From Chlorogloeopsis fritschii PCC 6912 (lineage in GTDB: Bacteria; Cyanobacteriota; Cyanobacteriia; Cyanobacteriales; Nostocaceae): 41,144 nt of DNA. The notes under the pieces are model-generated. The model had not been told where the DNA came from and searched no databases. It was given only the letters and a program-made list of their open reading frames with translations. Within the stretch, counting starts at the first letter, position 1. Every line of letters begins with the position of its first letter. The position numbers and the translations under genes are program-made. Of this stretch, positions 1 to 41,144 are shown piece by piece. Location: assembly GCF_000317285.1 (NCBI RefSeq), contig NZ_AJLN01000016.1, forward strand, positions 1 to 41,144, read 5' to 3'.

Positions 1-296
1 TATGATTTAGGAATTTAGTATTTGTTTTAATGGAGATTTAATACTGATTTCATAAGCTTGTGAGAATCTGTACAGATGATAGAAATAATTTCTTTGCTGA
101 ATAAGTATGAGCTTGGAATACTTTCTAAAAATAACTAAAAGGAATATACAATCAGACCCAGTGCTTCAAACAACTCCGAGCGCATCCACATCGCGGGCAC
201 AGTATCCGATATCGTATTTCGACAAATTCCCAGAAAATCATCGGTGTGCGATCAAGCTGTAACAAACAATCCTTAGACGAATTTTGAGGTGTTGGA
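1..296. other. Intergenic, no gene seen
   Basis: AT-rich at the left edge. I see no convincing coding frame, RNA or repeat here. The last part may hold unrecognisable upstream sequence of the S41 peptidase fragment that follows. Confidence 0.5.
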
Positions 297-459
297 ATGC
301 TCAATCCATCAATTGGCTATCTGCGGCTCACTAGCTTTTCGGACTACACAGATAGTGGTTTATTTGTAGATGCACTCAAGGAACTTGAAACTGCGCTCGA
401 CTGAGTCTTCACTGCTTCTAAAAAGCTTCAAGGGCTTGTGATTACTTTCCCTTTTGTTG
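297..459 (+). pseudogene. S41-family (C-terminal processing) peptidase fragment
   Basis: The frame opening at ATG 297 reads MLNPSIGYLRLTSFSD, then a stretch ending ALKELETALD, a TGA stop at 402-404, and in the same frame VFTASKKLQGLVIT. This matches the S41/tail-specific protease core, where a GYLR(I/L)xSF strand is followed by a helix and then by the LVIDxRxNxGG strand. The catalytic serine region, PDZ domain and both ends are missing, so this is a dead scrap of about 50 codons. Recognition rests on the spacing of GYLRLTSF to LQGLVI. A chance match is possible but less likely. Confidence 0.5.
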
Positions 460-564
460 TGCGGGCTGCCGAACATGAAACCCTTTAAACTAAGAAGTTC
501 TTTCTTTTGACAGATTTTCAAAATTCGCTTGCGCTCTTTCTGACAACGCGATCGCATGTTTTTT

Positions 565-721
565 TGACATCGCCGTAGCTCAACGGAAAGGTGAAATACA
601 ACCAAACTGCATAGTTAATGATTTCGGTGAGAAAGCGATGGTGGATGTGCACTAGAGGTAAGGAACCGAGGGGTATCCAGATTCTACTATCTGCTGCTCC
701 CTTCATTAACTTGACAATGCC
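565..721 (-). mobile_element. IS6-family insertion sequence, 5' end remnant
   Basis: On the minus strand the DNA encodes HHRFLTEIINYAVWLYFTFP followed by LSYGDV, the characteristic N-terminus of IS6/IS240-type transposases (helix, then RYPLSYRDLEE-like motif). Homology stops after about 30 codons. The outer edge carries ATTAACTTGACAATGCC (705-721), which recurs exactly at 34616-34632 at the edge of another IS6 remnant, so it is very probably the terminal inverted repeat. The insertion sits in the 3' end of the neighbouring flavoprotein gene and supplies its stop codon. Confidence 0.7.
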
Positions 722-1670
722 TTCGACGGATATCCCGCCAGATTTGTGTAGCAGCAAGCGCTCCATCAGCTGCTGCAATAACTACTTGATTTAGTCCGAC
801 TTTGAGGTCCCCAATTGCAAAAATTCGGGGATGGGAGGTACAAGCCATCTTATCCGTAACCAAATTACCACCCTGCTTTTCCAGATTGAATCCTTGGAGA
901 TAATCGGCGTGATATTTTGAACCCATTGAGATTAATCCAGCTTCTAACTCAATCACTGTACCATCTTCCAGTTCTACTCCACTCATCTGGTGGTTCTTGC
1001 CCAAAAATTGCTTAATAGGTGTTTCCACCAACTTATAACCATATTTCTGTAATTTCTGACGCAACTGGAATGCCACCTCAAATTTCCCCTGGGTAAACAA
1101 GGTAATGTAGGGTGTAAACCAACCAAGAGGAAAGACTACTTCTGCATTACTGTTGCTATTTGCAAACACACCTACCTTTTTGTTTGCCATTTCATAGCCA
1201 TCGCAGATGAGACATACGTGCAGATTGTACCCAGCATAATCGTAAACATTTTGCATATTTTCCATCTCTGGCAAGTAGTCAATAATACCACTAGCCACAA
1301 TTAGGTATTTGGAACGGAACTTTTGATAGACGCTATCTTGCCTGCCAACTTTGACGTGCACGGCAAAGGTTTCTCCTTCATCTACTACTTCTTCCACATA
1401 ACCATCAAGAAGGTCTCCGCCAAGGGATAAGTAATGTTCTCTACCTTGCTTAAGCAGCGTGCGACCAGGTGTGTCTGCAGGCAAACCCACGTAATTGTGC
1501 AGTTCTTGCATCCAGAATGATCGGGCTTTGCCTTTATCGATAATTAGACTGGAGAGGAGATAACGTTGTAGATAAATTCCAGCAGACAAACCACCTGCTC
1601 CGCCACCAACAACAATTGCATCATAAATGTGGTCAGTATGTTCTGCAAGAGTTCGTTTTGTGAGTTTCAT
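687..1670 (-). CDS. Thioredoxin-reductase-like NAD(P)/FAD-dependent oxidoreductase, 3' end altered by IS6
   Basis: A 327-residue class-II pyridine nucleotide-disulfide oxidoreductase. The N-terminal FAD motif is GGGAGG (about residues 22-27). The middle has CLICDGYE in the place of the CxxC active site of thioredoxin reductases (CATCDG), so it retains two cysteines. Near the C-terminus is the second FAD motif with IFAIGD. The classical GxGxxA NADPH motif is weak (VFANSNSN), which suggests altered nucleotide use. The start is ATG with GAGG about 9 nt upstream. The last dozen residues (RRHCQVNEGSSR) are encoded by the IS6 terminal repeat, so the natural C-terminal tail is replaced. It is probably still a folded enzyme; its electron acceptor is unknown. 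Confidence 0.8.
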   Translation of the reverse strand: MKLTKRTLAEHTDHIYDAIVVGGGAGGLSAGIYLQRYLLSSLIIDKGKARSFWMQELHNYVGLPADTPGRTLLKQGREHYLSLGGDLLDGYVEEVVDEGETFAVHVKVGRQDSVYQKFRSKYLIVASGIIDYLPEMENMQNVYDYAGYNLHVCLICDGYEMANKKVGVFANSNSNAEVVFPLGWFTPYITLFTQGKFEVAFQLRQKLQKYGYKLVETPIKQFLGKNHQMSGVELEDGTVIELEAGLISMGSKYHADYLQGFNLEKQGGNLVTDKMACTSHPRIFAIGDLKVGLNQVVIAAADGALAATQIWRDIRRRHCQVNEGSSR

Positions 1671-2048
1671 AGCTTTGTCCTCATAGCAACTTGAATTTTA
1701 AATAGGACATTGACAAATTTAAGATTTAATAAGGACGGCAACGAACTCAAGAATGCTGCCATTTTTGATAACCAGTAGGTAAAAAGCACAGAGATAGTAG
1801 GGGATGTAGGCTATGACGGAGCTAAGTTGGTCAAAGATCACAAGCGTTATATCTTGGTTGAGTTGCGATCGCTTATCTTAGTGCCATTTTATTATGAGGC
1901 TTTAAAGTCATAGGATTTGTAGCGAGCAATTTGGTAGTTGTAGAACTTTCTCTGTAAAGGCATGATTATTCTACACCTCCAACAATTAATTGGTAAATAA
2001 TAGTCAAATTAACTTTTTGGTTTGCTTAGTAAAGCGCAAGTATTATTT
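1671..2048. other. Intergenic with one HIP1 site and a possible IS scrap
   Basis: No intact gene. In the plus frame around 1804-1910 the words DVGYDGAKLVKDHKRYILVE appear, reminiscent of the second-aspartate region of DDE transposases, but the match is too short to assign. A GCGATCGC octamer lies near 1866. Nothing else was recognised. Confidence 0.4.
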
Positions 2049-2361
2049 TTAAATCTCAAATGTTGTAGAAATAACATGCATCAGCATCGGATGGGCAACA
2101 TTGCTGTTGCGATTTAAGTAATATCGTTTATAGGCGACGACTCTGAGCGCTTCTTCATAGTGAATGCCCGCCTGCTGGAATACCTCAAAAACTTGGGTTG
2201 CAGCACAATGCTGCCGCCACGGCTATCGAGTTGATGAAGAGAACGTTCGTAAATCATTACGTCCCAAGCAATTGCTTAAAGCAAAACTCCTGCCAACAAT
2301 CCGTCTAGCAATCTGCTAATGATGAATGAACACGCGTTTTCCTAAAGATTGCATTTTTCAT
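2049..2361 (-). pseudogene. FAD-dependent monooxygenase (PHBH-type) N-terminal remnant
   Basis: A well-placed ATG at 2361 with GAGGAG upstream opens a frame that breaks within 20 codons. Across three frames the remains read LLDGLLAGVLL, stop, AIAWDVMIYERS, then HQLDSRGGSIVLQPKF, a frameshift, and VFEVFQQAGIHYEEALRVVA. These correspond to the glycine-rich dinucleotide fold and ERS...RGGGI segment of flavin monooxygenases that oxidise aromatic compounds. At least two frameshifts and one nonsense codon are present, and the C-terminal two thirds are absent. The gene once stood directly downstream of the MFS gene on the same strand, as expected for an oxidation-and-export pair. Confidence 0.7.
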
Positions 2362-2411
2362 ATTCTCCTCGGCATTGCTTTTAGCATTCTCAGCGTGGTT
2401 TCAAGTCATGA

Positions 2412-3572
2412 TTACGTAGAGATATCTATTGTTCCAAACCAGATACCTGCGATGCCGATAAGCAGGAGCCCAGCAAGACAAACGCCTGTCCACTGAAAAG
2501 CGCTCCAACCATAAGTTCCAACGACCGATCCCAAAGATGCGCCTAAAAATGTGGAGACCATGAACACGGTATTAAGTCGGCTGCGAGCATCGGGAAGCAA
2601 GCTATACACTTTGACTTGATTGGCAACTAAAGCACCTTGGCTACTCAAGTTGAGTAACATGCTACCCACGATTAAGCCCCACACCTGAGTTTCAAATTTC
2701 CAAAAGATTAGATACGCTGCAATTGAAGCTAAGAGCGCCATGCCGACCATTGATCGTAGGGTCTTTGCTGTTCCACGATCGGCAATTTGTCCTAATACCG
2801 GAGCTGCTAAAATTCCTCCAATTCCAACGAAGCCGAACAGACCAACCACATTACTGCCATACGAGTAAGGAGGGCGCGTTAACAAAAACGCCAATGTTGA
2901 CCAAAACACACTCAACGCACCAAACAGTATCGCTTGAATTAAACTGGCTTCGCGAAGGACGGGCTGCGATTTCACTAATCCCCATAGCGATTGCAATAAT
3001 TGTAAATAGGTCAGCTTTAGGGTGGGCTGGCTTTTCGGGAGCAATTGAGCAGACGCGATCGCTAATGCAGTCATCCCACCACCCGCGCTCCAATAAATAC
3101 TGCGCCAGCCATATTGTTCTCCGAGCCATCCACCTACTGGTCTTGCAAGCAAGCTGCCGACAAACAAGGCACTCATCAGATTACCTACGATTTTGCCTTG
3201 TGCATTCGGTGGAACTAACTCAGTGGCAAACGGCAGCAGAATCTGCGCGACAATCGTCGTTGCTCCAATTCCATAGCTTGCCACGACTAAACTGTTGAGG
3301 TTTGGAGAGAGTGCAGCTATAATCAAAACGCTTGCGGTGATGAGTAGCATCGTCACAATTAGTTGCCGACGCTCTAGTCGATCCCCTAACGGAACGAAAA
3401 GTAGCAGTCCAGACGCATACCCCAGTTGAGTGAGTGTGGGAATCCAGCCGACTTGATCGGCACTGGCATTGAAACTTTCAGCAATCGCCGCAAGTATCGG
3501 CTGATTATAGTAAAGATTGGCAACGGCAACGGCACACGTAATTGCCATTAACCAAAATATTTGAAGGGTCAT
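2412..3572 (-). CDS. MFS transporter, drug-efflux (DHA1/AraJ-like) type
   Basis: A 386-residue, strongly hydrophobic protein with about 12 predicted membrane helices. The first helix contains NLYYNQPILAAIA, a hallmark of this efflux subfamily. The loop between helices 2 and 3 holds GDRLERRQLI, the MFS motif A (GxxxDRxGRR-like), and RPVGGWLGEQYGWRSIYW matches the region around helices 5 and 6. It should export a small molecule using the proton gradient; the substrate is not predictable. It starts 11 bp after the stop of the TMEM175-like gene, with no visible Shine-Dalgarno, so translation is probably coupled. A broken aromatic monooxygenase lies immediately downstream. Confidence 0.85.
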   Translation of the reverse strand: MTLQIFWLMAITCAVAVANLYYNQPILAAIAESFNASADQVGWIPTLTQLGYASGLLLFVPLGDRLERRQLIVTMLLITASVLIIAALSPNLNSLVVASYGIGATTIVAQILLPFATELVPPNAQGKIVGNLMSALFVGSLLARPVGGWLGEQYGWRSIYWSAGGGMTALAIASAQLLPKSQPTLKLTYLQLLQSLWGLVKSQPVLREASLIQAILFGALSVFWSTLAFLLTRPPYSYGSNVVGLFGFVGIGGILAAPVLGQIADRGTAKTLRSMVGMALLASIAAYLIFWKFETQVWGLIVGSMLLNLSSQGALVANQVKVYSLLPDARSRLNTVFMVSTFLGASLGSVVGTYGWSAFQWTGVCLAGLLLIGIAGIWFGTIDIST

Positions 3573-3583
3573 ACGGATTCAAC

Positions 3584-4246
3584 TTAAGCGTCTTTTGCAA
3601 GTTCTCGATCAAAGCAAGCAAGCTGTTGATCGATCGCACCAGGTAATAGGTAAAATAAGGAGATAGCACCACACAAAAGAAGGCTGAGTGTCGCATTAAC
3701 CAACGCTAGGGTTGCAGCCAAAGAATATGAAATTGGATAGCCCATGCTCCAAATTGACGCTTGACGAACAATATGTCGTTGAATCAAGTTTTCGCTCTTG
3801 ATATACCTATTTAGAACGTAAAACCAAAGTGCATTGTAAACATATCCAGTAATCGCGAGTGAAAATCCATAAAAGCCAACAATGCTTGGATACTGGCTGT
3901 ACTGCCCCACAATCGCTGTCGAGCATGGAATAAATGCAATACACATTAACAGAAATAAATTCAGCGTTAACGTGATTCGATCCACCCGTTTGAGAAAATG
4001 AAATAGGGCATGGTGATTTAGCCAAATCACACCAATTACAATGAAACTCGTTGCGTAGGTCAGGACATGTGGCACAAGATGTAAGAGTTCTCGCCAAATC
4101 GCTGTCGGCGAAGCATGAGAAAGATCGGCAATCCGAATTTCAATCGCGAGTAGAGTCGCTGCGATCGCGAATACGCCATCACTGAATGCCTCGAAGCGGT
4201 TGAGACTCATCAGTGATGTTCGCTGTTGAATGAAAGACTGAGACAT
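3584..4246 (-). CDS. TMEM175-like (DUF1211) potassium channel family protein
   Basis: A 220-residue six-helix membrane protein. Residues 15-32 read NRFEAFSDGVFAIAATLL, containing the FSDG signature of the TMEM175/DUF1211 family, whose bacterial members form tetrameric K+-permeable channels. The motif VIWLNHHALFHFLKRVDR and further hydrophobic segments follow as in the family. The first ATG is supported by GAAGGAAA nine bases upstream, overlapping the end of katA; Met13 is an alternative. The gene lies 13 bp after the catalase stop and 11 bp before the MFS gene, so it is almost certainly co-transcribed with them. Ion transport during oxidative or envelope stress is a plausible but unproven role. 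Confidence 0.85.
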   Translation of the reverse strand: MSQSFIQQRTSLMSLNRFEAFSDGVFAIAATLLAIEIRIADLSHASPTAIWRELLHLVPHVLTYATSFIVIGVIWLNHHALFHFLKRVDRITLTLNLFLLMCIAFIPCSTAIVGQYSQYPSIVGFYGFSLAITGYVYNALWFYVLNRYIKSENLIQRHIVRQASIWSMGYPISYSLAATLALVNATLSLLLCGAISLFYLLPGAIDQQLACFDRELAKDA

Positions 4247-4259
4247 TAAGCCATTTCCT

Positions 4260-5720
4260 TCAAGTATTTATCTTTTCGTACATTCTCTGAGCAACTCCTT
4301 CAGCATAAGCCTGATCTGCCTTGGCAAAATGTGCAAGTTGTCTTTCGATGATAAATTGTGGTACACCCTTCATTGAGTCTGCAATGTTGCCGAATAGCCG
4401 CTGTTTTGAGTCTTCTGGCAACAATCGAAATAGATTACCTGCTTGAGTGTAATCGTCGTTGTCAACGCGGTGATCGTAACGATCTGCATCACCAAAAATC
4501 TTCAATGGCGGTTCCTGATACTGTGGATTTGCTACTGGCCCCCCAAAGCTATTTGGTTCATAGTTAACCGACCCACCATCATTACCGTCAAAGCGCATCA
4601 AGCCATCACGGTGGTAGGTATGCTTCCCAGTTACATGGGGACAGTTCACTGGCAAACTTTCATAGTTGACACCCAGCCGATAGCGATGGGCATCAGTGTA
4701 GGACAAGATGCGTGCCTGAAGCATTTTATCTGGACTCAAGGAAATTCCCGGCACGACGTTGGAGGGAGCAAAGGCAACTTGTTCAATTTCGGCAAAATAG
4801 TTTTCTGAATTGTGGTTGAGTTCAATAATTCCCACTTCAATAAGAGGATAATCTTGATGTGGCCAAACCTTAGTTAAATCGAAAGGATTGTAAGGTGTCT
4901 TTTGTGCATCCGCTTCTGGCATAATCTGTACAAAGAAACGCCATCTGGGATAATTACCCTGCTCAATCGCATAGAATAGGTCACGCTGAAAACTTTCGCG
5001 GTCTTCTCCAATAATCTTAGCGGCTTGCTCATTCGTGAGGTTGCGAATACCCTGTAAAGTTTTGAGATGAAATTTGACCCAAAAACGCTGATTGTTTGTG
5101 TTAATGAAACTAAAAGTATGGCTACCATAGCCATTCATATGACGATAGCTTGCAGGTAATCCGCGATCGCTAAACAGAATTGTTACTTGATGCAGACTTT
5201 CAGGTAAGAGTGACCAGAAGTCCCACATGGCAGTAGGATTACGTAGATTGGTTTTGGGGTTGCGCTTTTGGGTGCGGATGAAATCGCTGAATTTGAGCGG
5301 ATCGCGCACAAAGAAGACAGGAGTGTTGTTCCCGACTAAATCCCAGTTACCTTCTTCAGTGTAGAACTTGAGGGCAAAGCCACGCACATCTCGCTCTGCA
5401 TCAGCAGCACCACGTTCGCCTGCCACTGTGGAAAACCTAACGAGGACTTCGGTTTGTTTGCCAACTTGTGAAAAAAGTTTTGCCTTTGTATATTGTGTAA
5501 TGTCGTTTGTAACGGTAAAAATGCCATAAGCTCCAGAACCTTTAGCGTGAACCACCCGTTCTGGAATGCGCTCACGGTTGAAGTGGGCTATCTTCTCAAT
5601 TAAGTAAAAGTCTTGCATGAGCAGTGGACCTCGTGGTCCGGCTGTCAGCGAGTTTTGATTATCAGCAACTGGTATTCCTGCATCTGTAGTCAATATCTTT
5701 TTATTTTGATTCTCGTCCAT
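4260..5720 (-). CDS. katA: Monofunctional haem catalase, clade-3 type
   Basis: A 486-residue small-subunit catalase that converts H2O2 to water and oxygen in the cytoplasm. The distal histidine is His58 within [17 protein letters not shown], the distal asparagine is Asn131 or Asn132 ([14 protein letters not shown]), and the proximal haem tyrosine is Tyr341 in [14 protein letters not shown] with Arg337 before it. NADPH-region sequences and the C-terminal helices ([13 protein letters not shown]) are intact, and the length is normal for clade 3. The gene lies 64 bp downstream of the sensor kinase and 13 bp upstream of the DUF1211 gene, which suggests kinase-linked control. Haem catalases are patchy among cyanobacteria, so horizontal acquisition is possible. 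Confidence 0.97.
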
Positions 5721-5784
5721 GATTGAAGTTCCAATAATTTTGTAACGCTTTTGTTAGAGGATTTTGTGTCAACACATATCCTGG

Positions 5785-7173
5785 TTAGGATTGATTGATG
5801 GGCAGACGAACCTTAAAGCTTGTGTTGCTTGGTTCCGAAAACAAGCGAATGTCTCCGTGATGCTGAAACACTACAATACGATAGGCAATCTCTAGACCTA
5901 ATCCCGTCCCTGCACCGACCTCCTTCGTTGTAAAAAACGGCTCAAAGATTCGGGACTGAATCTCCAGAGGAATGCCTGGTCCATTATCTGCTATCTCCAC
6001 CAGCACGTAGTCAATCTCTCGTGCAGTGCGCACCCAAATCTGCCCAGATTCGCCTAGCGCATCGATAGCGTTGTCAATTAGATTCGTCCAAACCTGGTTA
6101 AGTTCGGTGCCATATGCACTAATGCGCGGCAGATTCGGGTCGTACTCGCGTGTTACAACAATGCCGCTCTTCTTTCTTAGTTTATAACTGAGGATGGTTA
6201 GTGTACTTTCAAGACCCTCATGCACATCTACCTCTTGCAGTGGAGATTGATCCATGTAGGAATACGCCTTAACAGCCTTAACTAGCTCGGAGATGCGAGT
6301 AGTACCCTGTTCGAGCACATCCAGCAGACTTATTACACTCAGCGTTGCCTCCAGCCAGTTCAGCACATCGCTAAGTGCATTGACACTCACCTGCGATCTA
6401 ATCGATTCCAATTCAGTAGTGTTAATTCCAGCTGCAACTAGGGTAGAAACGAAGATCCATCCATCGGCAATATCGTGCTCTTCCAGCCAGTTCGCTAATT
6501 CGTCTTCCAGCTTAATTTGAGTCAATGGATCTAAACGGTTGGGAGTAGTGAAGTGCTTAATAGCATCACGCTTTAGCTTCGAGAGGCACTGGAGTTGAAC
6601 TGGCGTGAGGTGTTGCTCAATCGGCCTAAGTGCAAAGGCTTCTAATATCGCGATTGGAGTGCGCAACTGTTCCGCAACCCGATGTACTGCTGATGCTGGA
6701 TTGTTGATCTCATGAGCAAGACCAGCGGCCAGTGTACCCAAGGATATGAGTTTCTCGTGCTGTTGGGATAAGACCTGCAACTCTTGCATTCGCCTTGCCA
6801 TACAACCAAGTATAACTTTTCTAACTGACGGACAGATTACGAGCATCTGCCAAAAATCGTCTTTTTTTATACAATACACATGGCTTCTGCATACTGCTTG
6901 CCCACTTGCCAAGTGAACCGTACCCGTAAGTAGAGGAACTTCTCCTAAAAACATACCAGTATCGTATGTATTTAAAAAAAGCTCCTGGTTATAAATCTTT
7001 CTCGAAATCCGCACAGTTCCTTCGAGTACCACATAAAAGAGTTCGACTGGCTCTCCTTGATTAAACAGCATTTCTCCTGGATTCAGCCAGACCTGAATAC
7101 CCTGTGTTAGGTACTGAAGTTGCTCCTCTGTTAATTCTTGAAACAGGGGTATTTTACGTAATGCCTCAAGCAT
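5785..7173 (-). CDS. Sensor histidine kinase with N-terminal cyclic-nucleotide-binding-like domain
   Basis: A soluble 462-residue kinase. Residues 10-125 form a CRP-type cNMP fold (IPLFQELTEEQLQYL, GEMLFNQGEP, FLGEVPLLTG), but the arginine of the phosphate-binding cassette is not evident, so another ligand or redox input is possible. The H-box is GLAHEINNPASAV with His154. A long helical insert follows. The catalytic domain has the N-box NLIDNAIDAL (Asn368), the G1 box DNGPGIP (about 397-402), the F-box FEPFFTTKE and the G2 box GTGLGL. No membrane helices are seen. It is the first gene of the kinase-katA-DUF1211-MFS set. No ordinary response regulator is adjacent; the receiver/reductase fusion near 28.8-30.5 kb is a candidate partner. 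Confidence 0.93.
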   Translation of the reverse strand: MLEALRKIPLFQELTEEQLQYLTQGIQVWLNPGEMLFNQGEPVELFYVVLEGTVRISRKIYNQELFLNTYDTGMFLGEVPLLTGTVHLASGQAVCRSHVYCIKKDDFWQMLVICPSVRKVILGCMARRMQELQVLSQQHEKLISLGTLAAGLAHEINNPASAVHRVAEQLRTPIAILEAFALRPIEQHLTPVQLQCLSKLKRDAIKHFTTPNRLDPLTQIKLEDELANWLEEHDIADGWIFVSTLVAAGINTTELESIRSQVSVNALSDVLNWLEATLSVISLLDVLEQGTTRISELVKAVKAYSYMDQSPLQEVDVHEGLESTLTILSYKLRKKSGIVVTREYDPNLPRISAYGTELNQVWTNLIDNAIDALGESGQIWVRTAREIDYVLVEIADNGPGIPLEIQSRIFEPFFTTKEVGAGTGLGLEIAYRIVVFQHHGDIRLFSEPSNTSFKVRLPINQS

Positions 7174-8092
7174 CGCAAGAACCTAGACAGTTTCTATTTT
7201 GTTACATCTTCCGCAAATTTTACTGAGACTTAAGTATTGGTGACTGGCATAGCACTAAAGGCGATCGCTTCTGCCATATTCCGTGTATTACCCGTATTCT
7301 GTTGTGGAAATTATCAATAAATTCGTCATTTTTAATCTCCTTAGTTTTGCTCAACAACGGCATTTCCTGCCAGCATATCCAGCAGAACCAGTACATTTGG
7401 TTATTACGAATATGTTGTAGTAGTTGATGGGAGCAGAAGGACAATTTTTCACTAAAGCAGCTGGTATATGGATGACCGCTGACTACTATAAACTCCTAGA
7501 GGTCAGTTTCCCGTAGGGTAAGCATTGATCGAGAAATCACTAAGAGCCATTGCTGCCCAAAATGAAGCTTTCCACTCTAGATAACTTCACTTTCATCAAT
7601 CAGCACAACAATGCTTGTCTTTTATACTGGCAATTTAAAAATGTTTTCTCCAGGGAATATTAGGAAGTTAAATATGAAATTAAAAAAGTATATATTTTGC
7701 TGGTTCAACACCTATGTGTTTTTTAAGCATATAAAGTTTTGATAAAAATAACTAAATTGAGGAAAAAAGAACGCTGTCAGTGACGTATTTGAAATTAATA
7801 TTAAGCGAAGCGAAACATGAGATTCTGAACGATAGCGAAGAATAATATTCCGGCGCAAGATGTGACTTTACTTAATTTTGTAGTAAAAACAGGTGGTAGA
7901 TGCGATCGCAATCTTTGCCACTGTTCGTCTGTTAAGTAGTTACGTCTCATATTACGAGATTACCGTGATTTGCAGACACGCCCTAAGCTTCATAAGTTCA
8001 TCCTTAACATCCGGATGTTCGCTTGTTAAAACTTTTTTGAAGTTGAAAATTGGAATTGACTTATCACGCAACAAACAAAAGGAGCATGAAGA
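7174..8092. other. Long intergenic region between divergent gene blocks
   Basis: About 900 bp with two HIP1 octamers (near 7260 and 7902) and no coding frame I can defend. It separates the minus-strand kinase-catalase block from the plus-strand catabolic block, so it should hold promoters for both. A good ribosome-binding site (AAAAGGAG, about 8077-8084) serves the chimeric reading frame that starts at 8093. Confidence 0.5.
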
Positions 8093-8326
8093 ATGCAACT
8101 GAACCACGTTAACCATATCAGCGCTTCTGTCCGCGATCTTGACCGCTCGATTGAGTTTTACCGTGACCTTACAGGCGGTGAAATTGAGAATGAAGGAAGA
8201 GGAAACAGTCCGTCTGGTGATAACCTTGTCAATGAAATGAAAACTGCCAAGCAAGAATTCTAACTTCGGCAAATTTCCCACTTCTATAAGGCTGATCCAG
8301 ACTACGGTATGCGGGTCAAGATTTAA
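8093..8326 (+). pseudogene. Chimeric remnant: VOC/glyoxalase N-terminus joined to a catalase C-terminus
   Basis: With AAAAGGAG upstream, ATG 8093 opens MQLNHVNHISASVRDLDRSI followed by EFYRDLTGG, the first beta-alpha unit of a vicinal-oxygen-chelate (glyoxalase/dioxygenase) protein including its metal-ligand His near residue 8. After about 37 residues the same frame changes character to DNLVNEMKTAKQEF, a TAA stop (8261-8263), and then LRQISHFYKADPDYGMRV. That second part looks like the extreme C-terminus of a haem catalase (compare [13 protein letters not shown] in the catalase at 4260-5720, though clearly a different lineage). It appears to be two genes fused by a deletion, then broken by a stop. 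The first 56 codons could still be translated. Confidence 0.55.
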
Positions 8327-8447
8327 ACATCTATATCAAAAAGGAAGTGCTTAATTAGTTGAGCAAGTTGCACTGAAACATAATCAATAGTCTGCATCAG
8401 TTCCCTTCTAATATAAGCAGGAGTCGCTTAAGGGATGTATCAAAACA

Positions 8448-9026
8448 ATGAGGCTTGATATGCAGAAGCGAAATAACTACTACAAAGATTTATCAGCTGA
8501 TTATTCTAGACCAGGACTTGTTCCTGACGATCTAGGGAAAAAACTCATCAGTGATGCTGAGAAGTATATTGCACTTCAAAAACCAACTTTACCTGAAATT
8601 ACTCCCGAATACACCTTACAACTCATAGAAAAAGAGAATAAGGAATGGTGGCCAACTCACTGTGAAGCTTTGCGGCAAGCTAGAGGTGATCTACTAGCAG
8701 GCGAGTACACCGATAATCTAGTTTACTTTTGTCAAGATGGGCCTTTTTACGGCAAAACAGCAGGGACAAAACGAGAGGCAAACTGGTGGGCAATTATTGC
8801 TCAACCAGAGGTAACTATGGTTTGGCCCATTGTGATGTTTCATGGTGAAACTGTCTATTTTGAATGGAAATGTCTTGACGACGAAACAAATGAAACTTTA
8901 GCTAAGGGAAATGTGACATATCTGCGTCGTGGGCATAGAGGTGGATGCTACCTCAAAACTGAGCAGCTGACCTTTTACAGGGATGTTTTTGCATCCGAGA
9001 GACTAATGAAGTTAATCACCACTTAG
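8448..9026 (+). CDS. NTF2-like / SnoaL-like domain protein
   Basis: A 192-residue soluble protein. Residues 55-190 have the NTF2/SnoaL pattern: a helix (EYTLQLIEKENKEWWPTHCEAL), then LLAGEYTDNLVYFCQDGPFYG, then strands VTMVWPIVMFHGETVYFEWK and the closing YLRRGHRGGCYLKTEQLTFY. Such folds act as small-molecule cyclases, isomerases, dehydratases or non-catalytic binders; the reaction is not predictable here. Two starts are possible: ATG 8448, or ATG 8460 with GAGG six bases upstream. It is followed after 12 bp by the CMD-domain gene and belongs to the same transcription unit. A decayed paralogue lies at 22402-22816. Confidence 0.8.
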   Translation: MRLDMQKRNNYYKDLSADYSRPGLVPDDLGKKLISDAEKYIALQKPTLPEITPEYTLQLIEKENKEWWPTHCEALRQARGDLLAGEYTDNLVYFCQDGPFYGKTAGTKREANWWAIIAQPEVTMVWPIVMFHGETVYFEWKCLDDETNETLAKGNVTYLRRGHRGGCYLKTEQLTFYRDVFASERLMKLITT

Positions 9027-9038
9027 AGGTTAATCGTG

Positions 9039-9782
9039 ATGAAAAAATCTAATGTTACAGAAGTATTCCAAGCTTTTAATGAGATAAATTCAGCTTTTGG
9101 CGGTCTGACAGAGTGGTATGCTCGTGGAGTCCAAGAAAGTTCCGGTCTGACTCTCAAACAGCGTGCTTTCATGTCCATTGCTTGCGATGTTTGCGAACAA
9201 ACACTATACGGCCCACTAGAATTCCACATCAAAATGGCCTTAGAAAATGGTGCGACTCGCCAGGACGTGAAAGAAGCAATCTTGCATATGGGAGTATACG
9301 GAGCCTACCCGAAGTGTTTTGAAACAATTGCCAGGCTGAAGGAAATTTACACAGAATTCGACAAAAAGGGTCTGTATCTCACTGGAGATAAGGTTTCGCA
9401 CCCCAAGCCAGAGCATAACTGGATATTAGATACCGATGTCAAAGATGGACTGATAGCATTTGAACCTCAGTATGGCGATCTCTCGTCACGTATGGCAGGT
9501 GAGGTTTGGGGACGTCCTGGTTTGACACCAATGGAACGGGTCTATATTTCTATTTCAGGCGATGTGTGCCAGCAGACATTAAGTGCAGATGGTCCTTTTC
9601 CTTTCCATGCCAACTTGTGCCTCCAAAATGGGATGACACAAAAGCAGGTACGCGAGATGATCATGTACCTAACGGTTGATGTTGGCTTCTTAAGAGTCTG
9701 GAATGCACTCGAAGCACTCAATGCACATTTTACCAGACTAGATTCTCAAATCGCAGAACCACTTGCAGGTTCACGTAAATAA
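9039..9782 (+). CDS. Carboxymuconolactone-decarboxylase-family protein with two CMD domains
   Basis: About 247 residues containing two CMD repeats. The first (about 20-100) has LTEWYARGVQESSGLTLKQRAF followed by ACDVCEQTLYGPLEFHIKMALENGATRQDVKEAI and a YGAYPK motif. The second (about 140-230) has RPGLTPMERVYISISGDVCQQ and FHANLCLQNGMTQKQVREM. This tandem arrangement resembles gamma-CMD-type proteins, some of which act on protocatechuate-pathway lactones, while others are AhpD-like peroxidase partners. Each repeat has one conserved Cys (ACDVC, GDVC) rather than a clear CxxC. An upstream GTG (9036) is possible, but AGAGG fits ATG 9039. It is tightly linked to the NTF2-like gene and 51 bp before the amidohydrolase. 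Confidence 0.85.
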   Translation: MKKSNVTEVFQAFNEINSAFGGLTEWYARGVQESSGLTLKQRAFMSIACDVCEQTLYGPLEFHIKMALENGATRQDVKEAILHMGVYGAYPKCFETIARLKEIYTEFDKKGLYLTGDKVSHPKPEHNWILDTDVKDGLIAFEPQYGDLSSRMAGEVWGRPGLTPMERVYISISGDVCQQTLSADGPFPFHANLCLQNGMTQKQVREMIMYLTVDVGFLRVWNALEALNAHFTRLDSQIAEPLAGSRK

Positions 9783-9833
9783 CAATTTGTCGTTATTTGC
9801 AAGTTACATTCTTAGCTCACAAGTTATATTACG

Positions 9834-10961
9834 ATGATTGAGAACAATTTTGTAATTGATGCAGCGGTACACGCTTTTGACTTCTCAAACGAGAACAGAG
9901 TCAGAAGCTATCCTCCAGATAAGTTTCAGGATGTACAAAATTTTTGGCATCAGGTTATCCATGCATCATTAGAATCTCTAGAACCTGGTTATTTGCTGGG
10001 TTTTGAAGAGTTTACAAAGCGTTGGCAAGCGGAGGATCTTGCTCATGCCTTGTTTGTCGAATCCGATTTGGACATGGTGGTCGCCCACAGTGTTCAGATC
10101 TCGGCGGTTCTCCAGAATGGACCTAGCCCTTGGGATACTCATGTTGAACTGAAGCGTTTAGCTCCTGACCGCGTACTACTCTATGCAGAGGTAGATACCT
10201 TCGCAGAAGACAAAAATGCACTTTTTGACCACATGGAAAAACGAGTGAGCCAGGGAGCGGTTGGCTTTAAGTTCTATCCTTCCAATGGTATGTTTGACAT
10301 CAAGTCAAACAAGATGGTCTCGATGTTTTATGACGATCCAGAAAATGCATATAAGCTCTTTGAAAAAGCTCGTGAATTGGGAGTCAAACATGTAGCCTTT
10401 CACAAAGCACAACCTGTAGGACCTGGACCTTCAGACGTGGTCAACGTCCAAGACATTTCAACTGCGGCAGCAGTGTTTCCTGACATGACATTTGAAGTTG
10501 TGCATACCGGCTGGGCTTTTTTAGAGGATTCAGCACTACAAATGCAGATGCATCCCAACGTCTACGCCAATCTAGAATCCACGATGGGTTTAGTTGTACG
10601 CCAGCCTCGCCGATTTGCCCACATTATCGGGAAATTGCTACAGTATGGCAAGCCAGAGCAGTTACTTTTTAGCTCTGGATGCGTGTTAAATCATCCCGAT
10701 CCAATTATCAAGGCATTTATAGCCTTTGAGATGCCTGAGGATCTACGTGAAGGATATGAATATCCGGAGTTAACACTGGAAATTAAAAGGAAAATCCTCG
10801 GTGAAAACATGGCACGGATTCACGGTATAGACATTGAGCAGATCAAAAACCGAATTAAAAATGATAGATGGAGTCGCCTGAAAGCTAAGGGTAAAGCGGA
10901 ACCGTGGAGTTCACATCGTGCCCGCATAGGAAGTGTCAATAAAATTGCGAGTAGAAGATGA
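9834..10961 (+). CDS. Amidohydrolase-2 (COG2159) family protein, TIM-barrel metal enzyme or decarboxylase
   Basis: A 375-residue protein of the amidohydrolase-related group that includes ACMSD and gamma-resorcylate decarboxylase. The N-terminal metal site is DAAVHAFD with His13 and Phe15, a variant of HxH. Later barrel motifs are GAVGFKFYPSNG (Lys146), GVKHVAFHKAQP (His186/His190) and EVVHTGW (His224). Where the family usually has LLFGSDxP, this protein has LLFSSGCVLNHPDP, so the last metal-ligand aspartate may be replaced or shifted. A hydrolytic or decarboxylating step on an aromatic or ring-opened acid is likely. It is third in the NTF2-CMD-amidohydrolase set. Confidence 0.85.
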   Translation: MIENNFVIDAAVHAFDFSNENRVRSYPPDKFQDVQNFWHQVIHASLESLEPGYLLGFEEFTKRWQAEDLAHALFVESDLDMVVAHSVQISAVLQNGPSPWDTHVELKRLAPDRVLLYAEVDTFAEDKNALFDHMEKRVSQGAVGFKFYPSNGMFDIKSNKMVSMFYDDPENAYKLFEKARELGVKHVAFHKAQPVGPGPSDVVNVQDISTAAAVFPDMTFEVVHTGWAFLEDSALQMQMHPNVYANLESTMGLVVRQPRRFAHIIGKLLQYGKPEQLLFSSGCVLNHPDPIIKAFIAFEMPEDLREGYEYPELTLEIKRKILGENMARIHGIDIEQIKNRIKNDRWSRLKAKGKAEPWSSHRARIGSVNKIASRR

Positions 10962-11006
10962 TTTTCCGGTCAACGGTATCTTGGGTGGCTGATGTCTTAA
11001 GCCTAT

Positions 11007-11031
11007 ATTCCGCAGGTAAGCGAGGAGATTA
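11007..11031. repeat. 25-bp repeat, copy A (see 36222-36246)
   Basis: A 25-bp sequence beginning ATTCCGCAGGTAAGCG and ending AGGAGATTA is identical to 36222-36246. The second copy lies 17 bp before the IS1634-type transposase relic, so this is probably a solo IS end or a dispersed cyanobacterial repeat. It sits just after the amidohydrolase stop. Confidence 0.7.
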
Positions 11032-11374
11032 GTAGTGCATTAAAGAAGTGTCATGCCAAGCCCAAGGAGCGATCGCTAACCCTATTCTTATAGCAGCAGT
11101 TTTCCTTGCGGCTATGAACCCAAATTCAGTTGAAAGAAGTGTTGGGCTTGGCTCAAAAGTCGTATTCGCAAGACTGTATCTCACTTCCCTTGCTTGCGGC
11201 AGGCAATAGACTTTATTCTAAAACATGCTGTGTCCTAATACTACTGGCGATAGCTATAAAACAAACAGCAGTCTCAGCGATGGAAACTAGTAGAGCGACA
11301 AGGTTGATTTGATGGATAAAATTTAAAGCTTTTTCTCCTTGTCTCCCTTGTCCTTCTTTTCCCATCTGAATCCA

Positions 11375-11415
11375 TCAATTCAAAGTTGATAGACTAGTTG
11401 TCAACTTTGAATTGA
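11375..11415. repeat. Perfect 15-bp inverted repeat at IS630 end
   Basis: TCAATTCAAAGTTGA (11375-11389) and TCAACTTTGAATTGA (11401-11415) are perfect inverted repeats separated by 11 bp. The right arm is the end of the IS630 relic. The left arm looks like a second, oppositely oriented end of the same type abutting a shared CTAG/TA target. As RNA it would also form a strong hairpin. Confidence 0.75.
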
Positions 11416-11888
11416 GGGATTAAAAAAACACGTTAATCTATAAAGACTGGATGTGGTGCTGTGTGTGATGCCCAAGAAAAAATACTTTGTTGACCTAACC
11501 TTAGAACAGAGAGAATACGCACGAAAAACTCACAACTAAAGGTAAAGAAAATGCCTACAAAATCAACCTTGCGCGTGTATTACTGAAAGCTGACATCAAT
11601 CAAGAAGGGGGAAGTTGGACAGATGGAGCGATCGCAAAAGCATTAGATATTAGTGTTACAACGATTGAACGGCTAAAACGGCGATTTGTGGAGTCTGGTT
11701 TAGAAGCGACAATCAACCGTAAACCCCAACCGGAGAGCAATCCACACAACTTTAATCACAGAAGTTACTGCTTGGGTGACACAGAGAAATCAAGGCTCGC
11801 GGACTGTTGACTAGCAGTTTTACACAGCAGATGCACGGATTAAACTTAAGCGCCTTAATCCCTCAATTCAAACTTGACAAAGTACTAG
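11394..11888 (+). mobile_element. IS630-family relic with terminal inverted repeats
   Basis: The ends are 26-bp inverted repeats, TTGTCAACTTTGAATTGAGG... on the left and its complement on the right (about 11855-11880), differing at one base, each next to CTAG. IS630/Tc1-type elements target TA. Inside, from about 11469, the frame reads MPKKKYFVDLTLEQRE, then after a frameshift LLKADINQEGGSWTDGAIAK and ALDISVTTIERLKRRFVESG, the N-terminal helix-turn-helix of IS630-type transposases. The DDE catalytic part is deleted, leaving a MITE-like 0.5-kb element. It separates the amidohydrolase from the DUF59 gene. Confidence 0.85.
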
Positions 11889-11907
11889 TGAGTAGAGAAG
11901 TTAAAGC

Positions 11908-12303
11908 ATGAACAATTCACTCAAAACTAAAGAAGATGTAATTGCTTTGGTTCAAACTAAGATGAATGAGGTTTACGACCCCTGTGGGCTGGCTCGGGGT
12001 CTCTCAATTGGAATGGTAGATATGGGGCTTATTTGCAGTATCGATGTTGAACCTGTAGACAATACTTGGAAAGTGTTTTTACGGATTCGTTTTACCTCTG
12101 CAGGATGTGAATACTTCCCCTATTTTGAGAGGGAAATCCGTGAGCGACTAGAAGTATATCAGCAAATTGAAAGTATCAGCTTAGAATGGGATAAGAACAT
12201 GGATTGGACTCCTGAGAATTTGAGCGAGGTGGCTAAATCAAAGTTGGAGGAACATAATGAAAAGCTTCTGTCAGCTGCGTTGCAAAGACAGCAGTTGAGA
12301 TAA
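11908..12303 (+). CDS. DUF59 / MIP18-family (PaaD-like) protein
   Basis: A 131-residue protein with the DUF59 core: VIALVQTKMNEVYDPCG, GMVDMGLICSIDVE, VFLRIRFTSAGCEYFPYF, then SISLEWDKNMDWTPENLSE, matching the family pattern of YDPE...VDLGL...TTPGCP...WDPPWTPxxMS. Family members help assemble or insert iron-sulfur clusters, and the PaaD branch serves aromatic oxygenases. The conserved Cys of TPGCP is retained (SAGC). It lies beyond the IS630 relic on the same strand as the NTF2-CMD-amidohydrolase genes and was probably once contiguous with them. AGAGAAG upstream is a weak ribosome-binding site. Partner enzyme unknown. Confidence 0.75.
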   Translation: MNNSLKTKEDVIALVQTKMNEVYDPCGLARGLSIGMVDMGLICSIDVEPVDNTWKVFLRIRFTSAGCEYFPYFEREIRERLEVYQQIESISLEWDKNMDWTPENLSEVAKSKLEEHNEKLLSAALQRQQLR

Positions 12304-12543
12304 AACCTTAAATTTCACATCGAGGCTGGGAAGTTCCTTCAACTATTAATATAACTCTTTCCAAAAGAGGCTCTCTGTTCTAGCAACCAGGTCTTTCATC
12401 TTTATTGGTTCAGTGCCACATACTAATTGGCTGAATGGTGTTATGAAGAGTACAAGCAAGGCTTTATCTCTTTTGGATGTTATCAACCAAGTTCCGCCCC
12501 TTGTAGATAGCGATCGCATCCTGATTCAGCCATGTTTTTACAT

Positions 12544-12666
12544 ACATTTTGCCTCTTTTGTCAATCCGTAAGTCCTAGTGATTAGCGATCATTTAATTGA
12601 AAAATCTTATCTTCTTTTTGCTCTTTGCTCCACATTTTGTCTATTTTGTCAATGCGTAAGTTCTAT
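12544..12666. repeat. Imperfect 35-bp direct repeats upstream of the RHH gene
   Basis: Two copies (12544-12578 and 12632-12666), about 30/35 identical, share ACATTTTG, TTTTGTCAAT and CGTAAG and lie 88 bp apart. They end 26 bp before the reading frame of the ribbon-helix-helix protein. Such proteins often bind direct repeats in their own promoters. The CGTAAGT core also occurs in dispersed cyanobacterial repeats, for example inverted near 13109. Confidence 0.55.
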
Positions 12667-12691
12667 TATGGTCAGGCGAGTAGCCTAACAA

Positions 12692-13078
12692 TTGAGACTC
12701 TTCGTACATCCTCTAAGCTTGTGTGGCATTGTGGTCGATAGAAACACTGAGCAATATGTCGTTGTTAAGGGAGCTGTGCCGAGATATCTCAAGCTTCAAT
12801 TCAAGGTTCTTTGCATTCAAAGAAAATTGCAGATGAGTTCGGTTCTAGAGGATCTGATCGGTAAATGGATACAAGCAGGTGGACCTTTTCCTGAATACCT
12901 TGTCAATTGGTCTAGCTCTAACCAAGATAATGAGAATGTAAAGGGATATATCCCAGAATCTCTAAAGCTTCAGTTCAAAGCCCTCTGCGCACAAAAGCGA
13001 GTCACAATGTGTTCTGTTCTATATCACCTTATCGATGAATGGGTGCGGACGGGTGGTTCTACTTCTGAATCCCCGTAG
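12692..13078 (+). CDS. Tandem ribbon-helix-helix (RHH)-like DNA-binding protein
   Basis: Up to 128 residues built of two homologous copies of about 42 residues. Copy 1 (about 22-65) contains VKGAVPRYLKLQFKVLC and LQMSSVLEDLIGKWIQAGG. Copy 2 (about 82-125) contains VKGYIPESLKLQFKALC and VTMCSVLYHLIDEWVRTGG. The strand-helix-helix pattern (VKxxIPxxLKxxFKxLC...M(S/C)SVLxxLI) fits CopG/Arc/ParG-like RHH domains, which normally dimerise; two in one chain would give a covalent pseudo-dimer. The start is uncertain: TTG 12692 or GTG 12731. No toxin gene is adjacent. A decayed relative is at 38056-38310. Autoregulation through the upstream repeats is my inference. Confidence 0.65.
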   Translation: MRLFVHPLSLCGIVVDRNTEQYVVVKGAVPRYLKLQFKVLCIQRKLQMSSVLEDLIGKWIQAGGPFPEYLVNWSSSNQDNENVKGYIPESLKLQFKALCAQKRVTMCSVLYHLIDEWVRTGGSTSESP

Positions 13079-13137
13079 TTTTGAAAGATTAATTTTATCA
13101 ACTTTTATAACTTACGCAAAGCCCCACTTTTTAATGG

Positions 13138-13751
13138 TAGGGCTGTTTCATTCTCTAAAAGGCGTAAAATGACAAGCGTTGAGGGATGAGAAACAATGGC
13201 TGCAAATTTGATTGAACAACTGCAGCAAGTTAAAGACTTTAGAACAAAAGATGGGCAAAGACATCCAACGAACTCGAAATCGAGTCACAACAAGTACTGT
13301 ACAAATTTTCAATGATTTAACTGGTATCAGTCAACAATGGATTGGCTTGAAGTCGTTAATCAAAGTTGAAAGAATTGGTACTCCTGCAGGCAAACCATAT
13401 CACTAAGTTTCTTACTACATTACTGGTGGCGTGCTTTCAGCAGTTGATTTTGCCCAAAGAATTCGCAGACATTGGGCGATTGAGAAGTCTGCATTGGGTT
13501 AAGGATATGGTTTTTGATGAGGATCGTTTGACTATACGCATGGGGAGCATTCCTGCCAATCTATCGATTGTGCGAGTGTTAGCGAAGCTCCTCCGTTCGC
13601 CGTTGGGCAAAGCCCTTCTCGCAGAGTAGGGTAGGAGACTTGCCCTCAATGTTCTGTGCCAAAATGATTATTCTTGCATCACGTGTGCCCACAGATTTCT
13701 CTTGCTTTGATATTGACAAAATCTTCTCCTTTGTGGAATGAAACAGCCCTA
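13138..13751 (+). mobile_element. ISAs1-family relic with terminal inverted repeats
   Basis: Perfect 16-bp inverted repeats TAGGGCTGTTTCATTC (13138-13153) and its complement (13736-13751), extending a little further inward with mismatches, bound a 0.6-kb element. Inside, from about 13197, come MAANLIEQLQQVKDFRTKDG, the start of DDE_Tnp_1-associated transposases, and near 13450-13600 fragments such as RRHWA, HWVKDMVFDEDRLTIRMG and PANLSIVRVLAKLL, the C-terminal motif of ISAs1 transposases. The catalytic middle is deleted and frames are broken, so it cannot transpose by itself. Confidence 0.85.
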
Positions 13752-14526
13752 CACTTTTTAAGGAGGATTGGGGGGATTTGCAACGTCTGAAACATATGAT
13801 TTTCTGTAAATGGTGCCTAAGTTCTATCTGAACAACGCTGTATACTTCGGTAAAAAGTTAAAGCACCGTTGTTTCATATACAAAGTGCTAGGAAAAACAG
13901 CAGAACATTTTGGAGTCTGCTTGCACACTCTTCAGCGTTGGAAAGACCAAGACACGATAACTGCAATTATCGCTGGCTGAAATAAAGAAAATTCGTTCTT
14001 TTTTCTAAAACTGATTTAAGAGCGATAGAACGCCTTTAGAATAAAGACATAGATTTTTATGTATAATCTATTACTCGTAACCAACCGCCTTGCCTGCACT
14101 CTGTTTAAAAATTCTCTGGTTACTCACATTCCTAAAAATTTTTATAGTTTTTATAGTTTTATTATATAGTTTAAGGTATCTAAGTCCCTAGAGACTTTTG
14201 ATAATATACCATCAGGTCTAGTTGTGTTGTATCTATGTGGAGGTTGGCAATTTTAGAGAAAAGTCAAATTTTCTTTTATACTCCATAAACTTCTAAACTC
14301 TGCCTTAACCTGTCAATATTGTTCGTAGTAAGTACTGGCAGTTCCAAGCCACTGATGTTACCCATAAAAGCACGGTGCTTAGGAAACGGCAGTCAACTTG
14401 TCATTTAAATAGCTGAGAATTTAGAGGCAGGATTGAGTCTTTTGAGCAAAGGAGAACAAGCAAAGCTGACCTAGCAGAAGAGCAAACATTAGGAAACATA
14501 GTTAACTATTTAACAGGTTTCCAGAT
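13752..14526. other. Intergenic upstream of the STAND gene, with an IS607-like scrap
   Basis: At 13885-13980 a plus-strand frame reads VLGKTAEHFGVCLHTLQRWKDQD then TITAIIAG and stop, which resembles the MerR-like helix-turn-helix at the N-terminus of IS607 serine recombinases. The rest, about 550 bp of AT-rich DNA, shows no gene and presumably carries the promoter of the large NB-ARC/WD40 gene. Confidence 0.45.
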
Positions 14527-17500
14527 ATGAATACACAGAAACAAAGACGTAAGCGCGGTGTTATTCTCAGCCTTGAAGGGTGCCAGAAACTTCGGGATGC
14601 AAGAATTGAGTCAGAAAATAAGGAGAATTTTGGAGAAAGGTATACTCTTGAAGAGTTGAGTGAACGCACTGGATTAGATACAGGCACAATCACGAAAGTA
14701 CTGGCTCGCGAAGAAGGGGTTGACAAACGAACACTTGAGCGTTTTCTCGCAGCATTTAATTTAGAACTAGATAGAAGTTTCTATTCAAACATTACCCAAA
14801 GTCACTTAGATTGGGGAGAAGCGATTGATACCTCCGTTTTTTACGGACGTACAGAAGAACTTGCTACTTTAGAGCAATTGATCCTAAAGGATCGCTGCCG
14901 AGTAGTGTCAATCTTGGGGATGGGGGGAATTGGTAAATCAGCTCTATCAGTAAAGCTTACAGAAAAGATTAAAAATAATTTTGAGTACGTTATCTGGCGA
15001 TCGCTACGAGAAGCTCCGCCAATTCAAGCGATCCTGGCTAACCTGATCCAGTTTTTGTCTGATGAACAGGAAACAGAAGCTAACTTACCAGAAAGCGTAT
15101 GCGACAGAGTGTCGCGACTGATTGATTATTTGCGGCAGTATCGCTGTTTGCTGATACTAGATAATATGGAGTCGATTTTGCGTGGTGGTAGTCGAGCCGG
15201 ACTTTATCGAGAGGGATACGAATGGTATGGGGAGCTGCTCAGACGGGTGGGAGAAACATCTCACTCTAGTTGCTTGGTGTTGACAAGCCGGGAAAAACCG
15301 AAAGAAGTGGCATCACTAGAAGGAAAAACGCTATGGGTACGCTCATTCCCACTAAGTGGTATGAACTCGGTGGATGGGCAGGGAATCTTGAAAGTAAAGG
15401 GGCTATGTGGAGTAGAAGAGGAATGTACAGCAATAGTTGAGCGCTATGCAGGTAATCCATTAGCCCTAAAGATAGTTGCTACGGCTATTCTCGATGTCTT
15501 TAATGGTAATATAAGAGAATTTTTGCATCAGAATACGGCTGTTTTTGGCGATATTCACGATATTTTAGAGCAGCAATTTCAGCGTTTGCCAGATTTAGAA
15601 AAAGATATAATGTATTGGCTGGCAATTAATCGTGAGCCAGTTTCGCTATTAGAGTTGCAAGAAGATTTTGTATCACCAATTCCGTTAAAAAAAATACTAG
15701 AAGCACTGGAGTCTCTGGTAAGGCGATCGCTAATCGAGAAGGCTTCGCCTACGCTAGTTGAAAAAAGCGCAGCACACTTCACATTACAACCTGTAGTGAT
15801 GGAGTATGTGACTGACAGATTAGTAGATCAGGTGTGTTCAGAAATTTTCCTTCAGAAACTTGGTCTTTTCAAGTGTCATGCTCTGATGAAGGCGACAGCG
15901 AAAGACTATGTTAGGGAAACTCAAATTCGCCTCATCCTTAAACCAGTTATAGATGGGCTGCTTGTTCTCTTTGGGGGAAGCCCTAGAAGTGTTGAAAATC
16001 GGCTCACTCAAATTTTAGCCACCCTACGAGAGACATCACCGCTAGAAAAAAGTTATACCGCTGGAAATATTATTAATCTGCTTTGTCATTTGGGAACTGA
16101 TCTCAAGGGCTATAATTTTTCTAATTTGAGTGTTTGGCAGGCAGATTTGCGGAATGTGAAATTGCACGATGTAAATTTCCAAAACGCCAATCTAGCTAAG
16201 TCTGTTTTTGCTGATACCTTTGGTGGCGTTTTGTCAGTAATTTTTAGCCCTGATGGCAAACTTTTGGCTATGGGTGATACCAATGGTGAGATTCGCTTGT
16301 ACCAAGTTTCGGATGGGAAACAACTTCTGTCCTGTAAGGGGCATACCAACTGGGTTGTATCGCTTGCCTTTAGTCCCGATGGCAGAACTCTTGCTAGTAG
16401 TAGTGTTGACTGTATTGTGAAGTTGTGGGATGTCAGCACCGCTCAATGTCTGCAAATCTTGCAAGGACACGATGACGAGGTTTGGTCAGTTGCCTTTAGT
16501 CCAGATGGTAACACACTGGCGAGTGGCAGTGATGATAATACAATAAAGTTATGGAGTGTCTGCACAGGTCAATGTCTCACAACATTCCAAGGGCACACAA
16601 GTTGGGTATGCTCCGTTGTCTTCAGTAAGGATGGGCATATGCTGGCGAGTGGCAGTGATGACCACACAGTTAGGTTGTGGGATATTAACATCGGTGAATG
16701 CCTCAAAGTTTTCCAAGGACACAGTGATGGGATACGGTCAATTGCCGTCAGTCCTGATGGTAAAATGCTGGCGAGTGGTAGTGAAGACCAGACGATAAAG
16801 TTATGGGATGTCAACACTGGTGAATGCCTTAAAACGTTCCAAGGACATTTAAATGAAGTATACTCAGTCACATTTAGGTCACAAGGTGATATTCTAGCTA
16901 GTGGCAGTTTTGACCAGACGGTGAGACTATGGAGCGTTAGCACCGGTGAATGCCTCAAAACTTTCTACGGACATTCCAGTTGGGTATATTCGGTCGCCTT
17001 TAGTCCACAGGGCGAGTTAGTGGCTAGTGGCAGTTGCGATCAGATGGTACGACTGTGGGGTGTTCGTACTGGCGAATGCCTCAAAACGCTTCAGGGATAT
17101 ACTCATCAGGTACTCTCAGTTTCCTTCAGTCCAGATGGGCAGAAGCTAGCAAGTGGCAGTCACGATTCTTTGGTGAGGTTGTGGGATGTCGGTACAGGTC
17201 AATGCTTCAAAACGTTCCAAGGACATGGTGCTGCCATCCAGTCAGTTGCCTTTAGTCCAGATGGTAACACACTAGCGAGTGGCAGTGAAGATCGAACGGT
17301 GAGGTTGTGGGATGTTAATACAGGTCAAGTCTTGCAGACTTTCCAGGGACATGATGCTGCGATTCGGTCAGTTGCCTTTAGTCCAGATGGGCAGAAGCTA
17401 GCAAGTGGCAGTGAAGACCAAACAGTTAGGATATGGGATGTCAACACGGGTCAAACTTTAAGAACTTGCCAGGGACATATAGCTCAGGTCTGGTCAGTTG

Positions 17501-18084
17501 CCTTCAGTCCTCAAGGGATGATGCTAGCTAGCGGCGCGTTGGAGGAAACACTCAAGCTTTGGGATGTTAGTACTGGTGAGTGCCTCAAGACCCTAGAGGG
17601 GCATACGAATTGGGTTTGGTCAGTGGCTTTTGGTTCGGATGGTAAGCTGTTGGCAAGTACCAGTACAGATCGAACGTTAAGGTTATGGAGTGTCAGCACT
17701 GGTGAATGCCTTAACATTTTGCAGATAGATACGGGGTGGTTACTATCAGTAGCCTTTAGCCCAGACAGCCGAATACTAGCGAGTAGCTGTCAAGACCACA
17801 CAGTTAGGTTGTGGGATCTTAGCACTGGTGAATGCCTCAAAGTCTTGGAAGGACATACAGGGGGTTGGATCAGGTCAGTTGCTTTTTGTCCGGATAATCA
17901 AACTTTGGCAAGCAGCGGTGAGGATGAGACAATTAGACTGTGGAAGGTAACAACAGGTGAGTGCTTAAAAGTTCTGAAAGTGGAGAAACCATATAAGCGG
18001 ATGAACATTATGGGGGTTACAGGTTTAACTACAGCGATGGTTGCTACGCTGAAAGTTTTGGGGGCAGTTGCTGGTGAAAAATAG
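14527..18084 (+). CDS. STAND NTPase: HTH - NB-ARC - pentapeptide - 14 WD40 repeats
   Basis: An 1185-residue signal-sensing ATPase. Residues 1-85 form a helical HTH-like module (GLDTGTITKVLAREEGVDKRTLERF). The NB-ARC part starts at FYGRTEELATLE, with Walker A GMGGIGKS (131-138), Walker B LLILDN (208-213) and TSREKP sensor 1. Residues about 540-565 are pentapeptide-like (LKGYNFSNLSVWQADLRNV). Fourteen WD40 repeats follow, enough for two seven-bladed propellers, many with SVAFSPDGxxLASGSxDxTVRLWDV and GECLKTFQGH. Family members oligomerise on ligand binding and serve in regulation, programmed death or phage defence. No effector domain such as a protease or TIR is recognisable, so output is unclear. 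The repeats are near-identical at DNA level, a sign of recent amplification. Confidence 0.93.
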   Translation: MNTQKQRRKRGVILSLEGCQKLRDARIESENKENFGERYTLEELSERTGLDTGTITKVLAREEGVDKRTLERFLAAFNLELDRSFYSNITQSHLDWGEAIDTSVFYGRTEELATLEQLILKDRCRVVSILGMGGIGKSALSVKLTEKIKNNFEYVIWRSLREAPPIQAILANLIQFLSDEQETEANLPESVCDRVSRLIDYLRQYRCLLILDNMESILRGGSRAGLYREGYEWYGELLRRVGETSHSSCLVLTSREKPKEVASLEGKTLWVRSFPLSGMNSVDGQGILKVKGLCGVEEECTAIVERYAGNPLALKIVATAILDVFNGNIREFLHQNTAVFGDIHDILEQQFQRLPDLEKDIMYWLAINREPVSLLELQEDFVSPIPLKKILEALESLVRRSLIEKASPTLVEKSAAHFTLQPVVMEYVTDRLVDQVCSEIFLQKLGLFKCHALMKATAKDYVRETQIRLILKPVIDGLLVLFGGSPRSVENRLTQILATLRETSPLEKSYTAGNIINLLCHLGTDLKGYNFSNLSVWQADLRNVKLHDVNFQNANLAKSVFADTFGGVLSVIFSPDGKLLAMGDTNGEIRLYQVSDGKQLLSCKGHTNWVVSLAFSPDGRTLASSSVDCIVKLWDVSTAQCLQILQGHDDEVWSVAFSPDGNTLASGSDDNTIKLWSVCTGQCLTTFQGHTSWVCSVVFSKDGHMLASGSDDHTVRLWDINIGECLKVFQGHSDGIRSIAVSPDGKMLASGSEDQTIKLWDVNTGECLKTFQGHLNEVYSVTFRSQGDILASGSFDQTVRLWSVSTGECLKTFYGHSSWVYSVAFSPQGELVASGSCDQMVRLWGVRTGECLKTLQGYTHQVLSVSFSPDGQKLASGSHDSLVRLWDVGTGQCFKTFQGHGAAIQSVAFSPDGNTLASGSEDRTVRLWDVNTGQVLQTFQGHDAAIRSVAFSPDGQKLASGSEDQTVRIWDVNTGQTLRTCQGHIAQVWSVAFSPQGMMLASGALEETLKLWDVSTGECLKTLEGHTNWVWSVAFGSDGKLLASTSTDRTLRLWSVSTGECLNILQIDTGWLLSVAFSPDSRILASSCQDHTVRLWDLSTGECLKVLEGHTGGWIRSVAFCPDNQTLASSGEDETIRLWKVTTGECLKVLKVEKPYKRMNIMGVTGLTTAMVATLKVLGAVAGEK
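15741..15764. repeat. Short palindromic repeat inserted in frame in the STAND gene
   Basis: GAAGGCTTCGCCTACGCTAG (about 15739-15758) is of the interspersed GAAGGCTTCGCC type common in Nostocales genomes. It adds about eight residues (ASPTLVEK) between two similar IEK/VEK words within the helical part after NB-ARC, without breaking the frame. Confidence 0.5.
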
Positions 18085-18421
18085 CATATTTAACAGTTAT
18101 ATGAAACCAGTGGAGATTTTACCAACGAGAGAGATCAGCCCACCGTAAACCTTGTCTGAAACATCAGTTTAATCTGAAGCTCCCCCGTGCAGCTAGCTGC
18201 TCTACATAAGTATCAGCGATTTTTGTTTGGGGGGAACTTCCGTTTAACGAACTGGAGATTTTCTTTGTCCGATAAGTGTTAATCCCTGACTATCTAGCCT
18301 TTACGGTAGCTAGGGCTAACCAGCCTTGAAGCTGCTTTGGCTCCTAACTTGACAGGGGCTAGACAACCAGGGTAATCAACTGTTTCAATTTTAAGCCACT
18401 AAATAGATATGTAGACTGAGT
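18085..18421. other. Structured intergenic region between convergent genes
   Basis: No coding frame. It contains the perfect palindrome GCAGCTAGCTGC (18189-18200), the inverted word pair TAGCC/GGCTA near 18295-18320, and a perfect hairpin ATGTAGAC-TGA-GTCTACAT (18409-18427) at the 3' end of the minus-strand small gene. The hairpin lacks a T-run but could help end or stabilise transcripts from both sides. The GC-richer 18165-18370 stretch could be an RNA relic or IS end; I cannot identify it. Confidence 0.45.
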
Positions 18422-18688
18422 CTACATAGTACTGAATTCGGTATCACTTGGCAATCCCTGCGTGAATTCATTTATGATACTTTCCAAATCATCTAGTTCG
18501 ATGCCATTCAATATATCGAAACTAGTCTCAAGGAGGTTGCTGGTGAAATCATGACTTAAAGATTGCTCCTCGATAGTTGCAGTTTTTATTGCATTTGGAA
18601 AGATCCGTGAAAAAACAACTTCATAGGCAGAACCTAAACCTAACCATACTAAAATCGAAAATCCAAAATCTAAAATCCGAAATTGCAT
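18422..18688 (-). CDS. Small unknown protein downstream of the HDO-type gene
   Basis: 88 residues with a strong ribosome-binding site (AAGGAGAAGAAGG directly before the ATG), so translation is likely. The first dozen codons (MQFRILDFGFSIL) come from a run of AAAATC-type heptads typical of cyanobacterial short tandem repeats, so the natural N-terminus may be Met1 or have been altered by repeat insertion. A hydrophobic helix (LVWLGLGSAYEVVF) is followed by an acidic C-terminal half (IELDDLESIINEF) ending in LPSDTEFSTM. I recognise no family. It follows the HDO-type gene by 90 bp on the same strand. It could be a partner or substrate peptide of that enzyme; this is speculation. Confidence 0.5.
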   Translation of the reverse strand: MQFRILDFGFSILVWLGLGSAYEVVFSRIFPNAIKTATIEEQSLSHDFTSNLLETSFDILNGIELDDLESIINEFTQGLPSDTEFSTM

Positions 18689-18777
18689 CCTTCTTCTCCT
18701 TAAAGTTGGAACAGTACAGTTAAGGGTGTCTGAGAAAAGCTCTTCTTGCTTACCGGGTTTAGTTTTTGAAAATTAGT

Positions 18778-19629
18778 TCACACTCGCAGGCAAGTATTCA
18801 ACTCTAGCGGTTTCAATACATTCTGAAGTTCCTCGTCTGATATATAGCCCTCCTTGGGTGGAGTAAAGCGTAACAATGCGGTTTCATAACAGGCTTGTGC
18901 TATGCGGATATGCTCTTCAGGAGTAAGCTCTGCAACAACTTTAACTGTCTCCTCTATATGCTTCACTTCGGCACCGACACTGCTGTGTACACGTAGCCAA
19001 CGTGTGGCATGAGTACCCAGTGGTAACAAAGCCTCCACACTTTGGATGTACTCCTCCCCTATAAATGTCCCTAAGCGTTCGGCTGTATAGAAAAAACCAA
19101 CGCAACCAATTGGATCGGTCGTCTGCACGCTTTGTATAAAGTAATCTACCAAAGCCTTTATAGGAGATGGCACAAGCGCTTGCACCACAGCCTCTGCGTC
19201 ATATCCCATTGATTGAATATCGCGCAGAGCGAGTCGGTCGTGGCCTGCTTCCTCTCTGGCTTTCTGTACAGCCCACTGTGCCAAATTCTTACGACCAGAT
19301 GCAGCGAATCGCTGGGCGGCTTCTTCCATCAGTCGTGAGGTATGGCAACTTGAATGGTAAGCACCAGCAAGCCGCCATACCCAACGTGTACGAGTCAGGG
19401 CTGGTGGTCTGCTGTTCGACTTCACAGCCTTCCAGGCTAATACTATAGCCCTATCTAAATGCTTCTGAGTTTGAGCTATGCTGTCTGTATCAACCTTTTT
19501 TGCAGTAAAGCCAGCCCCACTCTCTACAGAACTGGGTTGATGCACCCTAGTGCAGTTGGCTGTATTCACTGCTACTTCGTCAGATACAACACACGCCGAT
19601 TCCGTGTCAATTAAAAAGTCATTACGCAT
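18778..19629 (-). CDS. Iron-containing redox enzyme family protein (HDO / haem-oxygenase-like fold)
   Basis: 283 residues. After a 45-residue low-similarity N-terminus, the helical core has the metal-binding spacing of haem-oxygenase-like diiron proteins: E127xxH130 (KAREEAGHDRLALRDI), Glu184 (FFYTAERLGTFIGEEY) and His215/Glu221/His224 (RVHSSVGAEVKHIEETV). Characterised members oxidise amino acids, fatty acids or arginine derivatives in natural-product pathways using O2. GAGGAA before ATG 19629 supports the start, which overlaps the stop of the upstream ThDP-enzyme remnant. The small gene at 18422-18688 lies just downstream. The substrate is unknown. A second family member is at 40301-41104. 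Confidence 0.8.
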   Translation of the reverse strand: MRNDFLIDTESACVVSDEVAVNTANCTRVHQPSSVESGAGFTAKKVDTDSIAQTQKHLDRAIVLAWKAVKSNSRPPALTRTRWVWRLAGAYHSSCHTSRLMEEAAQRFAASGRKNLAQWAVQKAREEAGHDRLALRDIQSMGYDAEAVVQALVPSPIKALVDYFIQSVQTTDPIGCVGFFYTAERLGTFIGEEYIQSVEALLPLGTHATRWLRVHSSVGAEVKHIEETVKVVAELTPEEHIRIAQACYETALLRFTPPKEGYISDEELQNVLKPLELNTCLRV

Positions 19630-19700
19630 ATTTCGTTTCCTCAGTTACAGTTGTTGCAGAATGAGAGAAAATAACTCGTGGGAAAATTTCTTGCTCAGGG

Positions 19701-19967
19701 ATAATTGTCTTCGCACCCTCCCACCATGCAGCGAACAACTCGGTTAACGCGTTAGCGATCCCCAGGCCTGTTTTCGTGACGAAAGTGAAATACTTTGATT
19801 GAACTATGTTGCAGTGCGTGCCACTGGGGGGCGATCGCGCCTCCCGAAACACCAAACGCATATTGCACTCCCATATCTTCCAGCATTTTGACTACTAAGT
19901 CGGCTACCGAAAGAGACGAACAAGTCTCAGATGAATACTTTTGCTGCCTGGCATGATCTGGCGTGAC
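19701..19967 (-). pseudogene. Thiamine-diphosphate-dependent (acetolactate-synthase-like) enzyme, N-terminal remnant
   Basis: In one minus frame the DNA reads SLSVADLVVKMLEDMGVQYA followed by FGVSGGAIAPQWHALQHSSI and HFRHE, the N-terminal Pyr domain of ThDP enzymes (D-MGV-FG-PG-----L---SI--I--RHE; the catalytic Glu is the last residue). A second frame then continues TKTGLGIANALTELFAAWWE and GAKTII, the TTGPGxxNALTGL segment. About 20 intervening residues are missing and the frame shifts. The rest of the 550-residue enzyme is absent, and the DNA runs directly into the HDO-type gene. The ancestral order was therefore ThDP enzyme then oxygenase, or they were joined by the deletion. Confidence 0.75.
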
Positions 19968-21867
19968 TTAGACAAAGGTAAGGTGTCTCGTTCTAGCTTT
20001 TCAGTATTGCTTATGTTGATTGAATGATTTGTAACACTCATAGTCGGTCAAGTAAATGGATGTGCGTTGACAATCGGTCATATTTGTGTATTAGCTATAG
20101 GGCATCCGCTAGAAAGGCTAGAGAACGCAATCGCGGACTCCGGGAACGGTAGCGTTATTACTAGGCATTTCTTTACGTTCAGCCAAAAAAGATTATTAGC
20201 ACCAAAGGGCAAAAGTACTTTTTAAGGGTCGCTACATAGAATTGGTATGAACCCCAAGAATTCCTAAAGTTTCAGTCAATACCCTACAATTTGTAGATTG
20301 GGTTCTAAAGCCTCATATCATGTCCGTGAGATTAACCAGACTTTTGTAGGGGCAGGTTTTGCCGACAATATCTCAAGTCAAATCGCAATGATACTGGGAC
20401 TTACAGTCCTTATATTCAACAGTAACAAAATTTACTCAGAAAACTAATTCTAGTTTTAGTCCATTAAAATGGACTTATGCTATGAGACTGGGATTTACAG
20501 TCCCAAGTGGTGGGGTAGCTAACTAGATTTACCCATTCTTCCAATATGTAGGTAGTTTTGGTTAATCGACAAGTTCACCACGCTTATACGCGGCGTTTAA
20601 CTCTGTATTTGTATGAATTAGAATTTGTTGACTCCTGTACAAACAAACCACCTCCTTATTGTTAGTTCAAGAAAACTGATTTTACGAAATCTATCTAACT
20701 ACAATTTTGTATTCAAAGAATATTTTTAAATGACAGTAAGGAGTAAATTACTCAACTCAGCTAAATGATTTTTATAACATTTTCTCAAACGATTTAGTGA
20801 GTATAACTATGAACACAATTTTTTGTTCAAGCTATTTTCAACTTTTAGATGCAAATACTTTTGCATTTATTATTGATACCTGTTGGTATTTTTGATATCA
20901 CCTTGACTTTACCATGAACTGTAACACAAGTGAATAAAAAAATATTCATAGATTTACTACACTAATGTCTTTCTAATTATATTTTACATATTAACTTTAT
21001 TTATTAAAATTATAATAAATGCTTATCTTGAAAATATTCAGCGTAAATATTGTACTAAAAATCTAATGTATCTTTTGTTGATAATCATAGCAATCAAAAA
21101 TTAAACAATAGCCAAAAGCAATTATCAGTAAAATTTAGAATTTTTAAAAGATTTTAGCAACCAAAGATAGGGAAATTAAGGACGAACTTAAGTCTTTTAC
21201 TTCTAATCAGTAAGAATGCACTCAATATAATGCCTAAGCGTTTAGTGGCAGAATGTATCGCAGGTCAAAAACAAAACATTCTTCTCTCTTCCTAATGTAC
21301 AGGAAGTAGGTTGAAGAGTAGTTAAGTTTTTGTCTATCTCTATATTAATGTTAGACCATCTAGCTGGGAAGATTCTAAATTTAAATTCTAAAATTAAAAA
21401 CAAAATTCAAAAATGTAAATTAATAGCCAATTTCAAGTAATTGTAATAAGAACGCCTTAAATATTGAATTTTGGTCTCGATTTGATTTTTTTTGCACTTC
21501 CATAGATAAATTTAGTTGCTCTGTATCCTTTTGTTTTAAATTTGAGCAAAGCAAAAGTCTGCAATAGCTTGGTTATGCAACAACCACAAAAAGAAAAAAC
21601 TAAAAAAAATTAAATTTGTTTTTAACTTCCTAAATTTCGCTGGCTAAAACCTTTTTGAATTGGAAAGCTAGACATATAAAAGACCACCTTTGATTTATGA
21701 AACTGTAGTGAAAGCAGCCACATTTGTTTCAAGTATGCGGGAGGTTGAGTTCTAAGTACAGAATTGCACAAATTCATAACGATTATAAGTCGAGAACGAA
21801 GACAACATAACCTACAAGCCTTAACCATACAAATTGATGAAAAGCTGTACTAAAAGGAGGAGAAGGC
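19968..21867. other. 1.9-kb AT-rich non-coding region
   Basis: No defensible coding frame on either strand. It holds two copies of an ACTGGGA(C/T)TTACAGTCC word (near 20394 and 20488) and the short inverted repeat AGTCCATTAAAATGGACT (near 20457). From about 20600 on, it is very AT-rich. It may contain the promoter for the small ORFs at 21868, unknown RNAs, or relics of mobile DNA. Confidence 0.5.
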
Positions 21868-21948
21868 ATGAGCAACGCGGATTATGCAGAACACGTCGAG
21901 ATGGAAAGGCAGTATTCTACGTGGCGTTGCATAATATTTGATGTCTGA
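21868..21948 (+). CDS. Tiny ORF (26 aa) with a very strong ribosome-binding site
   Basis: AAAAGGAGGAGAAGGC precedes ATG 21868, among the best Shine-Dalgarno sequences in the window. The frame (MSNADYAEHVEMERQYSTWR, then CIIFDV) ends at TGA 21946-21948. The ATG of the next ORF lies inside its last codons (GATGTCTGA), giving a 4+ base overlap of the kind used for translational coupling. It could be a leader peptide, or the start of a longer gene that has suffered a frameshift into the next frame. No family recognised. Confidence 0.4.
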   Translation: MSNADYAEHVEMERQYSTWRCIIFDV

Positions 21949-22264
21949 CGAGTACAACTTATTTAGTAAGGCAATTGGATGTGCAACGAACAATTGCAAT
22001 TCCAAAACCTATTTTGATGGCATCGAAATTGGGAATCCAAACGGAAATTTGAGCATACCCAATTTCCACGTAATGGTCAAAAATGCAGATGCAATTATAC
22101 CTTATGTTCCTTATGCATGGCAAGAAACTTTCAAAAATAACTTGAACACTTTTGATTTGGAAATAAGGCTAACAGCTTATTCTAGATTAATTTTGTACAA
22201 CTTATTTTTACATGATGCCTTAGCTCGACTTTATCCAAAATTAAGAACTAGGTTCTCCTTATAG
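21941..22264 (+). CDS. Small unknown protein coupled to the tiny ORF
   Basis: 107 residues from ATG 21941: MSDEYNLFSKAIG..., with a Cys/Asn-rich patch (CATNNCNSKTYF), a mixed middle (IPYVPYAWQETFKNNL) and a basic C-terminus (LARLYPKLRTRFSL). It has no signal peptide or clear membrane helix. It has no ribosome-binding site of its own and probably depends on the preceding ORF, unless a frameshift split one gene. A short AGGG/CCCT hairpin follows its stop. I recognise no family. Composition is compatible with a real gene, but it may be the tail of a degraded one. Confidence 0.4.
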   Translation: MSDEYNLFSKAIGCATNNCNSKTYFDGIEIGNPNGNLSIPNFHVMVKNADAIIPYVPYAWQETFKNNLNTFDLEIRLTAYSRLILYNLFLHDALARLYPKLRTRFSL

Positions 22265-22401
22265 GGCAAAAACCCTAGCAATAAGAGCAAAAAGTTTTTC
22301 TATGTCACTGATTCACGGTGAAATCGAAAAAGTAAAACTACCACCCCATATAGGTTTCAGCAAAGCGCGATCGCGTTGCTAGAAAATGGATAAAGTCGAG
22401 C

Positions 22402-22816
22402 TTAGAGCAGATAGAAAAGGAAAACAAGGATTGTTGGCCAACCCACTGTGAAGCCTTGTGACAAGGGTGGGGAGATATTCTAGCTCTTGAGTACGCTAAT
22501 AATCTTATCTATCTATGTGCTGATGGACTTTTTTATAGTCGAACAGCAGGAATGCAAAGAGAGACAAATTGATGGGCGATTCTCGCTAAACCAAATGTAA
22601 CGATGGCTTGGCCCATTATTATGTTTCATGGTGAAGTTGTCTACTTTGAATGAAAGTGTGTTGACGACAAAAAAATGAAATGAATTGATCGCCAAGGGAA
22701 ACGTGACTTGGCTGCGACGCGGTCACAGAGAAGTGGTTGCTATTTAAAATGCGAGCAACTGACTGATATCGCAATGTTTATGCACCAGAAGAATTGCTGC
22801 AATTAATCAAGCGTTA
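22402..22816 (+). pseudogene. Decayed paralogue of the NTF2-like protein at 8448-9026
   Basis: In one frame the DNA reads EKENKDCWPTHCEAL, stop, QGWGDILALEYANNLIYLC, then ADGLFYSRTAGMQRETN, stop, WAILAKPNVTMAWPIIMFHG, EVVYFE, stop, KCVDD. It then shifts frame (AKGNVTWLRRGH and later LIKR, stop). It matches the intact NTF2-like protein from about residue 61 to the end. Three in-frame TGAs sit where the intact copy has Arg, Trp and Trp, consistent with C-to-T or G-to-A changes. The 5' third is missing. It lies 75 bp before the DJ-1 gene, with which the functional copy may once have been paired. Confidence 0.88.
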
Positions 22817-22890
22817 GCAGGAACATATCAATTCGCCGCGCAAAAACATTCACAAGAAAGTGATTAACCTAAATTACAAAGGAGTCCAAC

Positions 22891-23520
22891 ATGGTAACTA
22901 AAATGTCCAAGCCTAAACAAAAAATAGGTGTACTCATTGAAGCTCACTTTGACGAAACTGAATATCGAGGGTTCAACGACTTCTTTCCTAAAAATGGATA
23001 CCAGATAGACTACATATCTCATCTTTGGGGTTATGACCAACTGACTTTTAAAGGCAATGATTTTACTGAAGAGGTTACAGTCTGCACAGAAGTAGAAGAT
23101 GTTGAGCCTACCGATTATGACGGCATTATTCTCATTGGTGGCTATGCTATGGATCGTCTTCGCTATGAAGCCAATCCAAAGCCAGGTCAACCCAACCAGT
23201 CTTCAGCCGTCAAGTTTCTCCGAGCAGCGGTGAGAGCTATGGATACCAATCACTTAAAAATTGGAACAATTTGTCACAGCCTTTGGCTATTCTGTGCTGC
23301 ACCAGAACTCCTGAGAGGCCGCAAGGTCACCTGTGCTCATAACCTGATTTACGACGTCCAAAATGCGGGAGGAATCGTCCAATTTGAGGGTGATGAAACC
23401 AAGAAAATACACATCGACGGTAATCTGATCGCAGCAAAACATCCTGACGTAACCCATGAATTCATGGGTGTCTTTTTAGAGGAAATTAAAAAGCAACAAA
23501 TGCAGAAAGTTAGTGCGTAA
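22891..23520 (+). CDS. DJ-1/PfpI-family protein (type-1 glutamine-amidotransferase-like fold)
   Basis: 209 residues with the DJ-1/PfpI layout: a first strand with Glu17 (IGVLIEAHFDETE), the central IILIGGYAMDRLR, and the nucleophile elbow GTICHSLWLFC with Cys128-His129. The sequence then gives RGRKVTCAHNLIYDVQNAGG and DGNLIAAKHPDVTHEFM, matching the family's ending (DGNLITGRxPxD). Relatives are deglycases, glyoxalase-III-like enzymes, isonitrile hydratases or stress proteases; which applies is open. AAAGGAG eight bases before ATG 22891 supports the start. The extended N-terminal loop (EYRGFNDFFPKNGYQIDYIS) is characteristic of the larger stress-related branch. Confidence 0.88.
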   Translation: MVTKMSKPKQKIGVLIEAHFDETEYRGFNDFFPKNGYQIDYISHLWGYDQLTFKGNDFTEEVTVCTEVEDVEPTDYDGIILIGGYAMDRLRYEANPKPGQPNQSSAVKFLRAAVRAMDTNHLKIGTICHSLWLFCAAPELLRGRKVTCAHNLIYDVQNAGGIVQFEGDETKKIHIDGNLIAAKHPDVTHEFMGVFLEEIKKQQMQKVSA

Positions 23521-24231
23521 GAGCTGATTTATAAAGTAAATCTAAATACAGCAAAATTGAAGCACGTACTCGCATCAGAATGCAATGTGTGAGGGTTAAT
23601 AAATAAGGTTTTGATGACGGCGCGGCAAGATGCGTCAAGAGACGTAAACGTCATTTGCTCGTCGATTGTCTTATAGTTACCTCGGCTAATACCCAAAACC
23701 GATTGAGGTGTGCGATCGCCCGTTCGCAGAAGTTTTACGCGAGTGTGAAAATATAGAGTTGATATGGGTTGATGTAGGTTTTAGTGGTGAGAAGTTTGCC
23801 CATGTGATTGATGAAATTTATGGTGTCATTCGTTGAGGTTGTTAAACGTAATTACTTTGATTTTGAAGTGTTGCCCAGATGTTGGGTCGTAGAGAGAACA
23901 TTTGATTGGTTAGAGCGGTATCGGCGTGCCAGATCGGATTCTCAGATGTTACCGGAAGTGAGTGAGGCAATTGTTTATGCTGCAATGGACAAATTGATGT
24001 TAAATCGATTTGTTTGTTAACAATTACTTTATAAATCACCTCTAATACCAATTTGCGTCGTTGCTGATTGAGGATGTGAATTGACCTGATGCAGAGACAC
24101 ACCAGTTGTAGAGAGTAAGAGTTTAGAGGAGCAGAGGAGTTGCCTCCTGCTTTCTCAATACCTTTGCAGAGCCTTACGTACTGACTGAATCAGGATAGAC
24201 AACTCATCTGTGCAATAAAAGGAAGGGCATA
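23521..24231. other. Intergenic containing an IS5-family transposase fragment
   Basis: Apart from the IS5 relic described separately, the region holds a small GACGTAAACGTC hairpin (near 23640), a HIP1-like site near 23713 and purine-rich leader sequence before glgX. No other gene is visible. Confidence 0.5.
23730..24020 (+). mobile_element. IS5-family transposase C-terminal remnant
   Basis: From about 23756 the frame gives ELIWVDVGFSGEKFAHVIDE (DDE second-Asp region), is broken near 23836, and continues from about 23845 with FEVLPRCWVVERTFDWLERY, RRARSD and EAIVYAAMDKLMLNRF. This is the signature C-terminal block (PRRWVVERTFAWLxRYRRLxxDYE) of IS5-type transposases. Some 200 N-terminal residues and both IS ends are missing. 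Confidence 0.85.
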
Positions 24232-26349
24232 ATGATTGCAACAACTAAATATCAACTTGAGCCAGTAACAGCTAAGTACCAAGTAGAACGAGGAAGCCAA
24301 CATCCTTTAGGTGCAACGCCATACAAAGACGGGGTAAATTTCTCAATCTTTTCAGAACATGCCACATCTGTGGAACTGTTGTTGTTCGATAAGCATGATG
24401 ACGCGGAACCAATTCAGATTATCCAATTGAACCCAAAAATAAATAAAACCTTTCATTTCTGGCATATCTTTGTTAAAGGGTTGACACCAGGCACTTGCTA
24501 TGGATACCGGGTTGACGGCCCTCAGAATTTACACGGCGCAGGATACCGCTTCAACAAGAACAAGGTACTAATCGATCCCTACTCCAAGGGAAACTGCAAT
24601 GCTCTTTGGAACCGCATAGATGCTTTAGGAACAAAAGACAACCTAGCTACCTCAATGCGTAGTGTAGTGATTGACACCTCAGATTATGACTGGGAAGGCG
24701 ATCGCCCCCTCAACCGACCAATGAGTGACACGATCATTTATGAGGTACATATTGGCGGGTTTACTAGGTCTCCCTCCTCAGGCTGTAAAAACTGCGGAAC
24801 CTTCTCTGGAATTATCGAGAAGATTCCTTACTTGAAAGAATTGGGAATAACAGCTGTTGAACTCCTGCCAGTATTTGACTTTGATGAAAAGGAAATAGTC
24901 CGAGAAGTTAACGGCAACCGACTGAAAGACTACTGGGGATACAACCCACACAGCTACTTTGCTCCTGAAGGTTCATATTGTACTGCTTCTGATGAAGGAA
25001 GCCATATCAGGGAGTTTCGAGATATGGTTAAGGCTCTCCATAAGGCAGACATTGAAGTCATCCTAGATGTGGTCTATAACCATACTAGTGAAGGTAATCA
25101 TATGGGTCCGACCATCAACTTCAAAGGCTTTGAAAATAGCACCTACTATCACCTCGTGCCCTGGGATAAGCAGTATTATATGGACTATACCGGGTGTGGA
25201 AATACCTTTAACTGCAATCACCCAATTGTGGAAAAGTTGATTGTAGAATCTCTGGAATTTTGGGTAAAAGAGATGCATGTTGATGGTTTCCGGTTTGATG
25301 AAGGGTCTATTCTCGCGCGTGGTCAGGACGGAGTACCTATGGCTCATCCGCCAGTAGTGTGGCACATTGAAATATCTGATACCCTAGCCGAAACCAAAAT
25401 TATTGCTGAGGCTTGGGATGCTGCCGGATTGTATCAAATTGGCTACTTTCCTGGATATCGTTGGGCAGAATGGAACGGACACTATCGGGATGATATCCGG
25501 CGCTTTGTCAAGGGAGATCCAGGGCTAGTGGGGGCAGTTGCTTCACGCATAGCCGGAAGTGCCGATCTCTATCAAGCAACTGGTCACCTACCAATTAACA
25601 GCATTAATTTCATTACTTGCCATGATGGGTTCACCCTCAACGATCTGGTTTCATACAACTACAAACATAATGAAGCCAATGGTGAAAATAATCAGGATGG
25701 CATTAATGATAATTTGAGCTGGAATTGTGGAGTTGAAGGAGAGACTGACGATCCAGGAATTGATGCTTTACGTCGGCGACAAATTAAGAATTTCGCAGCC
25801 ATTCTCTTCCTTTCCCAGGGCGTACCGATGTTTGTGGCTGGTGATGAAGTCAGACGTACCCAAAAGGGCAACAACAACGCCTATTGCCAAGATAACGAAA
25901 TTAGTTGGTTTAACTGGAATCTTGTGGAGAAGAACTCAGATATATTCAGGTTCTTCAAGCTGATGATAGATTTCCGCAAGTGCTATTGTCATAGTGCCTT
26001 ACGCCGCAGCCGTTTCTTCAGTGGCGAAGTTAACGAGCGTGGTTTGGCGGACATTTCTTGGCATGGTAGCAAGTTGTTCAGTCCAGGTTGGTGCGATCCT
26101 GATGCCAGAGTTCTCGCATATACTATGGGCGGCTTTGAAGGGGAAGCAGATATTCACGTCATGCTCAATATGTATTGGGAAGCTCTCGACTTTGAAATTC
26201 CCTCAATTACAGGTAGGGAATGGTACAAAATTGTAGACACTGCTGAACCTTCCCCTATGGATATTATGGAACAGGGGAAAGAGACTATAGTTTCAGGCAA
26301 TGTCTGTACTGTTCAGGGTCGTAGCGTTGTCATTTTAATTTCCAAATAA
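24232..26349 (+). CDS. glgX: Glycogen debranching enzyme (isoamylase-type, GH13)
   Basis: A 705-residue isoamylase/GlgX-type enzyme that hydrolyses alpha-1,6 branches of glycogen or limit dextrin in the cytoplasm. The N-terminal CBM48 domain (HPLGATPYKDGVNFSIFSEH) is followed by the GH13 barrel. Conserved regions are DVVYNHTSEG (about 279-288), DGFRFDEGSI with nucleophile Asp356, IIAEAWDAAG with acid/base Glu393, and ITCHDGFTLND with His464-Asp465. The length matches the family. AAGGAAGG precedes ATG 24232. It is the first gene of a same-strand group with the AGE-STAS protein 38 bp downstream. No truncation or missing residue was seen. Confidence 0.95.
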   Translation: MIATTKYQLEPVTAKYQVERGSQHPLGATPYKDGVNFSIFSEHATSVELLLFDKHDDAEPIQIIQLNPKINKTFHFWHIFVKGLTPGTCYGYRVDGPQNLHGAGYRFNKNKVLIDPYSKGNCNALWNRIDALGTKDNLATSMRSVVIDTSDYDWEGDRPLNRPMSDTIIYEVHIGGFTRSPSSGCKNCGTFSGIIEKIPYLKELGITAVELLPVFDFDEKEIVREVNGNRLKDYWGYNPHSYFAPEGSYCTASDEGSHIREFRDMVKALHKADIEVILDVVYNHTSEGNHMGPTINFKGFENSTYYHLVPWDKQYYMDYTGCGNTFNCNHPIVEKLIVESLEFWVKEMHVDGFRFDEGSILARGQDGVPMAHPPVVWHIEISDTLAETKIIAEAWDAAGLYQIGYFPGYRWAEWNGHYRDDIRRFVKGDPGLVGAVASRIAGSADLYQATGHLPINSINFITCHDGFTLNDLVSYNYKHNEANGENNQDGINDNLSWNCGVEGETDDPGIDALRRRQIKNFAAILFLSQGVPMFVAGDEVRRTQKGNNNAYCQDNEISWFNWNLVEKNSDIFRFFKLMIDFRKCYCHSALRRSRFFSGEVNERGLADISWHGSKLFSPGWCDPDARVLAYTMGGFEGEADIHVMLNMYWEALDFEIPSITGREWYKIVDTAEPSPMDIMEQGKETIVSGNVCTVQGRSVVILISK

Positions 26350-26387
26350 TTTCCAGGTCATCAATTTTCAATTTTGGAGAAAATTCA

Positions 26388-28562
26388 ATGAATAACATAG
26401 ATTTTACGTTTTCAGACCTGATCGCTGGGTATGTTACTGATTTTGACACGAGTAAAGGAGAGCATGGTACTTTCACCCTCAAGACCTCAGACGGAAGGAA
26501 CTTTGAAGTAGCATTGACCTCAAACACCTATGCTGAGTTGGTGCGCAATTTGGGAGAGCCTTACTACGATTGCACTGGTCAGATATGGTCAAGAATTGCT
26601 CCAAATCAGTATATTTTCGTATATGGCATTTTCTATCTTGAGGGAGATCAGTATAAGTTTGAAGCCAAGCGTATAGTCTTTCTGGGTCGGACAGAACGCG
26701 AGTATCTTTTTGAAAAGCAAGACTGGTGGATCAAGCAAATACAAAATCTTGCCAATTTTTACCTGAAAGCACAGTTTGAGGATGGTGAAATTGATTATCG
26801 AAAATATCGCACTGGTATAGGCTTGGTTGGTTCAAAGGAAAAGAGCAATCGTCAGGAAACTGACACCATTTCGCGCCTAGTTTACGGTTTTGCCACAGCC
26901 TATATGATGACTGGGGAAGAGCGTTATCTAGAGGCTGCCGAAAAAGGAACCGAATACCTACGTCGACATATGCGTTTTCTCGACGAGGGTGAAGGTATTT
27001 GCTATTGGTATCATGCAGTTGACGTGAAGCCAGATGGAAGTGAGCAAAAAATATTTTCCTCAGAATTTGGGGATGATTATGACGCTATTCCAGCTTATGA
27101 GCAGATATATGCGTTGGTTGGTCCTACCCAAACTTACCGGGTTACAGGCGATCCGCACATTCTGAAGGACATAGAGTTGACCGTCAATCTGTTTGAGTAC
27201 TATTTCCTGGACAAATCGGAAAGAGGAGGATTATTTTCACACATCGATCCGATTAGTCTCAGCCCTTACTCAGAGACTTTGGGTCATAACCGCGCTAAAA
27301 AGAACTGGAACTCAGTAGGCGATCATGCCCCAGCTTACTTGATTAATTTATGGCTGGCGACTGGCGAGGACAAATACGCCGATTTCCTTGAGTACACCTT
27401 TGACACAATTGAAAAGCGTTTTCCGGATTATGAGTATAGTCCGTTCGTTCAAGAACGTTTTTATGAAGATTGGAGCCACGACACGACTTGGGGGTGGCAG
27501 CAGAATCGAGCCGTTGTCGGACACAACCTCAAAATTGCCTGGAACCTGATGCGGATGAACCACCTGAAACCAAAAGAAAAATATGTAGCCCTGGCTGAAA
27601 AGATTGCAGAAATCATGCCAGCAGTTGGCAGCGATCGTCAGCGTGGAGGGTGGTATGACGTCGTAGAGCGTACCCTAAAACCAGGGGAAGGGATATACCG
27701 CTTTGTATGGCATGACCGAAAAGCTTGGTGGCAGCAGGAACAAGCCATTTTAGCCTATCTAATTCTTACTGGTTCACTTGGTAAACCTGAGTATCAACGG
27801 TTGGCACGTGAATCAGCAGCTTTCTATAACGCTTGGTTCCTCGACTACGAAGCTGGCGGTGTCTACTTCAATGTTTTGGCAAATGGACTTCCCTATCTGC
27901 TGGGAACTGAGCGAGGCAAGGGCAGCCACTCGATGAGTGGTTATCACTCCTTCGAGCTGGCTTACTTGGCTTGTGTCTATACAAACCTGCTGATTACTAA
28001 ACAGCCGATGGATTTGTACTTCAAGCCAAAGCCTGGTGCCTTTAAGGATAATATTCTGCGGGTTCAGCCAGATATTCTACCACCTGGCAGCGTGCGTATT
28101 GCTGATGTATGGATCAATGGGCAATCGCATTTCGATTTTGATGCCAACAACCTCAAAATCAAACTGCCATCCTCTACCGATGAACTAAAAGTTAGAGTCA
28201 GAATTCTTCCCACTGAGGTATTTTTCAACGCAACTCTATTAGATGTAACTGAAGGTATCGCCAAGATTTCCTTAAGTGGGTTAATGGATGCAGCTGCTGT
28301 ACCACTTTTCGAGGATGAATTAAAAAAAGCAACCAGCCACTCAGTCAAACGCATTGTCTTGATGCTAGAAAATCTGAAATGCATATCTAGCGCTGGGCTG
28401 CGATCGCTCATTTTCAACAAGCAAAAGTTGGGTGCTGATGTTGAATTCTATATAGTTGGTGCGGCTGAGCATGTGAAGAATTACCTTCAGATGAGTTCAT
28501 TTTGTGAGGGTGTGACTGTGTTGGATAGGTATGAAACTGTCAAGATGGCTAGTGTTAGGTGA
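26388..28562 (+). CDS. AGE-like (alpha/alpha)6-barrel protein fused to a C-terminal STAS domain
   Basis: A 724-residue multidomain protein. Residues 1-100 are a beta-rich region of unknown type (GTFTLKTSDGRNFEVALTSN). Residues about 110-570 resemble N-acylglucosamine 2-epimerase/cellobiose-epimerase barrels: helices with ETDTISRLVYGFATAYMMTG, HAPAYLINLWLATGEDKYAD, VVGHNLKIAWNLMRM, RGGWYDVVE, WWQQEQAILAYLILTG and SYHSFELAYL-like motifs, including candidate catalytic histidines. Residues about 615-724 form a STAS/anti-sigma-factor-antagonist domain (GIAKISLSGLMDAAAVPLFE; CISSAGLRSL) with the phosphorylatable serine position at Ser667. TGGAGAA precedes ATG 26388. Placement 38 bp after glgX suggests a sugar-active or sugar-sensing protein whose activity or partner binding is switched by phosphorylation. 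Confidence 0.85.
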   Translation: MNNIDFTFSDLIAGYVTDFDTSKGEHGTFTLKTSDGRNFEVALTSNTYAELVRNLGEPYYDCTGQIWSRIAPNQYIFVYGIFYLEGDQYKFEAKRIVFLGRTEREYLFEKQDWWIKQIQNLANFYLKAQFEDGEIDYRKYRTGIGLVGSKEKSNRQETDTISRLVYGFATAYMMTGEERYLEAAEKGTEYLRRHMRFLDEGEGICYWYHAVDVKPDGSEQKIFSSEFGDDYDAIPAYEQIYALVGPTQTYRVTGDPHILKDIELTVNLFEYYFLDKSERGGLFSHIDPISLSPYSETLGHNRAKKNWNSVGDHAPAYLINLWLATGEDKYADFLEYTFDTIEKRFPDYEYSPFVQERFYEDWSHDTTWGWQQNRAVVGHNLKIAWNLMRMNHLKPKEKYVALAEKIAEIMPAVGSDRQRGGWYDVVERTLKPGEGIYRFVWHDRKAWWQQEQAILAYLILTGSLGKPEYQRLARESAAFYNAWFLDYEAGGVYFNVLANGLPYLLGTERGKGSHSMSGYHSFELAYLACVYTNLLITKQPMDLYFKPKPGAFKDNILRVQPDILPPGSVRIADVWINGQSHFDFDANNLKIKLPSSTDELKVRVRILPTEVFFNATLLDVTEGIAKISLSGLMDAAAVPLFEDELKKATSHSVKRIVLMLENLKCISSAGLRSLIFNKQKLGADVEFYIVGAAEHVKNYLQMSSFCEGVTVLDRYETVKMASVR

Positions 28563-28794
28563 TAGTTAACAGCCTCTTTAGTTTGCAACTGAGCTTTACT
28601 TGTACCTTAATAAACTTAAGAAAGCCAATAAGTAGGGGATTCAAATACTTATTAAAGATTCAAGTTAGAAGTAGAGGTTTTAAACCCAACTAGTAGTCAG
28701 CCAAAGCAACTTTAAGGGGCTAAATAACGAACTGCTAAAACGAGCCAGCGCCTTGTTTTTTCAATGTTGTAGCTTGTGAATTAATGAGGAACTT

Positions 28795-30456
28795 ATGGCT
28801 AAGCCTGTATTAATTACAATAGACGACGACCCCCAAGTCCTATGGGCTATCGAACGCGATTTACGGCATAAATACGGTAGCGACTTCCGGATATTGCGAG
28901 CAGATTCTGGTGCGACGGCTTTGGAGGCACTCAAACAGTTGAAACTGCGCAATGAGCCAGTGGCACTATTGTTGGCAGACCAGCGGATGCCACAGATGAC
29001 TGGTGTGGAGTTTCTTGAAAAGGCAATGGAAATCTTTCCACAGGCCAAACGCGCCTTGCTTACGGCGTATGCAGATACCGATGATGCTATTCGTGCCATC
29101 AATAAGGCCAAGATTGATTACTATCTTCTGAAGCCGTGGAGCCCTCCAGAAGAGCGTTTGTACCCCGTGCTTAACGATTTGCTAGAGGTTTGGCAGACAT
29201 CGTTTCTCCCATATTTTGAAGGCGTTCGCGTGATTGGTGATCGCTGGTCGCCCAAATCCCATCAAGTCAAAGATTTTTTAGCACGTAATCATATTCCTTA
29301 CCAGTGGCTGGACGTTGAATCAGATGAGGCGAACCGTCTGGTTACCTACGCCACCAGTTCTGATGTCCCACAACTACCACTACTGCTCTTCCCCAATGGC
29401 TCAAATCTGATAGCTCCGACAAATATTGAAATTGCCGAGAAAATAGGGCTGAAAATGCGCCCGACAATGCCGTTTTACGACTTGATTATCGTGGGTGCTG
29501 GTCCGGGCGGTCTAGCGGCAGCTGTTTATGGGGCATCCGAGGGGCTGGATACTGTAATAATTGAAAGAGAGGCCCCAGGAGGGCAAGCGGGGACAAGTTC
29601 CCGGATTGAGAATTATCTCGGTTTTCCGGTTGGACTAACTGGGGGAGATTTAGCCAGACGTGCTGTTGCACAAGCTCACAAGTTTGGAGCAGAGATTCTT
29701 ACGCCGCAAGAAGTAACTAGCGTTCGTACAGAGGGTCAGTATCGAATTGTAACTCTAGCAGATGGATCGGAACTGAGCAGTCATACGCTGATGATTGCAA
29801 CAGGCGTATCGTATCGCAAACTCGATGTGCCTGGTATTGACAGGTTGACAGGGGCGGGTGTGTACTATGGAGCTGCAATCACCGAAGCACTTTCCTACCA
29901 AGACGAAGACGTTTTTATTGTCGGGGCGGGTAATTCAGCTGGACAGGCTGCGATGTACCTCTCTAAATACGCCCGGCGTGTGACTCTGCTCGTACGAGGT
30001 GACTCACTAACGAAAAGTATGTCTAAGTATCTGATCGATCAGATCGAATTAACTGACAATATAACAGTAAAATTGTTGACTCAGGTTGCTGAAGTATTTG
30101 GCAAAGACAAGCTTGAGGCGATAACTCTTGCAAACATAGAAACTAGTGAGGTTGAAACTGTCCCTACCAACGCCCTTTTTACCTTTATTGGTGCGATGCC
30201 ACGTACTCACTGGTTACAAGATGTTGTAGAGCGCGATAAATATGGATTCATCCTGACTGGGCCTGACACTATGCAGAATGGGACACTTCCAAAAGGATGG
30301 ACACTAGAGCGCAATCCGTTTCTTCTCGAAACTAGTGTGCCGGGTATTTTCGCGGTAGGTGACGTGCGCCATAAGTCTGTGAAACGAGTTGCCTCAGCGG
30401 TGGGTGAGGGAGCGATCGCTGTTCAATTCATTCACCAATATCTCGCATCTTTATAG
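28795..30456 (+). CDS. Response regulator - glutaredoxin-like - thioredoxin-reductase-like fusion
   Basis: 553 residues. The receiver domain (1-125) has acidic pocket Asp10-Asp12, phospho-acceptor Asp62 in LLLADQRMPQMTG, Thr90 and Lys113. Residues 140-220 have a glutaredoxin-like pattern (GVRVIGDRWSPKSHQVKDFL, ARNHIPYQWLDVE), but the CPxC position reads SPKS, so no redox cysteine. Residues 226-553 are a flavoprotein: FAD motif GAGPGG (234-239), NADPH motif GAGNSAG (377-383) and FAVGD near the end. At the thioredoxin-reductase CxxC position there is GVYYGAAITEA, so the dithiol is absent. The protein likely passes electrons directly or senses NADPH/redox state rather than reducing thioredoxin. 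GAGGAA precedes ATG 28795. No kinase is adjacent. Confidence 0.93.
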   Translation: MAKPVLITIDDDPQVLWAIERDLRHKYGSDFRILRADSGATALEALKQLKLRNEPVALLLADQRMPQMTGVEFLEKAMEIFPQAKRALLTAYADTDDAIRAINKAKIDYYLLKPWSPPEERLYPVLNDLLEVWQTSFLPYFEGVRVIGDRWSPKSHQVKDFLARNHIPYQWLDVESDEANRLVTYATSSDVPQLPLLLFPNGSNLIAPTNIEIAEKIGLKMRPTMPFYDLIIVGAGPGGLAAAVYGASEGLDTVIIEREAPGGQAGTSSRIENYLGFPVGLTGGDLARRAVAQAHKFGAEILTPQEVTSVRTEGQYRIVTLADGSELSSHTLMIATGVSYRKLDVPGIDRLTGAGVYYGAAITEALSYQDEDVFIVGAGNSAGQAAMYLSKYARRVTLLVRGDSLTKSMSKYLIDQIELTDNITVKLLTQVAEVFGKDKLEAITLANIETSEVETVPTNALFTFIGAMPRTHWLQDVVERDKYGFILTGPDTMQNGTLPKGWTLERNPFLLETSVPGIFAVGDVRHKSVKRVASAVGEGAIAVQFIHQYLASL

Positions 30457-31951
<1,495 letters not shown>

Positions 31952-32683
31952 TTAGCTTTGTTGGGTATGTGCAGCCTGAACGAGAGCTTGAAAAATTCTT
32001 TGATGACTAGGATTAAGAGTTGAAAGCTCAGGATGCCATTGCACCCCAATTGCCCAAGGATGATGTTCATGCTCGACAGCTTCAATGACCCCATCATCTG
32101 GGGCATGAGCAACAACCTGCCAACCAGGTGGGACTTTATCTACTGCTTGATGATGCAAAGAAACTACAGATATGTGAGAATTCTGTACACAGTTAGCTAA
32201 ACGGCTTTTTATATCTATTCTGACGAGATGTTCTGTCGGTAAACATCGTCCAGGTTCAGGTTCTAGACGATGTAATGCAGATGTACCGTAGACATCACCA
32301 ATGTGAGGAATCAGAGTACCCCCACAGGTGACGATGAGAATTTGTAAACCCCGGCAAATACCCAATATCGGCAGATGACGTTCAAGAGCAAACTTGGCAA
32401 GTTGCAATTCAAAAGCATCACGTTCAGCATCGACAGAATAAATCGTAGGATGAGCAAAACCGTTGTAGCAAACAGGGTCAATATCTCCACCTCCGGAGAT
32501 AATTAAACCATCCAAAGGATCTAGAAGTATGGCAGGCTCAATTTCTCCTGGCGGTAATAATATGGGAATGCCACCTGCGGCACGGACTGCATCTATATAT
32601 TCGCTTGGTAGAGAAAATGGTAATGCTGCTTGCCGACCGTAAGTTGTAATGCCAATCAATGCTTTTCGAGATTTGCTACTCAT
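31952..32683 (-). CDS. Gamma-glutamyl-gamma-aminobutyrate hydrolase (PuuD-like) family protein
   Basis: A 243-residue class-I glutamine-amidotransferase-type hydrolase. The oxyanion region is GLIISGGGDIDP (about 59-70), the nucleophile elbow is LGICRGLQ with Cys110, and the His-Glu pair is GVQWHPELS with His217 and Glu219. VSLHHQAVDKVPPGWQVVA is also family-typical. Such enzymes cleave gamma-glutamyl amides, as in putrescine utilisation, and the cyanobacterial substrate is unknown. It starts 7 bp after the stop of the small gene upstream and shows no ribosome-binding site of its own, so it should be translationally coupled; the frameshift in that gene may lower its expression. Confidence 0.9.
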   Translation of the reverse strand: MSSKSRKALIGITTYGRQAALPFSLPSEYIDAVRAAGGIPILLPPGEIEPAILLDPLDGLIISGGGDIDPVCYNGFAHPTIYSVDAERDAFELQLAKFALERHLPILGICRGLQILIVTCGGTLIPHIGDVYGTSALHRLEPEPGRCLPTEHLVRIDIKSRLANCVQNSHISVVSLHHQAVDKVPPGWQVVAHAPDDGVIEAVEHEHHPWAIGVQWHPELSTLNPSHQRIFQALVQAAHTQQS

Positions 32684-32690
32684 CTTGATG

Positions 32691-32925
32691 CTATTTAAGT
32701 ATTTTGTCTAGCAGGTTTGTTGCAGGTTGTGCTTTAGCCAGTGTTGCTTGATGATCGCTGTAAGCACTAACCAAATGTACTAGACTGCTCACGCCGATCT
32801 TGAGTTGCTCGAGTTCTTGATTTGTAATCAATTCTGCATCAAGCATTCGTTCGACTAAAGGTTTAAGATCGCCGACATCAAGCGTGAACTTTTTGGACTT
32901 TTTCTACGCTATTGAGTAATGCCAT
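32691..32925 (-). pseudogene. Small conserved-looking gene with a single frameshift in an A-run
   Basis: ATG 32925 has GAGGAA upstream and gives MALLNSVEK, but this frame stops soon after. One frame over, the DNA encodes KSKKFTLDVGDLKPLVERML, then DAELITNQELEQLKIGVSSL and ends LLDKILK at TAG 32691-32693. Removing one A from the run GAAAAAG (about 32903-32907) joins both into a clean 77-residue helical, mildly acidic protein. The gene ends 7 bp before the PuuD-like ATG. I do not recognise a family. The frameshift may be real decay, a sequencing error at a homopolymer, or less likely programmed slippage. Confidence 0.65.
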
Positions 32926-34052
32926 TAATGTTTCCTCAAAAAATTTTCCCAGTCTATTGTTTAAATGGGGTAAATATAGCATCGGTGACACAAGGGGCAA
33001 ACTAAACCGTATAGTTCAATGTCGTTGTACCCATAATCTTGCCGCGACTGGAAGCATAATGTCGCTAGAACCGAGTCTGTAATGCTCATTCTCTCGTTGT
33101 GTGATCGCGGATGTAAGCATTGGTCGAAAACCTTAAGCAACAGTTACTGGAAGTAGAAGCTGAGATTGGGCAAGCACTTAATCAAGACCAACAGTGGGCT
33201 GATTCTACCCAACTGCTGCAAAGTATTAAGGGTATCGGTTGGCTCACTGCTGCTTGGCTGTTAGTAACAACCCTAACCTAAACTTTACCACTTGTGAAAC
33301 AGCTCTTGCAGTGACAGCTTATGCTGGCGCTTCACCTACACTTTTTCAATCTGGTACTAATGGATGGCCATAAAGGGGCGATTGGACATACTGGTCAGAC
33401 ACGACTACGAACTGCTCTCTATCTAGCAACCTTAAGTACACCTCAGAGTAATCCAATCATTAAAACCTTGTACAAGCGATTGAGGGCTTCGGGCAAGCCC
33501 ATGAAAGTGTGCTGCACGAAAACTGTTGCACCTTGCTTAGGATGTTGTTAAAAAGAGGTAGCCGTTTGACCAAAACTACGCGTTGAAACAGCCATGCACT
33601 TGACAATTGGCTATGGTATCTTCGCTAGCTCTTCCCTAGATTGCCAATCTTACCGATGAACGACTTTGGATTCTCCAGTTCAGGAGTGTCCTTGCCGAAA
33701 ATGTTATCTCTTGACCTAAGGAACCTGCGGAAGGTGGGGTTATCAGTTGACGGCAATTGATTTTATATTTGCATTATTTTTGGACTTGACTACCTTCTTG
33801 GTCAGCTTTATTTTAAAGCCTGATTAAGACATTTCTCTATTAGCTTATATTCTCTAATTGTTGGGTTTACCGTACTAATAAATACATGATTCTACTACTT
33901 TTGATTATGCGAAAATTATCGGACGGTAATCATCAATTTATTAGGTGCTATTAACCGTATTTTCAATCATTGAAATCATCAATAATATAAGAATCAAAGC
34001 AATAAAATCCTGAAGTCAATAAATAATTAATTAGGAATCATAAGAGCGAGTT
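32926..34052. other. Intergenic with a second IS110 relic
   Basis: Holds the promoter region of the minus-strand small-gene/PuuD-like pair near 32930-33000, the IS110 copy 2 relic (33113-33550), and about 500 bp without recognisable genes before the Hsp20 remnant. Confidence 0.5.
33113..33550 (+). mobile_element. IS110-family transposase relic (copy 2, different subgroup)
   Basis: Frames give ALVENLKQQLLEVEAEIGQA, LLQSIKGIGWLTAAWLLVTT, then after a stop and frameshift HKGAIGHTGQTRLRTALYLA and LSTPQSNPIIKTLYKRLRAS. These are the coiled helix, HhH-like SIKGIG and Tnp-domain motifs of the IS116/IS110/IS902 C-terminus. The sequence differs from copy 1, so the two derive from distinct IS110-type elements. 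The N-terminal half is absent. Confidence 0.85.
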
Positions 34053-34304
34053 ATGGTATTAGTATGTTACAACCCCTGGCAAGAATTGAACACACTGCAA
34101 TGTCAAATCGACGGAGCTCTTGAAGATTTCCAAGCACCAACCTTTACCAAAGCTCCAGTATCCGACTCCACAAAACCGAAGATACCGTACATTTGAAACT
34201 GGAACTCCCTGGTGTTAATGCTTAAAGATGTACATATAGATATCTCAGTTACTGAGAATGCAGTTAAGGTGGTTGCTGAGTGTAAGTCAGAAATCAAAAC
34301 TTTC
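34053..34304 (+). pseudogene. Hsp20 small heat-shock protein, 5' part, truncated by IS6
   Basis: ATG 34053 opens MVLVCYNPWQELNTLQCQID, followed by a region near SDSTKPKIPY, then a frameshift to VHLKLELPGVNA and LKDVHIDISVTENAVKVVAE and CKSEIKT. This is the start of a cyanobacterial Hsp20: M-L-RY-PW-E---LQRQI, then the alpha-crystallin domain (ELPGV--KDVDI-VTENAV-V-GERK-E). The coding region ends abruptly at about 34304, where IS6 transposase sequence begins. The C-terminal half of the crystallin domain and the IXI tail are missing, so no functional chaperone can result. Confidence 0.85.
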
Positions 34305-34632
34305 CCACAGAAATCATCAGCTATGCAGTTTGGTTGTATTGTGCCTTCCCGTTGAGTTATGGGGACGTGCAAAAACTGCTGCTGTACTGGGGGATTGATG
34401 TGAGCCATGAGGCAATATTGAGCGTGATGTCAGAAGTTTGGACAGCAGTTTGCCCTGGAGTTCCATTGATTAGACAACACTTTCACCCCAAATATCACTT
34501 ACTCCCTGCTCATAAATATCGCTATTGGCAAAAGTTGCCTGGGACTCAAGTTGTTGCCTAATCCCATCTATTGCTTGTCTCCAGGCAGAATAGTGTCTTT
34601 GTGGATAACTGCTCGATTAACTTGACAATGCC
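34305..34632 (+). mobile_element. IS6-family relic with internal deletion, inserted in the Hsp20 gene
   Basis: The sequence encodes FPTEIISYAVWLYCAFPLSY, then GDVQKLLLYWGIDVSHEAI (IS6 N-terminus), next CQKFGQQFAL in another frame, and after a large deletion HPKYHLLPAHKYRYW, the transposase C-terminus. The right end is ATTAACTTGACAATGCC (34616-34632), the complement-oriented copy of the terminal repeat at 705-721. The left terminal repeat is missing, so the junction with Hsp20 is a deletion product rather than a clean insertion. Confidence 0.8.
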
Positions 34633-34680
34633 TCGTTTATACCTAATCTTGATGAACTACGTACTACTTAGGAGGTACTT

Positions 34681-34734
34681 ATGTTACAAGTTGATGAAAT
34701 GTTACAAGTTGATGAAATGTTACAAGTTGATGAA
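34681..34734. repeat. Triple tandem 18-bp repeat carrying start codons
   Basis: Three consecutive perfect copies of ATGTTACAAGTTGATGAA, each an in-frame start followed by LQVDE. Copy number could vary by slippage without breaking the frame. Confidence 0.95.
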
Positions 34735-35292
34735 ATTTTGGATTTTTGGTTTGGAAGAAAAGAAGAAACAGATTACGGAAAAAATCGCACAATTTGGTTT
34801 GCTAAAGATCCAAAATTTGATCGGGAGATTCAAAACCGCTTTCAGAAAGACTATTGGAAAGCTGCAATGGGCAAGCTTGACCACTGGAAAGAAACACCCG
34901 AGAGTTGCTTGGCATTAATCATCCTACTAGATCAGTTTCCACGAAATATGTTTCGTGGTCATCCCCAAACCTATGCAACTGATCCACAAGCTCTCTCTTT
35001 AGCTCACTATGCTGTCGCTACAGGCTTTGATCAGAAGCTACCGTCGATACATCGTTGGTTTATCTACTTACCCTTTGAACACAGCGAGAACCTCAATGAT
35101 CAGCGACGGTCGGTTGAGCTGTTTTCCAAACTCGGCAATGATCCAGATAGCTTGTACATTACCTCATCTGCTGTCCGACACCTAGAGATCATCGAGCGCT
35201 TCGGACGTTTTCCTCATCGCAACAACATTCTATGTCGAACTACAACACCAGAGGAAGCAGAGTTTTTGAAGCAACCAGGCTCATCATTCTAG
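34681..35292 (+). CDS. DUF924 family protein with triplicated start region
   Basis: 203 residues. From the third Met on it is a typical DUF924 protein: DEILDFWFGRKEE, TIWFAKDPKFDREIQNRF, LALIILLDQFPRNMFRGHP, FIYLPFEHSENLNDQRRSVE and the closing TTPEEAEFLKQPGSSF. DUF924 proteins are all-helical, TPR-like and of unknown function. The best ribosome-binding site (AGGAGG) lies five bases before the first ATG. The first 54 bases are three exact copies of an 18-bp unit that includes the start codon, adding up to 12 extra residues (MLQVDE repeated). Function should be unaffected if the added N-terminus is tolerated. Confidence 0.9.
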   Translation: MLQVDEMLQVDEMLQVDEILDFWFGRKEETDYGKNRTIWFAKDPKFDREIQNRFQKDYWKAAMGKLDHWKETPESCLALIILLDQFPRNMFRGHPQTYATDPQALSLAHYAVATGFDQKLPSIHRWFIYLPFEHSENLNDQRRSVELFSKLGNDPDSLYITSSAVRHLEIIERFGRFPHRNNILCRTTTPEEAEFLKQPGSSF

Positions 35293-36262
35293 TTCCACAT
35301 AGGAGGCTGATAATTGCCCCGAGTGATACACTCCTAAAAAAGTGGAAGTGACTGAGAGTCGCTTGTTCAACTATAAACTGATATATGGAACAAGCAGGTA
35401 ACCTTTACCATAAAAGATAGAAAAGCCTCCAGATGAAGCACTTGGGTAATTGTGCGTTAATTCATGATGCCGATAACTTAATTATTGCTGAGGAAAGGCA
35501 GCAAGTTTGAGGTCTATCGCTTACAGTACAGGTTCCACACCTTGCTTAAAGAATAGCTTAAACTGTAAGAATCTATGGAAAAGACGCACATTACCCATTT
35601 CTATCGTTGCTATAACTTTCTTTGCTTCCACTTCCGACACTAACTGAGTCCATTGTTAACCCAAAGTTTTGGTCTTTCCCGCAAAGGAAGCTTTCATAAC
35701 TATTATTAATGATAACATATCAGTCTCACTAGAGATTACAATCAGCAATTTTTAAGCAGATAGAGAGTAAACTGATTCATGGTTCTGAGACTTTTAGTCT
35801 ATTATTCTTTGCTCGCATTTATTAAGAAGAGCGTTAATCACTGGAAAATTTTTAGGTGAAATTGGCTGTAATCAAGGATTTTTTACCAGAATAGCTCTTC
35901 CTTGAAGATATCACTAGAAGGATATTTTTCATTTGCTGGCCCCTTTGAAACAAAGTACTTACTAAGAAGCTTGTTGCGTTTGAGGTTGATCTACTTTGGT
36001 AGTGATATTACTATCAGTCCCTTAAAAATATGTGTGTGCTGTGGGCACAATAGTAATGCCTAGACAGTAGATCTACTGCGTGCGCTGTTAACCTGCTTAA
36101 CAAAGACTTCCTCAATAACAACTTGAATGTTCTTCATTTAGCTTGCCAATTTAGAATCGTCTTTACCAGCGATAATTAGGATGTTAAGGCTGAACTTAAG
36201 CTTTTCTACTTCATAACTTACATTCCGCAGGTAAGCGAGGAGATTAATGGTATTTTTTATTC
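35293..36262. other. Intergenic, about 0.97 kb
   Basis: AT-rich, with no defensible gene. It contains a perfect 14-bp palindrome CAGTAGATCTACTG (36065-36078) and, near its end, the 25-bp repeat described at 36222-36246. It may hold older IS debris that can no longer be recognised. Confidence 0.5.
36222..36246. repeat. 25-bp repeat, copy B (see 11007-11031)
   Basis: Identical to 11007-11031. Here it lies immediately upstream of the IS1634-type transposase start at 36263, which makes it a candidate left end of that element. Confidence 0.7.
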
Positions 36263-36945
36263 ATGAGATCATCAGTCTCAGAAATCAGAGTACAAGATAT
36301 TGACCACTACGGCATAATGGCAGGCATTATTGACTAAATGTGTCTGGTACAGCAAATCAACCAAATACCAGGTACTTATCACCAAAAAATAGTCACTCTA
36401 GGTCAAGCGGTAAAAGCGATGATTCTGAATGGCTTGGGTTTAGTCAGTGCGCCATTGTACCCGGCGTGAAAAGTTTTTTGTGGGTCAAGCAACAGAGAAT
36501 CTATTGGGTGAGGGGATAAGTCCAGAATCTCTAAATGAACCGTTTGGGCAGAGTGTTGGACAACTATATGAGGCGGGGCTAACACAACTATTCGTCACGC
36601 TAGCAACGGATGCAGCCAAAAAGTTTGGCGTAAAAAAGGATAGCTTGTACCTGGACTCCAGTTGATTTCACATCCATGGAGAGTACGCCAGCAAAAAGAA
36701 TGAAGAGACAGAACAGACAGGGGCAATTGAAATTACCTATGGTTACTCACAAGATCATCAACCGGATCTCAAACAAATTCCAAGTGGACTTGATGTGCAG
36801 TGGAGATAGAGACATTCCCTTATGTCTAAAAGTGGCAGATGGGAATGAAGCCGACTAAGCAGCGTTTGCTCTGCTTCTCAAAAAGTTTAGGCAGCAGTGG
36901 GAGATAGATACTTTGTTTGTAGCAAATGCAAACTTTACTGTAATA
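36263..36945 (+). mobile_element. IS1634-family (DUF4277-containing) transposase relic
   Basis: From ATG 36263: SEIRVQDIDHYGIMAGIID, stop, QQINQIPGTYHQ, LGQAVKAMILNGLGLVSAPL, stop and frameshift, ATENLLGEGISPESLN, LYEAGLTQLFVTLATDAAKK and FGVKKDSLYLDSS. Further shifted pieces give GAIEITYGYSQDH, KVADGNEAD and RQQWEIDTLFVANANFT. This is the ordered N-terminal DUF4277 region and first half of the DDE domain of IS1634 transposases, with several stops and frameshifts. The C-terminal third is gone. Confidence 0.88.
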
Positions 36946-37062
36946 ACAACATCTAACAAATGGATTCCTTGTGCTAGGTATCATGAGTACCTGCAACATT
37001 AGCACTAGGGCGTATTTTCAAACTCGTTATATCCTGAAAAAGGATGCGATCGCTTTGTTGCA

Positions 37063-37330
37063 ATGGTGAATCGAGGAGACTTAAGTAACGAACAGTGGGA
37101 ACGCTTAAAACCGTTACCAGTACCATAAAAACCGCGAACAGGCAAGCCAAATAATGACCACTGCACGGTTGTGAATGGCATCCTATGGATATTAAGAACT
37201 GGAGCGCTTTCGTTTTACTCTCGTATTAAACTGGTATGGTTACTGAGCACACTTTTCTAAAAACCTGCAAGCTGAGTTAGTCAACTGCTTTGTACTGCTG
37301 ATCTTTTAGTCTTCGGTATTTGCAACCATC
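37063..37330 (+). mobile_element. IS5-family transposase N-terminal remnant
   Basis: ATG 37063 gives MVNRGDLSNEQWERLKPL, a stop, then PRTGKPNNDH and TVVNGILWILRTGA, the DUF4096 N-terminal domain of IS5-type transposases (L-D-QW--L-PLLP, then R---NGILWVLRTGAPWRDLP). After that homology is lost. It could come from the same type of element as the C-terminal piece at 23730-24020. Confidence 0.85.
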
Positions 37331-37381
37331 AATGGTGGTTCTGAGAATTTCTGTAACACAAACTTATCAACCGCCTTGAGT

Positions 37382-37927
37382 TCAACAGTTATCATTCCGA
37401 ATACTTCCATCTGGCATGATAGTGTTGCAGAAATACATACCTCTCAGACTAACTCCTTCCAAGTTCGCCTGACTTAAATTTGCGTCACACAAGTTGACAC
37501 CTCTCAAATTAGTCTCTCTCAAGTCACATCCAGTAAGATTGCTGCCGATAAGTTTAGTACCTACCAAATTAGCACCTCGCAGATCAGAACCAGACAGATT
37601 GGCTTGTACGAGTTCGGTATTTTCCAAATTAGCCCCTCTTAAATCAGCTCCAGTTAAATCGGCACACCTAAAACTGGCAAAATATAAGTTAGCTTTTCTA
37701 AGAATAGCTTTAGTCAGATTAGCATAAACAAGACTGGCTTTAGCAAAGGATACCCCAGTCAAATCAGCTCCAGCCAGATTAGCTCCGATAAGACAGGAGT
37801 TCATTAGGGCATTGGTGAAGTCAGCACCACTCAAATCAACATTACTCAAGTCCATGCTTCTCAAATCAAACCTACCAAAATATCTTTGCCCCTTCTTGTA
37901 CAGTTCGATCAATTCCTGACGCTCCAT
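37382..37927 (-). CDS. Pentapeptide-repeat protein
   Basis: 181 residues forming an almost uninterrupted pentapeptide-repeat solenoid from about residue 19 to 165 (A(D/N)LxX: DLSNVDLSGADFTNA, ANLAGADLTGVSF, ADLTGADLRGANL and so on), about 29 coils' worth of five-residue repeats. The N-terminal cap is MERQELIELYKKGQRYF and the C-terminal motif is TIMPDGSIRND, common in cyanobacterial members. No signal peptide or membrane helix. Such right-handed quadrilateral beta-helices serve as binding scaffolds; some mimic DNA, but the role here is unknown. It stands alone on its strand between IS debris and the RHH relic. Confidence 0.9.
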   Translation of the reverse strand: MERQELIELYKKGQRYFGRFDLRSMDLSNVDLSGADFTNALMNSCLIGANLAGADLTGVSFAKASLVYANLTKAILRKANLYFASFRCADLTGADLRGANLENTELVQANLSGSDLRGANLVGTKLIGSNLTGCDLRETNLRGVNLCDANLSQANLEGVSLRGMYFCNTIMPDGSIRNDNC

Positions 37928-38055
37928 AATTCTACTTCTACATCCTATAGTTCTAAGTACGTCAACAGTTTTTGGTTAGTAGTTTTTAGACGATTTAAGA
38001 GTACAGCAACTGCTGCAATAATATAGGTAATGAAAAAATTTAAAGCTAGGAACAG

Positions 38056-38310
38056 TTAACACCGTATCCTAGAAGTATCTGCCTGTACCCACTCCTTAAT
38101 AGAGGTTATGCAGAACATAATGCATTTTGATTTGTTTTTAGTGCAGAGCAATCTGAACTGAAGCTTTAGGGATTTAGGGATGTATCCCTTAACAAATTCA
38201 AGATCTTCATTAGATAATTCAGTTAGTAATTTGAGGACAGTATATAATGTTAAGATTCCATTCAAATACATTGAACAAATTAGAAAAAATGTTTCAGAAA
38301 GATTTTCCAA
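38056..38310 (-). pseudogene. Decayed relative of the RHH protein at 12692-13078
   Basis: The frame contains EFVKGYIPKSLKLQFRLLC, nearly identical to VKGYIPESLKLQFKALC of the intact protein, and ends IKEWVQADTSR, matching IDEWVRTGGS. In between, TKNKSKCIMFCITS replaces KRVTMCSVLYHL: the expected residues (LCS) occur one frame over, so two compensating frameshifts are likely. Only one RHH copy is present. The N-terminal 40 residues are unrelated and probably not original. It may still be translated, but the second helix would be scrambled. Confidence 0.65.
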
Positions 38311-38617
38311 ACACCCTTGGTGGGATCAAAATCATGGTTGGAAAAATCTCCTAAACTATTTGCATCTTAACGTTCAACATATGTGTTCTTTTCAATTAAA
38401 TTAAACCTTGGTTGAAGTATTTCCACTTCCGCAACTTTCTCTTGGGTTTCCCAGTTTGATTGGCATTATCAATACCTTCTGCAATCATCTATCTTAGCCC
38501 GTTTGGGAGGACTATTTCTACTTTTCCTCTGCCTAGAGTGACAAAAGAAAGATTAGCTGGTATTAAGATAGCTGCATCAACGGAGTTGTTATCTTTGATA
38601 TGGAGAAATAGAGCGCT
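38311..38617. other. Short intergenic region downstream of gshA
   Basis: No recognisable gene. Frames on the plus strand read through part of it and into the 3' end of gshA but lack any family resemblance. Confidence 0.45.
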
Positions 38618-39778
38618 TCACCTTGTCAAAGCAGGTTTAAGTTGACAATACCTCTCCTCTAGCTCTATTTCTTGCTGAACCATATTTTGGATTGCTTGAA
38701 TAACTATACTCCGACTGTCAAGACCCTGCTTATGCATTTTTAACCACCGCTGCGCTTCGTTTCCTTCCCTGAGAATTTTTTGAATGGGTGAGAGGAAGAA
38801 GCTGAAGCCCTTTTTTTTAGCAATCAGCCAAACTTCTTGGTAAATTTCCTCAATCCAATTCCGAGCGAAAATTTTTCTACCATCTTGCCAATGTCTCAAT
38901 TCTGCGTCCAGGCTCTGGCAAGAAACGGTTGCTTCATTCGCACTAGTTATGGCAAGCAAATCTTCCGATCGTGTCGCTGTTGAAAATATGCTCCTTTCTA
39001 GTGGGTCTAAGCTTGGGTCATCTATTAACTGCCAGAGCCGGGCTTCTAGCAAAGCAGTGACGGCAAGCAAGGCAATAGGATCTACAATCAGATCGCAGAT
39101 TCTTAGTTCTAGTCGGTTAAGATTGTAGGGACGGCAATTACCATTGGGTCGAACTGATATCCAGAGGTGGCGTACATTTTGCATCGTCCCATCTGCTAGC
39201 TGGTCTTCTGTCCACTTTATATAATGAGCATGGCTTTCAAAAAGAGGAACATTATTGGGAGTTTTTGGAAAAATTTTCCAGCGAGTGGAATGATACCCCG
39301 TAACGCAGCCATCCAGAAACGGAGAAGAAGCACTTAAGGCCAAGTACAGTGGTGCTTCTACACGGATCAGGCGATAGGCACGCATCAACAATTCTGGGTC
39401 ACTGATACCAATGTTAATATGAATGCTAGTAGTGACAACGTTAGTACCGTAGGTCTGCTCAATGTAGGTATGGTAAGAGTTGCTGGGATCAGAACGGTAG
39501 AAGGATTCGCTATTGCCTAAAGATAAAGTACTTCCAGGAACTAGCGTGTAATTACCTATACGCTTTAAATACTTTCGCAGCTCCAATCTAGGACGTACCA
39601 ACTCAAACAACAATTGCTTATATTTGTACAAGGGTGCGGTTATATATTCTACATTGCGGCTGTCTGGCTCCTGCGTAAATCCGTCCAAGGCAGCCACAAT
39701 CTTATCAGAAACTCCTACAATATCACCTTGAGTTGTACCCGTGTAAATCTCAACTTCAAAACCTTTCAATAACAACAT
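38618..39778 (-). CDS. gshA: Glutamate-cysteine ligase, cyanobacterial GCS2 type
   Basis: 386 residues, normal length for the cyanobacterial carboxylate-amine ligase that makes gamma-glutamylcysteine, the first step of glutathione synthesis. Family landmarks: KGFEVEIYTGTTQGDIVGVS, EPDSRNVEYITAPLYKY, GNYTLVPGSTLSLGNSESFY, EQTYGTNVVTTSIHINIGI, LALSASSPFLDG and RPYNLNRLELRICDLIVDPI. Residues that bind ATP/Mg and substrate in relatives (the HINIG and RLELRICD strands) are kept. No clear ribosome-binding site precedes ATG 39778; leaderless or weak translation is possible. It stands alone on its strand, 523 bp from the upstream HDO-type gene. Confidence 0.95.
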   Translation of the reverse strand: MLLLKGFEVEIYTGTTQGDIVGVSDKIVAALDGFTQEPDSRNVEYITAPLYKYKQLLFELVRPRLELRKYLKRIGNYTLVPGSTLSLGNSESFYRSDPSNSYHTYIEQTYGTNVVTTSIHINIGISDPELLMRAYRLIRVEAPLYLALSASSPFLDGCVTGYHSTRWKIFPKTPNNVPLFESHAHYIKWTEDQLADGTMQNVRHLWISVRPNGNCRPYNLNRLELRICDLIVDPIALLAVTALLEARLWQLIDDPSLDPLERSIFSTATRSEDLLAITSANEATVSCQSLDAELRHWQDGRKIFARNWIEEIYQEVWLIAKKKGFSFFLSPIQKILREGNEAQRWLKMHKQGLDSRSIVIQAIQNMVQQEIELEERYCQLKPALTR

Positions 39779-40300
39779 ATTTTTTTACATATAAGTTGAT
39801 TTGTATCTCTTCTCATACCCATAAGTACCTTAAGTACCTTAAACAGCAAGACAAAAATTCTTGCTAGATTTTAAACACTCGATTTATTTTGAGAGCTAGC
39901 TTTTTCAAGATAGCAATAGCTTTAATATCTGTTATAAAATTTGGTGTAAACTTCTCTTAAGAGCAACTATTGCATTCAGTAAGTATCGACAGCACGCCCT
40001 CTGCCGCCATTTTCTAATCTGAACTCCAACAGAACAAGCACCTCAACAATATTGCGAGTAAGACCATCGCCTCATAAAACGACCGATCGGTTCAAATCAT
40101 TCCATATTGCTTAACAAACTTTCAGGAACTGCGAGACGATAAATATAATTCGTTATGTTTTCAGAGTAGGCAAGATGCCTACCCTAAAAGAGTCATTTCT
40201 ATTTTGTGCAATGCCTGAGAATTTGGCGGTTTGGATATTAGGGTCATTGATGTTCAACCCCAGTTCGTCGCTTTAATTACTGGTGGAACTCCTCAATTTT
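39779..40300. other. Intergenic between the second HDO-type gene and gshA
   Basis: About 520 bp without a gene. A small hairpin GTAGGCA-AGA-TGCCTAC (near 40167-40183), a dispersed cyanobacterial repeat type, follows the HDO-type gene and could be part of its 3' end; no T-run follows. The gshA promoter should lie near 39790-39900. Confidence 0.5.
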
Positions 40301-41104
40301 TCAGCGAATAATGTACATATTCTGAATATTCTCCTCATTCCGTCCACGTTTTTTCAGCGTACCATCCAAGTTAAATGTTGGAAATAATTCTACGTCAATC
40401 CAAGAATGCAGCATTGCTGCCCAGAGAGTAATTCCCTCCAAAGCTTTTGCAATTAATTGTCGCCCTCTTGGCGATTCAGGATCTTCTGGCTCAATGTAAT
40501 CCATGCCCATGATGCTATGGTGTTCATCAGCTTCCACATGGATATCAAAGTAAGTATCGCCTGCACCAAGTTCGTGCATCTTAGGTGCTACTACCTTAAA
40601 GAATTCATTGGAACATCGTTCAATCCCACTATTGATAGTAACCACCCACTTAGCACGATCCTGCTCTATTGCAAGCTGATACGCTAGATTCACACAAGCA
40701 TTTGTCTCTGGTGTGGGAACGACATTTTCAATTTCTTTGCGATTATTCAACAGCTTATGCCTGAGCATCCAGTGCATTAACAGCTCATGATGATCGGCCT
40801 CCCCATAGGCATGCTTTGCATAGAACGGCATCATATGATTTTCAGACATTGGGGTTGTGCCAAGCATTAAACCCATTACCTTGGGAAAGGTTGCAGAATG
40901 GTAAAATAGTTGTACTGCAGCAGGTTTAAATTGCAGTGGTGATTTTATCTCACTTACCCACTCAAAAAATGGCATTTCCTGTACAGCCTTGCTAGCATTG
41001 AAAATAGGCTCAACGACCCATGCATGCTTAACGCATATTCTTTCCAGTTCATTCACATCCAAAGCTTCGTAAACGCTGGCAGTTGTAGATGTAACATTTG
41101 TCAT
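40301..41104 (-). CDS. Iron-containing redox enzyme family protein (HDO / haem-oxygenase-like), second member
   Basis: A 267-residue all-helical protein with the full HDO metal pattern: E102xxH105 (AYGEADHHELLMHW), Glu162 (INSGIERCSNEFF) and H189xxxD193xxH196 (DIHVEADEHHSIMGMDYIE). The spacing resembles diiron oxidases of the haem-oxygenase fold. The start ATG 41104 is preceded by GAGGAAAT at a good distance. It is longer in the C-terminal helix region (LWAAMLHSWIDVELFPTFN) than TenA proteins and lacks TenA cysteines. It is only distantly similar to the protein at 18778-19629. Substrate unknown. The upstream partner, if any, lies outside the window. Confidence 0.85.
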   Translation of the reverse strand: MTNVTSTTASVYEALDVNELERICVKHAWVVEPIFNASKAVQEMPFFEWVSEIKSPLQFKPAAVQLFYHSATFPKVMGLMLGTTPMSENHMMPFYAKHAYGEADHHELLMHWMLRHKLLNNRKEIENVVPTPETNACVNLAYQLAIEQDRAKWVVTINSGIERCSNEFFKVVAPKMHELGAGDTYFDIHVEADEHHSIMGMDYIEPEDPESPRGRQLIAKALEGITLWAAMLHSWIDVELFPTFNLDGTLKKRGRNEENIQNMYIIR

Positions 41105-41144
41105 TTTTATTTCCTCTGTTGTTTTTTAGAAACTATCTCTTCAT

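Follow-up and report, generated by a model that had tools for sequence, protein, structure and literature searches.

The icfG cluster ties inorganic carbon, glucose and SigC control together in Synechocystis. The operon, slr1852–1862, has already been described, in passages of PMC8670252 and PMC12329169. In Synechocystis PCC 6803 the cluster encodes an N-acylglucosamine 2-epimerase-like (AGE) protein (Slr1855), two STAS proteins (Slr1856 and Slr1859), the glycogen debranching enzyme GlgX2 (Slr1857), the phosphatase IcfG (Slr1860) and the anti-SigC kinase Slr1861. Exact-word searches of one library of open-access papers found nothing on the function of the AGE protein of this cluster, and no paper joining 'N-acylglucosamine 2-epimerase' with 'STAS domain' or with 'glgX'.

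The window analysed here is a 41,144 nt stretch of Chlorogloeopsis fritschii PCC 6912, and it carries a gene row that looks like a rearranged relative of icfG, lacking the usual serine-kinase switch and carrying two-component genes instead. The initial annotation knew of no described pathway with this row; since the parent arrangement is the icfG operon of the two sources above, that was half right. The relevant features are:

5785–7173, minus strand: histidine kinase with a cNMP-binding fold and a HATPase domain (domains, tree, same-genus position)
8448–9782, plus strand: a 192-aa protein without a Pfam match and a carboxymuconolactone decarboxylase (PF02627), with relatives 5′ of DJ-1/AGE in many icfG-type loci; we take this pair to correspond to slr1852/slr1853
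22891–23520, plus strand: DJ-1/PfpI protein, of the kind that belongs to the icfG-type neighbourhood (most mapped unfused loci have one upstream of AGE)
24232–26349, plus strand: glgX, glycogen debranching enzyme, CBM48 and GH13 of isoamylase type, 705 aa (TIGR02100, dN/dS)
26388–28562, plus strand: AGE-STAS fusion, 724 aa (Pfam domains, predicted model, Foldseek)
28242–28520, plus strand: STAS domain of the fusion (domain placement), including the Ser668 codon at 28389–28391 (alignment)
28795–30456, plus strand: receiver, glutaredoxin-like and TrxR-like flavoprotein, 553 aa, cysteine-free (Pfam, TIGRFAM, alignment)

The open reading frames agree with the row first reported, of three genes on one strand (glgX, AGE-STAS and a receiver-Grx-TrxR gene) with gaps of 38 bp and 232 bp. 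The 232 bp gap ahead of the receiver-flavoprotein gene leaves room for a separate promoter. A promoter and terminator scan of the window stayed at chance level, no tRNA and no Rfam family over threshold was found in it, and comparison with PHROGs gave nothing useful. GlgX scores 715.9 bits in the curated family TIGR02100, above its cut-off of 640.9 bits, and its gene has a dN/dS of 0.11 against the copy in a genome of the same genus (G292); across glgX, AGE-STAS, the receiver-flavoprotein and the kinase, dN/dS against G292 ranges from 0.08 to 0.24, indicating purifying selection.

The icfG cluster and the window both hold DJ-1, AGE and GlgX genes together with a STAS domain of the Slr1859 type, and their AGE proteins belong to one family (61% identity over the best segment, in Synechocystis salina). 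The order differs: AGE-STAS-glgX in icfG, glgX-AGE with STAS fused to AGE in the window. Unlike icfG, the window row has no adjoining free STAS gene, IcfG-type phosphatase or Slr1861-type kinase, and no free STAS protein of the Slr1856 or Slr1859 type occurs anywhere in the window. Instead, it has the receiver-flavoprotein and a displaced histidine kinase.

The neighbourhoods of the 80 best named relatives were compared using all open frames; 56 loci carry fused AGE-STAS and 24 are unfused, the counted genomes are related, so that counts are not independent, and phyla were taken from record titles. GlgX lies within 5 kb of AGE in 50 of the 56 fused and 23 of the 24 unfused loci. The pair is conserved across cyanobacteria and recurs, with AGE fused to STAS, in loci of nine other phyla by title, making ten with Cyanobacteria. 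Where GlgX is directly upstream, its spacing to AGE-STAS is 36–38 bp in 7 of 15 loci. The unfused loci are icfG clusters, in which GlgX and AGE are accompanied by genes for a SpoIIE phosphatase, an RsbW-type kinase and two free STAS proteins; RsbW was nearby in 17/24 of these and in 0/56 fused loci. A receiver-flavoprotein follows within 3.5 kb downstream in 21 fused loci (0/24 unfused), all cyanobacterial by title, and 20 of these 21 also have a histidine kinase with a cNMP domain. The gene-neighbourhood survey that the initial annotation had proposed thus finds the three-gene row conserved in cyanobacterial loci, so the lack of a conserved neighbourhood, which would have spoken against its module, is not what was seen.

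The receiver-flavoprotein and histidine kinase are additions seen in one cyanobacterial clade, which includes the window. In the order tree this clade has 11 rows, nine of them with the receiver-flavoprotein directly downstream; in the remaining two, the contig ends after AGE-STAS (L142), or STAS is lost and other genes lie downstream (L101). GlgX is missing beside AGE-STAS in two members (L046, L090), and the receiver-flavoprotein in another (L283). As to whether the change was a fusion or a fission, one AGE tree nested the unfused rows among fused ones in a starred clade, but a topology grouping all the fused rows had the better score and could not be rejected (p-AU 0.739). Neither side was starred in a smaller rooted tree (73 and 72), and tests on the STAS tree gave p values of 0.38 and 0.432.

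The third protein of the row had been read as a receiver-glutaredoxin-reductase fusion. Its receiver and reductase domains stand (Response_reg and Pyr_redox_2 pass Pfam cut-offs), but the glutaredoxin domain falls short of its own (17.5 against 22.9 bits), as does the thioredoxin-disulfide reductase family TIGR01292 (244.2 against 343.45 bits). The protein has no cysteine at all: the TrxR CxxC position reads GAAI (GAA-x in aligned relatives), the glutaredoxin CPxC/CxxS site reads WSPKS, and none of nine relatives adjoining AGE-STAS has CxxC at either site. Thiol reductase activity of a known type is therefore not expected. The FAD and NAD(P)H domains are shared with thioredoxin reductase and alkyl hydroperoxide reductase F, and both dinucleotide-binding motifs are kept; the window protein differs from those enzymes in lacking CxxC, in its cysteine-free Grx-like domain and in its added N-terminal receiver. 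The closest solved relatives are called thioredoxin reductases, and TrxR-like ferredoxin-NADP reductases were also matched; the latter are not known to have a dithiol, an absence shared by the window protein. In a low-confidence predicted model the strand-helix order of the Grx-like part fits a thioredoxin fold, and a fold search was set aside because the model was too poor (pLDDT 65.3).

The receiver keeps its acidic pair (D11, D12), phosphoacceptor (D62), T90 and K113, and none of these positions varies among 17 sequences. A candidate partner, absent from the initial annotation, is the histidine kinase at 5785–7173, 21.6 kb from the receiver-flavoprotein gene. It is sister (99, starred) to kinases lying 3′ of the receiver-flavoprotein in four loci (L046, L090, L047 and L048), the receiver-flavoprotein is likewise sister (99, starred) to those of the same loci, and the kinase occupies the same displaced place in G292. 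From tree and position, it is likely the displaced cognate of the receiver-flavoprotein. An NADPH-sensing receiver had been suggested; given the invariant residues and the related kinase, input to the module through the receiver, by predicted phosphotransfer, is plausible, but there is no cysteine for a thiol readout. Receiver-flavoproteins also occur away from AGE; of 18 such cases fetched, 12 have a cNMP-domain kinase beside the receiver-flavoprotein, so this module has no exclusive claim on the pair. The receiver-flavoproteins beside AGE-STAS were also considered as a monophyletic group, which the tree did not demonstrate.

The STAS domain passes the Pfam cut-off (PF01740, 3.5e-10), its profile matches SpoIIAA structures at 8e-4, and the anti-sigma factor antagonist family TIGR00377 (ant_ant_sig) is below cut-off (46.5 against 53.45 bits). 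Fused STAS domains and those of the Slr1859 type form one clade (99, starred), separate from the Slr1856 type. The fused lineage carries an Slr1859-type STAS within the AGE protein and mostly lacks the Slr1861-type kinase. The domain might be a relic or structural part; AGE would then be an ordinary sugar epimerase acting next to GlgX, and the receiver-flavoprotein would share their transcription unit without being related to them in function. In favour of this, the ratio of STAS to AGE divergence is higher in the window's clade than for free STAS domains (median 2.17 against 1.59 and 1.53, from pairs that are not independent), L101 has dispensed with STAS, and the receiver-flavoprotein/kinase pair is found alone elsewhere. 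We nevertheless consider it unlikely, as 56 of the best 80 loci, from ten phyla by title, have STAS attached to AGE, the STAS part is constrained between sister species (dN/dS 0.21, on few changes) and the receiver-flavoprotein keeps its place in 9/11 clade rows.

Another explanation is that AGE-STAS has kept its function as an anti-sigma antagonist: AGE would sense a sugar, another RsbW/PmgA-like kinase acting in trans would bind STAS or phosphorylate it at Ser668, and mobilisation of glycogen would free a sigma factor. The phosphosite had been placed at Ser667; alignment moves it to Ser668, presumably the equivalent of SpoIIAA Ser58. Of 32 sequences of the window's clade, 16 have Ser at this site, 10 Thr and 6 Ala, and it is Ser in 18 of 47 other fused proteins, against all free domains (40/40 of the Slr1856 type and 41/41 of the Slr1859 type). 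Conservation of the serine in the window's clade, 10/10 with 18 fused sequences, failed with 79. The Slr1861-type kinase has no match at 1e-15 in the window's genome, where the best score is 36.5 bits against at least 127.4 bits in genomes with the unfused form. Across the order it is present in 0/19 genomes with the fused clade only (window included), 4/4 with both forms and 44/46 with the unfused form (G267 included by hand); across the family the counts are 3/21 (G374, G386 and G441), 4/4 and 36/37. The STAS loci fetched from this genome include none that comes close to the Slr1856 type (best 43.6 bits, against at least 154.3 bits for the members listed). The link to partner-switch genes proposed at first exists in the unfused relatives; for the window, neither an Slr1861-type kinase in the genome nor, in the STAS loci fetched, a second STAS of the icfG kind was found, and the phosphosite varies within the clade. 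The genome does carry four other RsbW-type HATPases above 50 bits. Its five SpoIIE matches, four of them nearly full-length domains, all lie on other contigs, and two-hybrid data in a passage of PMC12329169 suggest that PmgA interacts with Slr1859. As the window itself has serine at the site, a different kinase could use Ser668. A working antagonist nonetheless seems doubtful.

The AGE part also passes its Pfam cut-off (PF07221, GlcNAc 2-epimerase, 1.7e-15). In a predicted model (pLDDT 82.6), an N-terminal beta domain (about 1–100) precedes an AGE helical barrel (about 110–540), a beta region and STAS (Pfam 619–711). Foldseek matched this to a glucose-2-epimerase mutant (8h1n, E 6.9e-15, 18% identity), identifying the (alpha/alpha) barrel fold of the superfamily that includes the glucose-2-epimerase Runsl_4512, cellobiose 2-epimerase and mannose isomerase. 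Arg163 and His379 are shared with these enzymes, aligning with active-site positions (at about 18% identity, where alignment is uncertain), and presumably have active-site roles. The fusion differs from them in its N-terminal beta domain and C-terminal STAS, in GHNLK for GHxxE (Lys382 replacing Glu) and in WWQQEQ for WWPxxE (WWPHNE in the aligned structure). The altered GHNLK and WWQQEQ motifs, whose residues vary little or not at all among 34 sequences, speak for AGE being a carbohydrate-binding regulator of GlgX and no enzyme. This is very improbable, however: the alignment is uncertain and His379, Arg163 and His520 (the last assigned other than by tool alignment with a solved enzyme) are invariant in 34/34, as expected of an active site.

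The reading we prefer, at a probability of roughly 0.45, is that the row is a glycogen-mobilisation module in which a His-Asp pair may have replaced the serine-kinase switch. AGE would bind or 2-epimerise a product of GlgX, either a sugar or a malto-oligosaccharide, and STAS would tether AGE to GlgX, to itself or to a regulator in place of phosphorylation cycling of the Slr1861 type. The histidine kinase would phosphorylate the receiver of the dithiol-free NAD(P)H/FAD protein, which may supply the module with a redox signal as a substitute for the serine switch. A stronger version, in which the whole signalling input of GlgX and AGE-STAS was exchanged during evolution (serine-kinase partner switching serving the unfused cyanobacterial loci, and a His-Asp pair that ends in the dithiol-free NAD(P)H flavoprotein serving the window's clade) and AGE as a sugar sensor drives the attached STAS, we regard as rather improbable.

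The fused form physically joins a STAS protein to AGE, and in loci of ten phyla by title AGE-STAS is linked to GlgX by position. It therefore makes a testable claim, that AGE is a partner of STAS and that GlgX works together with both. A further suggestion is that the dispensable part of the switch is the kinase, and the fused lineage would be a natural experiment in which one kind of signalling was swapped for another.

Re-reading of the window sequence bore out the strands, lengths and spacings of the three adjoining frames described in the initial annotation. The genes concerned are:

687–5720, minus strand: TrxR-like protein with CLIC (CxxC), MFS transporter, TMEM175-like protein and catalase, downstream of the next gene
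5785–7173, minus strand: cNMP-domain histidine kinase
14527–18084: 1185-aa WD40-repeat-rich protein, weak FxSxx-TPR family match; homologue in the stretch of fused locus L046
22891–23520: DJ-1/PfpI gene, upstream of the trio
24232–26349, plus strand: glgX
26388–28562, plus strand: AGE-STAS, an N-acylglucosamine-2-epimerase-like protein (AGE) fused to STAS, 724 aa
28795–30456, plus strand: receiver-flavoprotein

GlgX scores above the cut-off of NCBIfam model TIGR02100, the middle protein carries the Pfam domains GlcNAc_2-epim and STAS, and the third a Pfam receiver and a pyridine nucleotide-disulphide oxidoreductase domain. The glutaredoxin match of the third protein lies under the Pfam cut-off. 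Two NCBIfam models were missed, that for anti-sigma factor antagonists by AGE-STAS (46.5 bits, cut-off 53.45) and that for thioredoxin reductase by the third protein (244.2 bits, cut-off 343.45). The window's own genome has one AGE-STAS match.

AGE-STAS was matched at 1e-20 in 77 of 291 genomes of the order, which were classed by match extent, neighbourhood and tree. The fused clade occurs alone in 19, including the window, the unfused form (AGE with free STAS genes) alone in 46, and both together in four; three hold fragments (G066, G159, G254) and five only a distant paralogue (G135, G169, G174, G186, G238). Among the 19, G134 (L101) lies inside the fused clade, yet its AGE is 627 aa long without STAS, a likely STAS loss. 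The fusion of G197 (L139), also one of the 19, is interrupted by other open frames, as is the AGE gene of L140 (G117), apparently through insertion. Neighbourhoods were mapped for 75 AGE loci, including the window, and six own-genome stretches; the AGE tree holds the 71 loci with AGE >550 aa. A second AGE paralogue family, L176–L184 (~660–690 aa, 41–46% identical), which served as outgroup, adjoins a DJ-1-like gene, with no GlgX within the stretches fetched and no STAS detected in the six members tested.

The usual unfused order is DJ-1, AGE (~606 aa), STAS, GlgX, STAS, then an RsbW-type kinase and a SpoIIE phosphatase, either of which may come first; some loci depart from this layout. This is the gene order of Synechocystis slr1852–slr1862, so the parent arrangement is already known; a passage of PMC8670252 names its AGE (Slr1855), STAS, GlgX and IcfG genes, and the arrangement was seen directly in Synechocystis salina (L274). 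According to PMC12329169, Slr1861 is an anti-SigC factor and also a kinase for Ssr1600, Slr1856 and Slr1859, and PMC7466104 gives increased phosphorylation of Slr1856 and Slr1859 in the dark. Unfused L032, L033 and L039 have an alpha-amylase gene after the kinase, carrying a starch-binding CBM20 in L032, as an additional glycogen link.

Most fused loci have GlgX, then AGE-STAS (~710–750 aa). The receiver-flavoprotein comes next in ten fused loci of the order (the window, L043–L048, L090, L091 and L139), followed by a cNMP-domain histidine kinase in all except the window; L091 has three consecutive frames of such kinases. In another cyanobacterial fused clade, a 351-aa gene, homologous between L049 and L050, follows AGE-STAS, and genes of 314–348 aa take this place in L092, L135 and L136.

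In the window's family, 67 of 192 genomes gave a match. The receiver-flavoprotein comes next in seven loci from other genera and in the same-genus copy, which accounts for two of the ten stretches fetched in the family; L325, the remaining stretch, belongs to the other fused kind. In L326 and L330, among the seven, other frames separate receiver-flavoprotein and kinase. A scan limited to a single genome for each species kept the best 80 of 569 relatives in the stretches examined, and by profile 56 of these were fused and 24 unfused, numbers which are not frequencies since the STAS-containing query favoured fused loci. All 24 unfused loci are cyanobacterial. The fused comprise 25 labelled Cyanobacteriota, 28 whose record titles place them in nine other phyla, and three unlabelled (L233 is titled Phormidesmis), although single labels may be wrong because many of the loci are metagenome bins. 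Among these 80, GlgX lies ≤5 kb from AGE in 50/56 fused and 23/24 unfused loci, the receiver-flavoprotein downstream in 21/56 (20 with histidine kinase) and 0/24, and RsbW nearby in 0/56 and 17/24, some of the seven others being close to a contig end. The family, order and named sets overlap, some genomes being the same organisms.

The Slr1861-type kinase accompanies the unfused form. A model built from eight unfused-locus kinases matched 70 of the 291 order genomes at 1e-15: none of the 19 with the fused clade only, 4/4 with both forms and 44/46 unfused (p = 2e-15 on 44/45, omitting G267, 67% complete and without a match; relatedness of the genomes makes such p values exaggerate independence). 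G159 also has the kinase and is among the eight fragment- or paralogue-only genomes outside this count. Family genomes, classed by match extent alone, gave 3/21 fused (G374, G386, G441), 4/4 with both forms (G358 being 38% contaminated) and 36/37 unfused. The kinase also occurs in genomes without AGE, e.g., G201, G327 and G431. The window's genome reaches at most 36.5 bits with the kinase model, and its fetched STAS loci at most 43.6 bits with the Slr1856-type model, for which listed members score at least 154.3; it has other RsbW-, SpoIIE- and STAS-type genes.

In a tree built from 102 STAS domains, a long branch divides the Slr1856-type from the Slr1859-type, and all 18 fused domains make up one clade (support 99) on the latter side; 57 fused domains again form one clade (99) when other phyla are added. 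The window STAS is on average 38% identical to 41 Slr1859-type domains and 22% identical to 40 Slr1856-type domains. Alignment places Ser668 at the SpoIIAA phosphosite, presumably Ser58. This position is Ser in 40/40 and 41/41 free domains; in the window's fused clade (n = 32, including the window) it is Ser in 16, Thr in 10 and Ala in 6, and it is Ser in 9/17 other cyanobacterial and 9/30 other fused proteins, a few organisms being present twice. Relative to AGE, divergence of STAS is faster in the window's clade, with a ratio of 2.17 vs 1.59 and 1.53 for free STAS over non-independent pairs.

The predicted AGE-STAS model is good (pLDDT 82.6, pTM 0.85), and the solved structures that match it best are glucose-2-epimerase (8h1n, 6.9e-15, 18% identity), cellobiose 2-epimerases and mannose isomerase. 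In alignments Arg163 and His379 fall at active-site positions of the family, and His520 is invariant in 34 sequences. However, the Glu of the family GHxxE is Lys382 and WWPHNE is WWQQEQ, replacements invariant or nearly so in the same 34, and no activity is assigned to the protein.

The receiver-flavoprotein retains the FAD and NAD(P)H motifs and receiver key residues. At position 368 the window has Tyr where ≥90% of 17 sequences have Cys, and the only CxxC among 30 homologues scanned (L139) lies away from the redox sites. The protein was matched at 1e-100 in 53 of 291 order genomes, and among 18 full-length copies retrieved from places not next to AGE, 12 adjoin one or two cNMP-domain kinases; L156 is such a second copy in the window's genome. 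The 18 exclude L168, which lacks the receiver, and L171, probably a fused locus end that has broken away. The window receiver-flavoprotein is sister (99) to those of L046, L090, L047 and L048, and kinase 5785–7173 is sister (99) to the kinases of the same four loci. The kinase has the same displaced position in same-genus genome G292, and between the two genomes purifying selection acts on glgX, AGE-STAS, receiver-flavoprotein and kinase (dN/dS 0.08 to 0.24, from few changes). The histidine kinase thus appears to have been relocated rather than lost.

The neighbourhood is conserved, so this refuting condition of the initial annotation does not apply. The serine-phosphorylation and thiol-redox steps of that annotation are the weakest parts, the former given the Slr1861-type kinase's absence from the order's fused-clade-only genomes and a Ser in only half of the window's clade, the latter given a window flavoprotein with zero cysteines and no CxxC at the Grx or TrxR redox site in nine relatives adjoining AGE-STAS. 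The observations favour a glycogen-debranching neighbourhood that is conserved, includes an AGE partner and varies by lineage in its regulatory genes. AGE may be an enzyme or sensor for a GlgX product and STAS a docking domain, and the dithiol-free flavoprotein, together with its receiver and the histidine kinase, would supply a redox or ligand input.
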